In this document: one piece after another, positions 1 to 64,000 of the stretch
Layout of the letters: each line of letters starts with the position of its first letter
Numbering within the stretch: the first letter of the stretch is position 1
NCBI RefSeq assembly: GCF_016907545.1
Contig: NZ_JAFBCD010000001.1
Span: 558,001-622,000 of the forward strand
Length of the DNA stretch: 64,000 nt
Source of the DNA: Paenarthrobacter ilicis
GTDB lineage: Bacteria > Actinomycetota > Actinomycetes > Actinomycetales > Micrococcaceae
Direction: 5' to 3'
The notes under the pieces: model-generated
Database searches by the model: none
Told to the model about the DNA's origin: nothing
What the model saw: only the letters and a program-made list of their open reading frames with translations
Made by a program: the position numbers and the translations under genes

Positions 1-1
1 A

Positions 2-1117
2 ACCAGCCGGCGTCGTATGAGTGCCGGTGAGCTGGCCGTTTTTGCCGGGATCCCCTCCGCGGCAGCGGTGCTGTCGCGGTATGAGGGCTGGGCCCTGGTG
101 ATGACCGGCACCTTGTTGGTGCTGGTGGTGGCCAAGCGGCGGACCGGTCAATGGCGGGAAGCACTGGTGATGGCGGGCGGCTACGTGATGATCCCGGCAG
201 CCGCCGTGCTGTGGTGGATTTCGTACAACTGGGCTATTTACGGCAACCCGCTGGAGTTCATGTTCGGCCAGTACTCGGCGTACGCCCAGCAGAAGAACAT
301 CACCGACGGCGGACTGTTGCCTACCAAGGGCAACCTGGGGTTGACGCTGTCTACTTTCCATTGGTCGTTGCTGGAGACCTCCGGCGTGCTGGTCCTCGCG
401 CTGGCGGCATGCGGTGCTGCGGTGCTGATCTTCCGCAGGGGTTTCGCCAACAGTACGTTGCTGGTGGCCGTGACCGGGAGCGCCTATGCCTTTGCGCTGT
501 TGAGCCTCTTCCTGGGCCAGACCGCCATCAACAACGATCATTCGCTGCCCACCACCTGGTGGAACAACAGGTTCGCGCTCACTGCGCTGCCGTTGGTTGC
601 GGTCCTTGCGGCTTTCGCGGTGGAGGAATTCACCCGGCCGGCACGCCTGCGGCCAGTGGTGGCCGGCGTGCTGCTGGCCGGCCTGGTCATGCAGAACGCC
701 TGGTGGTCCCAGGACCCGCAAGGCCGCCTCGCAGTGTTGGCCGAGGGGCGGATGTCCGCCGAGTCAACCACCAACTCCACAGCGGCCGCCCGCTGGCTCA
801 ACCAGCACTATACCTCCGGCGGCATCCTGATGGATGAGAGCGCCAGGGGGAACGCGGTGCTTCCCACCATGGGCATCCCGCTCAGCGAGATCTACAACCG
901 CGCTTCCGGTGATTTCTTTGGCCCCGCACTGGAGGATCCCGCCAAATATGCGCAGTGGGTTTTCGTGAACGTGGAAGCCGGCACCGGGGCCAGGGATTCC
1001 GGGCCCACGGACCTGGTGTACCGGGCCATCACCAAAGATCCTTCCTTCACCGTCCGCTACTCCGTGGTGTTTTCGACGCCCACCCATCGGATCTATGAAA
1101 GGTCCTCAAACCAGTGA
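2..1117 (+). CDS. Multi-span membrane glycosyltransferase-like protein, 5' partial
   Basis: This is the C-terminal part of an integral membrane protein. The reading frame is already open at base 2, and the first ATG (17) has no convincing ribosome site, so the true start probably lies left of the window. At least six hydrophobic segments alternate with short polar loops (for example around 37-63, 120-140 and 175-225 of the ATG-numbered chain), followed by a soluble C-terminal region of about 140 residues. The segment SRYEGWALV and the overall layout resemble ArnT/PMT-type (GT39/GT-C) glycosyltransferases that use lipid-linked sugars, but the catalytic N-terminal loop is not in view. Its stop overlaps the GTG of the next gene (GTGA), so it is coupled to the GT2 synthase. 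Family placement is inference from topology and neighbours. Confidence 0.6.
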   Translation, partial: TSRRRMSAGELAVFAGIPSAAAVLSRYEGWALVMTGTLLVLVVAKRRTGQWREALVMAGGYVMIPAAAVLWWISYNWAIYGNPLEFMFGQYSAYAQQKNITDGGLLPTKGNLGLTLSTFHWSLLETSGVLVLALAACGAAVLIFRRGFANSTLLVAVTGSAYAFALLSLFLGQTAINNDHSLPTTWWNNRFALTALPLVAVLAAFAVEEFTRPARLRPVVAGVLLAGLVMQNAWWSQDPQGRLAVLAEGRMSAESTTNSTAAARWLNQHYTSGGILMDESARGNAVLPTMGIPLSEIYNRASGDFFGPALEDPAKYAQWVFVNVEAGTGARDSGPTDLVYRAITKDPSFTVRYSVVFSTPTHRIYERSSNQ

Positions 1118-3072
1118 CGCCCTTCTCCCATCTGGCCAATCCGCCGGCAGCCCGGCAGTCGATCGGCCAAACACTGTTGGCCGCGGGATTGGTATCCCCG
1201 GAGCAACTACAGCGGGCCCTGGACCGGGCCTCCAGCGAAGGCGGGCTGCTGGGACAGCACCTGATCCTGGAAGCCGGGCTGGACCGGCGTCGTGTCTTTG
1301 AAGTTCTGGCCGAGCATTGGGACGCTCCCTTGGTTGACCTGATGGCGGAACCGGCGGACGACGCGTTGATGGAAGCCTTGGGCTACAACGACGTCGGCGA
1401 GCCCACCTGGCTGCCGTGGCGAATGGACGATGGGGTGCTCACCGTAGCCACGGCGGTTGCACCCACGGTGGCCATCGCCGAAGAAGCGGCGGAGATCTTC
1501 GGTGCCAGCCACGTCTACTTCCGAACCACCACGGACTGGGACATCAACCAGTCCGTCCAACGCTCCTTCCGGCGGCACCTGCTGTATGAATCAGCCGAAA
1601 GACTGGCTGAAGAACGGCCGGGGGAATCAGCGCGGACTGCCCTGGTCAGGTGGCAGCGGATCCTCCCCGCAGTGTTGCTCACAGGGGTAGTGGTGGCATT
1701 GGTGGTGGCGCCCCTGTACGCGGTGATTGTGCTCCTGGCCGCGGCCAACATTGTGTTCCTGGTCAGCATTGCCTTCAAAACGGTGGCCAGCCTTCGCTGG
1801 CCCTTCGACCAGTTCCACGAAGCACAGGTGAGCAAGGCCAGGAACAAGGAGCGCGCAAAACGCGGACTTCCTCCGCTGGTGGAGGACCGGGTTCCCGATG
1901 CCGACCTGCCCGTGTACACCATCCTGATTCCGGTGTTCCGTGAAGCCAACATCATCGATAAATTGCTGACCAACCTGGGCCAGTTGGACTATCCACGGTC
2001 CAAACTGGATGTCCTGGTGCTTCTCGAAGAGGACGACGCAGAGACAATCGCCGCTGCCAAGGCCTCCCGCCCTCCTGAATACGTGCGCATCCTGATCGTT
2101 CCCCGGGGTGATCCGCAAACCAAGCCCAGGGCCTGCAACTACGGATTGACCTTTGCCCGGGGTGAGTACGTGGTGATCTACGACGCTGAGGACCGCCCGG
2201 ATCCGGGCCAGCTCAGGGCATCAATCGCCGCGTTCAAGAAGGACGAGTTTGAGCGCAAGCACCTCAACCCGAACCGTAAGCCACTGATCTGTGTCCAAGC
2301 TGCCTTGAACTACTTCAACGCGGACCAGAACGTGCTCACCCGGATGTTCACCATCGAGTACACCCACTGGTTCGATTCCATGCTCCCTGGGCTGGACAAT
2401 TCCGGCATTCCGCTGCCCTTGGGCGGGACCTCCAACCACTTTGTGACCTCCCTGCTCAAGGAAGTCGGCGCGTGGGACCCGTGGAACGTCACCGAGGACG
2501 CGGACCTTGGCCTGCGGGCTGCCGTGGAGGGTTACCGTGTGGGCGTCATCAACTCCACCACCTGGGAGGAGGCCTGCTCCCAGGTGCCGGCGTGGATCAA
2601 GCAAAGGACACGGTGGATCAAGGGCTACATGATCACTTCAGCCGTGAACACCCGCAACTCGCTGCGCTACATCAAAAGGACCGGGGTACCTGGCGCCGTT
2701 GGCTTCCTGGGACTGATCCTGGGTACCCCCTTGGCATTCCTGGCGTATCCCCTGGTGGTGGGATTCACGGTGGTCACCTACATCGGCTACGACATTGTGG
2801 GGCTGGTTCTCCCCGGATGGTTGCTGGTGGGCGGGGTGGTTTCCATGCTGTTCGGCAACGCCATGATGATCATCGTTTCTGGCTTGGCAACGTGGCGCCG
2901 GCACGGTTGGCGGATCGCCATTTTTGCGCTGCTCAACCCGTTCTACTGGGTGTTGCACTCGGTGGCGGCGTGGCGGGCGGCATGGCAGATGCTCACCAGC
3001 CCCCACAAGTGGGAGAAGACTCCGCACGGACTGGAGGAGGAATATCACGACGACGGGCACTGGGCAGGGTGA
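1114..3072 (+). CDS. GT2 polysaccharide synthase with N-terminal MshEN-like domain
   Basis: A 652-residue processive family-2 glycosyltransferase. Residues about 14-160 resemble the MshEN/GspE N-terminal domain: two repeats begin IGQTLLAAGLVSPEQL and LLGQHLILEAGLD and end in a DAPLVDL segment; this fold binds c-di-GMP in MshE-type ATPases. A hydrophobic pair spans about 182-222. The GT2 core starts near 265 (YTILIPVFREAN) and has the nucleotide-sugar DAEDRPD segment, the TEDADLG acidic motif and QRTRW near 497, the QxxRW signature of cellulose-synthase-like enzymes. Three or four further membrane spans fill 525-625. The GTG start overlaps the previous stop by 4 bp. It probably polymerises and extrudes a surface glycan from a nucleotide sugar. 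Two c-di-GMP genes downstream fit allosteric control. The substrate cannot be told. Confidence 0.85.
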   Translation: MTPFSHLANPPAARQSIGQTLLAAGLVSPEQLQRALDRASSEGGLLGQHLILEAGLDRRRVFEVLAEHWDAPLVDLMAEPADDALMEALGYNDVGEPTWLPWRMDDGVLTVATAVAPTVAIAEEAAEIFGASHVYFRTTTDWDINQSVQRSFRRHLLYESAERLAEERPGESARTALVRWQRILPAVLLTGVVVALVVAPLYAVIVLLAAANIVFLVSIAFKTVASLRWPFDQFHEAQVSKARNKERAKRGLPPLVEDRVPDADLPVYTILIPVFREANIIDKLLTNLGQLDYPRSKLDVLVLLEEDDAETIAAAKASRPPEYVRILIVPRGDPQTKPRACNYGLTFARGEYVVIYDAEDRPDPGQLRASIAAFKKDEFERKHLNPNRKPLICVQAALNYFNADQNVLTRMFTIEYTHWFDSMLPGLDNSGIPLPLGGTSNHFVTSLLKEVGAWDPWNVTEDADLGLRAAVEGYRVGVINSTTWEEACSQVPAWIKQRTRWIKGYMITSAVNTRNSLRYIKRTGVPGAVGFLGLILGTPLAFLAYPLVVGFTVVTYIGYDIVGLVLPGWLLVGGVVSMLFGNAMMIIVSGLATWRRHGWRIAIFALLNPFYWVLHSVAAWRAAWQMLTSPHKWEKTPHGLEEEYHDDGHWAG

Positions 3073-3226
3073 CAGGCGCACCGTTTGTTGGAGGGACTCC
3101 GGTGATTGAGCACCTGAAACATGGCTGATCTTGAGCAAATCTTGAGGAAATGCCGCAGAGAGGTTGAGCGAACGGCACCACACTGATGTCAAAGGCTGCA
3201 GGATAACCAGCTGAGGGGGTTGGACC

Positions 3227-4405
3227 ATGGTTCTCGATGCATTCTCTGTGAGGGTTTCCCTGGGCGTGGTCACATTGACACTCATCGTCCTTTTCTGGGC
3301 ATCCTTCCGTCGCACCCGCTCCGCGTACGCGGGGTGGTGGAGTGTGGCCCTCCTGGAGTTCATGCTGGGCAACACGGCCTTCCTGCTCAACGGCACAGTC
3401 CATCAGCAATGGGCCAACCCCGTTGGCAACGTCCTGGTGGTGGCCGGGGCCTTCAGCGTGTGGGCCGGCGCGCTCTCCCTGAGGGACCGTAAACCCCGCC
3501 TCTGGCAGTTGGCCGTGGGCCCCGCAGTGACGGCCGTGGCATCCCTCCTTGAAGGGCCGGCGGTGAACGTGTGGTCCGGAGGGTTCGTCTACCTGGCCAT
3601 GATGACGTTGGGCATTGCCTTGGCTGCCAAGGACCTATGGTTTATCAAAGCCTCGCTGTCCGGAGCTCCCAAAGCGCTCTCCATAGCTGCAGGACTGCTT
3701 GCCCTCTACTACCTGGCGCGGTGGGTGGTGTACTCCGTTGAAGGACCGGGCAGCGAAAACTTCCGCACGTGGTTCGGGCCCGCGCCCTCGGGGTTGGTGG
3801 CCATGGTGCTTCTGGTGACGGTGTCCTTCAGCATGACGGCACTCACCAGTGACCAGCTCATCAAGGGTTTGAAGGAAAGGGCCAGCCGGGACCACCTGAC
3901 GGGCCTGCTCAACCGGGGCACGTTCCTTGAGCTGGCCGGCAGCGAGCTGGGCCGCCTGCATGCAACGGAGTCCGGTGCGGCAATCGTGCTGGCAGACCTG
4001 GACAACTTCAAAGCGGTCAACGATGAACACGGGCACGGCGCCGGGGACGCGGCCCTCAAAGCGTTCGCCGACGCCTGCCTGGCATCGGCCAGGTCCACTG
4101 ACCTGATTGCCCGCTACGGAGGGGAAGAGTTCATTCTGTTCCTGCCCGGGGCCACCCAGGAACGTGCTGAAAACATCGCCGGTGAGATCAGCCGCCGCAT
4201 GGCCGCTATGACTGCGGCAGAGGGATTCACCTTCCCTACCATCAGCTACGGCGTCACCTCCGATGCCCCTGCAGGGGCCGATCTCAGCTTCATGATCGAG
4301 GTAGCGGACGCAGCCCTGTACAGCGCCAAAGCGCAAGGAAGAAACCGGATTGTAGGAGCCGACCGCCTCGAGGCGGCCACTATCGCTGACGAGGCACGAT
4401 CATGA
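3227..4405 (+). CDS. Membrane diguanylate cyclase (GGEEF)
   Basis: A 392-residue protein that should make c-di-GMP from two GTP. The N-terminal half (about 1-205) has six to seven hydrophobic segments and no recognisable sensor fold. The GGDEF domain follows, with RDHLTGLLNR at its start, the metal-binding DLDNFKAVND segment, and the active-site loop RYGGEEF with GGEEF near 298-302. An RSTD I-site lies five residues before GGEEF, as in product-inhibited cyclases. The ATG at 3227 follows a CTGAGGGGG ribosome site. Its stop overlaps the next ATG (ATGA), so it is co-translated with the unknown 165-residue gene and, further on, the GGDEF-EAL gene. It likely supplies c-di-GMP to the upstream MshEN-containing synthase. 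Domain call firm; sensed signal unknown. Confidence 0.93.
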   Translation: MVLDAFSVRVSLGVVTLTLIVLFWASFRRTRSAYAGWWSVALLEFMLGNTAFLLNGTVHQQWANPVGNVLVVAGAFSVWAGALSLRDRKPRLWQLAVGPAVTAVASLLEGPAVNVWSGGFVYLAMMTLGIALAAKDLWFIKASLSGAPKALSIAAGLLALYYLARWVVYSVEGPGSENFRTWFGPAPSGLVAMVLLVTVSFSMTALTSDQLIKGLKERASRDHLTGLLNRGTFLELAGSELGRLHATESGAAIVLADLDNFKAVNDEHGHGAGDAALKAFADACLASARSTDLIARYGGEEFILFLPGATQERAENIAGEISRRMAAMTAAEGFTFPTISYGVTSDAPAGADLSFMIEVADAALYSAKAQGRNRIVGADRLEAATIADEARS

Positions 4406-4899
4406 ATGAACTGACTACCAAGATCCAGATCCAGCACAACCATGAGGTGTCGGTCTTCCGGCAGGACATCACCAGCGCCCCCTACGTTGCCGGTTCCCAT
4501 GGCTCGCCGAACACGACGCGCCGATCTGTGCGGATGCGCCCCGTGCAGTCCGTAGAGGACGTCAACGCAAACCTGACGATCGTGGCGGACGTTGAAGGGC
4601 TGGCCTGGTTCACAGCTGACAAAGGCCTCCTGGGCAGCTGCATCACAGTCTCCATGGCCGGTCACCGCCGAAGCACAGGCACCCGTATCCACCTGCCGAT
4701 GGCCGAGTGCGACGCCTGGGTTGAGGCGATTCTGGGCAAGTCCTGGATGCCCCACGTATACCGTGCCGGGAACCCGGGCGAGCCCGGTGACCGCCTGGAT
4801 GTGGCCTCCTACAGGCTCTTCCTGGATGAGCGGCGCAACCCCATTCTCAAGCCGCAGTCCATCACCGATTCCACGTTGCGACGCATGGAAGAGTCGTGA
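4402..4899 (+). CDS. Unknown 165-residue soluble protein between two c-di-GMP genes
   Basis: I do not recognise this protein. It is 165 residues with no signal peptide or membrane segment. The first 55 residues are polar and probably flexible; the rest (NLTIVADVEGLAWFTADKGL to about 140) looks like a compact alpha/beta domain, with a charged tail. No PilZ signature (RxxxR with D/NxSxxG) is present. The ATG overlaps the stop of the upstream cyclase and its own stop overlaps the GTG of the GGDEF-EAL gene (GTGA), so it is sandwiched by two 4-bp overlaps and must be co-expressed with both. A regulatory or adaptor role in the c-di-GMP/polysaccharide system is the natural guess, from context only. 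Confidence 0.75.
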   Translation: MNELTTKIQIQHNHEVSVFRQDITSAPYVAGSHGSPNTTRRSVRMRPVQSVEDVNANLTIVADVEGLAWFTADKGLLGSCITVSMAGHRRSTGTRIHLPMAECDAWVEAILGKSWMPHVYRAGNPGEPGDRLDVASYRLFLDERRNPILKPQSITDSTLRRMEES

Positions 4900-6314
4900 C
4901 CAGCACAACGCCCGGCCTCCCGGCGGATCTTGACCCCCGGATTGGCCGATTGGAGCGGCAGGTCCGGGAGCTGACTGCCGAACTCCACCAGGCACGCTAT
5001 GAGCAACGGCGGGACGCCCTCACGGACGCCCTGACCGGCTTGGGCAACCGGCTGGCACTGGTGGACGCCTTCATCCAGGCACAGGACGACGCCGATCAAG
5101 GCTCCGCGCCTCCGGCTCTCCTGCTGATGAACCTGGACGGTTTCACTGCATTGAAGAACGCGGCCGGCTACGCCGCCGCGGACCAGGTGTTGGTCACGGT
5201 GGCCATGCGCGTCCGGGCCGCTGTCAGGGACGGCGACGTGGTGTTCCGTCTGGGCGGCGACGAATTCGCGGTGCTGTTGCCGGCCACCCCCAAACCGCGG
5301 GCAACCGCCGTCGGAAACCGCATCCTGGCCGCGTTGGAACCTGCGATCGACCTGGGAAACGACGCCGTCCGGTGCGGCGCCAGCATGGGATTGCGAATAG
5401 CTGAGCCCTACCACAGCGCCGAAGACCTCCTCCAGGAGGCCGATCTGGCCATGGAAGAGTCAAAGGCGGAGGGCAGGAACAAGCTCAAGGTCTTTGATCC
5501 GGCCACGCTCCTGGCCCGGCAACTCCGGAGGCAGATCGTGGGCGAGCTGCCAGAGGCCATCCGTTCAGACCAGTTGGTGCTCTTCTATCAGCCCATTGTG
5601 GAGCTGGCCACCGGCCGGATCGAGGGCTGCGAAGCGCTGGTGCGCTGGAACCACCCGGTCCATGGTTTGATCATGCCCGATTCGTTCATCCCCGTGGCAG
5701 AGGCAACGGGCCAGATCGCGGAGCTGGGAAGGTGGGTCCTCCGGACCGCCGTCCGGCAGTTGCACGAATGGCGGCACGACCCCGCCACAGCGGGCCATGA
5801 CTTTTCCATGCGGATCAACGTTTCCGCCGCAGATCTGCAAAGCCTGGAGTTCGTGGATGACGTCAGCGAGGCCCTTGCGGAGGAGTCACTGACGCCCGAA
5901 TCGCTGGTGCTGGAACTGACGGAAAGCGCCATCATCCATAACAACGAGCTGGACCGCTACACCTTGGCAAGCCTTCGAAAGCTGGGGGTTGGCTTGGAAA
6001 TTGATGACTTCGGTGCGGGCTACTCGTCCATGGGATACCTCAGGAAGCTTCCTGTGGACAGGATCAAAGTGGACCGGCAATTCGTGAAGGAACTCGGCAG
6101 CGACCCCCGGCAGCTGGAGTTCCTCGCCGCTATCCAGCAGGTTATCCGTTCCTGTGGACTGGACGGCATCTGGGAAGGGATCGAAACTGCGGAGCAAGCA
6201 GAGGCGCTTCGAAGCATCGGCTGCACCAGCGGGCAAGGCTACTACTTCGGCCGGCCGGTCCCTGAGGACGAGTTCACGGAGCAACTGTCCCGGCAGACGG
6301 TGTGGCCCGCTTAA
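4896..6314 (+). CDS. GGDEF-EAL dual-domain c-di-GMP enzyme
   Basis: A 472-residue cytoplasmic protein with GGDEF (about 40-190) then EAL (about 205-465). The GGDEF loop is intact (RLGGDEF, near 120-124) with an RDGD I-site five residues before it. The EAL domain keeps the catalytic set: EALVRW, the NVSAADLQ region, an ELTES segment and DDFGAGYSS, with KVDRQFV and a late glutamate in EGIETAEQ. Both cyclase and phosphodiesterase activities are therefore possible; which dominates cannot be read from sequence. There is no sensor domain beyond a short coiled N-terminus (about 5-40), so control may come through the coupled 165-residue protein. The GTG start overlaps the previous stop by 4 bp. It is the last gene of the run and is followed by a strong hairpin. 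Confidence 0.93.
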   Translation: MTSTTPGLPADLDPRIGRLERQVRELTAELHQARYEQRRDALTDALTGLGNRLALVDAFIQAQDDADQGSAPPALLLMNLDGFTALKNAAGYAAADQVLVTVAMRVRAAVRDGDVVFRLGGDEFAVLLPATPKPRATAVGNRILAALEPAIDLGNDAVRCGASMGLRIAEPYHSAEDLLQEADLAMEESKAEGRNKLKVFDPATLLARQLRRQIVGELPEAIRSDQLVLFYQPIVELATGRIEGCEALVRWNHPVHGLIMPDSFIPVAEATGQIAELGRWVLRTAVRQLHEWRHDPATAGHDFSMRINVSAADLQSLEFVDDVSEALAEESLTPESLVLELTESAIIHNNELDRYTLASLRKLGVGLEIDDFGAGYSSMGYLRKLPVDRIKVDRQFVKELGSDPRQLEFLAAIQQVIRSCGLDGIWEGIETAEQAEALRSIGCTSGQGYYFGRPVPEDEFTEQLSRQTVWPA

Positions 6315-6316
6315 AC

Positions 6317-6385
6317 AAGCAACGCGGGGTCACTTACGGCCCATCCCCAGGGGATTTATGGGCTGTAAGTGACCCCGCGTTGCTT
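6317..6385. terminator. Long bidirectional hairpin terminator
   Basis: Arms of 26 nt at 6317-6342 and 6360-6385 pair almost perfectly around a 17-nt loop, with outer bases AAGCAACGCGGGG and CCCCGCGTTGCTT. It sits between the convergent ends of the GGDEF-EAL gene and purL and can serve both. No long T run is present, so its strength rests on the stem. Confidence 0.8.
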
Positions 6386-6391
6386 TAGGAC

Positions 6392-8701
6392 CTAGCCGAA
6401 GTACTTGGGCAGGGTTCCCTCGTGTGCTTCGCGGAGAGCGTCCAAGGAGAGCTCGTCCACGCCGTTGATCTCCAGCTTTCCACCGGCAGCGTCAACAACG
6501 CCGATCCGGAGGTGGGCGAAGCCGCGGGCGGTGCACATGTCCTTGAAACGGACTTCCTCGGAGCGCGGCACGGAAACGATGGCCCGGGCCTGCGTCTCGG
6601 AGAAGAGGGCCGTGAACAGGTCCACGCCGTCGCGCTCCATGAGTTCCTCAAGGGCGATGCGGGCGCCCACGCCGTAGCGCAGCGAGGACTCCACCAAAGC
6701 AGCCGCGAGGCCACCTTCGGAGAGATCGTGTGCTGCATCAACCATGCCGTCGCGGGAAGCGTTGATGAGGATCTCGCCCAGCTCGCGCTCTGCTGCGAGG
6801 TCAACCTTCGGCGGCAAACCACCGAGGTGGCCGCGAAGGTTGGACCATTCCGACCCGTCCAACTCTGCTGCGGTGGTGCCCAGCAGGTAGATGGCCTGTC
6901 CGTCCTCGCGCCAGCCCGACGGCGTGCGGCGGGCGACGTCGTCGAGCTTGCCCAGGACTGCCACCACAGGGGAGGGGTGGATCGGCGTGGTGCCGGTCTG
7001 GTTGTAGAGCGAGACGTTGCCGCCGGTCACGGGGATGCCGAGTTCCATGCAGGCGTCGGAGAGACCACGGATGGCCTCGGCAAGCTGCCACATGACATCC
7101 GGATCCTCGGGGGAACCGAAGTTCAGGCAGTCACTGACGGCCATGGGGACGGCGCCGGAGGTGGCCACGTTGCGGTAGGCCTCGGCCAGTGCCAGCTGTG
7201 CGCCCTGGTACGGCTCAAGGTAGGTGTAGCGGCCGTTGGCGTCGGTAGCCAGGGCAACGCCCAGGCCGGTTTCCTCGTCAACGCGGACCACGCCGGCATC
7301 GTCCGGGAACGCCATGGCAGTGTTGCCGCCAACGTAGCGGTCGTACTGCTTGGTGATCCACGCCTTGCTGCACATGTTGGGCGACGCCACCAGTTCGGTG
7401 ACGGCTGCGGCCAGCTCGGTGGGAGCGGACGGACGGACTGCGTCTTCCACGGAACCGGTGAAGGAGTTGGCCTGCACCGAGTCCTGCCACTCCGGGCGGG
7501 CGAACGGACGGTCGTAGACCGGGCCGTCGTGCGCAACGGTGCGGGGATCGACGTCGACGATTACTTCGCCTTCCCAGGTGATGATGAGGCGACCGGTGTC
7601 GGTGACCTCACCCAACCAGGAGTACTCCACGGCCCACTTGTCCATCACAGCTTCGAACGCTGCGATGTTCTCCGGGGTGACCACGGCCATCATGCGTTCC
7701 TGCGACTCGGACATGAGGATCTCGCCCGGGGTCAGCGTGGGGTCGCGGAGCAGGACCGAGGTCAGCTCCACTTCCATGCCACCGTCACCGTTGGACGCGA
7801 GCTCGGACGTGGCACAGGAGATGCCTGCGGCGCCCAGGTCCTGGATGCCCTCAACCAGTGAGCCTTTGAAGAGCTCCAGGCAGCACTCAATGAGCACCTT
7901 CTCAGCGAAGGGGTCACCCACCTGGACAGCCGGACGCTTGGACGGCTTGGTGTCGTCGAAGGACTCCGAGGCGAGCACCGAAGCGCCGCCAATGCCGTCG
8001 CCGCCGGTACGTGCACCGAACAGGACAACCTTGTTGCCCTTGCCGGAGGCGTTGGCCAGGCGGATGTCCTCGTGGCGCATGACGCCAACTGCGAGTGCGT
8101 TCACCAGCGGGTTGCCCTGGTAGACGGAGTCGAACACCATTTCGCCGCCGATGTTCGGCAGGCCGAGGCAGTTGCCGTAGCCACCGATGCCGGCAACGGC
8201 ACCGTGCATGACGCGTGCGGTGTCCGGGTGGTCGATTGCACCGAAGCGCAACGGATCCATCACGGCAACCGGGCGGGCGCCCATGGAGATGATGTCGCGG
8301 ACAATGCCGCCGATGCCGGTAGCGGCACCCTGGTACGGCTCAACGAACGACGGCGAGTTGTGGGACTCGATCTTGAACGTGACGGCCCAGCCGTCCCCGA
8401 GGTTGGTGACGCCGGCGTTCTCGCCGATGCCAACCAGCATGTCCTTCTTCATTTCCTCGGTGACCTTCTCGCCGAACTGGCGGAGGTGGTTCTTGGAGGA
8501 CTTGTAGGAGCAGTGCTCGCTCCACATGACGGAGTACATGGCCAGCTCGGCGCCGGTGGGGCGGCGGCCAAGGACCTTGACGATCTCGTCGAATTCGTTC
8601 TGCTTCAGGCCCAGCTCAGCCCACGGGAGTTCCGTGTCCGGGGTCTTGGCAGCGTGCTCAACGGTGTCGATGTTGAACTTCTTGGTGGTTTCCGTGGTCA
8701 C
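6392..8701 (-). CDS. purL: Phosphoribosylformylglycinamidine synthase subunit II (PurL)
   Basis: A 769-residue small-type PurL, the ATP-dependent synthase subunit that converts FGAR to FGAM in de novo purine synthesis, using ammonia delivered by PurQ in a complex bridged by PurS. Visible family segments include [16 protein letters not shown] near the N-terminus, [34 protein letters not shown], the [10 protein letters not shown] loop and [16 protein letters not shown]. Length and order fit the small bacterial PurL rather than the long fused enzyme. The GTG start at 8701 overlaps the purQ stop by 4 bp (GTGA). It is the last gene of purS-purQ-purL and ends at the shared hairpin. Confidence 0.98.
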
Positions 8702-9480
8702 TTGTCGCCTCCCACAATCTTGGTCAGTACGGAGGTGAAGAAGCCGAGGCCGTCGGTGTCGCGGGGCTCCCCGACGGGGCCGGCCTCCGGGCCAAAACCG
8801 GCCTCAACAGCGTGCTCGGGGTGCGGCATGAGGCCCACCACGTTGCCCGCGGCGTTGGAGATGCCGGCGATGTCGCGGCGGGAGCCGTTCGGGTTGAAGT
8901 CCACGTAGCGGAACACCACGCGGCCCTCGGCCTCAAGAGCATCCAGGGTCTTCTCGTCCGCGATGTACTGGCCGTCCTGGTTCTTCAACGGGACAATGAT
9001 TTCCTGGCCGTCCGTGTAGTCCACGGTCCACGCAGTGTTGGCGTTTTCCACGCGCAGCGTCTGGTCGCGGCAGATGAACTTCAGGTGGTCGTTCTTGATC
9101 ATGGAACCGGGCAGCAGGTGCGACTCGGTGAGGATCTGGAAACCATTGCAAATTCCCAGAACCGGCAAAGGATTAGAGGTTGCAGCGCCTGTTGCAGCCT
9201 TAATGATCTTGGACATCAACGGCGCGAAACGCGAAATGGCGCCGGCGCGGAGGTAGTCACCATAGGAGAAACCGCCGGGGATGATGACTGCGTCAACGTC
9301 GCCGAGTTCGGAATCGGCATGCCAGAGCGGCACCGCCGTGGCGCCTGCAAGCCGCACTGCACGGGCGGCGTCGCGGTCGTCAAGGGTGCCGGGAAAGGTC
9401 ACGACGCCGATTTTGGCGCCGGCCAAACGGGGCTTTGCGGCGACAGCCACGGCCTCGCCAATCAGGGGGATTGAAGTCAT
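8698..9480 (-). CDS. purQ: Phosphoribosylformylglycinamidine synthase subunit I (PurQ)
   Basis: The glutaminase subunit of FGAM synthase, 260 residues from the chosen start. It is a class I glutamine amidotransferase: [15 protein letters not shown], the nucleophile elbow [10 protein letters not shown] with the catalytic cysteine, and MPHPEHA carrying the His-Glu pair. An ATG ten codons upstream (9510) would overlap purS by 29 bp; I prefer the ATG at 9480, one base after the purS TGA, because it gives tight coupling and matches where homologous chains begin. About 15-20 residues still precede the conserved KIGVVTFPG strand, slightly longer than usual. Co-transcribed with purS and purL. Confidence 0.96.
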
Positions 9481-9481
9481 G

Positions 9482-9733
9482 TCAGGCCTCGACGACCTCG
9501 ACGTTGACAACGTCCTCGATCACCGGGTTGGACAGGAGGGTCTCGGCAGCTTCGCGGGCCTGGGCCAGGATAGCGTCGGTCACCTCGCCGTCAACGGTCA
9601 ATTCGAAGCGCTTGCCTTGGCGGACTGCGCTGAAGCTGTTGAAGCCGAGGCGGGGCAGGGCACCCACGATGGCCTTCCCCTGGGGGTCCAGAATCTCGGG
9701 CTTGGGCATGACGTCAACGACGATCCGGGGCAT
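9482..9733 (-). CDS. purS: FGAM synthase subunit PurS
   Basis: An 83-residue PurS, the small dimeric subunit that bridges PurQ and PurL and helps ammonia transfer. It begins [20 protein letters not shown] and contains the typical [12 protein letters not shown] and [13 protein letters not shown] segments. It is the first gene of the purine run, one base before purQ. An AGGAGTTACCGG ribosome site precedes the ATG at 9733. Confidence 0.97.
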
Positions 9734-9799
9734 CCGGTAACTCCTGTGCGGTGAGTTGGGTGAACCTTAAATAAGGCTGCCGCGGAGGTGCCGTCTCAC

Positions 9800-9860
9800 G
9801 CCGTTCAACCGCATCAAAGCAGCGTTATGAACACAGAGTAAAAACGGCTGTTTGAACGGC
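9800..9860. promoter_or_regulatory. Inverted repeat upstream of purS
   Basis: GCCGTTCAA (9800-9808) and TTGAACGGC (9852-9860) form perfect 9-bp arms 43 bp apart in the leader of the purSQL run. A smaller palindrome, CCTTAAATAAGG, lies nearer purS at about 9765. Either could be a regulator site or an mRNA hairpin; no known purine operator was recognised. Confidence 0.35.
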
Positions 9861-9969
9861 ATGGGGGCGCTCCGCGAGCTTGCTCCACCATTCTACCGGG
9901 ACCGGGGCGCATACCCTATTCAGGCCGATAGCGCTAGCCGCCGGTGCCCATGGTCACTAGGATTGGCCC

Positions 9970-10155
9970 ATGGCTGAGAAACCGACCTCAATGGTGCTGG
10001 GTGTGATGGCAGTTGCGGTCTTCGCGGGCCTGGGGCGCATGGTGGTGCAGAAAATGTTGGCGGACAAAGCCGCCCGCGAAAAACTGGTGACGGCCCCTTT
10101 GGACGCGGAAACACGCGCCAAAATCAGCCAGGCCCTGCGGACGCCTCAGGAGTAA
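9970..10155 (+). CDS. Small single-span membrane protein
   Basis: A 61-residue protein with one hydrophobic segment (about 8-30: MVLGVMAVAVFAGLGRMVVQ) and a charged C-terminal half (KAAREKLVTAPLDAETRAKI). I do not recognise the family. The ATG is preceded by a weak purine stretch, and it stands alone between the divergent purS promoter region and the DUF1540 gene. Third-position GC preference and the clean membrane segment favour a real gene, but support is modest. Confidence 0.55.
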   Translation: MAEKPTSMVLGVMAVAVFAGLGRMVVQKMLADKAAREKLVTAPLDAETRAKISQALRTPQE

Positions 10156-10278
10156 GTCCGTATTAGCGCACGGACAAATGCGCTATTCAAACCGGTTTTC
10201 CTGCTGTTTTGGGGCGTAGCTTGGATTTACATGCGGGGCATGCCCTGCGTTCCATTCAGGATCCAGCCAGGAGGAACA

Positions 10279-10569
10279 ATGACCGAACACGTTGCCGAAG
10301 TATCCGCCTGTAGCGTTGGCAGCTGCGGATTCAACCACGATGGCTGCACTGCCTTTGGCATCACCATTGGTGGAACCCAGGATCACGCTTCCTGCGCAAC
10401 CTTCATCGACACCAACCGGATGGGCGGTCTGCCCAAGGTCCTGGCCCATGTTGGCGCGTGCCAGCGGTCCGAGTGCGTCCACAACAACAACCTCATGTGC
10501 GAGGCACATGACGTCAAGGTGGGTCCCGGCCGGGAAGCCGCCGACTGCCTGACGTACGAGCACTCCTGA
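10279..10569 (+). CDS. DUF1540-type cysteine-rich protein
   Basis: A 96-residue protein with conserved cysteines in two similar blocks (SACSVGSCGFNHDGCTA and GACQRSECVHNNNLMCEA), the layout of DUF1540 proteins, which probably bind metal through Cys/His clusters. No signal peptide. An upstream ATG (10231) would add 16 residues, but AGGAGG stands 6-8 bases before the ATG at 10279, which decides the start. Monocistronic, followed by its own terminator. Function unknown; similar small cytoplasmic proteins are widespread in actinobacteria. Confidence 0.88.
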   Translation: MTEHVAEVSACSVGSCGFNHDGCTAFGITIGGTQDHASCATFIDTNRMGGLPKVLAHVGACQRSECVHNNNLMCEAHDVKVGPGREAADCLTYEHS

Positions 10570-10586
10570 CGGATTTCATTTAACGG

Positions 10587-10614
10587 CGGCCCGTCCTCGT
10601 CCCAGGACGGGCCG
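10587..10614. terminator. Hairpin terminator between DUF1540 and pucR-type genes
   Basis: CGGCCCGTCCT (10587-10597) pairs with AGGACGGGCCG (10604-10614) around a 6-nt loop. It lies between convergent gene ends and can act on both strands. Confidence 0.8.
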
Positions 10615-10642
10615 CTGCTGCCCGAAGCAACCACAGCGGCAA

Positions 10643-11854
10643 TCAAGCCCACATGACCACGAGCTTCGCGGCCTTTGATGGAACTGAAACGTCTATGCCC
10701 GTCAGTTCTTCAAAGCGATTGAGCCGGTTGAGGATGGTGTTGCGGTGGCAGAAGAGTTGCTCGGACGTGACCGTGACGTTGCCCGTGGCCAGGTAGCTGC
10801 GAACGGTCTCCAAGAGGCGTTCCTTTTCACCTCCGCGGCACTCCGCCAGCGCCTCTTCCAGTTCTGCTGCGAGATCCAGACCGGTGTCTTGGAGGTTCCG
10901 CTGGGCCAGCCGTGGCCAAGCCGAATCAGCCGAGAGTGGGGCGGAGTCCCGGGGACGGAGCAAAGCTGCCAGAACCTCCGCCGTTCGCGCAGCCGGGGGC
11001 AAGCCCCGCAGGCCATGGATCTCAGGCACATAACCGCATGGGATATCGACGACGGCGGGTGGCAGCCGCTGGCTTTCAGCTTCCGGGCCGGGCATCTCGC
11101 TGCGGATTTCCGGGCCCCTGGACCTGGCAGTGGGCAGGGCCCAGAAAACATAAGTGTTTCCGCCGGACTCGTGGAGGAACAGGCGTTGCCTGGTGTGCTG
11201 GCCCGATCCGAACTGGGACGCAGCTGATCTTAGCTTCGCCCCTGATTCGCCACTGGCCGCCACCAGCGCGAAGCGTGAGTCTGGTTTGATGCCCAAGGCT
11301 GCTGCCACTTGCGCGGAAGTTTCCACTGAGGGGTTGCTCTGGTTGAACAGCCGGGCAATGAACTCCCGTTGGATGCTGGATTCCTCCTGGGCCATGCGGA
11401 CGCGCTCGGTGAGGTAGCTGGTGTGCGTCCGGGTGGCGAATTCGTCTACCACGCTCCACACTTGGTCAACGCGCGTGGCCAGCAGGGCGGCGTCTTCGAT
11501 AGTGGCAATTTCCAGAAGTTGGGCCCAGAGGATGCTGAAATCCAGTCGCACGGCAGAGGTAAGGGACTCTGGTGGAATGCCGGCCCGGGCGCGCTTGGAT
11601 CCCAGGTCGGAAGCGAAGTCGAGCAGGCCATGGCGGCTGTCTTCCTTGCCGTTCCTCAGACCATTGATGAGCCGCCTGAAGGTCTCCCGGGCCGTCTCCT
11701 GGATTTCCAGCACGGTCACCTGGCTTTCGCCATATTCGGGGATTTCGCGGACCTTGGCGGTGAAGGCTTGGGCCAAGGCGTCGAGCCTGCTTTCGAGTTG
11801 ATCCACCAGCTCAGTCCAACGAGCAACGTGACCGGATGTTTCAACATTGTGCAT
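10643..11854 (-). CDS. PucR/CdaR-family transcriptional regulator
   Basis: A 403-residue cytoplasmic regulator. The C-terminus carries the PucR-type helix-turn-helix: YLATGNVTVTSEQLFCHRNTI followed by LNRFEELTGIDV. The middle resembles the GGDEF-like CdaR ligand domain, and the N-terminal 180 residues are helical (RsbT co-antagonist-like arrangement). Such regulators typically respond to a small metabolite and control an adjacent catabolic operon. It is divergent from the five-gene run beginning at 11991, with 136 bp between starts that hold a TAGTTTT-N7-AAAACTA inverted repeat, so it most likely controls that run and possibly itself. Ligand unknown. Confidence 0.9.
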   Translation of the reverse strand: MHNVETSGHVARWTELVDQLESRLDALAQAFTAKVREIPEYGESQVTVLEIQETARETFRRLINGLRNGKEDSRHGLLDFASDLGSKRARAGIPPESLTSAVRLDFSILWAQLLEIATIEDAALLATRVDQVWSVVDEFATRTHTSYLTERVRMAQEESSIQREFIARLFNQSNPSVETSAQVAAALGIKPDSRFALVAASGESGAKLRSAASQFGSGQHTRQRLFLHESGGNTYVFWALPTARSRGPEIRSEMPGPEAESQRLPPAVVDIPCGYVPEIHGLRGLPPAARTAEVLAALLRPRDSAPLSADSAWPRLAQRNLQDTGLDLAAELEEALAECRGGEKERLLETVRSYLATGNVTVTSEQLFCHRNTILNRLNRFEELTGIDVSVPSKAAKLVVMWA

Positions 11855-11891
11855 TTACACATCATAACGCCTTAATTGCGGGGTAATTTGC

Positions 11892-11912
11892 TAGTTTTTT
11901 TGGGGAAAACTA
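11892..11912. promoter_or_regulatory. Inverted repeat in divergent promoter region
   Basis: TAGTTTT and AAAACTA arms are separated by 7 bp in the AT-rich gap between the PucR-type regulator and the transporter gene. Position and symmetry fit an operator for the regulator; inference only. Confidence 0.4.
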
Positions 11913-11990
11913 CTGACACTATGGATTGAGTCACACAAATCCTCCCGGGCGTCCACATCGTCCGGTCCCGTTCGCACTCATGGAGCAACT

Positions 11991-13322
11991 ATGGCAAGCA
12001 CCGTCAGCGGAGCCACGGACGCCAGTCCCGCGGCAGCACGCGTCGTCGATGAAAGCGTCACCAAGAAGGTGGCATTGGCCGCCCTGGTGGGCACCGCGTT
12101 GGAATGGTACGACTTCTTTCTTTTCACCACAGCCGCTGCGCTGGTGTTCAACGCACAGTTCTTCGTTTCCCAAGACCCCTTTGTTGCGGCCATGGGATCC
12201 TTCGCTACTCTGGCGGTGGGCTTCGTTGCCCGCCCGATCGGTGGTTTCATCTTCGGCGCCCTGGGAGACAAGGTTGGCCGCAAGAAGATCCTCATGGTCA
12301 CCATTGTGGGAATCGGTATTGTCACCGGCCTCATCGGTCTCCTCCCGAACTACATGACCATCGGCTTGGCTGCCCCCATCCTGCTGGTGGCCTTGCGCAT
12401 CGTTCAGGGCCTCGCAGTTGGTGGTGAGTGGAGCGGCGCGGTGATTATCGCCGTCGAGAATGCGCCGGTGGAGAAGCGCGCCCGCTACGCCGCCCTGCCG
12501 CAGATCGGTTCCCCGATCGGAACCATTCTGTCCTCCGGCGGATTCTTCGGCATGCTGTTCCTGGTGGGCCAGAGCAACTTTGACGCCTGGGGCTGGCATA
12601 TCCCGTTCATCGCAGCCATCCCGCTGCTGGCCATATCACTCTGGATCCGCAGCCGCCTCAGCGAATCGCCTGAATTCGAAGCACTGATGGAGTCCGGCGA
12701 GACCGAACACGCTCCCATCCGCGGCGTCCTGAAGAACAGCTGGCGCCAGATCCTGGTGGGTATGTGCTCGGCTTTGCTCGGCATCGGTGGCTTCTACCTC
12801 ATCACCAGCTTTGTGGTCTTCTACGGCACCAAGGTTCTCAAGCTGCCCTCTGAACTCCTGCTCATGGGCACGTTGCTTGCTGCAGCCTTGGAGATCGGGG
12901 CCCTCATCTGGGCCGGCCGCCTGGGTGAAAAGTTCGGCGCCAGCAAGGTCATCCTGTGGGGCGGCGTTGCCTCGGCCATCATTGCCGTCCCGGTCTTCCT
13001 CGCCATCGACAGCCGCAACCCCGTCCTTGTTGTTCTGGGCATGATGATCGGCGTCGCCGTCCTCTCCATCCCGTACGCCGTCTCCGGCACGGCCCTGACC
13101 GCGCTGTTCGCCACCAAGGTCCGCTACACCGGCGTGGCCATCACCTCCAACACTGCCGGCGTCATCTCCGGGTTCGTGCCGCTGATCGCCACCGCCTTGG
13201 TAGCAGCCAACAACTCCTTCTGGCCGGGCGCCATCATCCTGCTGGTGGTTTCCGTCCTGACGGCGCTTTCCGGACTGTTCCTCCCCGCCCTCTCCATCGA
13301 AGAAGAAGGAATGAAGCATTGA
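11991..13322 (+). CDS. MFS transporter, metabolite:H+ symporter (MHS) type
   Basis: A 443-residue, 12-span permease. The N-terminal region carries the MHS-family hallmark ALVGTALEWYDFFLFTTAAA, then RPIGGFIFGALGDKVGRKK between spans 2 and 3, and VGGEWSGAVIIAVENAP in span 4. Relatives import organic acids or zwitterions (shikimate, alpha-ketoglutarate, proline/betaine). It heads the catabolic run and its TGA overlaps the TTG start of the ThDP enzyme, so uptake and breakdown are co-expressed. GGAG 7 bases before the ATG supports the start. Substrate unknown; the downstream amidohydrolases suggest a nitrogen-containing organic acid. Confidence 0.92.
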   Translation: MASTVSGATDASPAAARVVDESVTKKVALAALVGTALEWYDFFLFTTAAALVFNAQFFVSQDPFVAAMGSFATLAVGFVARPIGGFIFGALGDKVGRKKILMVTIVGIGIVTGLIGLLPNYMTIGLAAPILLVALRIVQGLAVGGEWSGAVIIAVENAPVEKRARYAALPQIGSPIGTILSSGGFFGMLFLVGQSNFDAWGWHIPFIAAIPLLAISLWIRSRLSESPEFEALMESGETEHAPIRGVLKNSWRQILVGMCSALLGIGGFYLITSFVVFYGTKVLKLPSELLLMGTLLAAALEIGALIWAGRLGEKFGASKVILWGGVASAIIAVPVFLAIDSRNPVLVVLGMMIGVAVLSIPYAVSGTALTALFATKVRYTGVAITSNTAGVISGFVPLIATALVAANNSFWPGAIILLVVSVLTALSGLFLPALSIEEEGMKH

Positions 13323-14953
13323 GCACTACCACCGCCGGCCACTTGATTGTTGGCCAACTCGAACGGGCAGGCATCAAGCGTGTGTACACCGTTCCAGGTG
13401 AGAGCTTCCTCGATGTCCTTGACGGCTTGCACGGCTCGCCCATCCAGAACGTGGTGGCCCGCCAGGAAGGCGGTGCCGGGTTTATGGCACTGGCCGAAGG
13501 CCGCCTGACTGAGCGACCGGGCGTTGCCATGGTGACGCGTGGTCCGGGTGCAGCCAACGCGTTCATCGCCATCCACACCGCCTACCAGGACGCCACCCCG
13601 CTCATCCTGTTCGTGGGCTTGATTCCGGTGGCCGACCGTGGCCGCGAGTCCTTCCAGGAATTCGACATCAACGCCTGGTTCGGCAGCACCGCCAAGAAAG
13701 TGGTGACGCTCGACGACGCCGCTTCCGCCGCCCGTGTGGTGGATGACGCCATCTTCACCTCCCTCAGCGGACGCCCCGGTCCCGTGGTGGTCGGCCTCCC
13801 GGAGGACGTGTTGGTGCACGTCGTGGAGAACGCCATCGTGGAGCCCCGCGTGATAGCCCGTCCCCAGCCGGCGGCCGCGGACCTGGATGAGCTGAACCGG
13901 AAGCTGGAGAAGGCACGCAAGCCGCTGGTTGTCGTCGGAGGTGAAGGCTGGACCCAAGACTCCGGCGAGCAGCTGGCCGCGTGGGCGAGAGGCCACAGCG
14001 TCCCCGTGGTGGCCGACTTCCGCGCTTACGACGCCGTGCCGCACCGCAGCGACGCCTACGCCGGTTTCCTGGGCTACGGTCGCAGCGACGCGAACGCCCA
14101 ACGCCTGGACGACGCCGATCTGCTCATCTTTGTGGGCTGCGTCCGTGGCGATGTCCTCTCCGATGGCTACAAGCGCGGACTCGACGCCGAGACCGTCGTG
14201 GTCAACGCCGATGCCAACCTCCTGGGTCACTTCGGCCGGGTGGACCAGCACATCATCGCGGACGTCACCGCGTTCGCCAGCGCATTGGCCTCCACCAATG
14301 CGACCGGCAACGCCACCGGTAGCCGCGAGGAAGGCTGGTTCGCCACCGCCCGCGCCGATCAGCTCACCTTCTCCACACCAGCGCCCGACGGCGGCATCGG
14401 CGTCGACTTGGGCGTCGCCATGGAGGTCCTCACAAAGGAAATGGCCGACGACGCCGTCCTCACCTTCGGTGCCGGAAACCACGCCCTGTGGCCCGCCCGG
14501 TATCTGGTCCACAACTCGGCCAACTCCCTGGCCGCTCCCCGCAACGGCGCCATGGGCATGGGTATTCCGGCAGCCGTGGCAGCCTCGCTGGCTTATCCCG
14601 GCCGCCAGGTCATCTCCGTGGCCGGGGATGGCTGCTTCATGATGAACGGCCAGGAAATCGCCACGGCCATGGGCTACGGCGCCGCGTTCATCGTCCTGGT
14701 GGTGGACAACGGCATCTTCGCCACCATCCGCGAACATCAGGAAGCGCACTACCCGGACCGGCCGTCCGGCACGCACATGACCAACCCGGACTTCGCCGCC
14801 CTCGCCCGTTCCTACGGCGGTTACGGCGAGCGCGTGGATCGCACGGAAGACTTCGCTGCCGCGTTCCGCCGCGCCGTCGACTCCGGCCTCCCGGCCCTGT
14901 TGCACCTGCCGCAGGATCCCACCACGCGTTCTCCCAAGACTTCAGCCAACTGA
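13319..14953 (+). CDS. ThDP-dependent decarboxylase/lyase-type enzyme
   Basis: A 544-residue three-domain thiamine-diphosphate enzyme of the acetolactate synthase/benzoylformate decarboxylase superfamily. The N-terminal PYR domain has the catalytic glutamate in VARQEGGAGFMALAEGRL; the central domain is Rossmann-like; the C-terminal PP domain has the metal/ThDP motif beginning GDGCFMMNGQEIATAMG and ending VVDNG (DN where many have NN). The start is TTG at 13319, overlapping the transporter stop by 4 bp with AGAAGGA about 8 bases upstream; the frame is open further left but there it overlaps the transporter gene. Followed 14 bp later by an aldehyde dehydrogenase, so decarboxylation of a 2-oxo acid to an aldehyde that is then oxidised is likely. 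Substrate not identifiable. Confidence 0.88.
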   Translation: MSTTTAGHLIVGQLERAGIKRVYTVPGESFLDVLDGLHGSPIQNVVARQEGGAGFMALAEGRLTERPGVAMVTRGPGAANAFIAIHTAYQDATPLILFVGLIPVADRGRESFQEFDINAWFGSTAKKVVTLDDAASAARVVDDAIFTSLSGRPGPVVVGLPEDVLVHVVENAIVEPRVIARPQPAAADLDELNRKLEKARKPLVVVGGEGWTQDSGEQLAAWARGHSVPVVADFRAYDAVPHRSDAYAGFLGYGRSDANAQRLDDADLLIFVGCVRGDVLSDGYKRGLDAETVVVNADANLLGHFGRVDQHIIADVTAFASALASTNATGNATGSREEGWFATARADQLTFSTPAPDGGIGVDLGVAMEVLTKEMADDAVLTFGAGNHALWPARYLVHNSANSLAAPRNGAMGMGIPAAVAASLAYPGRQVISVAGDGCFMMNGQEIATAMGYGAAFIVLVVDNGIFATIREHQEAHYPDRPSGTHMTNPDFAALARSYGGYGERVDRTEDFAAAFRRAVDSGLPALLHLPQDPTTRSPKTSAN

Positions 14954-14967
14954 CCGGAGCCCTCACC

Positions 14968-16365
14968 GTGATCCAGCTTCAGAACATCATCAACGGCGAG
15001 TCCGTGGACGCCGCGGCCAGCCTGCCGTTTTTCGACCCCGCCACGGGCCAGCAGATCGGCACCGCGCCGGACAGTGACGCTGCCGCCGTCGACGCCGCTT
15101 TCCAGGCCGCTGCCGCAGCTTTCAAAAGCTACAAGAGCACGACGCCGGGAACACGCCAGTCGCTGCTGTTGCAGCTGGCCGACCTCATCGAGGCGAACGT
15201 TGACCGTCTGCTCGAGGCTGAGGTGGCCTGCACCGGCAAGCCTGCCGCACTCACCAAAGAGCTTGAAATCCTGCGCGGCGCGGACCAACTGCGCTTCTTC
15301 GCCGGGGCGTGCCGGGTGGTTTCCGGGACGGCCCAGACCGAATACGTGGAAGGTTTCTCTTCCACCATCCGGCGCGAACCCATTGGTGTGGTGGCCCAGA
15401 TTACGCCGTGGAACTACCCGTTCATGATGGCCATCTGGAAGATTGGTCCGGCCCTGGCTGCGGGCAACACCTTGGTCCTCAAGCCTGCCGACACCACCCC
15501 CTGGTCCACCCTGGTCCTGGGTGAGCTGGCACAGCACGTCTTCCCGGCCGGCGTAGTGAACATCGTGTGCGGCGGCCGCGAGGCCGGTGCCGCGATGGTG
15601 GAGCACGACATTCCTGAGATGGTCTCCATCACGGGCTCCACCCGGGCCGGTGCGCAGGTCATGTCTGCGGCGTCCAAGACGCTCAAGGACGTCCACCTGG
15701 AGCTTGGCGGCAAGGCACCCGCTGTGGTGTTTGCCGACGTCGATATCCAGCGGACCGCGAGCGAAATCGCCCTGGCTGCCTTCTTCAACGCCGGGCAGGA
15801 CTGTACAGCGGTGACCCGCGTCCTGGTGCATCAGGACATTCATACGGAGTTCGCAGCAGCCCTGGCTGACGCGGCCGCTGCTTTGAAAGTGGGATCCGAC
15901 CTCGGTCCGCTCAACAGTGCCGCGCAGTTGGATCGGGTGGAGGGCTTCATGTCCCGCCTGCCTGCCAACGCCCGCGTCCTTTCCGGCGGCAAGCGCACCG
16001 GGACAGGCTTCCACTTTGAGCCCACGGTGATCGACGGCGTCTTCCAGACAGACGAGGTGGTGTGCGACGAAATCTTCGGCCCCGTGCTGACCGTCCAGCC
16101 GTTCGCCACCGAGGAAGAAGCGATCGAACTCGCCAATGGCACCAAGTACGCGCTGGCATCCAGCGTGTGGTCCGAGAACCACGGCGTGGTCACTCGTGTA
16201 TCCATGGAGCTGGATTTCGGGGCCGTGTGGGTCAACTGCCACCAGGTGATCCCGGCCGAAGCACCGCACGGCGGATTCAAGCACTCGGGCACCGGCAAGG
16301 ACCTCTCCGTCTATGGACTTGAGGACTACACGCGCATCAAGTCCGTCACCACCTCCCACCGCTAG
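14968..16365 (+). CDS. NAD(P)-dependent aldehyde dehydrogenase (aminobutyraldehyde-DH-like)
   Basis: A 465-residue aldehyde dehydrogenase. Visible signatures: ITPWNYPFMMAIWKIGPALA, LKPADTTPWS, the glutamate motif HLELGGKAPAVVFADVD, and the nucleophile in FFNAGQDCTAVTR. The NAGQDCTA form of the cysteine loop and the C-terminal YGLEDYTRIKSV resemble gamma-aminobutyraldehyde dehydrogenases, suggesting an amino- or amide-bearing aldehyde. GTG at 14968 is chosen; the frame is open well upstream, but that part overlaps the ThDP enzyme. It sits 14 bp after the ThDP enzyme and 8 bp before the amidohydrolase, third in the run. Confidence 0.92.
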   Translation: MIQLQNIINGESVDAAASLPFFDPATGQQIGTAPDSDAAAVDAAFQAAAAAFKSYKSTTPGTRQSLLLQLADLIEANVDRLLEAEVACTGKPAALTKELEILRGADQLRFFAGACRVVSGTAQTEYVEGFSSTIRREPIGVVAQITPWNYPFMMAIWKIGPALAAGNTLVLKPADTTPWSTLVLGELAQHVFPAGVVNIVCGGREAGAAMVEHDIPEMVSITGSTRAGAQVMSAASKTLKDVHLELGGKAPAVVFADVDIQRTASEIALAAFFNAGQDCTAVTRVLVHQDIHTEFAAALADAAAALKVGSDLGPLNSAAQLDRVEGFMSRLPANARVLSGGKRTGTGFHFEPTVIDGVFQTDEVVCDEIFGPVLTVQPFATEEEAIELANGTKYALASSVWSENHGVVTRVSMELDFGAVWVNCHQVIPAEAPHGGFKHSGTGKDLSVYGLEDYTRIKSVTTSHR

Positions 16366-16373
16366 AACCTGAC

Positions 16374-18077
16374 ATGAAACTAGACCTCCTCCTGCGGAAC
16401 GCAGACATCATCACCATGGATCCGGACCACCCGGTGGCCAGTTCGCTGGGCATCTGGCAGGGGCGCATCGTGGGCCTGGACGAGGACCTTGATGGTTTGG
16501 ACGCCGTTCAGGTACTCGATCTTGGCGGTGCTACCGTCACTCCAGGCTTCATCGACGCCCACTGCCACACCACGTGGTTCGGGCTGGGCCTGGCCGAACT
16601 GGACGTGTCCGGTGCCCGCGGCCTGGAGGAGCTGTATGAGCTTCTCCGCGGTGCTGTTACTCACTCGGGGACCGACGGCGTGGGCTGGCTTTTCGCTACC
16701 GGCTTCAGCCAGACCCAGCACGGCGGGGCCTTCCCGGACATCGCCGAGCTGGACCGCATCACGGGGGAGCGGCCGCTGTTCATGCGGCACAACTCCGGGC
16801 ATATGGCCGTGGTCAACACCGCCGCGCTGCGGCTGGCAGGTGCCGAGTCGCCGTCGTTCCCGGATCCCGACGGCGGAGCGATCGTCCGCGACGCAGGGGG
16901 ACATCCCACGGGACTCGTCCAGGAGACGGCCCAGGAACTGATTCAGCAGCTGATCCTGCCTTACTCGTTGGAGGACATCGAGGCCGCCCTTGAGAGGGCC
17001 ACGCTGTTCTACGCCTCCGAGGGCATCACGAGTTTCACCGAGGCCGGGGTGGGTGGCGGGTGGATCGGGCACAGCCCAGCCGAGTTCGCCGCCTACCAGA
17101 GCGCCTCCGCCAATGGCCGGTTGCACGCCCGTGCTCAGGTCATGCCGGTGCTGGATGTGCTGCACGGATTGGGCGGGCATGCATCTGACAGTGTTGGTGC
17201 GGCCCCGGCCGGGCTGGATCTAGGCATCACCAGCGGATTCGGGAATGACTACCTGGCCCTCGGCCCCGCAAAGGTGTTCCTGGATGGCTCGCTCCTGGGC
17301 GAAACCGCAGCCGTGAGCCACGAGTTCTGCAGCCACGGCCACAAGGACAACCGCGGCAACGTTGGCTACTTCCAAGCGGACCCCGCCCAGCTGAGGGAAC
17401 GCATCGAGGCCGCCTACGCCGCCGGGTGGTCCATCGCGGCCCACGCCATCGGTGACAGGGCCGTGGACCTCGCGGTGGAGATCATCACGGATTGCCAGGC
17501 TAAGTATGGGCAGCGCCGCTTGCCCAACAGGATCGAGCACGCCTCCATGACGCGCCCTGAGCAGTTGGTCAGGCTCGCGGATGCAGGCATTGCCGTGACA
17601 CCCCAGGCAAGCTTCTTCCGCGAGGGTGGGGACGGGATGACCGCGTCCCTCGGCCCGGACCGTTTGCCGTGGGCCTACCGGGCAGCCAGTTTCCTGGAAG
17701 CCGGAGTGGTGCTCGCGGGAAGCTCGGACCGGCCGGTCGCCGACGGAAACGTGCTCCGCGGCATGCAGGCTTTTGTTGACCGCAGGACGGAATCCGGCGC
17801 CGTCTTTGGCAACCCGGCCGAACGCCTCACCCCGCAGCAGGCTCTCGCCGCCTACACCAGCGGAGCTGCCGCAGCAACGGGGTCCCTGGGGGACAAGGGC
17901 ACCCTTTCAGCTGGCAAACTGGCCGACTTCACCGTCCTCTCCGCTTCACCTTTGACGGCACCCACCATCAGCGAACTGCACGTCCTGGCCACTGCCGTCG
18001 GAGGCCGCTTTACCTACCAATCAACCGACTTCAACGCTGAACTTTCCCCTGAAAGTTCGTTCGCGGCCCACTCATAG
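16374..18077 (+). CDS. YtcJ-type metal-dependent amidohydrolase
   Basis: A 567-residue amidohydrolase-3/YtcJ family protein with the metal site signatures TPGFIDAHCHTTWFG near the N-terminus, HAIGDRAVDLA and IEHASMTRPEQL in the barrel, and a C-terminal TGSLGDKGTLSAGKLADF segment typical of the composite beta-sandwich. Members include N-substituted formamide deformylases and other amide hydrolases. No signal peptide. ATG at 16374, 8 bp after the aldehyde dehydrogenase stop and 8 bp before the M20 gene. A deformylase or deacylase step on the imported compound is plausible; the exact reaction is not readable. Confidence 0.9.
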   Translation: MKLDLLLRNADIITMDPDHPVASSLGIWQGRIVGLDEDLDGLDAVQVLDLGGATVTPGFIDAHCHTTWFGLGLAELDVSGARGLEELYELLRGAVTHSGTDGVGWLFATGFSQTQHGGAFPDIAELDRITGERPLFMRHNSGHMAVVNTAALRLAGAESPSFPDPDGGAIVRDAGGHPTGLVQETAQELIQQLILPYSLEDIEAALERATLFYASEGITSFTEAGVGGGWIGHSPAEFAAYQSASANGRLHARAQVMPVLDVLHGLGGHASDSVGAAPAGLDLGITSGFGNDYLALGPAKVFLDGSLLGETAAVSHEFCSHGHKDNRGNVGYFQADPAQLRERIEAAYAAGWSIAAHAIGDRAVDLAVEIITDCQAKYGQRRLPNRIEHASMTRPEQLVRLADAGIAVTPQASFFREGGDGMTASLGPDRLPWAYRAASFLEAGVVLAGSSDRPVADGNVLRGMQAFVDRRTESGAVFGNPAERLTPQQALAAYTSGAAAATGSLGDKGTLSAGKLADFTVLSASPLTAPTISELHVLATAVGGRFTYQSTDFNAELSPESSFAAHS

Positions 18078-18085
18078 GGGAGACC

Positions 18086-19342
18086 ATGACAACCACCACA
18101 AGTTTCACCGCCCAGGACACCGCTTTCGTCCAGGACTTCCGGACCATGAGCGCCTTCGGTGCCACGGCGAACGGCGGCGTGGACCGCCAAGCCGCAACCA
18201 TTCCCGACGGCGAACAGCGCCGCTGGCTCGCCGGTCTCTTGGAGGAGCACGGCTTCACGGTGAAGTTCGACCACACCGGCAACCAGTGGGGCCTCTACGA
18301 AGCCGTGCCAGGTGCGCCGTTCGTGGTGGTGGGCTCGCACATGGATTCACAGCCGACGGCGGGACGTTACGACGGCGCATATGGCGTCCTCGCTGCTGCC
18401 CACGCCGCGTTCCGCTTGGCCGCGCGCTGGGAAGCCGGCGCCACGGCGCCCAAGTTCAACCTCGCCGTCGTCAACTGGTTCAACGAGGAAGGCAGCCGCT
18501 TCAAGCCGTCCATGATGGGTTCGTCCGTCTACACCGGCAAGCTGGAACTCGAGGACGCACTCAATACCCAGGATGCCGCAGGGGTCACCGTGCGCGATGC
18601 CTTGGACGCAATCGGGTGCCGTGGAACGTTTGAGGGGCCGGAGGCAGCGTACTGCGCCGAGATCCACATCGAGCAGGGCCGCAGCATGGAGCGCGAAGGC
18701 GTCACCATCGGGCTGGTCAGCTCCAACTGGGCCGCGAACAAGTACGAGTTCGTGGTTCACGGCGAGCAAGCACACACCGGGTCAACCGTGATCGAGGACC
18801 GCAAGGACGCCCTGCTTGGGGCCTCGATGCTGGTGGTTGCGGCGCGCGAACTCGCCGACCGCTTCCCAGGTGCCCTGCACACATCGGTGGGTCAGCTCAA
18901 CGTGTACCCAAACTCGCCCGTGGTGGTCCCGTCCCGTGTGAACCTGCTGCTGGACCTGCGCAGCGCCGACGAAGCCGTCCTGGCCGAGGCCGACGCCCTG
19001 CTGCACGCCCGAATCTCGGAGATCGAACGGCTTGCCAACGTGTCCGTTGAGAAGCACCACTCACACTCCTGGGCCGTCACCCCGTACCAGCCCGAAGGCG
19101 TGGAACTCGCGGCCAAGGTTGCCGCGGACCTTGGGCTGTCCAACAAGGAAGTCATGACCCTCGCCGGGCACGACTCCACGAATATGAAGGACCTGGTTCC
19201 CACGGTGATGCTCTTCGTGCCCAGCGTGGATGGCATCTCCCACAATGAGCACGAATACACCACGGATGAGGACATCGTGGCCGGGCTCACCATGCTTACC
19301 GAGGTGGTCGGCCGCCTGTGTGACGGGGCGCTGGAGGACTGA
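18086..19342 (+). CDS. M20-family amidase (N-carbamoyl-L-amino acid hydrolase/allantoate amidohydrolase-like)
   Basis: A 418-residue Zn/Mn-dependent amidohydrolase of the hydantoinase/carbamoylase branch of M20. Motifs: VVGSHMDSQPTAGRYDGAYG (metal ligands His and Asp), NWFNEEGSRFKPSMMGS (Glu pair), EIHIEQGRSMEREG, HGEQAHTGST in the dimerisation lid, and MTLAGHDSTNMKDLVPTVML and GISHNEHEYT at the C-terminus. Relatives remove the carbamoyl group from N-carbamoyl amino acids or act on allantoate or ureido compounds. Last gene of the five-gene run, 8 bp after the YtcJ-type gene with an AGGGGAG ribosome site. With the PucR-type regulator this points to ureido or hydantoin-like nitrogen compounds, as inference. 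Confidence 0.9.
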   Translation: MTTTTSFTAQDTAFVQDFRTMSAFGATANGGVDRQAATIPDGEQRRWLAGLLEEHGFTVKFDHTGNQWGLYEAVPGAPFVVVGSHMDSQPTAGRYDGAYGVLAAAHAAFRLAARWEAGATAPKFNLAVVNWFNEEGSRFKPSMMGSSVYTGKLELEDALNTQDAAGVTVRDALDAIGCRGTFEGPEAAYCAEIHIEQGRSMEREGVTIGLVSSNWAANKYEFVVHGEQAHTGSTVIEDRKDALLGASMLVVAARELADRFPGALHTSVGQLNVYPNSPVVVPSRVNLLLDLRSADEAVLAEADALLHARISEIERLANVSVEKHHSHSWAVTPYQPEGVELAAKVAADLGLSNKEVMTLAGHDSTNMKDLVPTVMLFVPSVDGISHNEHEYTTDEDIVAGLTMLTEVVGRLCDGALED

Positions 19343-19355
19343 GGGGGCGAGTACG

Positions 19356-20294
19356 TCAGCCCGCCACCTGATTGGTCAGCGGCGCGTTGCCCTTGAGCGC
19401 GGTGACGTTCTCCGTGACCAGGCGCGCAGAGCCTTTGGGACGGTTGCCTGCCACGTGGGGCGTGATGATCAGGTTGGGGGCGGCCCATAGTTTCGAGTCG
19501 GAGGGCAGGGGCTCAACTTTGGTTACGTCCAGCGCGGCAGCGCGCAGGCGGCCTTCGGTCAGCGCCGCAAGCAGTGCGTTTTCGTCCACGGTGGCGCCGC
19601 GGCCCACGTTGACGAAGATGGCCGACGCCGGGAGGCTGCGGAGAATGTCCTCGTCCAGGGCGTTGGTGGTCTCCGGGGTGGCGGGCAGGATGGAGATCAG
19701 GACATCTGTGGTTCCGAGGACATCCGGCAGTTCTTCGGTTGAGACCACGGGGAAGCCGTAGCGTTCCCCGCTGGAGTTGGCCACGCCGGTGACCTTTGCG
19801 CCCAAAGCGGCCAGCAGGGGAGCGAGCCGCCCCGCAATGGAACCGAAGCCCCAGATGGTGACCTTGGCGCCGTCGAGCGTGTAGAGGTGTTCCGTTGCCG
19901 GATCTGACTGCGCTGCGTTGTAAGGCTGGCTCCACGTGGCAGCCTTCTGGGATTCCTGCAGGACATCCAGGCGGCGCACGGCTGCCAAAACCATTGCCAG
20001 GGCGTGTTCTGCCACGGGGCCGTCGTGGAGTGAACGGCCGGAGGTGATGGCCACGCCGTCCGCAAAGCCCGCGGAGAGTACGGAGTCGGGACCGGCGGCA
20101 AGCGTCTGCACCAAGCTGAGGTTGGGCATCGAGCGGGCGGCGTCGGTCAGGTTGTCCGACGTGTTCCGCCAGACCACCAGGACCTCGGCGTCCTGGTGTT
20201 CGGTGGGGATCGGCTGGTCCACCTGGTAGACGAACACCTGGTCCTCGAGGGTGGAGAGGTCCAGCTCGATGGTGTCCGGGACGAGGATTTTCAC
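19356..20294 (-). CDS. D-isomer-specific 2-hydroxyacid dehydrogenase
   Basis: A 312-residue NAD(P)-dependent oxidoreductase of the D-2-hydroxyacid dehydrogenase family. The Rossmann motif is VTIWGFGSIAGRLAPLLAALG, followed by ISILPATPETTNAL, the arginine region VNVGRGATVDENALL, the glutamate region LDVTKVEPLP, and the catalytic histidine in TPHVAGN. It is convergent with the M20 gene (13 bp apart) and divergent from the sialidase gene. The convergent position means it need not share regulation with the catabolic run, though reduction of a 2-oxo acid would fit chemically. Glyoxylate/hydroxypyruvate reductase-like; exact substrate unknown. Confidence 0.9.
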   Translation of the reverse strand: MKILVPDTIELDLSTLEDQVFVYQVDQPIPTEHQDAEVLVVWRNTSDNLTDAARSMPNLSLVQTLAAGPDSVLSAGFADGVAITSGRSLHDGPVAEHALAMVLAAVRRLDVLQESQKAATWSQPYNAAQSDPATEHLYTLDGAKVTIWGFGSIAGRLAPLLAALGAKVTGVANSSGERYGFPVVSTEELPDVLGTTDVLISILPATPETTNALDEDILRSLPASAIFVNVGRGATVDENALLAALTEGRLRAAALDVTKVEPLPSDSKLWAAPNLIITPHVAGNRPKGSARLVTENVTALKGNAPLTNQVAG

Positions 20295-20412
20295 GGCAAC
20301 TCCAGTGCTCAGTGGTGGGTGGGTTTCGAATTTGAGGCTACCGCTTCGCCGGGGATCACGGCCTTCTGCGCTTCATCTCTGGCAATGTGACGGCGAACAC
20401 CTTAGGGTATGA

Positions 20413-20438
20413 GAACGTCCCTAGGTTGTAGGACGTTC
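20413..20438. promoter_or_regulatory. Palindromic operator candidate upstream of the sialidase gene
   Basis: GAACGTCC (20413-20420) and GGACGTTC (20431-20438) are perfect 8-bp arms separated by 10 bp, 40 bp before the sialidase TTG start. A short direct repeat (CGTAGCA twice) follows. The layout fits a dimeric repressor site. Confidence 0.45.
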
Positions 20439-20477
20439 GACGTAGCACGTAGCACCCACTCGAAAGGACCCCTCGAT

Positions 20478-23069
20478 TTGAGATCTCCATCCTTTGCGCG
20501 AACAGCAGCCGCCGGCGCCCTCAGCGCTGCCCTCCTGGCTGGGCTCGGTCTTCCGGCCACAGCTGCCCCCATTCCGCCCAACAGTCCCGCAGCAGCCCCG
20601 GGCACGTTCACCGAGGCCAACATCGCCGCGGATCGCACGGCAGCCAACTTCTTCTACCGGATCCCCGCCCTGACCTACTTGGGCAACGACGTGGTGCTCG
20701 CTGCTTGGGACGGACGCCCGGGGTCAGCGGCGGACGCTCCCAACCCCAACTCGATCGTGCAGCGTCGCAGCACCGATGGCGGCCGGACGTGGGGCCCCGT
20801 CACGGTCATTGCCGCCGGACACGTCGGCGATGCCAGCGGGCCGAAATATGGTTACAGCGATCCGTCCTACATTTACGATGCTGAGGCCGGCAAGGTCTTC
20901 GCCTTCTTTGTGTATTCCAAGGACCAGGGTTTCGGCGGCAGCCAGTTCGGCAACAACGATGCCGACAGAACTGTCATTTCCTCAGCCGTCATCGAGTCCT
21001 CGGATGCCGGCGTCACGTGGAGCCAGCCTCGGCTCATCACCAACGTCACCAAGCCCGGGACCAGCAAGACCAGCCCCGTAGCAGGCGATGTGCGTTCCAA
21101 CTTCGCTTCATCCGGCGAGGGCATCCAGCTCAAGTACGGCCAGTACAAAGGCCGCCTGATCCAGCAGTACGCCGGTGACATACGCCAGGCGGACGGCACC
21201 AACAAGATCCAGGCGTACTCCGTCTACTCCGATGACCACGGCGCCACCTGGCACAAGGGCGCCAACGTCGGGGACCGCATGGACGAGAACAAGACCGTGG
21301 AACTCTCGGACGGCCGGGTGCTCTTGAACTCCCGGGACAACGCCAACCTGGGCTACCGCAAGGTGGCCATCTCCACGGACGGCGGCGCTACGTACGGTCC
21401 GGTCACCCAGGACACCGAGCTCCCGGATCCCGCCAACAACGGTGCCATCGCACGCATGTTTCCCAACGCGGCGCAGGGCTCAGCTGATGCAAAGAAGCTG
21501 ATTTTCACCAACGCCAACTCCAAAACCGGCCGCGAAAACGTCTCGGCCCGCGTTTCCTGCGACGACGGTTCCACCTGGCCCGGCGTCCGCACCATCCGTT
21601 CCGGCTTCTCCGCGTACTCCACGGTGACCCGCCTGGAAGCAGGCAAATTTGGAGTGCTTTATGAGGGCAACTACACGGATAACATGCCGTTCGCGACGTT
21701 CGACGACGCCTGGCTGAACTACGCCTGCGCCCCGCTGTCCGTCCCGGCTGTGACCACTGCGCCGGGCGCTACGCAGCAGGTGCCCGTCACCGTCACCAAC
21801 CAGGAGGCCGTCACGTTGTCCGGCGCAACGGCCACCGTCTACACGCCCGCTGGCTGGTCAGCCACCACGGTGACGGTTCCCGACGTCGCACCCGGCGCCT
21901 CGGCAACCGTCAACGTAGCGCTCACCGCCCCGGCCAGCGCCAGCGGTCCGCAGAACCTCAACGCAGCCTTCACGACGGCGGATGGCCGGGTGTCGCAGTT
22001 CACCTTCACCGCCACCGTGCCGGTGGCCCCGCAGGTGGGCCTGACCATCACGGGAACGGCACCGGCCCGCGATGTCGCGGCCAGCCCGTACCAGGTGGGC
22101 GAGGTCCTGAGTTACTCGCTCAACGTCAAGAGCACTGCCAACGTCACGGCAAACGCGGTGCCGGTTTCCGGGACGTTCGACTCCGGGTTCCTTCCGCCGT
22201 CGGCCCCCAACTGCCGGTACAACAACCTGGCCGCAGATGCGAACTACAACTGCACCACCGCCAAGCATGTGATCACGGCGGCCGATATTGAGCGCGGCTA
22301 CTTCGTGCCGGAGGCGAGCTTCAGCATCACAGCCAGTGCAACGCCGTCGCTCACCAAAACCGTCCCGTTCACCGGCGCTGCGGTGGCCCTGCGCGACGGA
22401 CTGCTGACGGCGGAGATCAGCGGGGCGCGTGCCGACGTCGGGCGTGATCTGGCAACCCAGCCGTACGCTGCCGGTGACCTGGTCCCCTATACCTTCACCG
22501 TGAAGAACACGAGCCCGCTGGTGGAGAAGGTAGTCCCGACTGCCGGCAACTTCAGCCCGTTCCTTCCGGAAGGACCGGGCAACTGCCGCTACAGCGTGCT
22601 GCCGTCCGGACAGAGCTACCAGTGCACCACCCCGCGACACGCGGTGACTGCGGAAGAAGCTGCGCAGGGGTTCTTCATCCCAACCAGTACCTGGGAAGTC
22701 AGTGCTGCGGGTCAAACCACCAAGACCATCACCGTGAACGGTGACCCGGTGGAGCTGAGGACCAAGCCGAGCACTGAACCGGCCGTGACGCGCCAGAACC
22801 TGGGGACACCGCCGTTCGACCTTGGCACCGAGGACAAGTACCGCACGGGCCAGGAAGTGGTTCTGAATGGCCTTGATCAAGGGCAGTGGTACTACGTGTA
22901 CCTGAATAAGACGGGGTACCGCCTTGGTTGGAACTTTCCGGGGACGGATGACACGGTGAAGTTCACGCTTCCCGCCGATGTGAAGAACGGCCGGGACGAC
23001 GTGGTGGTCTTGGACAAAGATGGCGCCCAGGTCTCCTTTGACCGGTTGCAGGTGACGCCCAAGGGGTGA
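20478..23069 (+). CDS. Secreted multidomain exo-alpha-sialidase (GH33)
   Basis: An 863-residue secreted sialidase that should release terminal sialic acids from glycoconjugates. After a Sec signal peptide (about 1-30, ending LPATAA) comes the six-bladed propeller with the arginine motif FYRIPAL and Asp-boxes STDGGRTWG, SSDAGVTWS, SDDHGATWH, STDGGATYG and SCDDGSTW. A NEW3-like beta domain follows (about 415-510), then two similar modules (about 515-640 and 640-760), each ending in an NCRY...CTT pattern with paired cysteines, and a C-terminal region of about 100 residues. No LPxTG anchor. I chose the TTG at 20478 because GAAAGGA stands about 9 bases upstream and it begins the signal peptide directly; an in-frame ATG at 20409 would put 23 extra polar residues before it. 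Confidence 0.92.
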   Translation: MRSPSFARTAAAGALSAALLAGLGLPATAAPIPPNSPAAAPGTFTEANIAADRTAANFFYRIPALTYLGNDVVLAAWDGRPGSAADAPNPNSIVQRRSTDGGRTWGPVTVIAAGHVGDASGPKYGYSDPSYIYDAEAGKVFAFFVYSKDQGFGGSQFGNNDADRTVISSAVIESSDAGVTWSQPRLITNVTKPGTSKTSPVAGDVRSNFASSGEGIQLKYGQYKGRLIQQYAGDIRQADGTNKIQAYSVYSDDHGATWHKGANVGDRMDENKTVELSDGRVLLNSRDNANLGYRKVAISTDGGATYGPVTQDTELPDPANNGAIARMFPNAAQGSADAKKLIFTNANSKTGRENVSARVSCDDGSTWPGVRTIRSGFSAYSTVTRLEAGKFGVLYEGNYTDNMPFATFDDAWLNYACAPLSVPAVTTAPGATQQVPVTVTNQEAVTLSGATATVYTPAGWSATTVTVPDVAPGASATVNVALTAPASASGPQNLNAAFTTADGRVSQFTFTATVPVAPQVGLTITGTAPARDVAASPYQVGEVLSYSLNVKSTANVTANAVPVSGTFDSGFLPPSAPNCRYNNLAADANYNCTTAKHVITAADIERGYFVPEASFSITASATPSLTKTVPFTGAAVALRDGLLTAEISGARADVGRDLATQPYAAGDLVPYTFTVKNTSPLVEKVVPTAGNFSPFLPEGPGNCRYSVLPSGQSYQCTTPRHAVTAEEAAQGFFIPTSTWEVSAAGQTTKTITVNGDPVELRTKPSTEPAVTRQNLGTPPFDLGTEDKYRTGQEVVLNGLDQGQWYYVYLNKTGYRLGWNFPGTDDTVKFTLPADVKNGRDDVVVLDKDGAQVSFDRLQVTPKG

Positions 23070-23091
23070 TCTTTCCTGGTTCGGACAGGCA

Positions 23092-23126
23092 GCGGGCCGT
23101 GGGTCATTTCCTGCGGTCCGCTTTTT
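23092..23126 (+). terminator. Rho-independent terminator of the sialidase gene
   Basis: Twelve bases (23092-23103) pair with 23110-23121, allowing G-U pairs, around a 6-nt loop, directly followed by TTTTT (23122-23126). Confidence 0.85.
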
Positions 23127-23328
23127 GTCGCCCCATGACGAACCGCCGGCACCGTGACAAGACAAATTTCCCAAAATGTGCTTTATGTCATATTTCGCTA
23201 TCACTATGTACTGTGTGACTCGGCTGGTTGCGCGGTTTTGACAAGAACTGTCAAAGGTTCAACCATCCAACGGATGACGGGCTGGGCGATGGAGCCACGG
23301 CCTCCCTCAGTGAAAGGTACAACCACTC

Positions 23329-26300
23329 GTGAAATCACAAGGAAAGAGCTTCGTCAGAAGCGGGGGACTTCGGAAGGCCGCAGCGCTTGCTGTGGGTTTG
23401 CCGTTGCTTCTTTCGTCCATGGCGATGCCGGCCCAGGCGGCGCCCGCCCCGGAGTCGCCGGGAAACGTTGCCAACGTGGCCAAGAAGAACCTTGACCCCA
23501 GCGCATACAAAGACGGCCGTTACATGGTGGTCCTCGCTGAAAAACCTGCAGCTACCTACGACGGCGGCACTGCCGGTTTGGCCCCCACCAAACCGGAAGA
23601 GGGCAAAAAGCTGGACGCCAACAGCAACGAAGTGAAGCAGTACCAGTCCCACCTCCAGCAGAAACAGCAGGAAGTGGCCAAGCAGGAAAACATCAAGATC
23701 GAGCGGGACTTCACCACAGCCGTTAACGGCTTCAGCGCCAACCTGAGCGCAGATCAAGCCATCAACCTGGCCAAGGACCCCAAAGTTCTGTTGGTTGCCC
23801 CGGACACGCAGAACGCACCTGACTACTCCACCAGCGATTTCCTGAAGCTCAGCGGCCCCAACGGCACGTGGGCCACGCAGTACGGCGGCCAGGAAAACGC
23901 CGGCAAGGGCACAGTGGTTGGTGTCATTGACACCGGATACACCCCCTCCAACCCATTCTTCGCAGGCGAGCCGGTTGGCCCGCTGGTAGGCAACCCCCAG
24001 GTGGGCGTTCCCTACCGGACGGCAGACGGCAAGATCGCCATGCTCAAAGCCGATGGCGATACCTTCATTGGCGAGTGCCAGGCCGGTACGGACACCGGCG
24101 CGGACTACGATGGCAGCGCCTGCAATTCCAAGGTCCTGAGCACCCACTACTTCGCTGATGCCTTCCTGGAAACGGTCGCCCCGGAAAACCGCGCTCCTGA
24201 GGAAGTCATTTCCCCCGTGGACGTAGACAGCCACGGCACGCACACCGCCAGCACCGCAGCGGGCAACGCCAACGTTGAAGCCGTTGTGGATGGCCGCAGC
24301 TTTGGTATCACCAGCGGGATTGCACCCGCGGCCAAGCTCTCCATCTACAAGGTCTGCTGGGAAGACACGGATCCCGCCACGGGCGGCTGCTACGGGTCCG
24401 CTTCCGTGGACGCGATCGAGCAGGCAATTCTTGACGGTGTGGATGTCCTGAACTACTCCATCTCCGGATCCACCACCTCCACCACCGATCCCGTCTCGCT
24501 GGCCTTCCTGTCCGCAGCTTCGGCGGGCATCTTTGTTGCTGCTTCGGCAGGCAACTCCGGCCCGACCGCCAGCACCGTGAACCACGGCGCACCGTGGCTG
24601 ACCACTGTGGCTGCAACATCTTTCTCGCAGGAACTCCAAGGCACCATCGAATTCTCCGATGGCAGCAAGTACCGCGGTGCGTCCATCATGAGCCGTGAGG
24701 TTCGCGGGGCCGGCGTCGTACTGTCCACTGACGCAGCCAGCGGCCAAGGTGACGCTGCACTCTGCGCGCCGGGTTCCCTGAACCCGGCAAAGGTTGCGGG
24801 CAAAGTTGTTGTCTGTGACCGCGGTGTGGTTGATCGCACCGCCAAATCCGCTGAGGTTCTCCGCGGCGGCGGTGTGGGCATGATCCTGGTAAACCTGACG
24901 GACTCCTCGCTGGACACGGACAAGCACGTCATTCCCACAGTTCACGTGAACCCGCCGGCAACCCAGGCCATCAAGGACAAGGTCAAGGCAAAGCCGGCCA
25001 TCACGGTATCGCTGATCAACCGCGACACTACCGGCCTCCCCGCTGAGGCGCAGCCGCAGATTGCCGGCTTCTCTTCCCGCGGACCGCTCCTGGCTACCGA
25101 TTCCGACCTGCTGAAGCCGGATGTCTCGGCTCCCGGCGTCGCGATCCTGGCCGGCGTTTCCCCGATCGGAACCGGTGGCGATAACTTCGGCTTCCTGTCC
25201 GGAACCTCCATGGCATCACCCCACGTGGCCGGTTTTGGTGCCTTGATCCTGGGCAAGAACCCGCAGTGGTCCCCGGCAGCAGTGAAGTCAGCCATGATGA
25301 CCACAGCAGGTCCGGTCAAACTGGCCAACGGCGCAGTGAACAAGGACGTCTTCGCAACCGGCGCAGGCCAGGTTGATCCCGCCAAGGTCCTCTCACCCGG
25401 ACTGGTGTACGACAACACCACCGAGGACTACCTGAAGTTCGTCCAGGGCACCGGCATGGACCTTGGCATTGAAGGCCTGGGCACCACGGCGCCGCGCGAC
25501 ATGAACGTACCTTCCTTCGCCCTCGGAAACCTCGCGGGCAAGATCGAGGTCACGCGTACGGTGACGGCCCTTACCCCGGGTCTCTACCGTGCAACGGTCA
25601 ACGTCCCGGGTGTGAACGTCAAGGTCACCCCTTCCGTGCTGAACTTCGGTGCAGCCGGCGAGAAGAAGACGTTCAAGGTCCAGTTCGAGAACAACAATGC
25701 AGCCCTGGGCAAGTTCGCCATGGGTTCGCTGAGCTGGCAGGGTGCCAACAAGACGGTTACCTCGCCGATCGCAGTCCGTCCCCAGTCCGTGATCGCGGAC
25801 AAAGCACTGGCCTTCACCGGAACGGGCCCCAACGGCTCCGGCACCATCAACATCATGTCCGGCACCAACCTGCCGGTAGGTGTCACGGTTGATGGGCTCT
25901 CCAAGGCTGATTCCTCGGCAGTGGAACTGGTTCCGGGTCCTTTCGCCGGTGAAACCAACGCGTCCAACTTCGTCAAGAAGGTCACTGTGGGACAGGGCAG
26001 TGCACTGGCCAAGTTCTCGGTCATCTCCTCCAACGAGGCTGCGGACTTTGACATGCTGGTCCTCACCCCGTCCGGTCAGCAGTTGCCGGCCGCCACGGCA
26101 TCGGCCAGTGAAACGCTGTCCGTGCCCAACCCGGCAGCGGGCGATTACTACATCTTCGCCAACCTCTACGCGAGCCCCAACAACCAGCCCACCAAGGCAA
26201 CCGTTGATGCAGCAGTACTGGGTGCCAACCAGGGCAACGCAACAGTGACGCCGAATCCCATCCGCCTGGCCAACGGCAAGACGGGCCAGATTTCGCTGAA

Positions 26301-26505
26301 CTGGAAGAACCTGGAGCCGGGCTCCTACATCGGCCGGCTCACCTTCGCCGGAACCAGTGAACCGAGCTTCGTCACTGTCCTGGTGAACCCGGGCGGAGCC
26401 GTAGTGGTCCCGGACGAGGAAGATCCCAAGAAGGACAAAAAGGACAAGAAGCCCCGCGGTAAGATCCGCGCTGACGAGCCGACGCAGAGCAACAACGCCG
26501 GCTAG
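23329..26505 (+). CDS. Secreted subtilase (S8) with inhibitor prodomain, PA and C-terminal beta domains
   Basis: A 1058-residue exported serine protease. A signal peptide (about 1-38, ending AQAA) precedes an I9-type inhibitor prodomain (about 60-165). The S8 catalytic triad is visible: Asp in GVIDTGY (about 201), His in SHGTHT (about 302) and Ser in GTSMASPHVAG (about 627). A PA-domain insert lies between His and Ser (about 440-560), as in large plant-like subtilases. The C-terminal 350 residues contain Fn3-like beta domains and end in a lysine-rich tail (EEDPKKDKKDKKPRGK) with no LPxTG signal. The GTG at 23329 is preceded by GAAAGG 11 bases upstream. Adjacent to the secreted sialidase, so glycoprotein breakdown outside the cell is a natural joint role. 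Confidence 0.93.
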   Translation: MKSQGKSFVRSGGLRKAAALAVGLPLLLSSMAMPAQAAPAPESPGNVANVAKKNLDPSAYKDGRYMVVLAEKPAATYDGGTAGLAPTKPEEGKKLDANSNEVKQYQSHLQQKQQEVAKQENIKIERDFTTAVNGFSANLSADQAINLAKDPKVLLVAPDTQNAPDYSTSDFLKLSGPNGTWATQYGGQENAGKGTVVGVIDTGYTPSNPFFAGEPVGPLVGNPQVGVPYRTADGKIAMLKADGDTFIGECQAGTDTGADYDGSACNSKVLSTHYFADAFLETVAPENRAPEEVISPVDVDSHGTHTASTAAGNANVEAVVDGRSFGITSGIAPAAKLSIYKVCWEDTDPATGGCYGSASVDAIEQAILDGVDVLNYSISGSTTSTTDPVSLAFLSAASAGIFVAASAGNSGPTASTVNHGAPWLTTVAATSFSQELQGTIEFSDGSKYRGASIMSREVRGAGVVLSTDAASGQGDAALCAPGSLNPAKVAGKVVVCDRGVVDRTAKSAEVLRGGGVGMILVNLTDSSLDTDKHVIPTVHVNPPATQAIKDKVKAKPAITVSLINRDTTGLPAEAQPQIAGFSSRGPLLATDSDLLKPDVSAPGVAILAGVSPIGTGGDNFGFLSGTSMASPHVAGFGALILGKNPQWSPAAVKSAMMTTAGPVKLANGAVNKDVFATGAGQVDPAKVLSPGLVYDNTTEDYLKFVQGTGMDLGIEGLGTTAPRDMNVPSFALGNLAGKIEVTRTVTALTPGLYRATVNVPGVNVKVTPSVLNFGAAGEKKTFKVQFENNNAALGKFAMGSLSWQGANKTVTSPIAVRPQSVIADKALAFTGTGPNGSGTINIMSGTNLPVGVTVDGLSKADSSAVELVPGPFAGETNASNFVKKVTVGQGSALAKFSVISSNEAADFDMLVLTPSGQQLPAATASASETLSVPNPAAGDYYIFANLYASPNNQPTKATVDAAVLGANQGNATVTPNPIRLANGKTGQISLNWKNLEPGSYIGRLTFAGTSEPSFVTVLVNPGGAVVVPDEEDPKKDKKDKKPRGKIRADEPTQSNNAG

Positions 26506-26527
26506 TTCCCGCTTGATCCAATAACGG

Positions 26528-26559
26528 CAGTGGCCGGTGGGGTTTCCCACCGGCCACTG
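26528..26559. terminator. Bidirectional terminator between subtilase and galU
   Basis: CAGTGGCCGGTGGG (26528-26541) pairs perfectly with CCCACCGGCCACTG (26546-26559) around a 4-nt loop, between convergent genes. Confidence 0.88.
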
Positions 26560-26569
26560 TGCTTAATCC

Positions 26570-27514
26570 TCAAGCACCTGCTGGCTCGCGTATGAAGGGC
26601 AGCTCTCCGGCGAGGAGATTTTCCGGCTGGTCTGTGGCGCTGAGGCAAACATTCTCCCGGAGCCATGCGCGCATCCCGGGACCTGTGTCCCCGCGTTCCA
26701 AAGCGACAGTCATCACGGCCTTGAGATAGCTCAGTTTGTCGCCTGTGTCGAAGCGCCGGCCGCGGAAGACCACGCCGTACACGCCGGAACCCGGGCCGTC
26801 GGAAACCGCCAGGGTTTGCAGGGCATCCGTCAGCTGAATTTCCCCTCCGCGGCCTGGAGCCGTCTGCTCAAGGACCTCAAAAACCCGCGGGTGCAGGACA
26901 TAGCGGCCGATGACGGCAAGGTTCGACGGCGCGTGGTCAGGTTCAGGTTTTTCGACGAGGCCGCGGATCCTGAAGGCCCCGTTCACTTCGCCGGAGGCAA
27001 CGTCGGCACAACCGTAGGAACTGATCTGTTCGGGGTCCACCTCCATCAAAGCCACGACTGAGCCCCCAGTGCGTTCCTGGACCTGGGCCATGTCGTCCAG
27101 AATGCTGTCCTGTTCGTCGATCAGGTCATCACCGAGCAACACCGCGAATGGTTCATTGCCGACGTGTGCCCGCGCCCGAAGGACGGCATGGCCCAGCCCT
27201 TTCGGGTCGCCCTGGCGCAGGTAGTGCAGATCCGCCAACGACGAGGACTCCTGGACGGCTGCCAGCTTTGCGTGATCTCCCTTGGCTATGAGGGTTTGCT
27301 CGAGGAAGGGCTCGCGGTCGAAGTGATCTTCCAAAGCCCGCTTGTTCCGCCCCGTGATCATGACGACATCGGTAATACCTGCCCGGACGGCTTCTTCCAC
27401 GACGTACTGGATGGCGGGCTTGTCGACGACGGGGAGCATTTCTTTCGGCGTCGCTTTGGTAGCCGGCAGGAACCTTGTTCCGAGCCCCGCCGCGGGAATG
27501 ACTGCTTTACGCAT
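26570..27514 (-). CDS. galU: UTP-glucose-1-phosphate uridylyltransferase
   Basis: A 314-residue enzyme making UDP-glucose from UTP and glucose 1-phosphate. It has the nucleotide-binding AAGLGTRFLPATKATPKEML motif, DKPAIQYVVEEA, the GHAVLRARAHVG region, VLLGDDLI with the metal aspartate, and RFDTGDKLSYLKA near the C-terminus. The start is ATG 27514 with AAGGAT 6 bases upstream; the longer open frame (to 27631) adds residues not seen in the family. Its start overlaps the end of the adenylation-domain-like gene by 8 bp, so it is the last member of the leftward run that begins at 30780. Supplying UDP-sugar to that run is possible, but galU is also general housekeeping. Confidence 0.95.
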   Translation of the reverse strand: MRKAVIPAAGLGTRFLPATKATPKEMLPVVDKPAIQYVVEEAVRAGITDVVMITGRNKRALEDHFDREPFLEQTLIAKGDHAKLAAVQESSSLADLHYLRQGDPKGLGHAVLRARAHVGNEPFAVLLGDDLIDEQDSILDDMAQVQERTGGSVVALMEVDPEQISSYGCADVASGEVNGAFRIRGLVEKPEPDHAPSNLAVIGRYVLHPRVFEVLEQTAPGRGGEIQLTDALQTLAVSDGPGSGVYGVVFRGRRFDTGDKLSYLKAVMTVALERGDTGPGMRAWLRENVCLSATDQPENLLAGELPFIREPAGA

Positions 27515-28388
27515 GGGAATCCTTTGGTTTGTGGTTGTTACCGGCGACGAAGTCTGCCGGGCAGTAGTCGGACATCTCCTCAACAGCTGTTGCGGGGTCC
27601 CAGTAGTGGAAAATGGCGCACGGGAATGCATCCGCCAGAGTGGTGCGGGAATTGCTGTCGAAGGGTTCGAGGGTGATGACGTCCCGGAACTGGGCGAACA
27701 CGGCCCCCGGGAAGTCGTTGAGCCGCTGGGGAAGCGCCGAAGGCACCACCAGCAGATCCGCTTCGGTCTCGCGGAGGTGCTGCCTCAAGCAGTCTCCGGT
27801 CAGTGATTCGTGGTGGTTGATCAGATCGACTGTTCCACCGGCGGCCAGAACCGCCCACACATCGATCATGGACCCTGGGTGCACCATGCTGGTGAGTCCG
27901 AGTACTGTGCGCGTCGAGAGGCTGAACCTTTTTTCAGCGCCTTGGAGAACATCGACGAACTGCTGGAGATCCACCGCGGTTGTCCCGGCGCCTGACCCCT
28001 CCTGAAGCCATACGGCGGATGAAAAGGATGATGGTGGCCCGGATACGGCGGCGGCTTTGAGGTAGTCCCCGTCAGGGTGCATGAAGCCGGTGGCCTGCTC
28101 AAGGACCGCGTGAGCATGCAGCGGTCCTTCGGCGCTTGACGGGAGCGGAAATCCTGCAGCCCCGAGTGCCCAGAGCGCCGCGGATTCCACAATGGTTTCC
28201 GGGCCCGGGACTGCGCCAAAAGCCACCAGCTCGCCTGCCCGCACGCCTTTGAGCTGCATGGCCAGTGCACGGGTGGTGATCTGTCGGTGCACGGCAGCGT
28301 ACGGGAAGTCATGGCAATTCCACCGAAGCGCCACCTTGCCGGGGTGGTGCCTGGCAGTGTCATGAATGGCTGAAACGAGGGGATGCAC
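27507..28388 (-). CDS. Short, degenerate adenylation (AMP-binding)-domain-like protein
   Basis: About 293 residues resembling the N-terminal half of an acyl-CoA ligase/NRPS adenylation domain: IHDTARHHPGKVALRW, an ALAMQLKGVRAGELVAFGA core, then ESAALWALGAAGFPLP. Where the P-loop (T/S-S-G-T/S-T-G-x-P-K) should be there is only EGSGAGTTAVDL, and the C-terminal domain is missing, so ATP activation is doubtful. The later part (AGGTVDLINHHESL...LVVPSALPQRL) still follows the N-terminal domain order. I chose GTG 28388, with AGGAAGG 8 bases upstream; a TTG at 28454 is possible. It overlaps the luciferase-like gene by 29 bp and galU by 8 bp. It may be a structural or acyl-binding relic rather than a ligase. 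Some actinobacterial proteins of this size show the same truncation. Confidence 0.65.
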   Translation of the reverse strand: MHPLVSAIHDTARHHPGKVALRWNCHDFPYAAVHRQITTRALAMQLKGVRAGELVAFGAVPGPETIVESAALWALGAAGFPLPSSAEGPLHAHAVLEQATGFMHPDGDYLKAAAVSGPPSSFSSAVWLQEGSGAGTTAVDLQQFVDVLQGAEKRFSLSTRTVLGLTSMVHPGSMIDVWAVLAAGGTVDLINHHESLTGDCLRQHLRETEADLLVVPSALPQRLNDFPGAVFAQFRDVITLEPFDSNSRTTLADAFPCAIFHYWDPATAVEEMSDYCPADFVAGNNHKPKDSHA

Positions 28389-29358
28389 TCCTTGCCCCTT
28401 CCTGGGCGCCGTTGTCTGGGGAGGACAGCTTGTCTCCGGGGGACAGGCGGGCAAAGGCGCGGGCGATGAGTGAGTTGGAGTTGATGCGGTCCGCCAACCG
28501 AGGAACAGGACTGCTGATCATCAGTTCATCGACGCCCAGTTCTTCCGCCAGGGTGGCGAGCTGCTGGGCGACGTCTTCCGCGGCGCCAACGATCAGCCGG
28601 CTTTCGTTGTTTTCAGTCCGGCGAAGCTCCTCTGCGGACCAGCCTGAAGGATGGGCGTTGAGGGGGAAGGGTTCGTCCAGGCCGAGGTCTTTTCGTGCCC
28701 TCCAGAGCCGCACCGGGTTGGCGATTTCCTGAGCCTTGGCGTCGGTGTCGGCTGCGATGGCCCGTACCGCAAGCAGTGCCTCCGGTTCCTTCCGCGCACT
28801 ACCGCGATGAAAGTTCTCCCGGTAGTGCGCGAGCGCTGCTCTGCTGCTTCCGGTGTTGAGGAAGTGGGCGTGGGCGTAGCCTGCTCCGGTGGCTGCGGCC
28901 AGGGGCGCCGAGCCGGTGCCGGCACCCAGCAGCCAGATATCCAGGTCATCCCGCCCCTCCGTTCCGGGCATCAGGCCAAGCCGTGCGTGCAGTTCGATGA
29001 TCTTCTCGTTGAAGGAACCCGTACCGCCGCTGCCGGCCCGGCCGACGCCGAGGTTCACGCGGCCCGGATGGAGGGCGGCAAGGATGTCGAAGGACTCAGC
29101 GACCTGCCACGGCTCGTGCAGGCCCAACAGGACCCCGCCGGAACCGACGGTGATCCGCGTGGTGGCATCCAGGACGGCCATGGCCATCAGGGAGGGCGTG
29201 GTGCCGGCGAAGCCCGGGGAGTCGTGGTGTTCGGCGAGCCAGAAGCGGTGGTAGCCGGCTTCCTCGGCAGCGCGGGCCAACGCAATGGTTTCACCCAGGG
29301 CACCGGCCTTGCTGTGGCCGGCGGCGACGGGGGACTGATCCAGGACTGAGAGCTTCAT
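28360..29358 (-). CDS. LLM-class (luciferase-like) flavin-dependent oxidoreductase
   Basis: A 332-residue F420/FMN-dependent oxidoreductase of the bacterial luciferase-like superfamily. It begins MKLSVLDQSPV, followed by GETIALARAAEEAGYHRFWLAEHH, the GGVLLGLHEPWQVAESFDILAALHPGRV barrel segment with NLGVGRAG, and a late VDELMISSP strand. Members oxygenate or reduce diverse small molecules. ATG 29358 overlaps the stop of the 173-residue gene (ATGA); an upstream extension to 29610 only overlaps that gene. Third in the leftward run. Similar enzymes are frequent both in housekeeping metabolism and in biosynthetic clusters, so the substrate is open. Confidence 0.9.
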   Translation of the reverse strand: MKLSVLDQSPVAAGHSKAGALGETIALARAAEEAGYHRFWLAEHHDSPGFAGTTPSLMAMAVLDATTRITVGSGGVLLGLHEPWQVAESFDILAALHPGRVNLGVGRAGSGGTGSFNEKIIELHARLGLMPGTEGRDDLDIWLLGAGTGSAPLAAATGAGYAHAHFLNTGSSRAALAHYRENFHRGSARKEPEALLAVRAIAADTDAKAQEIANPVRLWRARKDLGLDEPFPLNAHPSGWSAEELRRTENNESRLIVGAAEDVAQQLATLAEELGVDELMISSPVPRLADRINSNSLIARAFARLSPGDKLSSPDNGAQEGARSASPRFSHS

Positions 29359-29876
29359 CGGGTCGAGGTGGTGGTGCCGGGCTTGGAAGAGGGAACGATC
29401 GTGTAGTCGGCCAGGAAGACGAGGTTGTGAATCTCGGCCGAGGCGATGGCGCGCAGGATCGGAAGTTCCTGCGCGGCCTGTTCGGGGGTAAACACGTTCA
29501 GCGGCCATTCCTTGACCGTCCCGCCCCGCAGGTGGGGATGATGGAAGCCCCGTCCGTAGTAGGCGTGAATGGTGATCGGGGGGATCCCCGCAGCGCGTTG
29601 TTCTGCCCATCCGAGCGTCCAGGAGCAGATCAGTCCGGTGTCCGGTGACCGGCCAACGCCGGAGGATTCCACGGTGCCCTGCCCCAGCATGAGGGCATTG
29701 TTGACTTCATCAAGAGCCTGGCGTGCGTAGGGTTCCAGCAGATCAACGGCGGATCGGAAGAGCGCTTCCTTGTCCTGCCGGCTGACGGCCTCTCCGTGGG
29801 TTCCATCGCGGAGGTCAGCGAAGTGCCGCAGCAGGGCTTTGGTGTAGGCCGCCTCCGGGCTGGTGGTGGTGCTCAT
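29355..29876 (-). CDS. Unknown 173-residue protein
   Basis: I do not recognise this protein. It is 173 residues, without signal peptide or membrane span. The N-terminal half is helical (EAAYTKALLRHFADLRDG, LLEPYARQALDEVNNAL). The second half holds a histidine-rich patch, HAYYGRGFHHPHLRG, followed by KEWPLNVFTPEQAAQELPILRAIAS and a hydrophobic LVFLADYTIV strand. The clustered histidines could bind metal. ATG 29876 begins one base after the hydrolase stop, with GGAG in that gene's last codons; its own stop overlaps the luciferase-like start. It is therefore locked into the run between the hydrolase and the oxidoreductase, and a shared pathway step is likely. Confidence 0.75.
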   Translation of the reverse strand: MSTTTSPEAAYTKALLRHFADLRDGTHGEAVSRQDKEALFRSAVDLLEPYARQALDEVNNALMLGQGTVESSGVGRSPDTGLICSWTLGWAEQRAAGIPPITIHAYYGRGFHHPHLRGGTVKEWPLNVFTPEQAAQELPILRAIASAEIHNLVFLADYTIVPSSKPGTTTSTR

Positions 29877-29877
29877 C

Positions 29878-30780
29878 TCATGCTCCTTCAGTTGTAGCTG
29901 GTTGGTTGTCTTTGAGGCTCAGGCGGGTTTGGATCCACCGATGGACCGGGTTCGCCGGCGAGCTGTCCAGGAAGTGTCCGTGGGCGACGGCCGGGCTTAC
30001 TTCCAGATCCACAGGGACCGATGATGCTGCCAACCGCTGGGCGAACTGCTCGACGTCGTCACGCACCGGGTCGGCCGCGCCGACGATAAGTGAGACAGGA
30101 CAGAGCCCAGTGAGTTTGGTGGCGTGCAGCGGCGAAAGGTACAGCCTTTCCCGGAGGTCAGTTTCGGAGCCGGCGTACTCACCCCACGCATCCAGCAGCA
30201 TTGATCGGGGCGGGAAGGACCTGCTGTGCCGGTAGGAAGCTGCGCTGCACTCGGGATCCAACGGGGGATAGGCCAGGACTTGTCCGTGAAGCGGCAGTCC
30301 ATTGTCCCGGAACCAGAGTGCGACTCCCGCAGCCAGGGTGCCACCTGCGCTGTCACCGCCCACCAGGACCGGGTGGTTGTACGTTTGCTGTGCCCAGAGA
30401 GTGGCTGCGGCGATGTCCATCACGGCGGTGGGGTGGAGCCACCGGGGAGCAAGCCGGTAGCCCACGCTGATGATCCTTGCAGTGCCCAGAGAAGCCAGAG
30501 CGGCGCACGCTTCATGCCAGCCCTCAATCGATCCACGGGTCCAGCTGCCGCCATGGGCCCACACCAGTGTTACGGACGGGCGGGCTGCGGCTTCATATAT
30601 GCGCAACCGGATATCCGCACCGTCCGCCCCCTGCACAAAGAGGTCCGACCACGGCACAAAGAGGTCCGACCACGGCACAGTGATGTCCGGCCGCGGCGCA
30701 TTGCTGTCCGGCCGCGGCGCAGGGGGCCGTTTTTCGCGGAGACGCGGGGCCCCGGGCAGCGCAGAAGTATCTGAAGTCAT
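29878..30780 (-). CDS. Alpha/beta hydrolase, HSL-type esterase/lipase
   Basis: A 300-residue serine hydrolase. The oxyanion motif is VWAHGGSWTRG, the nucleophile elbow GGDSAGGTLA, the acid is probably in GAADPVRDD, and the histidine in VAHGHFLD. ATG 30780 has AAGGAT 7 bases upstream; a GTG at 30795 is the alternative. The first 55 residues are proline-rich and include a heptad-like repeat (PDITVPW, SDLFVPW, SDLFVQG) encoded by a degenerate 21-bp tandem array, an unusual leader for this family. First gene of the leftward run, divergent from the cupin-like gene across a 181-bp region with the TRTCACTGVCAGGG motif. It probably cleaves an ester or lactone; substrate unknown. Confidence 0.9.
   Translation of the reverse strand: MTSDTSALPGAPRLREKRPPAPRPDSNAPRPDITVPWSDLFVPWSDLFVQGADGADIRLRIYEAAARPSVTLVWAHGGSWTRGSIEGWHEACAALASLGTARIISVGYRLAPRWLHPTAVMDIAAATLWAQQTYNHPVLVGGDSAGGTLAAGVALWFRDNGLPLHGQVLAYPPLDPECSAASYRHSRSFPPRSMLLDAWGEYAGSETDLRERLYLSPLHATKLTGLCPVSLIVGAADPVRDDVEQFAQRLAASSVPVDLEVSPAVAHGHFLDSSPANPVHRWIQTRLSLKDNQPATTEGA
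30633..30716. repeat. Four degenerate 21-bp tandem units inside the hydrolase gene
   Basis: Units start at 30633, 30654, 30675 and 30696. The first two are identical (GCACAAAGAGGTCCGACCAC plus G); units 3 and 4 diverge to GCACAGTGATG and GCGCATTGCTG with the ending TCCGGCCGCG. Being 21 bp they keep frame and encode seven-residue repeats in the hydrolase N-terminus. Confidence 0.85.
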
Positions 30781-30829
30781 GCTTTCATCCTTCACGCCAT
30801 GGAGGATCCGCGCCTGTCCCTGCTCTGCC

Positions 30830-30843
30830 TATCACTGACAGGG
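30830..30843 (+). promoter_or_regulatory. Shared motif TATCACTGACAGGG in the divergent promoter
   Basis: One of three copies of TRTCACTGVCAGGG in the window (others at 39283-39296 and 39369-39382, flanking the XRE regulator). It lies 50 bp from the hydrolase start and 118 bp from the cupin-like gene. A weaker version (TGGCACTGCCAATA) follows at 30859-30872. Probably an operator or regulator-bound -35 region. Confidence 0.6.
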
Positions 30844-30961
30844 GGTGGATAACTTTGCCTGGCACTGCCAATACTTGCTCCAGTGGGACAGTGTTGTGGC
30901 CTGGCGAAGGTTTCGCACCGTTCCACTTCTTTGTGCCGATCCGTAGGTGCGCAGAGATTGA

Positions 30962-31672
30962 ATGATGACCTTGGGGGTAATTGTGGGAACTGTCCTATTG
31001 GAAGAACTGTCCTTCAGCAGCGAGTTGACTCATGCCGTCGTGCTGCGGGATGTCCAGCAGTACGAGGTGACAGGACCCGTCGTCGTGGTGAATCTGGCTG
31101 GTAGCGACGCGTTCGTCGGTCACGGACAGTCGGCGGCATTGCCGGCCTTTAGCTCCACGATTCTCCACGGTGGTTCCATCACAGGGGCCCTGCTCGCGGT
31201 GCTGTCCGTGGAGACGGTCCAGAACGGGGAACAGCGCGCAAGGGATCTCGGATGGGCCGACTTCTATGGTGCCGAGGCTGGACAGCCGGTCCTGCTGCGC
31301 TCCACGCAGGACACGCTGGGGACGGTCCTGCTGGACCCCGCCCTGGTTCTGCGACAGCCCGGGCTGACGCCGGGAGAGAAGGCCTTCACTGTGAAGGCCA
31401 ATCTGTGGTTCAGCCCCGCAGGAACCGACTGCGGAATACACAACCGGCATGATTTCATCGAGGTCCACACCCAGATTTCCGGGCTTGGACGCATGCAGAA
31501 GTTCACCTCGCAGGAACACGGGTCCCTTTATGAGGACCAGCTGTTGAGCCCTGGCAATACCAACCCTGTGCCGTTCTGTCTGGAACGGGAGGGTACCTTC
31601 ACCTACCCGTGGCACCAGTACCGGGCCGACACAGACTGTATCTGGCTCGCGCTGGAATACCACCTCAGCTAA
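30962..31672 (+). CDS. Cupin-like protein, candidate AUDH cupin half
   Basis: A 236-residue protein with no signal peptide. The C-terminal half looks like a cupin metal site: HNRHDFIEVHTQISGLGRMQKF supplies an HDxxEVH pattern, then a GSLYEDQLLSPG turn and the closing FTYPWHQYRADTDCIWLALEYH strands. The N-terminal 120 residues are beta-rich (VVVVNLAGSDAFVG and later LLRSTQDTLGTVLLD). Start ATG 30962 (or 30965); the ribosome site is weak, so a leaderless or later start is possible. It heads a rightward run containing an FG-GAP propeller resembling fungal aldos-2-ulose dehydratase (AUDH), an enzyme that combines a propeller with cupin domains; this gene could be the cupin part. That link is my inference. 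Confidence 0.65.
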   Translation: MMTLGVIVGTVLLEELSFSSELTHAVVLRDVQQYEVTGPVVVVNLAGSDAFVGHGQSAALPAFSSTILHGGSITGALLAVLSVETVQNGEQRARDLGWADFYGAEAGQPVLLRSTQDTLGTVLLDPALVLRQPGLTPGEKAFTVKANLWFSPAGTDCGIHNRHDFIEVHTQISGLGRMQKFTSQEHGSLYEDQLLSPGNTNPVPFCLEREGTFTYPWHQYRADTDCIWLALEYHLS

Positions 31673-31739
31673 TCACTCCGTCTCATATCCGCCGGCGACC
31701 ACCGGCAGGTCCTTCACGCCCATTTTCAGGAGAGCAGCA

Positions 31740-32921
31740 ATGAAAAACATTGGAATTGTCTTCGGTACACGACCCGAAGCTGTGAAATTCGCCCCCATCA
31801 TCCACGCCCTGATCCAGGATCCGCGTTTCCGCCCGGTGCTGATTTCCACGGGCCAGCACCGTGAAATGCTGGACAGCACTTTGGAGGAATTCGGCATCAC
31901 CCCTGATGTTGAACTGCGCATCATGAAAGAACAGCAGACCCTCTCGCAGGTGACCCACCGGATACTGGAAGGACTCTGCTCCGGAGACCATATGGAAGGC
32001 CTCGACGCCGTCATGGTCCACGGGGACACCGCCACCACCCTTGCCGGCGCCCTGGCCGCACTGCACCGCTCCGTGCCCATCATCCACGTCGAGGCCGGCC
32101 TGCGAAGCGGGAACAATTACTCGCCGTTCCCGGAGGAAGTGAACCGGAAGCTGGTGGCGCAGATCGCCGCACTGCATCTGGCCCCCACTCCGGGAAACAG
32201 CGCCAACCTGATCCGTGAAGGCGTCCGGGAACACTCCATCGTGATCACCGGGAACACCATAGTTGATGCCCTGCAGTGGGGCATGAACAACCTTCGCGGC
32301 TACGGGGAACCGGCGTTGGCGGATCTCGACAATGATCCCCGCAAGGTGATCCTGTCCACCACCCACAGGCGCGAAAGCCATGGCCGTCCGATGCGGGAGA
32401 TTGCCGCGGCACTGGCTGACATCGCCCGGCGACGGGAAGACGTCCGCATCGTTGTGCCACTTCACCTCAACCCCAAGGTACGCGAAGTCATGGTTCCGGT
32501 CCTGAGCGGTATCCCCAACGTGGACATGGTGGACCCGCTTCCCTACCTGAGCTTCTGCAGGCTCTTGCAGCGCAGCGATCTGATCCTCTCGGACAGCTCG
32601 GGGGCCGAAGAAGAAGGCCCTGCGCTGGGTAAGCCGACGCTGGTGTTGCGCGAAATCACCGAACGCAGCGAATCGATCCTGACGGGAAGTTCGCGCCTGG
32701 TCAGCCGAAACCGTGGCCAGATCGTTCACGAGGTGGAACGCCTGCTCGATGATGCGAACGCCTACATGGAGATGGCCACAGCGATTAACCCCTACGGTGA
32801 TGGCAAAGCCACCGAACGAACCATTGCTGCGGTGGCCCACTACTTCAAGTTGGGCCCGGCCGCCATGCCGTTCGTGCCCGGTGCAGATTTCGTGCCGGCA
32901 CAGACGCGAACCGCAGCATGA
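31740..32921 (+). CDS. wecB: Non-hydrolysing UDP-N-acetylglucosamine 2-epimerase
   Basis: A 393-residue epimerase interconverting UDP-GlcNAc and UDP-ManNAc. Signatures: GTRPEAVKFAPIIHAL, the STGQHREML loop, VHGDTATTLAGALAA, the HVEAGLRSGNNYSPFPEEVNR active-site stretch, and the UDP-binding LSDSSGAEEEGPALGKP with ITERSESILTGSSRLV. Length is normal. AGGAG lies 9 bases before the ATG; its stop overlaps the MFS gene by 4 bp. It sits second in the coupled rightward run, so either the run builds a ManNAc-containing product or the epimerase chemistry was recruited for a related sugar nucleotide. WecB-type symbol by family; the exact role here is open. Confidence 0.93.
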   Translation: MKNIGIVFGTRPEAVKFAPIIHALIQDPRFRPVLISTGQHREMLDSTLEEFGITPDVELRIMKEQQTLSQVTHRILEGLCSGDHMEGLDAVMVHGDTATTLAGALAALHRSVPIIHVEAGLRSGNNYSPFPEEVNRKLVAQIAALHLAPTPGNSANLIREGVREHSIVITGNTIVDALQWGMNNLRGYGEPALADLDNDPRKVILSTTHRRESHGRPMREIAAALADIARRREDVRIVVPLHLNPKVREVMVPVLSGIPNVDMVDPLPYLSFCRLLQRSDLILSDSSGAEEEGPALGKPTLVLREITERSESILTGSSRLVSRNRGQIVHEVERLLDDANAYMEMATAINPYGDGKATERTIAAVAHYFKLGPAAMPFVPGADFVPAQTRTAA

Positions 32922-34144
32922 CGAGGCTGCCGTTGGGCCTGCTGGCCCTCGCGGTGGGAGGCTTCGGCATCGGCCTCACCGAGTTCGTCATCCTGGGCCT
33001 GTTGCCGGAGGTGGCCGCGGATTTCTCCGTCAGCATCCCGGTCGCAGGGCACCTGGTTTCCGGCTACGCACTCAGCGTGGCCGTTGGAGGGGTGGTGGTG
33101 ACTGCAGCGACGGCGGCCCTTCGCCCCAAGACGGTCCTCTGCGCCTTGATGGTGCTCTTCATTCTGGGAAACCTCCTGTCGGCAGTGGCAGGGGACTACG
33201 CCACGATGTTTGCCGGCCGAATTGTGGCCGCACTGTGCCACGGGGCGTTCTTTGGGATTGGTGCCGTGTTGGCTTCGAACCTGGTCACGCCCGATCGCAA
33301 AGCCAGGGCCATCTCCATCATGTTCGCCGGGCTGACCATCGCGAACGTCATCGGCGTTCCGCTGGGCACGTTCCTGGGCCAACAGTTCGGCTGGCGGTCC
33401 ACCTTCTGGGCAATCACCATCGTGGGGGTCATCGCCCTGACCGGGCTGATCGCCTACATCCCTGCGCAGGACGCGGTAGAACGCGGACCTGGACAGCTGC
33501 GTCGTGAGCTCGGGGCCTTCGCGTCCGGCCAGGTATGGCTGTCCATTCTGGTCACCGTCTTTGGGTTCGGGGCCATGTTCGGTGCCTTCACCTACATTGC
33601 GCCGATGCTCACCTCACTGGCCGGGATGCCGGCCTCGGCCGTGCCGTGGATGCTGGTCATCTTCGGTGCCGGGCTGTTCACCGGGAACATCCTCGGCGGC
33701 AAAGCCGCAGACGGAAACCTGGACAAATCCCTGCTGATCCTCCTGTCGGCACTGACCTTTGTCCTGCTGGTGTTCACCGTGACCGTCCACAACCCGTGGG
33801 GTGCAGCGGTGACGTTGTTCCTCCTCGGCGCCGTCGGATTCGCGGCAGTGCCCGGCATGCAGACCCGTGTCCTGTCCTTCGCCCACCGGGCGCCAACACT
33901 GGCCTCCGGTGTCAATATCTCCGCATTCAACCTCGGCAATGCGATCGGCGCCCACCTCGGCGGGACAACCATCGCGGCTGGGTTTGGCCTGGCCTCGCCC
34001 ATCTGGGTAGGCGCAGGCCTGGCCATCATCGCCGTAGCTCTCATTGCGTCAGCGTCGCTGGCGCTGCAACGAACGAAGACCCCACCCGCCGGCACGCCGG
34101 AAACAGCACCATCACCCGCACTCACACGAAAGGTACTCTCATGA
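32918..34144 (+). CDS. MFS transporter, DHA1/AraJ-type exporter
   Basis: A 408-residue, 12-span permease. It begins MTRLPLGLLALAVGGFGIGL with TEFVILGLLPEVAADF in span 1, the signature of AraJ/DHA1 drug-H+ antiporters, and has GALSV-type loops and SIMFAGLTIANVIGVPLGTFLGQ in span 5 (antiporter motif C region). Relatives export sugars or drugs. It overlaps the epimerase stop (ATGA) and the propeller gene start (ATGA), so it is fully coupled to the sugar-related genes and probably exports their product. Confidence 0.9.
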   Translation: MTRLPLGLLALAVGGFGIGLTEFVILGLLPEVAADFSVSIPVAGHLVSGYALSVAVGGVVVTAATAALRPKTVLCALMVLFILGNLLSAVAGDYATMFAGRIVAALCHGAFFGIGAVLASNLVTPDRKARAISIMFAGLTIANVIGVPLGTFLGQQFGWRSTFWAITIVGVIALTGLIAYIPAQDAVERGPGQLRRELGAFASGQVWLSILVTVFGFGAMFGAFTYIAPMLTSLAGMPASAVPWMLVIFGAGLFTGNILGGKAADGNLDKSLLILLSALTFVLLVFTVTVHNPWGAAVTLFLLGAVGFAAVPGMQTRVLSFAHRAPTLASGVNISAFNLGNAIGAHLGGTTIAAGFGLASPIWVGAGLAIIAVALIASASLALQRTKTPPAGTPETAPSPALTRKVLS

Positions 34145-35412
34145 CCTCAACGGCGCTCCCCAAGACCACACCCACCTTGGACGTCACCGAACCGGAGTTC
34201 GGAACCCAGACAGTCACGGACTTCCTGCGCGATGGCTATTGGCTGGAAGCGGCAGACATCGACGGCGACGGCAGGCCCGACCTCGTCGGCTACGGCCTGA
34301 AAGTCGGTGAAATCTACTGGTACAAGAACCCCACCTGGGAAAAGAAGCTGGTGCTCGACAAGATCAAGGAACCCGTCGGCATGGACTTCGGTGACATCAC
34401 CGGTGACGGCACCACGGACCTGGTGGTTTGCTACCAGCTTTACGGTCCTGGCGGAACGATCCACCACGCCGACCCCGAAGGCGGCAAGATCGACTGGCTG
34501 GAAAACCCCGGCAACCCGTCAGAAGCTACCGAAAACTGGAAACGGCACTACGTTGGGCGCGCCATCGGCATGCACCGCCTGCGCGTGGGTCACTTCACGC
34601 GCACTGACAAAATCCAGATCATCGGGTTCCCGATCGTTGCCGTCGAAGACGTCCACGCAGTCCTTCCCGTGGTGCTTTTCACCCCCACGGATGACCCTCG
34701 CGCCGAATGGGACAAGGAAATCATCAGCGACTCTGACTTCCGAATGATCCACGGCGTCGCCAAGAAGGGCGGGCTGATTCCCGGCTCACCACTGGACTCA
34801 ATCCTCATGGCCTCCGATGAAGGCGTCACCTGGCTCTACTACGACCAGGACAACCGCACGTGGGCGTGGCAGCACATCGGAGACGGTGAAGAAAGCCAAT
34901 TCGAGAAGACCACCTTCAAAGGCAGCGGTGACGTCGACGGCGGACGCATCGGGGATGACCCCCTTGCCTACGTCGCAGCCATCGAACCTTTCCACGGCAA
35001 CACCGTTGCCGTGTACGTGCGCAGTGGGGGAGACGCTGAGGCTGCGGGCTGGACCCGGCACCTGCTGGACATTTACGGGGACCCGAACGAGAACGGTGAA
35101 GGCCCCGGCCACACTGTCATGTGCCGCGATTTCGATGGGGACGGAGACGACGAATTCCTGATCGGCCTGCGTGGTCCCGAGCCGTGGCAAGGCGCGTACT
35201 ACTACAAAGCGGTAGATCTGGCCAAGGGACTGTTTCTGAAGTGGAAGGTCTCCGGGGAATCCATCGCCCGGATCGTTGCCGGTGACTTCAACGGCGACGG
35301 CGCGGAAGATTTTGCCACCATCTCCTACTCGGTCCAGCACTACTTCGTTGCCCCCAAAGCCGAAATCACCCTGCACCCGAACAACACCGTCCAGCGCGGA
35401 GGATCCAACTGA
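34141..35412 (+). CDS. FG-GAP/VCBS beta-propeller protein, AUDH-propeller-like
   Basis: A 423-residue protein without signal peptide, made of repeated beta blades with calcium-type loops DIDGDGRPDLVG, DITGDGTTDLVV, DFDGDGDDEFLIG and DFNGDGAEDFAT. Other segments include GYWLEAADI, KVGEIYWYKNP, HRLRVGHF and FRMIHGVAKKG. Cytoplasmic FG-GAP propellers of this size are unusual; the arrangement resembles the catalytic propeller of the fungal aldos-2-ulose dehydratase/isomerase, a sugar-dehydrating enzyme. ATG 34141 overlaps the exporter stop; its own stop overlaps the oxidase start. The open frame extends leftwards to 33535 but only within the exporter gene. An enzymatic role in sugar chemistry is inferred from resemblance and from the neighbours. 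Confidence 0.8.
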   Translation: MTSTALPKTTPTLDVTEPEFGTQTVTDFLRDGYWLEAADIDGDGRPDLVGYGLKVGEIYWYKNPTWEKKLVLDKIKEPVGMDFGDITGDGTTDLVVCYQLYGPGGTIHHADPEGGKIDWLENPGNPSEATENWKRHYVGRAIGMHRLRVGHFTRTDKIQIIGFPIVAVEDVHAVLPVVLFTPTDDPRAEWDKEIISDSDFRMIHGVAKKGGLIPGSPLDSILMASDEGVTWLYYDQDNRTWAWQHIGDGEESQFEKTTFKGSGDVDGGRIGDDPLAYVAAIEPFHGNTVAVYVRSGGDAEAAGWTRHLLDIYGDPNENGEGPGHTVMCRDFDGDGDDEFLIGLRGPEPWQGAYYYKAVDLAKGLFLKWKVSGESIARIVAGDFNGDGAEDFATISYSVQHYFVAPKAEITLHPNNTVQRGGSN

Positions 35413-37109
35413 TGACAACCACAGAAAAGACCGGTGTTGGAAGACGCTTCTTCATGGCCGGTTCCGCCGGCACCATCGCGGCAGCCTCCTTGGCCGCACT
35501 CGGAACCGCCAATGCCCCGAAAGCCCAGGCCGCTGCGGGCTCCGCAACGGTGCCTGACGGCTCGGTGATCACCTCCGGGGACTCCCGCTATGCGGACCTC
35601 ATGACAGGCAACAACCAGCGCTTCGTCTCCCATCCCGACTACGTCCGGCTCATCACCAGCACCAAGGACGCAGAGGATGCCGTCCGCGAAGCAGTCCGCA
35701 CCGGGAAGAAGGTCTCGGTCCGAAGCGGCGGCCACTGCTTCGCCGACTTTGTCTGCAACCCCGCCGTCCAGGTCATCCTCGATGTGTCCCCGATGAACGC
35801 GGTGTACTACGACAAGAAGATGGGCGCCTTTGCGGTGGAACCCGGCGCCCGCCTCATGAACGTCTACGAAACGCTGTACAAGAACTGGGGCGTCACCGTT
35901 CCCGGAGGCATCTGCTACAGCGTGGGTGCGGGAGGGCACATTGCGGGTGGCGGCTACGGTCTGCTCTCACGCTCGCACGGCTTGGTGGTGGACCATCTCT
36001 ACGCCGTTGAAGTGGTGACGGTGGACGCTCGTCGTAGAGTCCGCACCGTGACCGCCACCCGCGACGACAAAGGTGAGCTCGGTGACCTGTGGTGGGCGCA
36101 CACCGGCGGGGGCGGCGGCAACTGGGGCGTCGTCACCAAGTACTGGTTCCGGTCACCGGGAACACAGGGCAAGAAACCCTCAGACCAGCTGGTCAAGGCA
36201 CCCTCCACCGTTTTGGTCAGTGCCATCTCCCTTCCATGGGACCAGCTGGATGAAACCAAATTCCGGCGCCTCATCACCAACTTCGGAACATGGCACGAGA
36301 AATACCGCCAACCGGGCACCCCGGAATCGCATCTGAGCAGCCTCTTCAACGTCAGCTCCAAGGCCCACGGAAGCCTGGGGATGTTCACCCAGATCGACGC
36401 GGCAGCCCCGGACGCCAAGGGCGTGATGGAACGCTATGTGGCGGCAATCCTCGACGGGGTTGCCATCACCGCCGAACCCGTGGAGAAGCCCAACGGGGAA
36501 ATCCCGGCTATGCCGGAGTTTTTCAAGACCCGGGAAATCCCGTGGTTGCAAGCAACCCGCTTGGTGGGGACCGATAATCCCGTCATCACCAACCCCACCA
36601 GTCGCGGCGCCCACAAATCGGCCTATCTGAACCGGAAGTTCACCGATGACCAGATCGCGGTGCTCTACGGGCAGATGAGCCGGCCGGACTTCACCAATCC
36701 CAACACGATGCTGGTTCTCTTCTCCTTCGGCGGGCAGGTCAACGCCGTAGCCCCTGACGCCACAGCAAACGCCCAGCGCCAATCCGCGTTCAAGTTCTGC
36801 CTCCAAACCTTTTGGTCGGATTCGGCAGATGACGACTTCTACCTGGGCTGGGAACGGGAAACCTACGAAGGCATGTTCAAAACCACGGGCGGGGTTCCCG
36901 TCCCTGGTGACCAGCTCGACGGCTGCTACATCAACTATCCGGACGTCGATGTTGCCACCACGGATCACAACAGCTCCGGTGTTGGCTGGCAGACCCTGTA
37001 CTTCAAGGGCAACTACCCCCGGCTCCAGCGTGCCAAGGCCAGTTGGGACCCGACCGACTACTTCACCCACAGCCTCGGCATCGAACTCCCGGCAGGACGT
37101 GCATCATGA
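35412..37109 (+). CDS. Tat-exported BBE-type FAD oxidase
   Basis: A 565-residue flavoprotein. A twin-arginine signal (GRRFFMAGSAGTIAAASLAA, cleaved near AQAA) suggests folded export with cofactor. The PCMH-type FAD domain has RSGGHCFADF with His about 108 and GICYSVGAGGHIAGGGYG with Cys about 168; this pair anchors FAD by two covalent bonds in berberine-bridge-enzyme relatives such as gluco-oligosaccharide oxidase. The C-terminus has the BBE signature: CYINYPDVD, WQTLYFKGNYPRLQRAKASW and DPTDYFTH. The start overlaps the propeller stop (TGATG) and the stop overlaps the acyltransferase ATG. Oxidation of a sugar or phenolic outside the membrane is likely. Confidence 0.92.
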   Translation: MTTTEKTGVGRRFFMAGSAGTIAAASLAALGTANAPKAQAAAGSATVPDGSVITSGDSRYADLMTGNNQRFVSHPDYVRLITSTKDAEDAVREAVRTGKKVSVRSGGHCFADFVCNPAVQVILDVSPMNAVYYDKKMGAFAVEPGARLMNVYETLYKNWGVTVPGGICYSVGAGGHIAGGGYGLLSRSHGLVVDHLYAVEVVTVDARRRVRTVTATRDDKGELGDLWWAHTGGGGGNWGVVTKYWFRSPGTQGKKPSDQLVKAPSTVLVSAISLPWDQLDETKFRRLITNFGTWHEKYRQPGTPESHLSSLFNVSSKAHGSLGMFTQIDAAAPDAKGVMERYVAAILDGVAITAEPVEKPNGEIPAMPEFFKTREIPWLQATRLVGTDNPVITNPTSRGAHKSAYLNRKFTDDQIAVLYGQMSRPDFTNPNTMLVLFSFGGQVNAVAPDATANAQRQSAFKFCLQTFWSDSADDDFYLGWERETYEGMFKTTGGVPVPGDQLDGCYINYPDVDVATTDHNSSGVGWQTLYFKGNYPRLQRAKASWDPTDYFTHSLGIELPAGRAS

Positions 37110-38293
37110 CCGCCCCTGTCCCCGAGGCGACCACCGCCCGTCCCCGGCTCAGTAAATTGCCGTCCCTGACCGGATTGCGATTCTTCGCCGCGCTGTTGGT
37201 GTTCTTCTTCCACATCACCCTGTCCAACTCACCCATTCCGCCCAACGATCCCATCAACCCGTTCGCCGACGCCGAGCTCGGATCAACCCTTGAATGGCTG
37301 GTCAGCAAAGCAGGGTACGTTGGGGTCTCCTTCTTCTTCGTCCTGAGTGGCTTCCTGCTGGCGTGGGCATCGAAACCGGGGGAGCCAAAGCGGCAATTCT
37401 GGCGGCGCAGATTGTTGAAGATCTTCCCCAACCACTTGGTGATGTGGGTGCTGTCGATGATCCTGTTCGCGGCCGCCATCAACCCTCCACTGGGATGGAT
37501 CAGCAACCTTTTCCTGGTGAACTCCTTCATTCCGGATGCCTCCGTCTACGTGGCGGTTAACCCGCCGTCATGGACGCTGAACAGCGAACTGCTTTTCTAC
37601 CTGCTGTTCCCTTTGCTGATGATCCCCATCCGGAAGATTCCCGGCAACCGTTTGTGGGTGTGGGCGTGGGCCACTGTCGGCGCGATGATCGCGGTACAGC
37701 TGGTCACCACGTACCTGATTCCCGCCACGCCGGTGTCTGCCCTGACTCCCATCTCTGAAGCCCAGTTCTGGTTCGGGTACATTTTCCCGCCCGCACGGCT
37801 GTTCGAGTTCATTCTCGGCTCCATCCTGGCCAGGATCGTCCTGTCAGGGCGCTGGGTTCCCTTGAAGATGTGGCACACCCTGGTTCTTTGCGTCGCCGGC
37901 TACGTCGCCGCGATGATGGTCCCGTTCGTATACTCCTTCAACGTGGCCACCATCGTCCCGGTCGCAGCGATCATCTGCACTGTCGCAACCCGGGACATCG
38001 CGGGCCATACCGGCTTCCTCGGCTCCAAACCCATGGTTTGGCTGGGGAACATCTCCTTTGGCTTCTACCTCTGCCAGGGAGTGGTGATCTTCTACGGCCG
38101 CATCCTCCTGGGCAACCAGGTGTACCCAACGCCTGTCGCATTGCTGGTGGTGGCCGGATTCTTCGTGGCTACGCTGTTGGGCGGATGGGCACTTTACGCG
38201 CTCGTGGAGAAGCCCGTGATGGACCGTTGGGCACGTCCGCGACCCAAGCAGGTCCAGCCTGAGCCCGCTCGGGCCACTGCGAGCGTGGTGTAG
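37106..38293 (+). CDS. Membrane acyltransferase (family 3)
   Basis: A 395-residue integral membrane O-acyltransferase of the Acyltransferase_3/OafA group. The first segment has KLPSLTGLRFFAALLVFFFH with the catalytic-type histidine, then GYVGVSFFFVLSGFLLAWA and about ten spans, an RRLLKIFPNHL loop and a basic C-terminus. Such enzymes acetylate or acylate sugars, antibiotics or cell-surface glycans. ATG 37106 overlaps the oxidase stop by 4 bp. Last gene of the rightward run and followed by a terminator, so acylation may be a finishing step on the run's product. Confidence 0.9.
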   Translation: MTAPVPEATTARPRLSKLPSLTGLRFFAALLVFFFHITLSNSPIPPNDPINPFADAELGSTLEWLVSKAGYVGVSFFFVLSGFLLAWASKPGEPKRQFWRRRLLKIFPNHLVMWVLSMILFAAAINPPLGWISNLFLVNSFIPDASVYVAVNPPSWTLNSELLFYLLFPLLMIPIRKIPGNRLWVWAWATVGAMIAVQLVTTYLIPATPVSALTPISEAQFWFGYIFPPARLFEFILGSILARIVLSGRWVPLKMWHTLVLCVAGYVAAMMVPFVYSFNVATIVPVAAIICTVATRDIAGHTGFLGSKPMVWLGNISFGFYLCQGVVIFYGRILLGNQVYPTPVALLVVAGFFVATLLGGWALYALVEKPVMDRWARPRPKQVQPEPARATASVV

Positions 38294-38306
38294 ACCCGGA
38301 CGAACA

Positions 38307-38338
38307 AGAAGGCCCGATCCTGGTGGATCGGGCCTTCT
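38307..38338. terminator. Terminator between the acyltransferase and XRE genes
   Basis: AGAAGGCCCGATCC (38307-38320) pairs perfectly with GGATCGGGCCTTCT (38325-38338) around TGGT, between convergent genes. Confidence 0.88.
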
Positions 38339-38363
38339 GGCTTACTGGTCCGTGCTGTAAGCA

Positions 38364-39245
38364 CTACCTGGCTGAGATGCGTTGGGCTTCCTCCACCACG
38401 CTGGCATCGCTGGAAGTCAACAATTGCAGGGCCTCGGCCGCGGGCGTGCCGGGATCAGCGGTGTACATCAGGATCCGGTGTCCCGATTCGTCGGGCGGTG
38501 TCAGGACCTCGAAGTTGAGCTCAATATCGCCTACCTCGGGGTGATGCATGTACTTCAGCCCGGACATGCAGTTCTCTACAGGGTGCCGTGCCCACAAACT
38601 GGCGAACTCTTCACTGTTCATGGTTAACTCGCCAACCAAGGACGCGAGTTCCGGGTCATCGGTGGCGCGGCCCGCGACCAGTCGCAGCGATGACACGGCA
38701 CGGGTGGCTTCTTCGAGCCATCGTGTGTACAGCTCACGGGTGTGGCGGTCCAGGAACAAGAGCCGCGTCATGTTGGGCCTTGTTGAAGGCGTCTCGGGCG
38801 CAGCGAAATCCAGGTGACCAGCCACAAGCCTATGACCAATCCGGTTCCACGCGAGCACTTCGCTGCGGCGTCCCAGGACAACGGCGGGTGTGTTGGACAT
38901 CGACTGGATAAGGCGCAATGTGCCGGGCCTTACCTTGTCCGGCTTGGTCAATGTTCGCCTTTTGGTGGTTCCTGGGCGGGCAAGATTGAAAAGATGCGCA
39001 CGCTCGTCGGTGTTCAGGTTCAGTGCCCGGGCGATTGCATCGATGACCGCTTCGGAGGCGTTGTTACTGAGGCCCTGCTCCAAACGGGTGTAGTACGTAT
39101 TGCTGACGCCGGCCAACATGGCCAGTTCTTCCCTGCGGAGGCCGGGTACGCGGCGGATGCCGTAATTCAGAAGGCCAACGTCCTCTGGCTGTAAGGCAGC
39201 TCTTCGGACGCGAAGGAACTCCCCAAGTTCACTTAGATTACTCAT
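38364..39245 (-). CDS. XRE-family regulator with MmyB-like ligand domain
   Basis: A 293-residue DNA-binding protein. The N-terminal XRE helix-turn-helix (about 8-80) includes GLRREELAMLAGVSNTYYTR and LEQGLSNNASEAVIDAIARA. The rest matches the MmyB-like ligand-binding domain: VVLGRRSEVLAWNRIGHRLV, RLLFLDRHTRELYTRWLEEA, GELTMNSEEFASLWARHPVE, and the closing GDIELNFEVLTPPDESGHRI. MmyB-type regulators are known in actinobacteria near antibiotic-related genes and usually act on a divergent neighbour. ATG 39245 is chosen over an open extension to 39374. It is divergent from the DHA2 exporter, and the TRTCACTGVCAGGG motif occurs on both strands between them and again in the 30.8-kb promoter. Confidence 0.93.
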   Translation of the reverse strand: MSNLSELGEFLRVRRAALQPEDVGLLNYGIRRVPGLRREELAMLAGVSNTYYTRLEQGLSNNASEAVIDAIARALNLNTDERAHLFNLARPGTTKRRTLTKPDKVRPGTLRLIQSMSNTPAVVLGRRSEVLAWNRIGHRLVAGHLDFAAPETPSTRPNMTRLLFLDRHTRELYTRWLEEATRAVSSLRLVAGRATDDPELASLVGELTMNSEEFASLWARHPVENCMSGLKYMHHPEVGDIELNFEVLTPPDESGHRILMYTADPGTPAAEALQLLTSSDASVVEEAQRISAR

Positions 39246-39282
39246 GGGCCCATTCTGCCGCTCTTGCGCGGCCCTGTCCTGT

Positions 39283-39296
39283 CCCTGCCAGTGACA
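39283..39296 (-). promoter_or_regulatory. Shared motif TGTCACTGGCAGGG facing the XRE gene
   Basis: Minus-strand copy of TRTCACTGVCAGGG, 38 bp before the XRE start, suggesting autoregulation. See the copies at 39369-39382 and 30830-30843. Confidence 0.6.
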
Positions 39297-39368
39297 CCCT
39301 GATGCGACGTCGCACAAGTTCTTGTGACAAGACAAAGGCGCCGAATCCGGGTATGGCGCTGTCCCGCC

Positions 39369-39382
39369 TGTCACTGCCAGGG
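39369..39382 (+). promoter_or_regulatory. Shared motif TGTCACTGCCAGGG facing the DHA2 exporter
   Basis: Plus-strand copy, about 100 bp before the exporter ATG. It is set in an extended context GCCTGTCACTGCCAGGGG that closely matches the 30827-30845 stretch GCCTATCACTGACAGGGGG. Confidence 0.6.
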
Positions 39383-39484
39383 GTAGGCAGAAGGGGGTGT
39401 GGTTGATCCCCCTGCGTTCCGTGAGTGTGGAGTTGTGAAGATGCCGTCCGCGGGCGGCAACCCCTCCAGAGAAGGAACACTCCC

Positions 39485-40975
39485 ATGACCACGCAACCGG
39501 ATGTCACCACAGGACCCGGCGTTCCACCCTTGACCGAAGCCGGGCGGCCCACTGAATTTTCACAACGGGACGAACCTTCGGGACGGATGACTGGCCGCCA
39601 ACGGCTGGCACTCATTGTCCTGCTCGCGGCGAGCTTTACCCTCGCCGTTGACTTCTCGATCCTCAACGTCGCACTCCCGGCGATTGGCGCCGACGTCGGA
39701 TTCAGCCTCGAGAACCTCCAATGGATCGCGACGGCGTTCGCGCTCTGCGCCGCCGGGCTGACGTTGTTGTTCGGGCGTGTTGCGGACATCGCGGGCCGCC
39801 GCAGGATGTTCATCATCGGTATGGCCTTGCTGGGGGCAGCATCGCTCGCCGGTGGCTTGGCTACCGACCCCGCTTTGTTGCTCATCGCCCGCGTCGGCCA
39901 AGGCGTTGCGACGGCGATAGTCGTTCCGGCTGCCTTGTCCCTGCTGCTGGCCTCGTTCCCGGAAGGTCCGCTGCGCGATAAAGCATTGGGCCTCAATGGA
40001 TCCCTGATGGCTGCCGGGTTCACCACAGGGGCAATCCTCGGCGGACTGCTGACGGACCTGCTGAGCTGGCGCTGGGCCTTCTTCATCAACGTTCCCGTGG
40101 CCATCGCTGTGCTGATCATTGCTCCGATTGTCCTGGCCGAGAGCAAGCCGGCCACCAAGTTGAGGCTGGATGTTCCGGGTGCCATCACGGTGACCCTCGG
40201 CCTTCTGGCCCTGGTATTTGGTTTGACGAACGCCGCTGAGCACTCCTGGGCCGACCCGCTGACGTTGGGCTCCCTCGCAGCAGCTGTGGTGTTGTTCGTT
40301 GCTTTCGTGGCGGTCGAACGCAAAGCCGCGTCACCTCTGGTGCCGCTGGAGATCCTGAAGCGCTCCACGGTGGCATGGGGAAACATAGCGGGCATCCTTG
40401 CCTTCGTCACCGAAACGTCCTTGGTGTTCCTGTTGACCCTGTACCTGCAGCAGGTCCTCGGCTACACCCCGCTCGGTGCCGGCCTGGCCTTCGCGGTCCT
40501 GGGTCTCGGAACTGTGCTGGGCGGCGTTCTGGGCCCCAAGGTCATCGGAAAGATCGGCAACAAGAAGGCGATTGTCTACGGATTCATCGTCCAGGCAATC
40601 GCCACGGGTGCCCTGGTGTTGCTCAGTGCCGACCCAGCCTCCATCGCCCTGCTGCTGGTCGCCACGTTCGTAGGGGGCGTGGCCAACCTCGTGGTCATCG
40701 TCGGCTTCATGGTCACCGCAACCTCCGGCCTGCCTGATGACGAGCAAGGCCTTGCTACCGGGTTGGCAACCATGAGCCAGCAGGTCGGCATCACCATGGG
40801 TATCCCGATCATGAGCGCCATCTTCACCGCACAGATTCTCGCCATCGGGAACAACGATGCCCCGGCCGTGCTCAGCGGTGTCACCACAGCCATCTGGGTG
40901 AATGCGGGCCTGTGCCTGCTCACAGCACTGGCGGTGGGACTGTTCCTCCGCAAGCCCGCACCGGCCATCAGCTAA
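39485..40975 (+). CDS. DHA2-type multidrug MFS exporter (14 spans)
   Basis: A 496-residue drug-H+ antiporter-2 family permease with 14 predicted spans. Characteristic segments: LAVDFSILNVALPAIGADVG in span 1, LLFGRVADIAGRRRMF (motif A) after span 2, ARVGQGVATAIVVPAALSLL in span 4 and LGGLLTDLLSWRWAFFINVP (motif C) in span 5. AAGGA 9 bases before ATG 39485 fixes the start; an upstream in-frame start is not needed. It diverges from the XRE regulator, which probably represses or activates it. Likely exports a toxic or self-made compound. Confidence 0.93.
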   Translation: MTTQPDVTTGPGVPPLTEAGRPTEFSQRDEPSGRMTGRQRLALIVLLAASFTLAVDFSILNVALPAIGADVGFSLENLQWIATAFALCAAGLTLLFGRVADIAGRRRMFIIGMALLGAASLAGGLATDPALLLIARVGQGVATAIVVPAALSLLLASFPEGPLRDKALGLNGSLMAAGFTTGAILGGLLTDLLSWRWAFFINVPVAIAVLIIAPIVLAESKPATKLRLDVPGAITVTLGLLALVFGLTNAAEHSWADPLTLGSLAAAVVLFVAFVAVERKAASPLVPLEILKRSTVAWGNIAGILAFVTETSLVFLLTLYLQQVLGYTPLGAGLAFAVLGLGTVLGGVLGPKVIGKIGNKKAIVYGFIVQAIATGALVLLSADPASIALLLVATFVGGVANLVVIVGFMVTATSGLPDDEQGLATGLATMSQQVGITMGIPIMSAIFTAQILAIGNNDAPAVLSGVTTAIWVNAGLCLLTALAVGLFLRKPAPAIS

Positions 40976-41126
40976 GTCACCTCACGCGTGGGTTCAAGAA
41001 AGCCCACACAGTGGCCGGCGCCCTGATGGAGTTATCCCCATAGGGCGCCGGCCAGGCGAGGTCCAGCTGGCCCCGGTGATAGGTTCGTTGCAGTTCCCCA
41101 CCCATGATTCGCAACGAGAGGCCGGC

Positions 41127-41540
41127 ATGTCGCAGCCAGGATCCGAACAGCAGCCCGACCAGCCGTTGAACGGGCAGCATGCCTTCGCCTGCCAGCCATA
41201 CCCCCAGCAACCGTATGCCCAGCAACCGTATGCCCAGGCCACCTATCCCCAGTCGCCCTACGCGGAGCAGGATGGTCCGCCGTTCTATTTTCCGGACCTT
41301 GAAGGAGCCAACTTCAAGTCGAAAGCCACCACGTACGCGATCATCGGGATCTTTGTCTTCGGCTTCGTTTTTGGTCCGCTCGCCATCCGCAACGCGGGAC
41401 GGGCGGAAGCCAATGGAGTTCCGGCTACATTTGGGAAGGTGGCCGGCTGGATCGTCACCGTGCTGTCCTGCATCTACATCGTTTTCTGGGCAGTGGTTCT
41501 TATTTCTGGGGCGGTCTACGGCATGTCATCCCACAGCTGA
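41127..41540 (+). CDS. Small membrane protein with Pro/Gln/Tyr-rich N-terminus
   Basis: A 137-residue protein. The first 55 residues are a low-complexity cytoplasmic tail with repeats of QQPYAQ/PYAQ type, encoded by two near-identical 15-bp units. Two membrane spans follow (about 68-88, IIGIFVFGFVFGPLAI, and 104-128, IVTVLSCIYIVFWAVVLISG), separated by an NAGRAEANGV loop, as in DUF4190-type actinobacterial proteins. ATG 41127 is chosen as the frame upstream overlaps the exporter and lacks membrane features. Function unknown. Confidence 0.8.
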   Translation: MSQPGSEQQPDQPLNGQHAFACQPYPQQPYAQQPYAQATYPQSPYAEQDGPPFYFPDLEGANFKSKATTYAIIGIFVFGFVFGPLAIRNAGRAEANGVPATFGKVAGWIVTVLSCIYIVFWAVVLISGAVYGMSSHS

Positions 41541-41585
41541 GCAGGCCGTCCAGCTGAGCGGGACGCCCAGCTGAGCAGGACGCCT
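41535..41585. repeat. Three tandem 17-bp units
   Basis: Units at 41535-41551, 41552-41568 and 41569-41585 share AGCTGAGC(A/G)GG(C/A)CG(T/C)C(C/T). The first contains the stop codon of the preceding gene. The array fills most of the short gap before the convergent SSI-like gene. Confidence 0.8.
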
Positions 41586-41592
41586 CGGGGTC

Positions 41593-41997
41593 CTAAACGG
41601 CGCCCGTGGAGCCTCCGGTGTTCCCCAGCAGTGCGGCCAAGGTTTTCCAGCGCGCGATCTCGCATCCGTCGGTCCGGCTGAACTGGCTGAGTACTTTGCG
41701 TCCACGAAACCACCCCTTGACCACTGCCACTTGCGGGCCGCCATACTGCTGCGTGCAGATCCGGTCCGGTCGGGGCTCGGGAAAGAAGATTTCCTCGCCA
41801 AACTGCTCGACGGCGGCAAGTGCCGCAGGTGCGTCCGGCAGATTCGAGTCCAGCGTTTCCGGGTCCGGGGACATGATGCCAGCGGCGGAACGCAAGTGGA
41901 ACTCCCGACTGTCAGCGCCAGGTGCCTCTGTCAGCGTGACTGTCAGGTCGACGTCGTACTCGCTCTTGACTGCGTCAAAATTGTTTGCGGAAACCAT
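41593..41997 (-). CDS. SSI-like domain protein lacking export signal
   Basis: A 134-residue protein whose C-terminal part, ICTQQYGGPQVAVVKGWFRG then SQFSRTDGCEIARW, matches the second half of the neighbouring lipoprotein-type SSI-like protein (42952-43479) and of Streptomyces subtilisin inhibitors. It keeps the cysteine pair corresponding to the second SSI disulfide but lacks the first pair, and has no signal peptide. Without export, a protease-inhibitor role in the reducing cytoplasm is doubtful; it may bind something else. The ATG or GTG start near 41997 is plausible; no clear ribosome site. Confidence 0.7.
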   Translation of the reverse strand: MVSANNFDAVKSEYDVDLTVTLTEAPGADSREFHLRSAAGIMSPDPETLDSNLPDAPAALAAVEQFGEEIFFPEPRPDRICTQQYGGPQVAVVKGWFRGRKVLSQFSRTDGCEIARWKTLAALLGNTGGSTGAV

Positions 41998-42026
41998 GGT
42001 GACCTTTCGCTGGTGGCGGCGGGTGC

Positions 42027-42965
42027 TCAGGCAGCCACACCGCTCAACTGGTCCAAGAGCGGCCCCACGGCCTGGAGCACACGGGTCCGCAGCTCCTGGG
42101 ATTCGGCCGCGAAAGCCCGCTGGTATTCAACGTACTCGGCCTTGCCCTGCGATGTCTCGATCCTGATGGGTGGGTAGCCCCATTCTTCAAGATCGTAAGG
42201 GGAGGCCTGCATGTCCATGGCCCGGATCCGCCACGACAACTCGAAGCAGTCCATCACCAGCTCGCTGGGCAACGCTGGCGTCAGCTTGTAGGCCCACTTG
42301 TAGAGGTCCATGTTGGCGTGCAGGCAGCCGGGCTGCTCCATGGTCCGTTGGTTCTCGCGGGTGGGGGTGTGCTCATTCAGCGGCACCGCGTCCGGGGTGT
42401 AGAAGCGGAAGGCGTCGAAGTGGGAGCAGCGGATGCGGTTTTCTTCCACCACGGTGTCCGTGCCTTCGCCGCCGAGCCGGAGCTTCAGGTACTCGTGCCG
42501 CAGCTCGAACTTCTCCTGCCGGTACACCATGGCCCACTCGTGAAGCCCGAAGCAACCGAATTGCGCCGGGCGCTTCGCGGTGCCCGCCAGAATGATCCCA
42601 GCAAACCGGACGGCTTCGGCGCGGTCGGCAAGGAAGCCGGCCCGATCGAAAGTGACGGCCGGTGTGCCCGCAGGCAGCCCGAGTTCGGCGAGTTCGCCGT
42701 CGTCGAGCGTGCGGTAAAACTTCCACCCGGTGCGCTCCAGGGCCCGCTCGCCGCTGAGCACCACGGAATGGCCGGGGTGCCACCGAAGCAGCTGGCCGGG
42801 CTTCTGGGTGTAATAGGTGAAGAGGAAATCCTCCACGGGATGCTTCTTACCCGCCGAGCGCCGCGCAAGATAAGGGTCCGCGTACCGCGCCACGCGCGCG
42901 TGATGGGCTGCCTCCAGCCCGAGCCATTGCTCTTGGGGGAGGTGCCGCAGGCTAGAAACCACCAT
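42027..42965 (-). CDS. 3-methyladenine DNA glycosylase-like conserved protein
   Basis: A 312-residue cytoplasmic protein conserved in Micrococcaceae-type genomes, where it is often labelled a 3-methyladenine DNA glycosylase; I cannot verify that activity from sequence. Recognisable segments: HPVEDFLFTYYTQKPGQLLR, WHPGHSVVL, FGCFGLHEWAMVYRQ, RCSHFDAFRFYTPDAVPLNE, QPGCLHANMDLYKWAYKLTP and LVMDCFELSWRIRAMDMQAS. The many conserved His, Trp and Asp residues suggest an enzyme. ATG 42965 overlaps the end of the SSI-like lipoprotein gene by 14 bp; starts up to 43088 are open but would extend across that gene. Confidence 0.75.
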   Translation of the reverse strand: MVVSSLRHLPQEQWLGLEAAHHARVARYADPYLARRSAGKKHPVEDFLFTYYTQKPGQLLRWHPGHSVVLSGERALERTGWKFYRTLDDGELAELGLPAGTPAVTFDRAGFLADRAEAVRFAGIILAGTAKRPAQFGCFGLHEWAMVYRQEKFELRHEYLKLRLGGEGTDTVVEENRIRCSHFDAFRFYTPDAVPLNEHTPTRENQRTMEQPGCLHANMDLYKWAYKLTPALPSELVMDCFELSWRIRAMDMQASPYDLEEWGYPPIRIETSQGKAEYVEYQRAFAAESQELRTRVLQAVGPLLDQLSGVAA

Positions 42966-43479
42966 CGGAACCGAGGATGCTCTTGGCTGCATCCCACGCC
43001 GCGATCTGGCAGCCATCAGTCCTTGTGAACGCCGCAACCACTTCCTTGCCATCCACGGATCCAGTGACCTTGGCTGTGGCCGGACCACCGTACTGCATAG
43101 TGCAGGCCTGGTCAGTGCGGGGAGGTGCGGGACTCAGGATGGTGGGGCTGCTCTTGATGGTGGTGCAGGCTGCGGCGGCGGAAGGGTGGTTGCTCTCTGC
43201 CGCCGGTACGCCGTCAGCGCACACCAGGGTAAAGGACTTGGGGGCGGCTTCCGGGGTTTCAAGGACAGTAATGGAAAGTTCCGCTGCCCCCTGGCCGGCC
43301 GCTGCCTGGCTGCTGGAGCTTGAAGAACTGCTGGGAGAGGAGGAGCTCGAAGCAGAGCTGCCTGGCGTTCCGGAGCTTGAAGGAGACGTGCTTGACCCGG
43401 TGGAGGGGGTGCCGGAGCACGCGGCGAGTCCGGCTATGGCCAAAACTGCCACGAGGGGGCGGGCAAATCGCAAGCGCAT
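42952..43479 (-). CDS. SSI-family (subtilisin inhibitor-like) lipoprotein
   Basis: A 175-residue putative lipoprotein: signal peptide with lipobox LAAC (Cys about 21), then a Ser/Thr/Gly-rich linker (about 22-65) and a C-terminal domain with four cysteines in the SSI order: LVCADG, AAACTTI, ACTMQYGG and DGCQIAAW. In Streptomyces subtilisin inhibitor these four form two disulfides and the reactive bond follows the third cysteine; here that segment reads CTMQYGGP. So it is probably a membrane-tethered, surface-exposed protease inhibitor, conceivably protecting against the subtilase at 23.3 kb. ATG 43479 has GGAGGA 5 bases upstream. The stop region overlaps the next gene by 14 bp. Confidence 0.8.
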   Translation of the reverse strand: MRLRFARPLVAVLAIAGLAACSGTPSTGSSTSPSSSGTPGSSASSSSSPSSSSSSSSQAAAGQGAAELSITVLETPEAAPKSFTLVCADGVPAAESNHPSAAAACTTIKSSPTILSPAPPRTDQACTMQYGGPATAKVTGSVDGKEVVAAFTRTDGCQIAAWDAAKSILGSDGGF

Positions 43480-43550
43480 GGGGTCCTCCTGGGTTGCATC
43501 CATTTTACGTTGGCCTCCGCTTTAAGGAGACCACCGCGTCTGTGGCTTGG

Positions 43551-44015
43551 CTAGGGGAGTGGCCGCTGGGTTGCCGCGATGAGTCCGGTCATGGCCTGGT
43601 GCAGCCCGGCAACCTCTTCGCGGCTGAGCTGGAGACGGTCACGGATCTGTCCGGGAACCGCCGTGGCCTGCTCCCGCAGTGCCGCTCCCTTTTCCGTGAG
43701 GCCAATGGCCAAAGCCCGTTCGTTGCCGGGAACGCGCTCGCGGGTGATGAGCTTGGCCTCTTCAAGCCTCTTGAGCAGGGGAGACAAGGTGGCGGGTTCG
43801 TGGAGGAGGCTGTCGCTGATGTCCTTGAGCGTCCGGGGGCTCCGCTCCCACAAGGCCAGCATCACCAGGTACTGGGGATGGGTCAGCCCAAGTTTTTCCA
43901 GGACGGGCTTGTAGATCCCCACCACGCTTCGCGATGCGACGGTCAGGGCAAAGCAGAGCTGGCGCTCCAGCAGGAGGTCATCTGTTGCTTCAGTGGTCCC
44001 GCTGGCGTTGGTCAT
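43551..44015 (-). CDS. MarR-family transcriptional regulator
   Basis: A 154-residue winged-helix regulator. The DNA-binding region includes LGLTHPQYLVMLALWERSPR, TLKDISDSLLHEPATLSPLL and KRLEEAKLITRERVPGNE, with the wing GNERALAIGLTEKG. The VYKPVLEKLGLTHPQYL layout matches the OhrR-like MarR group, and a cysteine lies near residue 20 (LERQLCFAL), as in OhrR-type peroxide sensors. It is divergent from a small gene at 44099, and the gap holds two tandem 15-bp imperfect palindromes (44034-44063), likely its operator. Confidence 0.92.
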   Translation of the reverse strand: MTNASGTTEATDDLLLERQLCFALTVASRSVVGIYKPVLEKLGLTHPQYLVMLALWERSPRTLKDISDSLLHEPATLSPLLKRLEEAKLITRERVPGNERALAIGLTEKGAALREQATAVPGQIRDRLQLSREEVAGLHQAMTGLIAATQRPLP

Positions 44016-44033
44016 GACCGGCTTCCCTCGATT

Positions 44034-44063
44034 AGTTAGTGTACTAACAGTTAGCGTACTATG
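44034..44063. promoter_or_regulatory. Tandem MarR operator candidate
   Basis: AGTTAGTGTACTAAC (44034-44048) is directly followed by AGTTAGCGTACTATG (44049-44063). The first unit holds the palindrome TTAGT-N2-ACTAA. Location between MarR and a divergent gene fits autoregulation. Confidence 0.55.
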
Positions 44064-44098
44064 AACTTGTTGAACCGTCTAAAAAGGAGTCGATCAGC

Positions 44099-44323
44099 GT
44101 GGCCAAGGAATCCATGACACGGAAGTTCATGCGTGCCACCGGCAAGTTCCGGATTGTTTTTGGGCCGGCCCACAGCAGTTCCCTGGATCACGAGATGACC
44201 GAATCCAACCGGAAGCTCCTGGCCCAGCGGCAGGCCGAGGCGCAGCAATGGGAAACAGTGCAGCGCCCTGATGGCAGCACCTACGTTGTGCCCCGGAATC
44301 CCGACGACAAGTCTCTGCGCTGA
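44099..44323 (+). CDS. Small conserved-looking protein with FxxVFGPA motif (copy 1)
   Basis: A 74-residue basic/hydrophilic protein beginning MAKESMTRKFMRATGKFRIV, with VFGPAHSSSLDHEM, a helical middle (ESNRKLLAQRQAEAQQWETV) and a C-terminal DGSTYVVPRNPDD strand. GTG 44099 with AAAGGAG about 12 bases upstream. A related but diverged protein lies 100 bp downstream (44430-44663), sharing VFGPA and a late G(S/H)xYxV strand. Divergent from the MarR gene and perhaps controlled by it. Function unknown. Confidence 0.65.
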   Translation: MAKESMTRKFMRATGKFRIVFGPAHSSSLDHEMTESNRKLLAQRQAEAQQWETVQRPDGSTYVVPRNPDDKSLR

Positions 44324-44429
44324 CCCTGTACACGGAGCCTTTTTGCTTGCGCGGGCGTAGGATTTACATACTGAACGGCACGTAAAAGCCCTGCCGCTTT
44401 TGTCTCTCTCCTGGCGAAAGGGGGTGGAG

Positions 44430-44663
44430 ATGATGGGACGCAGATTGGAAGGTTTCCAGCACGTCACGGAGCGGCTGCAAAGCGTTTTTGGGCCGGCAAC
44501 CCACGGCTATACGGACAGCCCCGTGATGCACAAGCATGACGATTTCGAGACCGCTTCCGAGTTGGATCTGAAGAACTTTGATGTTGAAACTGACTCGCAA
44601 GGGCATCACTATGCTGTCCGGAACAATGATCCCGGGCCAACCAGTACCGACTATTCGGTATGA
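44430..44663 (+). CDS. Small protein with FxxVFGPA motif (copy 2)
   Basis: A 77-residue protein beginning MMGRRLEGFQHVTERLQSV with FGPATHGYTDSPVMHKHDD and a GHHYAVRNNDPGP strand, related to the 74-residue protein upstream. I place the start at 44430/44433, following AAGGGGGTGGAG; the longer frame to 44400 begins within that ribosome site. The pair may be an ancient tandem duplication. Function unknown. Confidence 0.6.
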   Translation: MMGRRLEGFQHVTERLQSVFGPATHGYTDSPVMHKHDDFETASELDLKNFDVETDSQGHHYAVRNNDPGPTSTDYSV

Positions 44664-44765
44664 GTCCGTCACGCCTTGACCCTCCCGCGCCCACGTGCCA
44701 CTGTTGAGCAAATAGTCAGCATGCTTATTAGGCGCCGGATGCGGTGTGGAATGAGGGGGCCATCA

Positions 44766-45179
44766 ATGAGCTTTCAAGACGATGCAGCGCGGGTGCAGCC
44801 AAACACCGCACCACCGGAGCGCGACGCGGGCGCGGTGGTTCCGCCCATGCCTGCGGCTGCGCCGGTGACTCCTCCCGTCGCTGAACCCTCAACCCACGGC
44901 TCCACCAGGCCCACACGCACTGCAGCCCTGTGGGTAGCAGTCGCAATCGGCCTGGTGGTTCTGGTGGTGTTGATAACGTTCTTCGTTCAGAACCAGGACA
45001 TGATCACGGTCCGGTTCTTTGGGCTTGAGGGAACACTCGCCTTGGGCACCACGCTGTTCATCGCCGCTGTGGGTGGAGGTGTCCTGGTTGCGTTGGCTGG
45101 AGGAGCCAGGATCCTGCAGCTCAGGGCAGCTACCCGTCGCAGGCAGCGGGGTGTCGGCAAGCCAGGGATGCGGCCGTAA
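44766..45179 (+). CDS. LapA-domain (DUF1049) membrane protein
   Basis: A 137-residue protein with a proline-rich cytoplasmic N-terminus (about 1-55), then two membrane spans: AALWVAVAIGLVVLVVLITF followed by the LapA hallmark FVQNQDMITVRFFG, and LGTTLFIAAVGGGVLVALAG, ending in a basic tail (RRRQRG). GAGGGGG before ATG 44766 sets the start. LapA-type proteins are small inner-membrane scaffolds; precise role here unknown. Followed by a perfect 20-bp hairpin. Confidence 0.88.
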   Translation: MSFQDDAARVQPNTAPPERDAGAVVPPMPAAAPVTPPVAEPSTHGSTRPTRTAALWVAVAIGLVVLVVLITFFVQNQDMITVRFFGLEGTLALGTTLFIAAVGGGVLVALAGGARILQLRAATRRRQRGVGKPGMRP

Positions 45180-45195
45180 CGTCCAAGCCAGGGTT

Positions 45196-45240
45196 AATTG
45201 CGGAAGGGCCGGAGCATGCAGCTCCGGCCCTTCCGCAATT
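45196..45240. terminator. Perfect 20-bp bidirectional terminator
   Basis: The 20-nt arm 45196-45215 pairs perfectly with 45221-45240 around ATGCA. It stands between the convergent LapA-type and DUF4193 genes and has A/T at its outer ends, so it works in both directions. Confidence 0.9.
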
Positions 45241-45297
45241 TAATCCCGACGGCGGCACCCCCTGACGACGTTCAATCCGCCGGGGTGGTGGGTCGTC

Positions 45298-45597
45298 TTA
45301 GCCTTCGCAGTCAGTGCAGTAGGCGACGCCATCTTTTTCGCGGGCAATCTGCGAGCGGTGGCGTACCAGGAAGCAAGAGTTACAGGTGAACTCATCGCTT
45401 GCCTGCGGAATGACCTGGATGACCAGTTCCTCGGCGACGATTTCGCCGCCGGGGCCGCTGGCGTCAAGGCCATCGGTTTCGTCCAGTTCCAGCACCACAC
45501 TTTTGGCCGTGGGAGCGCTGGCGGATTGAAGAGCCTGGAGGGATTGCTCCTGGTTCTCTTTTACATCGGTACGGAGTTCGTCGTAATCGGCTGCCAC
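45298..45597 (-). CDS. DUF4193 zinc-ribbon protein
   Basis: A 99-residue acidic protein typical of actinobacteria. The C-terminus holds a four-cysteine ribbon, CNSCFLVRHRSQIA and YCTDCEG, expected to bind zinc. The N-terminus is MAADYDELRTDVKENQEQSL. GTG 45597 follows GAAGAGG 9 bases upstream. Proteins of this family are common near housekeeping loci; their role (often guessed as RNA polymerase- or ribosome-associated) is not established. Confidence 0.92.
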   Translation of the reverse strand: MAADYDELRTDVKENQEQSLQALQSASAPTAKSVVLELDETDGLDASGPGGEIVAEELVIQVIPQASDEFTCNSCFLVRHRSQIAREKDGVAYCTDCEG

Positions 45598-45704
45598 TTT
45601 TTAATGCCTCTTCGTGTTAGGGGGTTACCGGGTATGCAACGTACAGCATGCCACGAAAATTCCATACCATACCCCAGTTCCACATCTTGTGGCGAAAACC
45701 ACGT

Positions 45705-45732
45705 GGGTGACGGCCTGAAATTACCGTCACCC
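45705..45732 (-). terminator. Hairpin after the GH3 gene
   Basis: GGGTGACGG (45705-45713) pairs with CCGTCACCC (45724-45732) around 10 nt, just past the GH3 stop in the minus direction. T-rich tail is weak. Confidence 0.5.
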
Positions 45733-45748
45733 AGCGAAATTTTCCCGC

Positions 45749-48247
45749 TTATGACCGCAATTCGATGTCCAGCGCCTGGAAGTCGTCGGCCGCATGGCGG
45801 CCCACCAGCAAACGGAACGTTCCCGGTTCAAACTGCCACCCGCCGTCGTAATGCGCAAATGCCCTGGACGGGACCCGGACCTCCACGCTCTCCGTTCCGT
45901 TCGGGGCAAGGTGTGTACCGGCAAAGCCTGCCAACCAGCGCACGGGGCGTTCAACGGAGGAATCGGCGCGGTCCACATACACCTGCACCACTTCGCGGCC
46001 GGTGCGCGTGCCGGTGTTCTTCACCGGGACGTGGACCACCACGTCGTTGCCCGCAGTGACCACCTGCGGGGCGTGGGCGGTCCCAAGATCAAAGGTGGTG
46101 TATCCGAGTCCGTAGCCGAACGGGAGGGCCGGAGAGGCGCCGCCGGCCGCTTCCTGCTTCAACCAGGCCCGGTAGCCCACGTGGATGCCCTCGGCATAGA
46201 CCAGCCGGCCGTCGGTGGGTGTGGTGTTGAGGACCGGAACGTCCTCCAGGGCTGCGGGCCAGGTGGTGGGCAGGCGTCCGCCCGGCTCCTCATTGCCCAC
46301 CAAAATGTCCGCGATCGCAGTTCCGAATTCCTGCCCTCCAAACCAGCCCAACAGGACGGCGTCAACCCGGCCCAGCCACGGCATCAGCACCGGGGAGCCC
46401 GAGTTGACCACCACAACAGTGCGAGGGTTGACTGCGGCAACGGCGTCGACCAATTGGTTCTGGTACCCCGGAAGATCCAGGTCCTTGCGGTCGAAGCCTT
46501 CGGATTCGATGGCAGCGTTGGTGCCCACCACCACGACGGCGACATCGGCAGTGCGGGCCGCCTCCACCGCTGCGTCAATCTCGGCCTGCGGATCGGCAAC
46601 CACAGTCTCCTCGCCCAGCAGGATTGCGGTGAAGGGGATGACCTGTTCTGCGGGCAGCTGGTACTCGGTTTCGATCCGAACACTCTGGCCCGCCGTGGTG
46701 TCGATCGCGTGGACGGTCTTGGGCGGATCGAACAGCGCCGCGCCCAGGACATTGGTATCGTCCTCAAGCTCGCTGTCGAAGATCTCCGTGCCATCCAGGG
46801 CGAAGCGGATCCGGCCCACGGTGCCGACGCCCACGTGGTGGATGCCTGCTGTTTCGGCGGTCCAGTCCGTCTCCATGCGGATGGAGGCCGCGCCGTCGGG
46901 AATTCCGATGCCGAACCAAATCAGGTGCGAGGCCAGGCGGTCTTCGCCGGAAATCTCCGTGCCGTCTGCCGCGAGGAACGTTACCCGGATTCCGGGCACA
47001 TTGGAGGCCGGGATGTGCAGTGCCGTGCGGGGGAAGGCCTGAAGGCCTTCGGCCACTTTGGCGCCGCGTGCGTAGGTGACCTTGACGTCGTCGGGAAGTG
47101 CCTTCCACAGCCCCTCCAACGGCGAGACGGTGTACTTGGGCATCACCGTGGCGCTGCCGCCGCCTTGCGTGCGCGCTTCCTCGGCATTGTGGCCAATCAC
47201 TGCGACGCTGCTGAGCGCCGTGGCATCCAGCGGGAGGAGGCCCTTGTTTCGGACCAGCACGGCGCCGCGGACAGCGACTTCGCGGGCGACGGCGGCCCCG
47301 TTCAGTTCCGCAGGAAGCTCGGTGACCGCGGGCGTGAACCCTTCCAGTGATCCCACGCGGGCGGCCAGCCGGAGAATGCGGGTGACCTTCTCCAGGATGG
47401 CTTCACGGCTGACGCGGCCATCGTTGACGGCGGCCAGCAGCTTGGGTCCCCAGTGGCCTACGGGTCCCGGCATTTCCAGGTCCTGATGGGCGTTGGCGGC
47501 GTCGATCGAGCGGACGCCGGTCCAGTCGGACACCACGACGCCGTCGAAGCCCCACTCGGTGGACAGTGGCGTTTCCAGCAGCTTGTTCTCGCTGGCGGTG
47601 GTGCCGTTGATGGAGTTGTAGGAGCTCATCACCAGCCAGGCGCGGGCCTCGGTGATGGCGTCCTCAAAGGCGGCCAGGTACAGCTCGCGGAGCGGACGCT
47701 CATCCACCACCGAGTTCACTGTGAAGCGGTCCGTTTCCGATTCGTTGGCCAGGTAGTGCTTGGGGGTGGAGCCCACGCCCATGGACTGTACGCCGGCAAC
47801 GTAGCCGGCAGCCATGGTTGCGGTCAGCCGGGGGTCCTCGCTCATGCACTCGAAGTGGCGACCGCCCAGCGGGGAGCGGTGCAGGTTGATGGTGGGGCCG
47901 AGGACGGCATGGACGCCTTTGCGGCGGGCCTCCTGCCCCAGGATCTGGCCGTAGCGCCGGGCCGTCTCGACGCTCCAGGTTGCGGACAAGGCGGACGACG
48001 ACGGCAAGGAGACGGAGTCGTGCCGCTCATCGAAGTCTTCGCCGCGCACGCCGGCCGGACCGTCGGACATCACCACGCGGGACAGGCCGATCCCAGGGAT
48101 GGCGTGCGTTGACCAGACGTCCGCGCCGGTCAGCAGCTGGACCTGCTGCTCCAAGGTCAGGCTCAGGGCGAGCTCGCGGATCCGTGCTTCTGCGTCCGGT
48201 GATCCGGCCAGTGGTGCCGTTACCGCGGCCGGGAGGGTGGGATTCAT
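45749..48247 (-). CDS. GH3 beta-glycosidase with PA14-like insert
   Basis: An 832-residue intracellular glycoside hydrolase family 3 enzyme. The N-terminal barrel includes SDGPAGVRGEDF, LGPTINLHRSPLGGRHFECM, HYLANESETDRF and the nucleophile in GVVVSDWTGVRS. The C-terminal sandwich has VAVIGHNAEEARTQGGGSA. An inserted beta domain (about 395-535, with IRMETDWTAETAGIHHVGV) resembles the PA14 insert of GH3 beta-glucosidases, and the end is an Fn3-like domain (GREVVQVYVDRADSSVERPV). No signal peptide, so it probably hydrolyses imported oligosaccharides. AAGGAG precedes ATG 48247. It diverges from a TetR gene, its likely regulator. Confidence 0.94.
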   Translation of the reverse strand: MNPTLPAAVTAPLAGSPDAEARIRELALSLTLEQQVQLLTGADVWSTHAIPGIGLSRVVMSDGPAGVRGEDFDERHDSVSLPSSSALSATWSVETARRYGQILGQEARRKGVHAVLGPTINLHRSPLGGRHFECMSEDPRLTATMAAGYVAGVQSMGVGSTPKHYLANESETDRFTVNSVVDERPLRELYLAAFEDAITEARAWLVMSSYNSINGTTASENKLLETPLSTEWGFDGVVVSDWTGVRSIDAANAHQDLEMPGPVGHWGPKLLAAVNDGRVSREAILEKVTRILRLAARVGSLEGFTPAVTELPAELNGAAVAREVAVRGAVLVRNKGLLPLDATALSSVAVIGHNAEEARTQGGGSATVMPKYTVSPLEGLWKALPDDVKVTYARGAKVAEGLQAFPRTALHIPASNVPGIRVTFLAADGTEISGEDRLASHLIWFGIGIPDGAASIRMETDWTAETAGIHHVGVGTVGRIRFALDGTEIFDSELEDDTNVLGAALFDPPKTVHAIDTTAGQSVRIETEYQLPAEQVIPFTAILLGEETVVADPQAEIDAAVEAARTADVAVVVVGTNAAIESEGFDRKDLDLPGYQNQLVDAVAAVNPRTVVVVNSGSPVLMPWLGRVDAVLLGWFGGQEFGTAIADILVGNEEPGGRLPTTWPAALEDVPVLNTTPTDGRLVYAEGIHVGYRAWLKQEAAGGASPALPFGYGLGYTTFDLGTAHAPQVVTAGNDVVVHVPVKNTGTRTGREVVQVYVDRADSSVERPVRWLAGFAGTHLAPNGTESVEVRVPSRAFAHYDGGWQFEPGTFRLLVGRHAADDFQALDIELRS

Positions 48248-48321
48248 GGGTGGCTGCTCCTTCTGTGCCCGTCGTTGGGTCTCCTTGAACTGTAACGTCT
48301 AAAATCAAGTGTGACTAGGTT

Positions 48322-48331
48322 TTCACGTGAA
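48322..48331. promoter_or_regulatory. Palindrome TTCACGTGAA in the GH3-TetR gap
   Basis: A perfect 10-bp palindrome 25 bp before the TetR ATG, in an AT-richer stretch between divergent genes. A looser copy-like stretch (TCAAGTGTGA) lies 17 bp upstream. Operator candidate only. Confidence 0.35.
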
Positions 48332-48355
48332 GGACGCCTGAAATAGACTGACCCA

Positions 48356-48967
48356 ATGCCTACTTCGAGGGCCCGGGGCCAGTATGCCAAGGGAGCGGAA
48401 CGCCGCGAACAGATCATCCAAACCGCTACTGACGTCTTCGCTACGGAGGGATTCGAGGGGACTGCGCTCAAGCGTGTGGCCGAGCTCGTGGGGGTGAAGG
48501 AAGCCACCCTGTTCCACTACTTCAAGGGGAAGCAGGAACTCCTCACGGCCGTCCTCGCGGAACGGGACCTGCGATCCATAGCCGCCAGCGGCCAACAGGA
48601 AGTCGGGTTGGGCCTCATGCCCCCCATCGCCGAACGGAACGAGCGCGAACCGGGCCTGACCACGCTCTACGCCGTCGCGTCAGCCACGGCCAACGATCCC
48701 GGGCACGATTCCCACAGCTACTTCAAGCAGCGCTACGAGACCGTGGTGCGGGACATCGCCGCTGATATTGAGCGGCGACAGGGCGCTGGCGAGGTTCGTG
48801 CCGACGTCGACGCCGCCATGCTTGCGCGGCTGACCGTGGCGGCCTTCGACGGGCTCCAGCTGCAGTGGCTTTACGACAAATCCGTGGACATGGCCGAAGG
48901 GCTGCGCCAGCTGATCGATGTCCTTTTGGTGCCACCCACCCGACCAAGTAAAGACCCGACCAACTAA
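48356..48967 (+). CDS. TetR-family transcriptional regulator
   Basis: A 203-residue regulator. The N-terminal helix-turn-helix reads REQIIQTATDVFATEGFEGT, ALKRVAELVGVKEATLFHYF and KGKQELLTAV, the standard TetR pattern. The C-terminal domain (about 75-190) is a helical ligand/dimer domain with FDGLQLQWLYDKSVDMAEGL. It is divergent from the GH3 gene with 108 bp between starts, so it probably represses GH3 and itself in response to a sugar. A long hairpin directly follows. Confidence 0.93.
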   Translation: MPTSRARGQYAKGAERREQIIQTATDVFATEGFEGTALKRVAELVGVKEATLFHYFKGKQELLTAVLAERDLRSIAASGQQEVGLGLMPPIAERNEREPGLTTLYAVASATANDPGHDSHSYFKQRYETVVRDIAADIERRQGAGEVRADVDAAMLARLTVAAFDGLQLQWLYDKSVDMAEGLRQLIDVLLVPPTRPSKDPTN

Positions 48968-49008
48968 AGGTAAGGCCGTTCTGAGTGCTTAGAACGGCCT
49001 TACCTTTA
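48965..49008. terminator. Long terminator overlapping the TetR stop
   Basis: The 18-nt arm 48965-48982 (TAAAGGTAAGGCC...) pairs with 48991-49008 around GAGTGCTT; the stop codon TAA forms the outer stem. It also faces the convergent lysC gene. Confidence 0.88.
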
Positions 49009-49039
49009 CTTGCATGGGCTGATCGCCCGGGGTGCTTCT

Positions 49040-49558
49040 TTAGCGGCCAGTGCCGCCGTAGACGGTGGCTTCAGCATCGCCGTCGAGATCGAACGCATTG
49101 TGGATGGCGCGGACGGCGTCATCCAAAGCATCCGCGCTGGTGACCACGGAGATACGGATTTCCGAGGTGGAGATCATGTCAATGTTGATCCCGGCATCCG
49201 AAAGAGCCTTGAAGAACGTGGCTGAGACGCCCGGGTGGGATCGCATGCCGGCACCGATGAGCGACAGCTTGCCAACGTGCTCGTTGTACTCGATGCTCTC
49301 GAAACCAATCTGCCCCTCAGCAGCACGAAGGGCCGCCAGGGCATCTGCGCCTTCAACGATGGGGAGCGTGAAGGAGATGTCCGTACGGGCCGTCCCGTGG
49401 GTGGACACGTTCTGAACGATCATGTCGATGTTGGAGTGTGCGTCCGCGATCACCTGGAAAATTGCCGCTGCCTTACCGGGGATGTCCGGAACGCCCACTA
49501 CCGTGACCTTGGCTTCGGACCGGTCGTGTGCAACGCCGGAGATGATTGGCTGCTCCAA
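49040..49558 (-). CDS. lysC: In-frame internal start: aspartate kinase beta subunit
   Basis: Within lysC, AAGAGGGAG (minus strand, 49572-49564) stands 5 bases before a TTG at 49558 that is in frame with the kinase. Translation from it gives 172 residues, [20 protein letters not shown] onward: exactly the ACT-domain half. In Corynebacterium glutamicum lysC also encodes an alpha subunit and an internal 172-residue beta subunit forming an alpha2beta2 enzyme, so the size and position match established practice. Visible evidence: spacing, frame and length; expression itself is inferred. Confidence 0.55.
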
Positions 49559-50386
49559 GGCAACTCCCTCTTGAATCGTGAACTTTTCTTCGGCACCCGG
49601 GATGACCCACGTGCCCTCGTTCTGGCTGAATGACGAACGGACGTGCAGGGGCACACCAAAGCGGCGCGCGTACTCCACGCAGCGCAGGTGCAGGATCTTG
49701 GCGCCGGAAGCGGCCAGCTCCAGCATTTCCTCGCTGGAAATGCGGTCAATCTTCTGGGCGGACGCCACAACGCGGGGATCAGCAGTGTAGATGCCGTCAA
49801 CATCCGTGTAGATCTCGCAGACGTCGGCTTCCAGCGCAGCAGCAAGGGCAACAGCGGTGGTGTCGGAACCACCGCGGCCAAGCGTGGTGATCTCATTGGT
49901 CACGCGGCTCATGCCCTGGAAGCCCGCCACAATCGCAATGTGCCCCTTGTCCAGGGCCGTGCGGATCCGGTGCGGGTCGACGTCGATAATCCTGGCCTTG
50001 CCGTGGATACCGTCCGTAATCATGCCGGCCTGGGAACCGGTGAAGGACTGGGCCGAGGCGCCGAACTTGTTGATCGCCATGGCCAGCAGCGCCATGGAAA
50101 TCCGCTCGCCGGCGGACAGCAACATGTCCATTTCGCGGGCTGGGGCGGAATCTGTGACCTGGGCTGCCAGGTCCAGAAGTTCGTCGGTGGTGTCTCCCAT
50201 GGCGGAAACAACAACCACAACCTCGTTGCCGGCCTTCTGCGCATCCACGACGCGCTGGGCCACCCGTTTGATGCCGTCGGCATCGGAAACCGAGGAACCG
50301 CCGAACTTTTGCACGATCAGCTGCTTGGTCATGGCAGCCTCGTGGGAGAGCTCGTCGATCGTCACTTCGGTAGTGGGCATAGTCAT
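49040..50386 (-). CDS. lysC: Aspartate kinase (alpha subunit)
   Basis: A 448-residue aspartokinase, the first step of lysine, threonine, methionine and diaminopimelate synthesis. The kinase core begins [20 protein letters not shown] and includes [30 protein letters not shown] and [13 protein letters not shown]. Two ACT domains follow, with [37 protein letters not shown] and [20 protein letters not shown], implying lysine/threonine feedback. The ATG at 50386 (GAGGG 5 bases upstream) is used; ATGs at 50380 and 50332 are alternatives. asd does not follow in this window. A strong internal ribosome site within the gene indicates a separate beta subunit (see next entry). Confidence 0.96.
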
Positions 50387-50536
50387 GCGCGCACCCTCAC
50401 TGCATCACTAGGGTTCGAACGCGGCATGCCAATGGTGAATTGGAGCACGCCTGCGTAGCTTATTTCCCCAGTTTATCGCCGGGTGCAGCGCACTTTGGAA
50501 TTGTGACCACATAGCGGCTGCCAGCGGTCATATGGG

Positions 50537-51061
50537 CTACCACCCGGCTGTGCCGGGACCGCCCTTGAAGGGGCCCACAATCTGCGGCGTAATCCAACCG
50601 CCGTAAAAGCCGCCCTCCTGGAACCCCACTTGGTGGCCGTCCACTTCACAGGCGTCCATGTTCTCCGGGTAAAGGGCCACGCGTGTGCCCAAAGCCTCGA
50701 AACCCTTGGTGGGCGATGGGTACGTCCAGGCGCCGCGGGGAATCACCACCTAACCCACAACGATGTCAAAGTACGCCGCCTGGCCCTTGAATTCGCAGAA
50801 TGTCGTGCCGTCCACGGGGACCAGCACACCGTGCGGGAACGCCTCAATGGGGAGGTAGTACACCGGCGGGTGGCTTGTCTCCAGCACCCGGACAGCGTCC
50901 GTAGTGTCCACGATGGTCCGGCCACCCAGGCGCACAACCACCCGTTCGTTCCGGGGCTCCACCCGGGGTGGGCGTGGATAGTCCCAGACCGATTCCTGAC
51001 CAACTCTGGGTTTGATGGGGCGGGGGCGCTTGACGCGTGAAAAACCGGGAACAGGGACCAT
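50537..51061 (-). pseudogene. DUF427 protein gene interrupted by an in-frame TAG
   Basis: The two parts (51061-50750 and 50749-50537) are in the same frame and together encode a complete DUF427-like chain: ESVWDYPRPPRVEPRNERVV, LPIEAFPHGVLVP, CEFKGQAAYFDIVVG, then TAG, then VVIPRGAWTYPSPTKGFEAL, MDACEVDGHQVGFQEGGFYG and GWITPQIVGPFKGGPGTAGW. The only break is the TAG at 50752-50750, so it is a nonsense mutation, a sequencing error or read-through. The start at 51061 (ATG, MVPVPGFSRVKRPRPIKPRV) is tentative, without a clear ribosome site; upstream frames remain open to 51334 but overlap the neighbouring gene. Confidence 0.8.
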
Positions 51062-51159
51062 GGAGACATGCTGCCACCCGCTGCTGGGAAAACCCGCAGA
51101 ATCGCGGGGCGTATCGGTGGTGGGGTGCCGGGCGTACCATCCATGCATGAGGTGCGGCC

Positions 51160-52254
51160 ATGGCAGGCGTTCCTGAGGATCCCCGCGGTCCAACCCGCGA
51201 ACCTGAGTACGAAATGATCGGCGGCGTGATCGACGATCAACCGTCCGGCTTGGCCAAGCCCGCCTTGCAGACTCCGCCGCACGCGCACAGGGCGCAAACC
51301 GCGGCTGCTTCATGGCAGGACGCCACAACATCATTTGCTTCCTGGCGGTTTTGGGCGGCTTGCGCCTTGGGAATTGCCGCGGCTGGGGGCGCAGCTGCTG
51401 CCACGGTTGCGGCAGCGGAAGCCAACGGGTGGTTCGGTGTTCCGCTGGCCAGCGCCCGCTATCTGCTCATGGCTGTATTCATGGCGCTTCCAGCTGCCGT
51501 GCTGGGTGCGATCTGGGGCTTCCGCCATTCCCGTGGGCGCCTACCCGTTGTTCTGCTCTCCGGCGCCTGGCGAGGGCTGGCCATCGCTGCGGTGGCTGGT
51601 GCTGTTCTGCTGGTGGTGGGGATCGCGGTGGGCGGGCCCGCGGCACTGACCGGTGCGGCCGTCGTCGTGATTGTCCTTGAAGTCGTCGTGTTCGGGCTGA
51701 TCGGAGCGGGCGCCCGGACCTGTTTTGCCGCGGCGGCTCCCGGGGCGTTCCTGGCCACCCTGGTGGTGGCCTTCCTCTGCGTAGGCAACGTCCTGGCCAC
51801 TGTCCTGCTGCTGCCGGGAACCGTGGGAATGGGCCAAGCGTCCGTCCCGGTCAACGTGCAACGCGACGAATCCGGCACTGTTACGGCCTACGAGTGCGTC
51901 GGGGAGCTCCGTCCGGTGGAGGTTGCCCACACGGATCGCGTGGTGTGGGTTGCAGCGGCCAACCCGGCCCTGATTCTGGGGAGCATCGGCGCGGACATGG
52001 TGCCGACGGGCAGTGACCTGGGCTGGGTGCTCGCTGGACTGCAGCGGACGGCGGACGGCCCATCACGCGACGTCCCGTGCCTCGACGGAGTACCGGGCGA
52101 TGGCCGTGCGCCCTCGATCCCCGTTGCCCTCACTGGCCTGGCGCTTCAGGCCCTCACCGCCGCGCTGGTTGTCATTCCGGGACGCCGGTTGGACGCGCGG
52201 AGGCGGCGTGTCACCCCTGGCTCGGGCTCGCCCGCCGCAGGTACTCAGAGATAA
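51160..52254 (+). CDS. Multi-span membrane protein of unknown function
   Basis: A 364-residue membrane protein. About 60 polar N-terminal residues precede seven or so hydrophobic segments, rich in Ala/Val/Gly (for example WAACALGIAAAGGAAAATVA, ARYLLMAVFMALPAAVLGAI, GLAIAAVAGAVLLVVGIAVG, AFLATLVVAFLCVGNVLATV). A soluble stretch around 230-320 contains two cysteines (AYECVG, VPCLDG) that could pair outside. One more span near 325-345 and a basic tail. I do not recognise a family. It converges with and overlaps the RibD/DHFR-like gene by 44 bp. Confidence 0.75.
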   Translation: MAGVPEDPRGPTREPEYEMIGGVIDDQPSGLAKPALQTPPHAHRAQTAAASWQDATTSFASWRFWAACALGIAAAGGAAAATVAAAEANGWFGVPLASARYLLMAVFMALPAAVLGAIWGFRHSRGRLPVVLLSGAWRGLAIAAVAGAVLLVVGIAVGGPAALTGAAVVVIVLEVVVFGLIGAGARTCFAAAAPGAFLATLVVAFLCVGNVLATVLLLPGTVGMGQASVPVNVQRDESGTVTAYECVGELRPVEVAHTDRVVWVAAANPALILGSIGADMVPTGSDLGWVLAGLQRTADGPSRDVPCLDGVPGDGRAPSIPVALTGLALQALTAALVVIPGRRLDARRRRVTPGSGSPAAGTQR

Positions 52255-52813
52255 CGACGCCGGAGCCGAACGTCGTCGTCGAAATCTCTTCGAAGGCGCT
52301 GGGCCGGTAGGTGCCCGGGGCGAAGAGCGGGATGCCGTCACCAAAGAGCAGGGGACTTCGTTTGAGCACCAGCCGGTCAATCTCACCGGCGAGCTGCGTT
52401 GCCAACTGCCCGCCTCCGCAGAGCCATACGGACTTCCCCTGCTGGGACTTCAGCCGGCGCACAACGTCCACGGGCGCCTCATTGGTGACCTGTAGATTCG
52501 GGTGCTCGCCGGGGATGTCCGCCTCGGTGCGGGACCGCGAGAACACTACTTGGCGGAGGTGCTGGTAAGGGCTGGTCATGCCTGCCGGGAGACCTACGGC
52601 GTACGTGTTCCATCCCATAACAACGGCATCGAACATGCCCTGGGTCTGATCAAGGCCCATGGCCTCTGCAGCCACTGTGGGAAGGGCGTCCGGGAAACGC
52701 TCCACCTGCGCGACCATATGGTCCCCCTCTGCGGGAAACGCATCGAATTGGCCGTCCGGACCGGCAATGTAGCCATCCAGACTCACGGCGACGTAGTACA
52801 CAAGTTCTCGCAC
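52211..52813 (-). CDS. RibD C-terminal/DHFR-fold reductase (YyaP/YwjB-like)
   Basis: A 200-residue dihydrofolate-reductase-fold protein: MRELVYYVAVSLDGYIAGPD at the N-terminus, VVMGWNTYAVGLPAGMTSPY, QVVFSRSR, KSVWLCGGGQLATQLAGEID and LVLKRSPLLFGDGIPLFAP. These match the RibD_C family of small NADPH-dependent reductases with unknown substrates; not a housekeeping folA. Its 3' end overlaps the convergent membrane-protein gene by 44 bp. The start at 52813 (GTG-type) follows a weak ribosome site. Confidence 0.88.
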   Translation of the reverse strand: MRELVYYVAVSLDGYIAGPDGQFDAFPAEGDHMVAQVERFPDALPTVAAEAMGLDQTQGMFDAVVMGWNTYAVGLPAGMTSPYQHLRQVVFSRSRTEADIPGEHPNLQVTNEAPVDVVRRLKSQQGKSVWLCGGGQLATQLAGEIDRLVLKRSPLLFGDGIPLFAPGTYRPSAFEEISTTTFGSGVVISEYLRRASPSQG

Positions 52814-52848
52814 AGGACCCCCCAGCGGTTGATGGTGTGGTGACGTGG

Positions 52849-53448
52849 TTACAGCAGTGCGTTGCGGCGGCCCTCGAAGGCCCGGCCGAGCGTGACCTCG
52901 TCCGCGTACTCCAGGTCCCCGCCTACGGGCAGGCCGGACGCCAGCCGTGTCACGGTGATGCCGATCGACTTCAACATGCGGGCAAGGTACGTGGCGGTTG
53001 CTTCGCCTTCGAGGTTGGGATCGGTGGCGATGATGATTTCCTGGATGGCGCCATCGTTGAGGCGGGTGAGGAGCTCACGGATGCGCAACTGCTCAGGCCC
53101 GATGCCCGCGATGGGATTGATGGCCCCGCCCAACACGTGGTAGCGGCCGCGGAAGGACCGGGTCCGCTCCACGGCGAGGACATCCTTGGACTCCTCCACC
53201 ACGCAAATGACCGACGGATCGCGGCGCGCGTCACGGCAGATATTGCACGTTTCCTGCTCAGTGACGTTGAAGCAGACCGAGCAGAATTTCACCCGCTCCT
53301 TGACCGTGGTGATCGCCGTGACCAAGCGCTTCATGTCCTCGGGATCCGCCTCGAGGATGTGGAACGCCAGGCGCTGCGCTGACTTTGGGCCCACACCGGG
53401 AAGCCGGCCGAGCTCGTCAATCAGCTCTTGAACTGCACCTTCGTACAC
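52849..53448 (-). CDS. recR: Recombination mediator RecR
   Basis: A 199-residue RecR, which with RecO/RecF loads RecA at gaps. Helix-hairpin-helix [20 protein letters not shown] near the N-terminus, a four-cysteine zinc finger [20 protein letters not shown], the Toprim segment [16 protein letters not shown] and the C-terminal [20 protein letters not shown] (Walker-like). GTG 53448 with GAGG upstream. It lies 33 bp after dnaX; the usual ybaB (EbfC) gene is not between them, which is unusual for the dnaX-ybaB-recR arrangement. Confidence 0.97.
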
Positions 53449-53481
53449 AATGTCCTCGTTAGGTAGAAATCAATGCTGCAA

Positions 53482-56400
53482 TCAGCGGGGTTGCAGGGGA
53501 GAGCCGTCCAATGCGCGCTCTTCAATCAGCTTTCCGCCCAGAATACGCTCCACTGCGGCGCGTCCGAACACCCTGGATTCCTCAATGGTTTCATCCTCGG
53601 GGCTGGGAATATCCTCCGCTGCCGCTGCAGGCGCGGACTGGGTCCTGACCGGCGCCTGGACACGGCCGGCCTGGGCTTCAGGGCTGTTGGTCAACCGCTG
53701 GTACAGGCTCTGGCGCCCGTTGGGGCTGCCCGACGGCGGCCCCTCCTCCAGCGTGGCGACAGAACCTTGCCGCTCCTCTGCCGGGGCAGCCAAGGATGGC
53801 CACACCGGGGGAGCTGTGGTGGTGGAAGGCACCCGCGGCGCAGGTACTGAAGGGATAGCCTCTGGCGTGTGGGCAGCGTCAGTCGTGTGGGCAGCGTCAA
53901 TCGTGTGCGCTGGCGCGGGTACTTGCACTGCCGAGGGTACTTGGGCAGCCGCGGGTTCGTAATCCGGGGCGTCCTTGTATTCAGTGGAGACGGGCTCTTG
54001 GGGCTCTGCCGGTTTGCCCACGTTGGATTCGCTGCCCACCACCCATGTGCCAGGGGCTTGCTCGACTGCCCTGGACCAAGGATCGACGGTTTGCGTGCCG
54101 GCCTTGGGCTGGGGTGGAGTGGGTGCCTTTGCCGCTGAGGGCCGGGCCTCTGCTGGTTCAGGCTGCTGTGAATTGCCGCTGCCGTAACCCGCTGGCGGTT
54201 CCCAGTCGGCAGGAGGCTCCTCGTCCAGCGGAGGAGCATCCTCGTCCAGTGGTGGACCCCAATCGTCGTCAGGGTACGAGTAGTCGCCCGAGTTCGAAGC
54301 AGCCGGGGCAAACGATTGGGCGGCTTCGGCTGCAGGCGCCTCGGCCTGGACCGGCTCCGGGGTTGCCCGGAGCGGCTCCGGGGTTGCCTGGACCGGTTCC
54401 GGGGTTGCTTGGACCGGCTCCGGGGTTGAGGGTGCGACTGCCGGAGTAGTTGTTTCTGCGGGCGCGGCTGGTGCGGGGTTTGCTGCTGGGGTGGCTGTCG
54501 CAGTTGCGGCCGGGGCAAGACCCCATGCGGAATCAACGGAAGACACCGGCGCCGGATCGCTCGCAGCTGCTGGTGCCGTGGTGGTGACTCCTGCTGCTGG
54601 TGCCGTGGTGGTGACTGCTGCGGTGGCGGCGGCCGCAGGGGTGGTGGTCGCTGCTGGGGTAGCCGGAGTTTCCCGGCTAGTAGGTGCTTTTGGGTTTGGC
54701 TCAGAGCTCGCTGAGCTGTTGCCGCCAGCCACCGCAATGATCTGGCAGTCGATGCCCAACGTCTTGTGGATTGCCCGCCGAAGGTTCTCGGAGTGGTCGG
54801 CACGGCCAAATGCGCCGGCAAGACCGCCCGTGGTGAACGCCAACGTCAGGACCTGGCCGTCGAAGTGTGCCACCTGGGCATTCGGTTCAACCAGCGCCCA
54901 TGTGCTGCGCTTGATCTTGGTCAAGGCCTGAAGGACGTCCGGCCATGCGCGGCGCAGCGCCTCAACGTCGCCACCGGCGCCCGGCGCTGCGGTGTGCGGC
55001 GCAGCGTTGACCGCAGGCTGCGGCGCTGCTTCTTGTGCGGTCTGGGCGGCGGGTTGCTGTACTCGCGGTGCCTGCTGGGCCGGGGGGTGTTGAACGGGCG
55101 GGGCTTGTTGAGCGGGGGATTGCTGAACGGGCGGAGCCTGTTGAGCTGGGGCGTGCTGCTCCGGTGCTTGCTGCGTTGGTGCCTGCTGCGTCGGTGCCTG
55201 CTGTGTCGGGGCCTGCTGCTGTTGGCGCGGGGCAGCATCCGACGGTGCGGCCTGTTGGGGGCGGCCAGCTGCCGGGCGGTCCTCGACGGGCCAATCGTTG
55301 GTGGATACCCGGGGCGGTGTCATGGGCTCACGGGTAACGGCAGTTGGTGATGGAGCCGCACTGGCTGCCGGGCGGTCCTCGGCTGGTGCGGCTGCAGCAA
55401 CAGCCGGGGTTCCGCCGTCGGCCGCGTAGTTCAGGCGACGTTCCACGCGGTCGATCCGTGCCGCGATGCCGCGCTCGGTCTGTTCCGCACTGGGCAGGAG
55501 GATGCGTGCGCACAGCAGCTCAAGGTGGAGGCGCGGCGACGTGGCGCCGGTCATTTCCGTGAGAGCGGTGTTGGTGACGTCCGCAGCGCGGGAGAGCTCG
55601 GCGGCGCCAAGGTTGGTTGCTTGGTTGCGCATGCGGGCGATCTGGTCTGCCGGCATACCGCGGAGAATGGCCTGGGCGCTCTCCGGCATGGCCTGGACAA
55701 TGATCAGGTCACGGAAACGCTCCAGCAGGTCCTCAACGAAGCGCCGGGGATCGTGGCCGGTTTGGATGACGCGGTCCACGGCTTTGAAGACCACGGCGGC
55801 GTCGGACGCGGCAACGGCGTCCACAATGTCATCCAGCAGTGACGCGTGCGTGTAGCCGAGAAGCGCCACGGCGAGCTCGTAATCCAGGCCGTTGGAACCT
55901 GCGCCGGCCATGAGTTGGTCCAGTACGGACAAGGTGTCGCGCACGGAACCGCCGCCTGCGCGGATAACAAGCGACAGAACGCCGGGAGCAACAGGGACGT
56001 TTTCCTGCTGGCAGAGGAGCTCAAGGTATTGCATCAGCGGCTCGGGCGGCACCAACCGGAAGGGGTAGTGGTGCGTGCGGGAGCGGATGGTGCCGATCAC
56101 CTTGTCCGGCTCCGTGGTGGCGAAGATGAACTTGATGTGTTCCGGCGGCTCTTCCACGATCTTCAGCAAAGCGTTGAAGCCGGCCGACGTGACCATGTGG
56201 GCCTCGTCAATGATGAAGATTTTGTAGCGGTCCCGGACAGGGGCGAAGGTGGCGCGCTCGCGGAGATCCCGGGCATCGTCCACACCGCCGTGGCTGGCGG
56301 CGTCAATCTCGATGACGTCCAGCGAGCCGGAGCCTCCGCGGGCAAGTTCAATGCAGCTGGGGCATTTTCCGCAGGGGGTGTCCGTGGGACCCTCGGCGCA

Positions 56401-56592
56401 GTTCAGGCAGCGTGCCAGGATGCGGGCCGACGTGGTTTTGCCGCAGCCGCGGGGGCCGGAGAAGAGGTAGGCGTGGTTCACGCGGTTCTTGCGGAGCGCC
56501 GTCATCAGCGGTTCCGTGACGTGTTCCTGCCCGATAACGTCCGCGAAAGAGTCCGGGCGGTACCTGCGGTACAGGGCAGTTGTAACAGTCAC
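53482..56592 (-). CDS. dnaX: DNA polymerase III subunit gamma/tau
   Basis: A 1036-residue clamp-loader ATPase. Walker A FSGPRGCGKTTSARILARCL, zinc module CLNCAEGPTDTPCGKCPSC, Walker B FIIDEAHMVTSAGF, sensor TTEPDKVIGTIRSRTHHYPF, and the domain III collar to about 380. Beyond that a long, Pro/Gln/Ala-rich tail carries many QQAP and PEPVQA repeats and a tau-like core near 540-640 (LRRAWPDVLQALTKIKRSTW, ...LRRAIHKTLGID). The C-terminus (about 960-1036) is again ordered. The ORF is longer than typical (600-900) because of this low-complexity tail. It is followed by recR and preceded on the same strand by SRP RNA. Confidence 0.95.
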   Translation of the reverse strand: MTVTTALYRRYRPDSFADVIGQEHVTEPLMTALRKNRVNHAYLFSGPRGCGKTTSARILARCLNCAEGPTDTPCGKCPSCIELARGGSGSLDVIEIDAASHGGVDDARDLRERATFAPVRDRYKIFIIDEAHMVTSAGFNALLKIVEEPPEHIKFIFATTEPDKVIGTIRSRTHHYPFRLVPPEPLMQYLELLCQQENVPVAPGVLSLVIRAGGGSVRDTLSVLDQLMAGAGSNGLDYELAVALLGYTHASLLDDIVDAVAASDAAVVFKAVDRVIQTGHDPRRFVEDLLERFRDLIIVQAMPESAQAILRGMPADQIARMRNQATNLGAAELSRAADVTNTALTEMTGATSPRLHLELLCARILLPSAEQTERGIAARIDRVERRLNYAADGGTPAVAAAAPAEDRPAASAAPSPTAVTREPMTPPRVSTNDWPVEDRPAAGRPQQAAPSDAAPRQQQQAPTQQAPTQQAPTQQAPEQHAPAQQAPPVQQSPAQQAPPVQHPPAQQAPRVQQPAAQTAQEAAPQPAVNAAPHTAAPGAGGDVEALRRAWPDVLQALTKIKRSTWALVEPNAQVAHFDGQVLTLAFTTGGLAGAFGRADHSENLRRAIHKTLGIDCQIIAVAGGNSSASSEPNPKAPTSRETPATPAATTTPAAAATAAVTTTAPAAGVTTTAPAAASDPAPVSSVDSAWGLAPAATATATPAANPAPAAPAETTTPAVAPSTPEPVQATPEPVQATPEPLRATPEPVQAEAPAAEAAQSFAPAASNSGDYSYPDDDWGPPLDEDAPPLDEEPPADWEPPAGYGSGNSQQPEPAEARPSAAKAPTPPQPKAGTQTVDPWSRAVEQAPGTWVVGSESNVGKPAEPQEPVSTEYKDAPDYEPAAAQVPSAVQVPAPAHTIDAAHTTDAAHTPEAIPSVPAPRVPSTTTAPPVWPSLAAPAEERQGSVATLEEGPPSGSPNGRQSLYQRLTNSPEAQAGRVQAPVRTQSAPAAAAEDIPSPEDETIEESRVFGRAAVERILGGKLIEERALDGSPLQPR
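54335..54430. repeat. PEPVQAT-coding repeats in dnaX
   Basis: Four tandem units of about 21-24 bp encode TPEPVQA, PEPVQAT, PEPLRAT and PEPVQAE in the tail of dnaX. In-frame, so they change only tail length. Confidence 0.75.
55055..55235. repeat. QQAP-coding repeats in dnaX
   Basis: A run of degenerate 15- and 30-bp units encodes repeated APTQQ, APEQH and APPVQQ/APPVQH elements of the dnaX tail. Likely slippage-prone, as the near-identical APTQQ units are adjacent. Confidence 0.75.
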
Positions 56593-56630
56593 AAGAGAAA
56601 CCTACCTATAGAGACTGACATTTAAATAAG

Positions 56631-56720
56631 TGACCCCTCATGCACCCGCCAGAGCCCATCTACCCTTGCTACCTTCCGGTCCTGGGGGAGTTCAACAGGA
56701 TGACGCCACATGAGGGGCCG
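56631..56720 (-). ncRNA. ffs: Small SRP RNA (4.5S)
   Basis: Read on the minus strand, the stretch contains the conserved apical loop of bacterial SRP RNA, CCAGGACCGGAAGGTAGCAA, inside a long hairpin whose outer arms (GGCCCCTCATG and CATGAGGGGTC) pair. Size (about 90 nt) fits the Alu-less bacterial type. It lies 38 nt upstream of dnaX on the same strand. Exact ends are approximate. Confidence 0.9.
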
Positions 56721-56725
56721 TCGAC

Positions 56726-57158
56726 AAGCTTACCCGAACTCGGGGCGCGGTTCGAATCGGTTTCCGGAGGGTGTGGATAAGGCTCGACGACGGCTGGGTG
56801 AATGTCGGTTTTAACCCCAAGGTGGCGCTTCTCCGTAGCTGGTAGACCTTTCATGGGGACAACCCGTCACTAAATTCGGCTACAAACCGGTCTCAACCAT
56901 TGCAAATCGGATGACCCCGACGGACCATGGTTATGTACACCGATTGGGGCAATCTCAAGATTGTGAGCTGCGGGGCCTGGGAGCGAGGGGTCGGACCCGG
57001 CAGCTCAACGGTAATACCGAAAGAATGGGCGCGTTGGGGGCGTCCATTTTTCCGTTAAATACGGGGGTGCCCGGTGTGTCCCGCGGGGCCAAATTCGGCC
57101 GATTACACGATGCTGAAATTCTCAGGTACAGTAGTATCTGCTTCCGAACAGGAAGCAA
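56726..57158. other. 430-bp gap with no recognised gene
   Basis: Between the SRP RNA and tRNA-Ser. Overall less GC-rich than coding neighbours. Short frames exist on both strands but none shows codon bias, a ribosome site or family features. The promoters of ffs (leftward) and tRNA-Ser (rightward) must lie at its ends. Two AAATTCGGC stretches (about 56872 and 57091) are the only repeat seen. Confidence 0.5.
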
Positions 57159-57243
57159 GGAGAATTCGCCTAGCGGCCTATGGCGCACGCCTGGAACGCG
57201 TGTTGGGTTAACGCCCTCGGGGGTTCAAATCCCCCATTCTCCG
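57159..57243 (+). tRNA. tRNA-Ser(GGA)
   Basis: An 85-nt class II tRNA. Acceptor stem GGAGAAT pairs with ATTCTCC (57236-57242), discriminator G 57243. The anticodon loop CTGGAAC gives anticodon GGA at 57193-57195 (reads UCC/UCU). A long variable arm (GTTGGGTTAACGCCCTC) and GGGGGTTCAAATCCCCC T-arm are clear. CCA is not encoded. Confidence 0.95.
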
Positions 57244-57248
57244 CGGTT

Positions 57249-57276
57249 GGCCCCGGTCTTCGGACCGGGGCCTTTT
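57249..57276 (+). terminator. Terminator after tRNA-Ser
   Basis: GGCCCCGGTC (57249-57258) pairs perfectly with GACCGGGGCC (57263-57272) around a TTCG tetraloop, followed by TTTT. Confidence 0.92.
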
Positions 57277-57307
57277 GCGTATCCGGGCTCCGTCGGTGCG
57301 AACCGGG

Positions 57308-58237
57308 CTAGTCGGCGTCCGCCTGCTGCTCGGCGTTCAGCTGCTGCGCAGCGGCCACGCGCTCCAGGACTTCCCGGCAGGCCGCCGTCGCCGGGTGGAT
57401 GCGGCCGGCGGTGCGGGTGGAGGTGAACACCGTCCGTTTCGGCAAGCCCGGCAGGTCCAGGAGCTGGACCGTGCGGGTCCGCCCGGTCCACACAAGATCC
57501 GGCATGAGCGCCACGGCGTTACCGGACTCGATGAGGCGGATCTGCGCCTGAAGGTCGGCCGTTTCGTACCGCACGTCCGGTTCAAACCCGGCAGACCTGC
57601 AGGCCTGCTCCGCCCAGTGCCGCGAGGCTGCACCCCGGGGTTCCATGACCCAGGGCATGGAAGCAGTGTGGGCCAGCGAGGAGACGGATTCGCCGCCGAG
57701 ACCCACGGGGGGAGTCGCCAGCCGGATGGCGTCGCTGGTGAGAATCACACGGTCCAGTCCACTGTGATGCGGCGCTGCGTGGCCCGGGTATTGCTCGGCC
57801 ACCACCAGATCAAAGTCACGCGCCCAGGTTTCGTAGAGCGCGGTTTCGGGTTCGCGCTGGGTCATCTCCACCCGGACCTCCGGGTATTCCTGGCGCATGA
57901 TGCTGAGGAAATCCGGCAGGAGCGCCAAGGCTGCGGACTGAAAGACGGCCAGGCGGACGGTCCCGGTGACTACGGAAAGCGATGCCGCCAGCTCGGTTTC
58001 CGCCCGCTCCAACGTCTCCAGGAGTGCCGCCGTATGGGCCACCAGGATCTCCGCCTGCGGAGTGAGTTGGACGCGGCGCCCCGCTTTCCGCAACAGCTCC
58101 ACCCCGGCTTCCTTCTCCAGGAGCGTCAGCTGCTGTGACACCGAGGAGGGGCTGTACTGCATCGCATCCGCCACCTCTGCCAAGGTTCCGCGGATCTTCA
58201 ACTCGTGCAGCAAACGCAACCTGCGGACGTCCAGCAC
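57308..58237 (-). CDS. LysR-family regulator divergent from putA
   Basis: A 309-residue LysR-type regulator. N-terminal helix-turn-helix: LDVRRLRLLHELKIRGTLAE, VADAMQYSPSSVSQQLTLLE and KEAGVELLRKAGRRVQLTPQ. The rest is the two-lobed co-inducer domain with TGTVRLAVFQSAALALLPDF. GTG 58237 is used: GGAGG stands 6 bases upstream and the LysR alignment begins at once; the frame is open to 58456 but that part overlaps the putA leader. Divergent from putA, so it probably activates proline catabolism in response to proline, as inference. Confidence 0.93.
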   Translation of the reverse strand: MLDVRRLRLLHELKIRGTLAEVADAMQYSPSSVSQQLTLLEKEAGVELLRKAGRRVQLTPQAEILVAHTAALLETLERAETELAASLSVVTGTVRLAVFQSAALALLPDFLSIMRQEYPEVRVEMTQREPETALYETWARDFDLVVAEQYPGHAAPHHSGLDRVILTSDAIRLATPPVGLGGESVSSLAHTASMPWVMEPRGAASRHWAEQACRSAGFEPDVRYETADLQAQIRLIESGNAVALMPDLVWTGRTRTVQLLDLPGLPKRTVFTSTRTAGRIHPATAACREVLERVAAAQQLNAEQQADAD

Positions 58238-58278
58238 GGCAGCCTCCAAAGGATCGGGATGGTTAATGATTATTCGTC

Positions 58279-58296
58279 GGAAAACATCGCTTTTCC
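58279..58296. promoter_or_regulatory. LysR-type site candidate between regulator and putA
   Basis: GGAAAA (58279-58284) and TTTTCC (58291-58296) form an inverted repeat with a 6-bp spacer in the 123-bp gap, about 65 bp upstream of the putA ATG. Spacing resembles LysR recognition sites. Confidence 0.5.
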
Positions 58297-58360
58297 TAAC
58301 GTGATTGTAGATCCATACTGAGGGAAATAAACAAACTTCTCCGTCCCAGAAGGAGCCCCC

Positions 58361-61300
58361 ATGACCAGCACCATCCCGGATGCCACCGCCCCGAGCACCC
58401 AGGATTCCGGGCAGTTCGATGCTTTGGCCCACGAAGCCGTGGCCTTGGTCCGGCACTGGCTGACCGAGGCCAGCAAGATCCCCGTTGATGTCTCAGCCCA
58501 GCGCCTTGCCGGCGTACTGAAGGACCCGAACGGTCTTGATTTCACGGTGGGATTCGTCGACGGCGTCATCCGCCCCGAGGACCTGTCGGTCGCCGGCCGT
58601 AAACTCGCCGAGCTCGCCCCGAAGGTCCCCAAGTTCCTTCCGTGGTACATGCGCAGCGCCGTCCGCGTGGGTGGCGTCATGGCTCCCATCCTGCCCCAGG
58701 TGGTCATCCCCATTGCCCGCCGTGTGCTCCGCGAAATGGTGGGCCACCTGATTGTTGACGCCACCGACGCCAAGTTGGGCCCGGCCATCGCGAAGATCCG
58801 CCAGAACGGCGTCCACCTGAACGTGAACCTCCTGGGCGAGGCCGTCCTGGGCGAACATGAAGCAGCGCGCCGGTTGGAAGGCACCTTGAAGCTCCTGGCC
58901 CGCGATGACGTGGACTACGTTTCCATTAAGGAATCCTCCACCGTGGCCCCGCACTCCCCATGGGCTTTTGATGAAGCCGTGGACCACGTGGTGGAGAAGC
59001 TCACCCCGCTGTACCGCCTCGCAGCGTCCTTCCCCAAGCCCAAGTTCATCAACCTGGACATGGAGGAATACAAGGACCTCAGCATGACCATCGCGGTGTT
59101 CAAGCGCATCCTGGACATGCCCGAGTTCAAGAACCTCGAGGCCGGCATCGTCCTCCAGGCCTACCTTCCGGACGCCCTCGGCGCCATGCAGGAGCTGCAG
59201 GAATGGGCCACCGAACGCCGCGCACAGGGCGGTGCTCCCATCAAGGTCCGCGTGGTCAAGGGCGCAAACCTTCCCATGGAGCAGGTGGAAGCGTCCCTGC
59301 ACGATTGGCCCCTGGCCACGTGGGGCACCAAGCAGGACTCGGACACCAGCTACAAGAACGTCATCAACTACGCCCTCACCCCGGACCACGTGGACGCCGT
59401 CCGCATCGGCGTGGCCGGCCACAACCTGTTTGACGTTGCCTTTGCCTGGCTCTTGGCCAAGCAGCGCGGTGTGACGGAGGGTATTGAATTCGAAATGCTC
59501 CTGGGCATGGCAACCGGCCAGGCCACCGCGGTCCGCAAGGACGTCGGCAGCCTCCTGCTTTACACTCCGGTGGTTCACCCGGGCGAGTTCGACGTCGCAA
59601 TCGCCTACTTGATCCGTCGCCTGGAAGAGGGCGCCAGCCAGGAAAACTTCATGAGCGCGGTCTTCGAACTCAGCGAAAATGAAGCCTTGTTCAAGCGCGA
59701 ACAGCAGCGTTTCCTGGACTCCTTGGCCGGAATGACGGCCGAGGTCCCGGGCCCCAACCGCAAGCAGGACCGCCGCCTCCCCGCCGAGCCCGCTCCGTTG
59801 GAAGGCTTCCGCAACACCCCGGACACCGACCCTGCCCTTCCGGCCAACCGTGCGTGGGGCCGCGACATCCTCAGCCGCATCCCCGGTTCCACCGTCGGCA
59901 ACAAGATCGTGGACTCCACCAAGGTCTCGGATGCCGCCGAACTTGAGCGCATCATCACCTCCGCAGTGGATGCTGGAAAGGCCTGGGGCGCCCGTCCGGC
60001 CGCTGAGCGCGCCGCCATCCTGCACCGCGCCGGCGAAGTCCTGGAAGCCCGCCGCGCCGAGCTCCTGGAAGTCATGGCTTCCGAAACCGGCAAGACCCTC
60101 GATCAGGGCGATCCCGAGGTCAGCGAAGCGATTGACTTCGCGCACTACTACGCCGAGCGTGCCAAGGACCTGGAAACGGTCGACGGCGCCACGTTCGTCC
60201 CAGCCAACCTCACCGTGGTGACACCCCCGTGGAACTTCCCGGTAGCCATTCCCGCGGGGTCCACGCTGGCAGCGCTCGCCTCAGGGTCCGCCGTCGTGAT
60301 CAAGCCCGCAAAGCAGGCCCGCCGCTCCGGTTCCGTCATGGTGGACGCGCTGTGGGAAGCCGGTGTGCCGCGCGAAGTGCTGGCACTGGTCCAGCTCGAA
60401 GAGCGGGATCTTGGCACCCAGTTGGTCTCGCACCCCGGCGTCGACCGCGTCATACTCACCGGTGGATATGAAACCGCTGAACTGTTCCGCTCCTTCCGCC
60501 AGGACCTGCCGCTGCTCGCGGAGACCTCCGGCAAGAACGCCATCATCGTCACCCCCAGTGCCGACCTGGACCTCGCCGCGAAGGACGTGGTGTACTCGGC
60601 CTTCGGACACGCGGGCCAGAAGTGCTCTGCTGCCTCCTTGGTGATCCTGGTGGGTTCGGTGGCCAAGAGTGCACGCTTCCACAACCAGCTGATCGATGCC
60701 GCGCGATCCCTGACGGTGGGTTACCCGGACAACGCCACCACCCAGATGGGGCCGATCATCGAGCCCGCCAACGGCAAGCTCCTGAACGCCCTCACCACCT
60801 TGGGCGACGGCGAAACATGGGCCGTCAAGCCCGAACAGCTCGATGACTCCGGGCGTCTGTGGTCCCCGGGCATCAAGTCCGGCGTGAAGCGTGGATCCTA
60901 CTTCCACCTGACCGAGTTCTTTGGCCCGGTCCTGGGTGTCATGACGGCCGAAACCCTGGAAGAAGCCATCGCCATCCAGAACGAAATCGAGTACGGCCTC
61001 ACCGCGGGCCTGCACTCCTTGGATTCCGCTGAAATGGGCGTCTGGCTGGACACCATCCAGGCCGGAAACCTGTACGTCAACCGCGGCATCACCGGTGCGA
61101 TCGTCCAGCGCCAGCCGTTCGGCGGCTGGAAGAAGTCGGCCGTCGGTGCCGGAACCAAGGCCGGTGGGCCGAACTACCTGATCGGGCTCGGCTCTTGGGT
61201 CCCCAGTGAAGCCAAGGCCAAGCGCGGCACCACCCTCCAGGGCGCGGCTTCGCAGATCCTGACGGCCGCTAAATCCGCTGATGTAACGGCAGAGGAACTC

Positions 61301-61822
61301 CAGACCCTCCAGAACTCGCTCTTCAGCGATGCGGCTGCTTGGGACTCCGAGTTTGGCACCACCAAGGACGTCTCCGCCCTGTCCGCAGAGCGCAACGTCT
61401 TCCGCTACCGCTCCCTGCCTGTGACCATCCGCCTCTCCGAAGGCGAGCGGCTCGCTGGGTTGCTGCGTGTTGCAGCAGCCGGTGCAGTGGCCGGTTCGAA
61501 GCTGACAGTGAGCTCCGCCGTCGTACTTCCCGACGCTGTGGTGACCGTCTTTGCGAACCTGGGCGTCAGCGTCCGGATCGAGGACGACGCCGCGTGGCTG
61601 GCCCGCGCAGCGAAGTTCGACGCCGGCCGGATCCGCCTGATCGGTGGCGACTTTGCCGCGCTGAGCGCAGCCATGGGTGGCCGTCCGGACGTGGCGGTAT
61701 ACCACGGTGCTGTGACCCAGGCCGGCCGGATCGAGATGCTGCCGTTCCTCCGCGAGCAGGCCGTGTCCATCACCGCCCACCGCTTCGGCACGCCGAACCA
61801 CTTGTCTGACCACCTGATCTAG
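58361..61822 (+). CDS. putA: Bifunctional proline dehydrogenase/P5C dehydrogenase (PutA)
   Basis: A 1153-residue fused enzyme oxidising proline to glutamate. The N-terminal proline dehydrogenase barrel (about 90-440) has DYVSIKESSTVAPHSPWAFD, KFINLDMEEYKDLSMTIAVF, RVVKGANLPMEQVEASLHDW and LGMATGQATAVRKD. The C-terminal P5C dehydrogenase (about 520-990) has VVTPPWNFPVAIPAGSTLAA, PLLAETSGKNAIIVTPSADL and the nucleophile in FGHAGQKCSAASLVILVGSV. No DNA-binding ribbon-helix-helix domain is seen, so control falls to the LysR neighbour. About 150 C-terminal residues of mixed Ala/Val character follow. AGAAGGAG precedes ATG 58361. Confidence 0.96.
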   Translation: MTSTIPDATAPSTQDSGQFDALAHEAVALVRHWLTEASKIPVDVSAQRLAGVLKDPNGLDFTVGFVDGVIRPEDLSVAGRKLAELAPKVPKFLPWYMRSAVRVGGVMAPILPQVVIPIARRVLREMVGHLIVDATDAKLGPAIAKIRQNGVHLNVNLLGEAVLGEHEAARRLEGTLKLLARDDVDYVSIKESSTVAPHSPWAFDEAVDHVVEKLTPLYRLAASFPKPKFINLDMEEYKDLSMTIAVFKRILDMPEFKNLEAGIVLQAYLPDALGAMQELQEWATERRAQGGAPIKVRVVKGANLPMEQVEASLHDWPLATWGTKQDSDTSYKNVINYALTPDHVDAVRIGVAGHNLFDVAFAWLLAKQRGVTEGIEFEMLLGMATGQATAVRKDVGSLLLYTPVVHPGEFDVAIAYLIRRLEEGASQENFMSAVFELSENEALFKREQQRFLDSLAGMTAEVPGPNRKQDRRLPAEPAPLEGFRNTPDTDPALPANRAWGRDILSRIPGSTVGNKIVDSTKVSDAAELERIITSAVDAGKAWGARPAAERAAILHRAGEVLEARRAELLEVMASETGKTLDQGDPEVSEAIDFAHYYAERAKDLETVDGATFVPANLTVVTPPWNFPVAIPAGSTLAALASGSAVVIKPAKQARRSGSVMVDALWEAGVPREVLALVQLEERDLGTQLVSHPGVDRVILTGGYETAELFRSFRQDLPLLAETSGKNAIIVTPSADLDLAAKDVVYSAFGHAGQKCSAASLVILVGSVAKSARFHNQLIDAARSLTVGYPDNATTQMGPIIEPANGKLLNALTTLGDGETWAVKPEQLDDSGRLWSPGIKSGVKRGSYFHLTEFFGPVLGVMTAETLEEAIAIQNEIEYGLTAGLHSLDSAEMGVWLDTIQAGNLYVNRGITGAIVQRQPFGGWKKSAVGAGTKAGGPNYLIGLGSWVPSEAKAKRGTTLQGAASQILTAAKSADVTAEELQTLQNSLFSDAAAWDSEFGTTKDVSALSAERNVFRYRSLPVTIRLSEGERLAGLLRVAAAGAVAGSKLTVSSAVVLPDAVVTVFANLGVSVRIEDDAAWLARAAKFDAGRIRLIGGDFAALSAAMGGRPDVAVYHGAVTQAGRIEMLPFLREQAVSITAHRFGTPNHLSDHLI

Positions 61823-61834
61823 CGCAGGAGACAC

Positions 61835-61875
61835 AAGGCCGGGCAGGACGGATGATCTCCGACCTGCCCGGCCTT
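61835..61875. terminator. Terminator between putA and the MpaB-type gene
   Basis: AAGGCCGGGCAGG (61835-61847) pairs with CCTGCCCGGCCTT (61863-61875) around a 15-nt loop, followed by TGGGTTTT; convergent genes on both sides. Confidence 0.85.
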
Positions 61876-61882
61876 TGGGTTT

Positions 61883-62794
61883 TCAGGACGCGAAGCCCAG
61901 CCTCTGAAGCCGCTGCCGGGCCGCCTGCTCGCTGGGACCTTGGCGGCCCAGAGCAAAGCGGACCATGGCCAGCACGGCCCTGGTTCCCGTGACTACCGGC
62001 ATGGGGACAGGACCCAGGGCCGCCCGCTTCATCCCCAACATCTCCCGGTACTGGGGTTCCAGGCTTGCGACGGCGGCCGCGAAGAGAATGCGGTAGCCCG
62101 GCCGGAGCAGTGGGCTCAGGGGAGGGTTGCGGATGAAGGAAACGGTCTCGGCCAAACGTTCGTCCGCCCGCAGCACTCCGGACACCCGCCACTCCTCCAA
62201 TTCTTCGCGGACCTGCGCTTCGGTGACCGGAGGGTTCTCCACTCCCATGAGCCGTCCCGCCCCGGCCCACTCGCGGACGTACGCGTCATTGCCACCAGGG
62301 AGTGGCTTGCCCCAGATCCGGTTGGCGGTGATGAAGGAGTCCGCGTAGGTCACGTGCACCCAGCGCAGGAGTTCGGGATCGTTGGCTGAGTACTGCTGCT
62401 CCTGCCCGTTCCCGTCAACGTAGGTTCCGTGCACGCGCTGGTGCATTTTCCGGACCATGGCTGTTGCGGATTCCGCAGCGTCCTTTGACCCGTAGGTCAC
62501 TGTGAAGATCCACCGGATGGTGTTGGCCAGGCGCCCCAGGGGATCCTTCTGGAAATCGGAGTGCTCGTACACGCCGGCCAGCGCGCCGGGATGCAGTGCC
62601 TGCATCAGCAACACCCTGATTCCCGCGACGATCGCGGCCAAGTGGCCATGGACGGCCCAGACGGCCGAATCGGGAAGGTGGTAGCCGGCGTCGTCCCCTT
62701 CGGCCAGGCGCGACACCCACTCGGGTGGCGTCCCTGACGTCCCCGTGAATGTGCGCTGAAGTTCATGCCGGTACTCGGTGAGGTAGTTCCTCAT
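61883..62794 (-). CDS. MpaB/DUF2236-type oxygenase-like protein
   Basis: A 303-residue protein of the DUF2236/ER-bound oxygenase MpaB family (rubber oxygenase Lcp relatives). Conserved segments: DSAVWAVHGHLAAIVAGIRV, LLMQALHPGALAGVYEHSDF, FTVTYGSKDAAESATAMVRK and MHQRVHGTYVDG, then LLRWVHVTYADSFITANRIW. These histidines are the expected haem or metal ligands. ATG 62794 has GGAG upstream; a longer frame to 62971 overlaps the M23 leader on the other strand. Substrate unknown; members act on hydrophobic compounds in some species. Confidence 0.88.
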   Translation of the reverse strand: MRNYLTEYRHELQRTFTGTSGTPPEWVSRLAEGDDAGYHLPDSAVWAVHGHLAAIVAGIRVLLMQALHPGALAGVYEHSDFQKDPLGRLANTIRWIFTVTYGSKDAAESATAMVRKMHQRVHGTYVDGNGQEQQYSANDPELLRWVHVTYADSFITANRIWGKPLPGGNDAYVREWAGAGRLMGVENPPVTEAQVREELEEWRVSGVLRADERLAETVSFIRNPPLSPLLRPGYRILFAAAVASLEPQYREMLGMKRAALGPVPMPVVTGTRAVLAMVRFALGRQGPSEQAARQRLQRLGFAS

Positions 62795-62963
62795 ACACTC
62801 CATTCGACAGTGCTTTGGCTGAGCTGTACAGGGCAGCCCGAAAACTGAGCAAACCTTGAGCCGTCGGGGCGCTGCCAAGCCTTTCTTTCTGGTGTGATAC
62901 CCGCAACAATGGTGCTTGCACGCCAGGCTGGGGTTTGGTGACGCTGGCTTTTGGGGAGTGTTT

Positions 62964-64000
62964 GTGGGCAAGCATCATGATTCAGACCGGGCAGTAAAGC
63001 TGATCCGCGCAGTGGGTTTCCACCGCGTCCTGATAGCGGGAAGCTTGGCGATGCTGGCATTCCTCGCCTTCGGCTTCCAACCCCTCAACGGAACCCCGGC
63101 CGGCAATGTTGGCGGCTCCCTGGCCCAGGGTTTTGTGGGCCCCAATGCACTTGGCACCTTGTTGCCGCCGGAAGCTGAAACGCTGGTGATCGATCCCGCG
63201 CCGGAGCCGCCGGAGCAGCAAGCCGGAATTCCCATGGTCTATTTCGACCGTGCCATGGTCCGGACAGTCAGCAAGGATGGGTCCACCGGCCTGACCGTGG
63301 CCGCGGCGGGCATGTCCCGGCCGCCCGCAGGTGCCCTCTACGCGCCGCTTGAGGTCCTCAACCCCAGCTCTCCCTACGGCTACCGCTACAGCCCCCTCAC
63401 AGGGCTGGCCGGCGAATTCCACTGGGGCCAGGACTACGCCGCAGCCTGCGGGACCCGAGTGTATGCGGCCGACGCCGGGATTGTCCGGGCCGTGGGCTGG
63501 CACGTGTGGGGTGGCGGCAACAGGGTGGAGATCGAGCACGGCAACGGACTGGTCACCACGTACAACCACCTCCAGGCAATCGGGGTCACCACCGGCCAAT
63601 CGGTCCGCGTGGGCGAAGTGATCGCCGAGGTTGGAACCACCGGCTGGTCCACTGGTTGCCACCTGCACTTCGAGACGATCGTGAACGGCCTGCACACCAA
63701 CCCCAATGGATGGACCTACCTGCCCATGCGCCAGGTGGATCCCCTGCAGAACATCACCATGGTGAACTACCAGCCAGGTGCCGGAGCTGCCACCACAGCC
63801 GCACCCGTCTGGGCGGTTCCCGTAGCCGACGGCACCAACCGCGCCGTGATTGGCGGCGACCATGAAGAACCGGTGGCCCGCCCAGTGACTCCGCCGGCCA
63901 CCGCGCCGCCCGCATCATCACAGCCGCCGGGACAGACCACCGCGCCCACGCCGAATACGACGGCTCCGTCGCCTTCTGGGACGGCCACGCCTTCTCCGAG
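62964..64000 (+). CDS. Secreted M23 (LytM) peptidase, 3' truncated
   Basis: The gene runs off the right edge; about 345 codons are in view. A Sec-type N-terminus (VLIAGSLAMLAFLAFGF, about 20-40) precedes a linker, and the M23 domain is intact: SSPYGYRYSPLTGLAGEFHW with the zinc His, GQDYAAACGTRVYAADAG, the YNHLQ loop and TGCHLHFE with the second His. This is the peptidoglycan endopeptidase (LytM) pattern. A Pro/Thr/Ala-rich tail begins near 310 and continues past the edge. GTG 62964 follows GGGGAG 5 bases upstream (GTG 62958 overlaps it). It diverges from the MpaB-type gene. Confidence 0.88.
   Translation, partial: MGKHHDSDRAVKLIRAVGFHRVLIAGSLAMLAFLAFGFQPLNGTPAGNVGGSLAQGFVGPNALGTLLPPEAETLVIDPAPEPPEQQAGIPMVYFDRAMVRTVSKDGSTGLTVAAAGMSRPPAGALYAPLEVLNPSSPYGYRYSPLTGLAGEFHWGQDYAAACGTRVYAADAGIVRAVGWHVWGGGNRVEIEHGNGLVTTYNHLQAIGVTTGQSVRVGEVIAEVGTTGWSTGCHLHFETIVNGLHTNPNGWTYLPMRQVDPLQNITMVNYQPGAGAATTAAPVWAVPVADGTNRAVIGGDHEEPVARPVTPPATAPPASSQPPGQTTAPTPNTTAPSPSGTATPSP

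Follow-up and report, generated by a model that had tools for sequence, protein, structure and literature searches.

Fungal aldos-2-ulose dehydratase/isomerase (AUDH) makes sugar-derived antimicrobials from 2-keto sugars that contain no nitrogen, with 1,5-anhydrofructose and glucosone as substrates. The enzyme combines a propeller and a cupin in one polypeptide, each with a catalytic zinc, and carries a C-terminal lectin domain. In the 2012 AUDH structure paper, H155 was reportedly assigned as a catalytic residue of the propeller active site. According to a title in the reference list of PMC11650716, pyranose 2-oxidase and AUDH together yield cortalcerone in fungi. Another entry is provided by the GH31 alpha-1,4-glucan lyases, for which PMC12441222 describes an elimination to the enol of 1,5-anhydrofructose, leading to ascopyrone and microthecin. 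A glucal is also released by KasQ, a WecB/MnaA-type (non-hydrolysing UDP-GlcNAc 2-epimerase) family member in the kasugamycin cluster: in PMC8869731, UDP-ManNAc is formed first and 2-acetamidoglucal and UDP accumulate later, and the crystal contains bound UDP-Glc, despite which isotope feeding points to UDP-GlcNAc. According to PMC11464976, thermodynamics favors 2-acetamidoglucal and UDP, which the enzyme has to trap.

We analyzed a window of 64,000 nucleotides from the Arthrobacter-like bacterium Paenarthrobacter ilicis; its cluster (Table 1) also occurs in scattered relatives. All genes named in the initial annotation (cupin-like, WecB-type, MFS, FG-GAP propeller, FAD oxidase, acyltransferase, and MmyB-type regulator) were confirmed, as were the short overlaps from the epimerase gene on, namely, 4 bp for wecB-MFS and MFS-propeller, 1 bp for propeller-oxidase, and 4 bp between the 3' end of the oxidase gene and the acyltransferase gene, which starts with ATG at 37106. 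The cupin gene and wecB are separated by 67 bp. A search of genome contigs revealed cupin, wecB, propeller, oxidase, and acyltransferase genes in identical order in 12 of 12 loci, which indicates a linkage beyond chance. The region had been thought to close with the MmyB-type regulator, but the unit extends further on both sides and includes the divergent gene row est-u-luc-ampb-galU (30780-26570), in which galU and the preceding gene overlap by 8 bp, and the EmrB-like MFS gene, which was matched in 11 of the 12 loci of the same search and in 8 of 11 Streptomyces wecB loci. The AMP-binding-like protein had matches in five other loci of the genus (L002, L011 at 36%, L013, L024, and L025). The 173-amino-acid protein had no Pfam or NCBIfam match at an E value of 0.01, and the MFS protein encoded next to wecB scored below the curated cutoffs of the NCBIfam MFS profiles. 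A scan for sigma-70-like promoters returned 0 sites (2.2 expected), and the same scan returned 13 terminator-like sites (10.5 expected).

Table 1. Features of the cluster, numbered from the first nucleotide of the window
Feature	Position	Strand	Supporting data
galU, second UTP-glucose-1-phosphate uridylyltransferase of the genome	26570..27514	-	TIGR01099, 339.9 bits (cutoff 326.8); ATG 27514
Short AMP-binding-like protein	27507..28388	-	PF00501, E 7.5e-9; start GTG 28388 or TTG 28454
Luciferase-like monooxygenase, MsnO8 family	28360..29358	-	TIGR03558, 278.4 bits (cutoff 166.95); ATG 29358
Conserved 173-aa protein	29355..29876	-	Partners in other clusters, 60-98% identical
Alpha/beta hydrolase (Abhydrolase_3)	29878..30780	-	PF07859, E 2.5e-43; ATG 30780
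Stand-alone AUDH-type cupin, candidate isomerase	30962..31672	+	PF18637, E 2.4e-4, 21.1 bits (cutoff 25)
Conserved cupin segment	31421..31504	+	Residues 154-181
WecB-family enzyme, proposed UDP-glucose lyase	31740..32921	+	PF02350; TIGR00236, 406.8 bits (cutoff 210.15)
WecB Ser287 codon (E. coli Gly291)	32598..32600	+	SGG-to-SSG change
MFS exporter (predicted), Cmx/AraJ-like	32918..34144	+	NF033135, 337.3 bits (below cutoff 400)
Stand-alone AUDH beta-propeller, proposed aldos-2-ulose/1,5-anhydrofructose dehydratase	34141..35412	+	PF22301, E 4.4e-55; 4a7k, E 9.5e-72
FAD oxidase, BBE family	35412..37109	+	PF01565, PF08031; best PDB match TamL 2y08, E 6.6e-148
Membrane acyltransferase (Acyl_transf_3)	37106..38293	+	PF01757, E 1e-29
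MmyB-type regulator	38364..39374	-	PF17765, E 9.8e-54
EmrB-like MFS transporter	39425..40975	+	PF07690, E 9.1e-55

The propeller is homologous to fungal AUDH (PDB entries 4a7k, 4a7y, and 4a7z) over its full length; the 4a7k match covers residues 10-411, and the score with PF22301 (AUDH_beta_propeller) lies above the cutoff. By sequence alone, it is a seven-bladed VCBS/FG-GAP propeller of the AUDH type, and its residues H145, H204, H285, and H324 are invariant. In the alignment, H155, H215, H295, and H337 of AUDH, the reportedly catalytic histidine among them, are kept in all 27 cluster propellers and in 8 of 8 other propellers. An AF2 model built from 13 close sequences was poor (pLDDT of 48.7). 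In the propeller tree, fungal AUDH was placed on a very long branch; the wecB-type propellers did not form a clearly supported single clade (two changes, with one change in 19% of the bootstrap trees), and we base no conclusion on this tree. We propose with high confidence that the propeller is a keto-sugar dehydratase.

The initial annotation had also related the cupin to that of AUDH. The structural likeness agrees with this view, whereas the score with the Pfam family AUDH_Cupin is below the cutoff and a significant PDB sequence match is absent. With a second-look aligner, the top matches of the cupin model (pLDDT of 72.4) were 4a7y (Z of 7.4) and 4a7k (Z of 7.2), followed by a next row at 4.6; according to the aligner, Z values below 8 are often reached by models that have no clear match. 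The alignments comprised 175 (4a7y) and 171 (4a7k) of the 236 residues and corresponded to AUDH residues 455-734. Foldseek retrieved no match for this model at E ≤ 0.001, and AUDH was absent among the first 50 rows. AUDH_Cupin was the sole Pfam family matched by cupin members at an E value of 0.01 (14 of 24 members, best 6.9e-6). In searches of the PDB, the single sequence matched JmjC proteins alone (E 0.63-0.9), and the 24-member profile gave no match at E values up to 1. The PF18637 profile detected the cupin in none of 336 Streptomyces genomes, though it is present in 11 of those genomes. The segment of residues 154-181 follows the pattern GTDCxxHxxHxFxExHTQxxGxGRMQxF, in which G154, T155, D156, C157, H160, H163, E167, and H169 are invariant among the 24 members, and is from its sequence a candidate metal site. 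The invariant histidines of propeller and cupin would fit a metal site. No further domain, such as the lectin domain of AUDH, was matched in the 423-amino-acid propeller or in the cupin. Similarity to AUDH was thus found for both proteins, and the propeller homology, the cupin fold match, and the weak Pfam match support the idea of a split AUDH, in which the cupin is likely to be the partner isomerase of the propeller.

In a tree of WecB proteins, the 27 cluster copies formed one clade, separate from 30 others, with a support of 100/100. Position 287 (E. coli 291) is Ser in all cluster copies and Gly in all 30 others; the phosphate-binding motif SGG thus reads SSG in 27 of 27 cluster proteins, and the fixed changes are G291S, T97A, A297G, and V304T. 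All 27 cluster copies retain the catalytic residues K15, D95, E117, E131, and H213, and the cluster WecB also has the allosteric-pocket residues of a working 2-epimerase, so that the sequence does not decide whether glucal is the end product. A second, canonical WecB is encoded in the genome of the window. The production of UDP-ManNAc had been left unexplained in the initial annotation; this role is reassigned here, and the epimerase is better read as forming the AUDH substrate from UDP-glucose. The 27-copy clade with its motif change and the frequent extra galU indicate that the cluster WecB is probably a substrate maker: on UDP-glucose, its chemistry would free 2-hydroxyglucal, the enol of 1,5-anhydrofructose, which is an AUDH substrate. 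We give a slight preference to the proposal that it supplies 1,5-anhydrofructose from UDP-glucose, and even chances to its being a UDP-glucose lyase, that is, a 2-epimerase-fold enzyme evolved to release the glucal intermediate. A literature search for WecB, UDP-glucose, and glucal in a biosynthetic cluster yielded KasQ alone.

Among Streptomyces, the propeller was detected in 19 of 343 genomes, 11 of which have an adjacent wecB; the same 11 harbor the cupin (11 of 336 genomes), and cupin, propeller, and cluster WecB clade co-occur in 11 of 11 genomes. The cupin was found in none of 9 propeller genomes that lack the wecB set. A galU gene is present in 10 of the 11 Streptomyces wecB loci, the exception (L052) stopping at a contig end, and in 0 of 8 other propeller stretches (Fisher test, 10/11 versus 0/7 with L069 excluded, P = 0.00025, a nominal value because L053-L056 are close relatives). 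The products of three of the ten cluster galU genes (G618, G686, and G695) fall slightly short of the TIGR01099 cutoff. Each of these ten genomes has another galU, as has that of the window (C1:2768561). Not all Micrococcales loci have galU nearby: within the genus, it is present in the window, L002, L013, and L025 and had no match in the fetched flanks of L003, L011, and L024; L004-L010 and L012 likewise gave no match.

The galU linkage also bears on the possibility that WecB uses UDP-GlcNAc and releases 2-acetamidoglucal, from which propeller and cupin make an acetamido pyranone. The cluster WecB scores above the TIGR00236 cutoff and keeps its catalytic residues, but AUDH substrates lack nitrogen and the extra gene in 10 of 11 Streptomyces loci is one for UDP-glucose. 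2-Acetamidoglucal is nevertheless a WecB intermediate that KasQ releases over time (PMC8869731), and we regard this alternative as unlikely rather than negligible.

According to the initial annotation, the FAD oxidase would provide the oxidized sugar, propeller and cupin would convert it into a cortalcerone-like product, and WecB would serve another step. The fungal route to cortalcerone is a precedent, and there is a second bacterial setting in which the propeller lies beside a pyranose oxidase and an IolE-like gene, with no wecB. The pyranose oxidase of L029 reaches 618.5 bits with TIGR02462, the copies of the other loci are 51-54% identical to it, and the cupin was not found in 7 genomes with such loci that were searched. 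No TIGR02462 match above the cutoff was obtained in 14 wecB-type genomes, 6 of which have weaker matches (best 166.4 of 544.9 bits, in the genome of the window but outside it). The oxidase of the cluster, however, has the FAD_binding_4 and BBE domains and the flavin anchors His108 and Cys168 of the BBE type, and its nearest relatives in the PDB are the tailoring oxidases TamL, AknOx, CrmK, and GilR. By eye, it carries a Tat-like RR motif near the N terminus, which neither propeller nor cupin has. It had no match in the 11.4-kb L059 stretch, which holds wecB, cupin, propeller, and galU and ends at the left fetch limit. Given the BBE family, the tailoring relatives, and the L059 stretch, the oxidase as ketosugar source is unsupported and not our first choice, and a route that starts with it leaves the wecB-cupin linkage unaccounted for; we consider it slightly less likely than the acetamido alternative. 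Judging by its resemblance to TamL and AknOx, the oxidase probably acts late. Alternatively, WecB might supply a glycosylated or surface product with UDP-ManNAc or a different UDP-hexose, and the AUDH-like proteins might process a side sugar only. This reading agrees with the kept catalytic residues and with the use of this acyltransferase family on surface sugars, but is improbable given the other, canonical WecB, a scan of 13 window genes in which no glycosyltransferase was matched, and the co-occurrence of cupin, propeller, and WecB clade in 11 of 11 Streptomyces genomes.

From the propeller homology, the cupin likeness, the genomic linkage, the WecB subfamily with its motif, and the galU linkage, which are directly supported, we infer the reactions, their order, and the product. 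It is reasonably probable that the whole region is a small-molecule biosynthetic cluster based on AUDH chemistry, leading from UDP-glucose to a microthecin-type product. The dedicated GalU would form UDP-glucose, on which the cluster WecB would run the first half-reaction only, an anti-elimination of UDP, and release 2-hydroxy-D-glucal, tautomerizing to 1,5-anhydro-D-fructose. The propeller would dehydrate this sugar across C3/C4 to ascopyrone M, which the cupin would isomerize to microthecin or an isomer. The membrane acyltransferase would then acylate the product, the MFS proteins export it, and the flavin oxidase oxidize it outside the cell; acylation and outside oxidation are proposed at even odds. 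An acylated or oxidized C6 pyranone is one possible end product, a cyclopentenone another. Pentenomycin I and microthecin share the formula C6H8O4, and that of dehydropentenomycin and of kojic acid is C6H6O4. Among the matches listed for pentenomycin, titles and beginnings of abstracts mentioned no gene cluster; a cyclopentenone query found nothing, and one for VCBS and epimerase found nothing related, as judged by titles. No bacterial AUDH-type cluster was reported in the literature covered, which excludes most subscription journals, and the step from UDP-glucose to the starting sugar may be a previously unknown route. If correct, the proposal would place the fungal anhydrofructose/AUDH antimicrobial pathway in Actinobacteria, where it would occupy a compact cluster and begin with a new reaction. 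It would also tie lyase chemistry to the fold of a sugar-nucleotide epimerase, give bacteria a nucleotide-sugar source of 1,5-anhydrofructose outside the GH31 family, and predict a class of very small, easily missed sugar-derived products.

In comparison with known systems, the cluster shares the propeller family PF22301 with the bacterial pyranose oxidase loci, in which pyranose oxidase and the IolE-like gene replace wecB. The oxidase resembles TamL, AknOx, CrmK, and GilR, its GGHC and GGIC motifs aligning with GGHC and GGAC of TamL, but presumably acts on a small sugar-derived substrate. The cluster WecB belongs to the same family as WecB, MnaA, and KasQ and has the same catalytic residues, but forms its own clade, adjoined by AUDH-like genes and often galU. 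The GH31 lyases are an unrelated protein family and draw on starch or glycogen, whereas the source here, if our reading is right, is UDP-glucose. Finally, the single polypeptide of fungal AUDH is represented by separate genes, here and in related wecB-type loci, and in place of a pyranose oxidase the cluster apparently has WecB and GalU as its front end.

The initial annotation had proposed that the domains of the fungal aldos-2-ulose dehydratase/isomerase (AUDH), a propeller and a cupin in one protein, are encoded in the window by separate genes. Our analysis finds this idea correct as far as homology and linkage go; the case is strong for the propeller and weaker for the cupin. In a phmmer search covering E values up to 0.1, AUDH (PDB 4a7k) was the sole distinct PDB sequence matched by the propeller (E 9.5e-72), with residues 10-411 aligning to residues 12-429 of the 4a7k chain, and the protein matched Pfam PF22301 (AUDH_beta_propeller) with an E value of 4.4e-55. 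An alignment of AUDH with 27 propellers from wecB-type loci, in which wecB and the cupin gene lie beside the propeller gene, and 8 other bacterial propellers revealed a histidine at the positions of AUDH H155, H215, H295, and H337 in all 35 bacterial sequences. The 2012 AUDH structure paper reportedly put forward His155 as catalytic and located a zinc in the propeller; we infer that H215, H295, and H337 bind zinc.

The cupin matched Pfam AUDH_Cupin with 21.1 bits (E 2.4e-4), without reaching the cutoff of 25. Among 24 cupin members, 14 matched this family at E <= 0.01 (best 6.9e-6), and none matched any other Pfam family at that threshold. An AF2 model of the cupin (13 input sequences, pLDDT 72.4, pTM 0.75) gave a weak result with Foldseek alone. 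VIA-align, run over Foldseek's candidates (997 chains), ranked 4a7y first (Z 7.4, 175 residues, chain 455-733) and 4a7k second (Z 7.2, 171 residues, chain 455-734), values in a range (Z 7 to 8) that is often the best score of models lacking a clear match. The two top rows were nevertheless the protein named beforehand, covered the model, and stood apart from the remaining rows, the third having a Z of 4.6. A PDB sequence search with the cupin returned nothing significant.

Genes of the window cluster and loci of the second kind
Feature	Position	Strand	Remarks
Cupin-like gene	30962-31672	+	
wecB	31740-32921	+	
MFS exporter	32918-34144	+	
Propeller	34141-35412	+	
FAD oxidase	35412-37109	+	
Acyltransferase	37106-38293	+	
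Hydrolase	30780-29878	-	Divergent row
173-aa protein	29876-29355	-	Divergent row, family unassigned
Luciferase-like gene	29358-28360	-	Divergent row
AMP-binding-like gene	27507-28388 (stop 27507)	-	Divergent row
galU	27514-26570	-	Divergent row
Second locus kind	L062-L066, L068 (propeller near 9.1-10.5 kb of each); L029:112-4149		

From wecB onward, the plus-strand genes overlap by 4, 4, 1, and 4 bp, neighboring genes of the minus-strand row overlap or sit 1 bp apart, and the last genes of the region encode an MmyB-type regulator and an EmrB-like transporter. Pfam was scanned with 13 window genes and NCBIfam with 12 of them. The 173-aa protein, which matched no Pfam or NCBIfam family, is kept beside the hydrolase and luciferase-like genes in many clusters (60-98% identity). 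The AMP-binding-like protein, encoded between the luciferase-like gene and galU, has about 300 amino acids; usual adenylating enzymes are longer. Against a chloramphenicol exporter model (cutoff 400 bits), the exporter reached 337 bits; the hydrolase matched a chloramphenicol hydrolase model well under its cutoff. Both matches probably reflect general similarity.

PF22301 is rare, being present in 3 of 396 genomes sampled from the phylum (one of the 3 below cutoff), 6 of 206 genomes of the genus, the window's own genome being counted in both samples, and 19 of 343 Streptomyces genomes. All 12 loci from Arthrobacter, Promicromonospora, Curtobacterium, Cryobacterium, and Antribacter contained the cupin, wecB, propeller, oxidase, and acyltransferase. 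L012 has a rearranged oxidase and L009 a split acyltransferase, and no MFS match was obtained in L008 or L010. The Antribacter gilvus oxidase gene (L012:10263-11380) looks internally inverted, with two parts on opposite strands, which may reflect either the actual genome or an assembly error, and the acyltransferase match of Cryobacterium sp. MLB-32 (L009:6586-7733) runs across two frames. Two further loci from the genus, L024 and L025, belong to this type. Of 19 Streptomyces loci (L051-L069), 11 have wecB and the cupin with the propeller, and 6 have a pyranose oxidase and an IolE-like gene in their place. In the stretch fetched for L067, the propeller (9106-10365) is accompanied by neither partner set; the L069 propeller (9264-9779) is partial. 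An SDR match was found in all 11 Streptomyces wecB loci, once cut by the contig end. The Streptomyces plasmids L014 and L016, the latter a duplicate of L058, carry the wecB type with altered gene order.

A search of 336 Streptomyces genomes with the 24-member cupin alignment gave matches in 11, identical to the 11 carrying the wecB type; eight candidates were scored per genome, so that a weak extra copy could escape. When all candidates were scored in a targeted search, the cupin was found in 4 of 4 wecB-type genomes and in none of 9 other genomes with a propeller; one of these 9 is just 60% complete. The Pfam PF18637 model, run without a positive control, matched none of the 336 genomes and is therefore too distant from these cupins for use.

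The genome also encodes a canonical WecB (C1:3045484) that is 48% identical to the cluster WecB. The 27 cluster WecB copies, two of them identical and several closely similar, are separated by a branch with 100/100 support from 30 other sequences, which come from the phylum and E. coli. Residues R10, K15, D95, E117, E131, R135, H213, S290, and E296 (E. coli numbering), described as catalytic or substrate binding in passages of PMC10622841 and PMC11464976, are kept in all 27, as are Q38, H39, Q65, R214, and H246 of the allosteric pocket (numbering transferred by us). According to PMC10622841, a stabilizing salt bridge has an Arg; the corresponding E. coli R308 (by transferred numbering) is Arg in 15 cluster copies and is replaced by Gly, Ser, or Ala in the other 12. 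Furthermore, G291S (changing SGG to SSG), T97A, A297G, and V304T are fixed in 27 of 27, and these letters occur at those positions in 0 of the 30 others. The SGG loop is used by KasQ for UDP phosphates, as stated in part of PMC8869731. Free glucal and UDP are thermodynamically favored and have to be trapped (PMC11464976); a lyase would therefore need only to stop trapping. The cluster WecB is a candidate for such a lyase, which would have lost this trapping and would let the glucal go.

A galU search (TIGR01099, cutoff 326.8) in 10 Streptomyces wecB-cluster genomes, with G637 left out, detected in each an over-cutoff galU away from the cluster and a further galU at the cluster. Of these 10 cluster-linked copies, 3 scored 313-320 bits, under the cutoff. 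Among the Streptomyces wecB loci, galU was present in 10 of 11, the eleventh (L052) stopping at a contig end, and it was found in none of 8 other Streptomyces propeller stretches. The window's own genome has two over-cutoff galU genes, one of them in the window. Within the genus, galU occurs at the window, L002, L013, and L025, and none was found in the fetched flanks of L003, L011, and L024. L004-L010 and L012 likewise gave no galU match. This linkage argues for UDP-glucose as a likelier substrate of the cluster WecB than UDP-GlcNAc. We newly propose a WecB and GalU route, which would account for the WecB that the initial annotation had left unexplained.

The proteins closest to the FAD oxidase are TamL, AknOx, a putative hexose oxidase, CrmK, and GilR. 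The oxidase has an RR motif at its N terminus and may catalyze a tailoring step outside the cell. Nine of the 11 Streptomyces wecB loci gave an oxidase match; there was none in L061, a 7.4-kb contig, or in L059, whose 11.4-kb stretch contains wecB, the cupin, propeller, galU, acyltransferase, and MFS genes.

In a second kind of AUDH-propeller locus, genes for a pyranose oxidase and an IolE-like inosose dehydratase adjoin the propeller gene, without wecB or the cupin; these loci possibly represent a bacterial glucosone pathway. The L029 oxidase exceeded the cutoff of the curated pyranose oxidase model (618.5 bits, cutoff 544.9) and matched PDB 9fl2 (E 2.6e-157), and its neighbor scored as IolE-like (360.7 bits, cutoff 290); relatives of both genes were present in six Streptomyces loci. 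None of 14 wecB-type genomes had an over-cutoff pyranose oxidase, and 6 showed weaker matches. A GMC oxidase gene lying about 36 kb before the window (G000:C1:521143-522333) scored 166.4 of 544.9 bits against this model. On the Persicobacter plasmid L015, the propeller gene lies near one for a GMC oxidase, whose pyranose_ox match is partial and sub-cutoff; a packed row (8423-13215) comprises the GMC oxidase, a ferritin-like protein, a small protein, and the AUDH propeller, and large ORFs come next. Since both the wecB and the pyranose oxidase settings exist, bacteria seem to have two ways of supplying the AUDH-type propeller family; this would fit the two substrates of AUDH, glucosone and 1,5-anhydrofructose.
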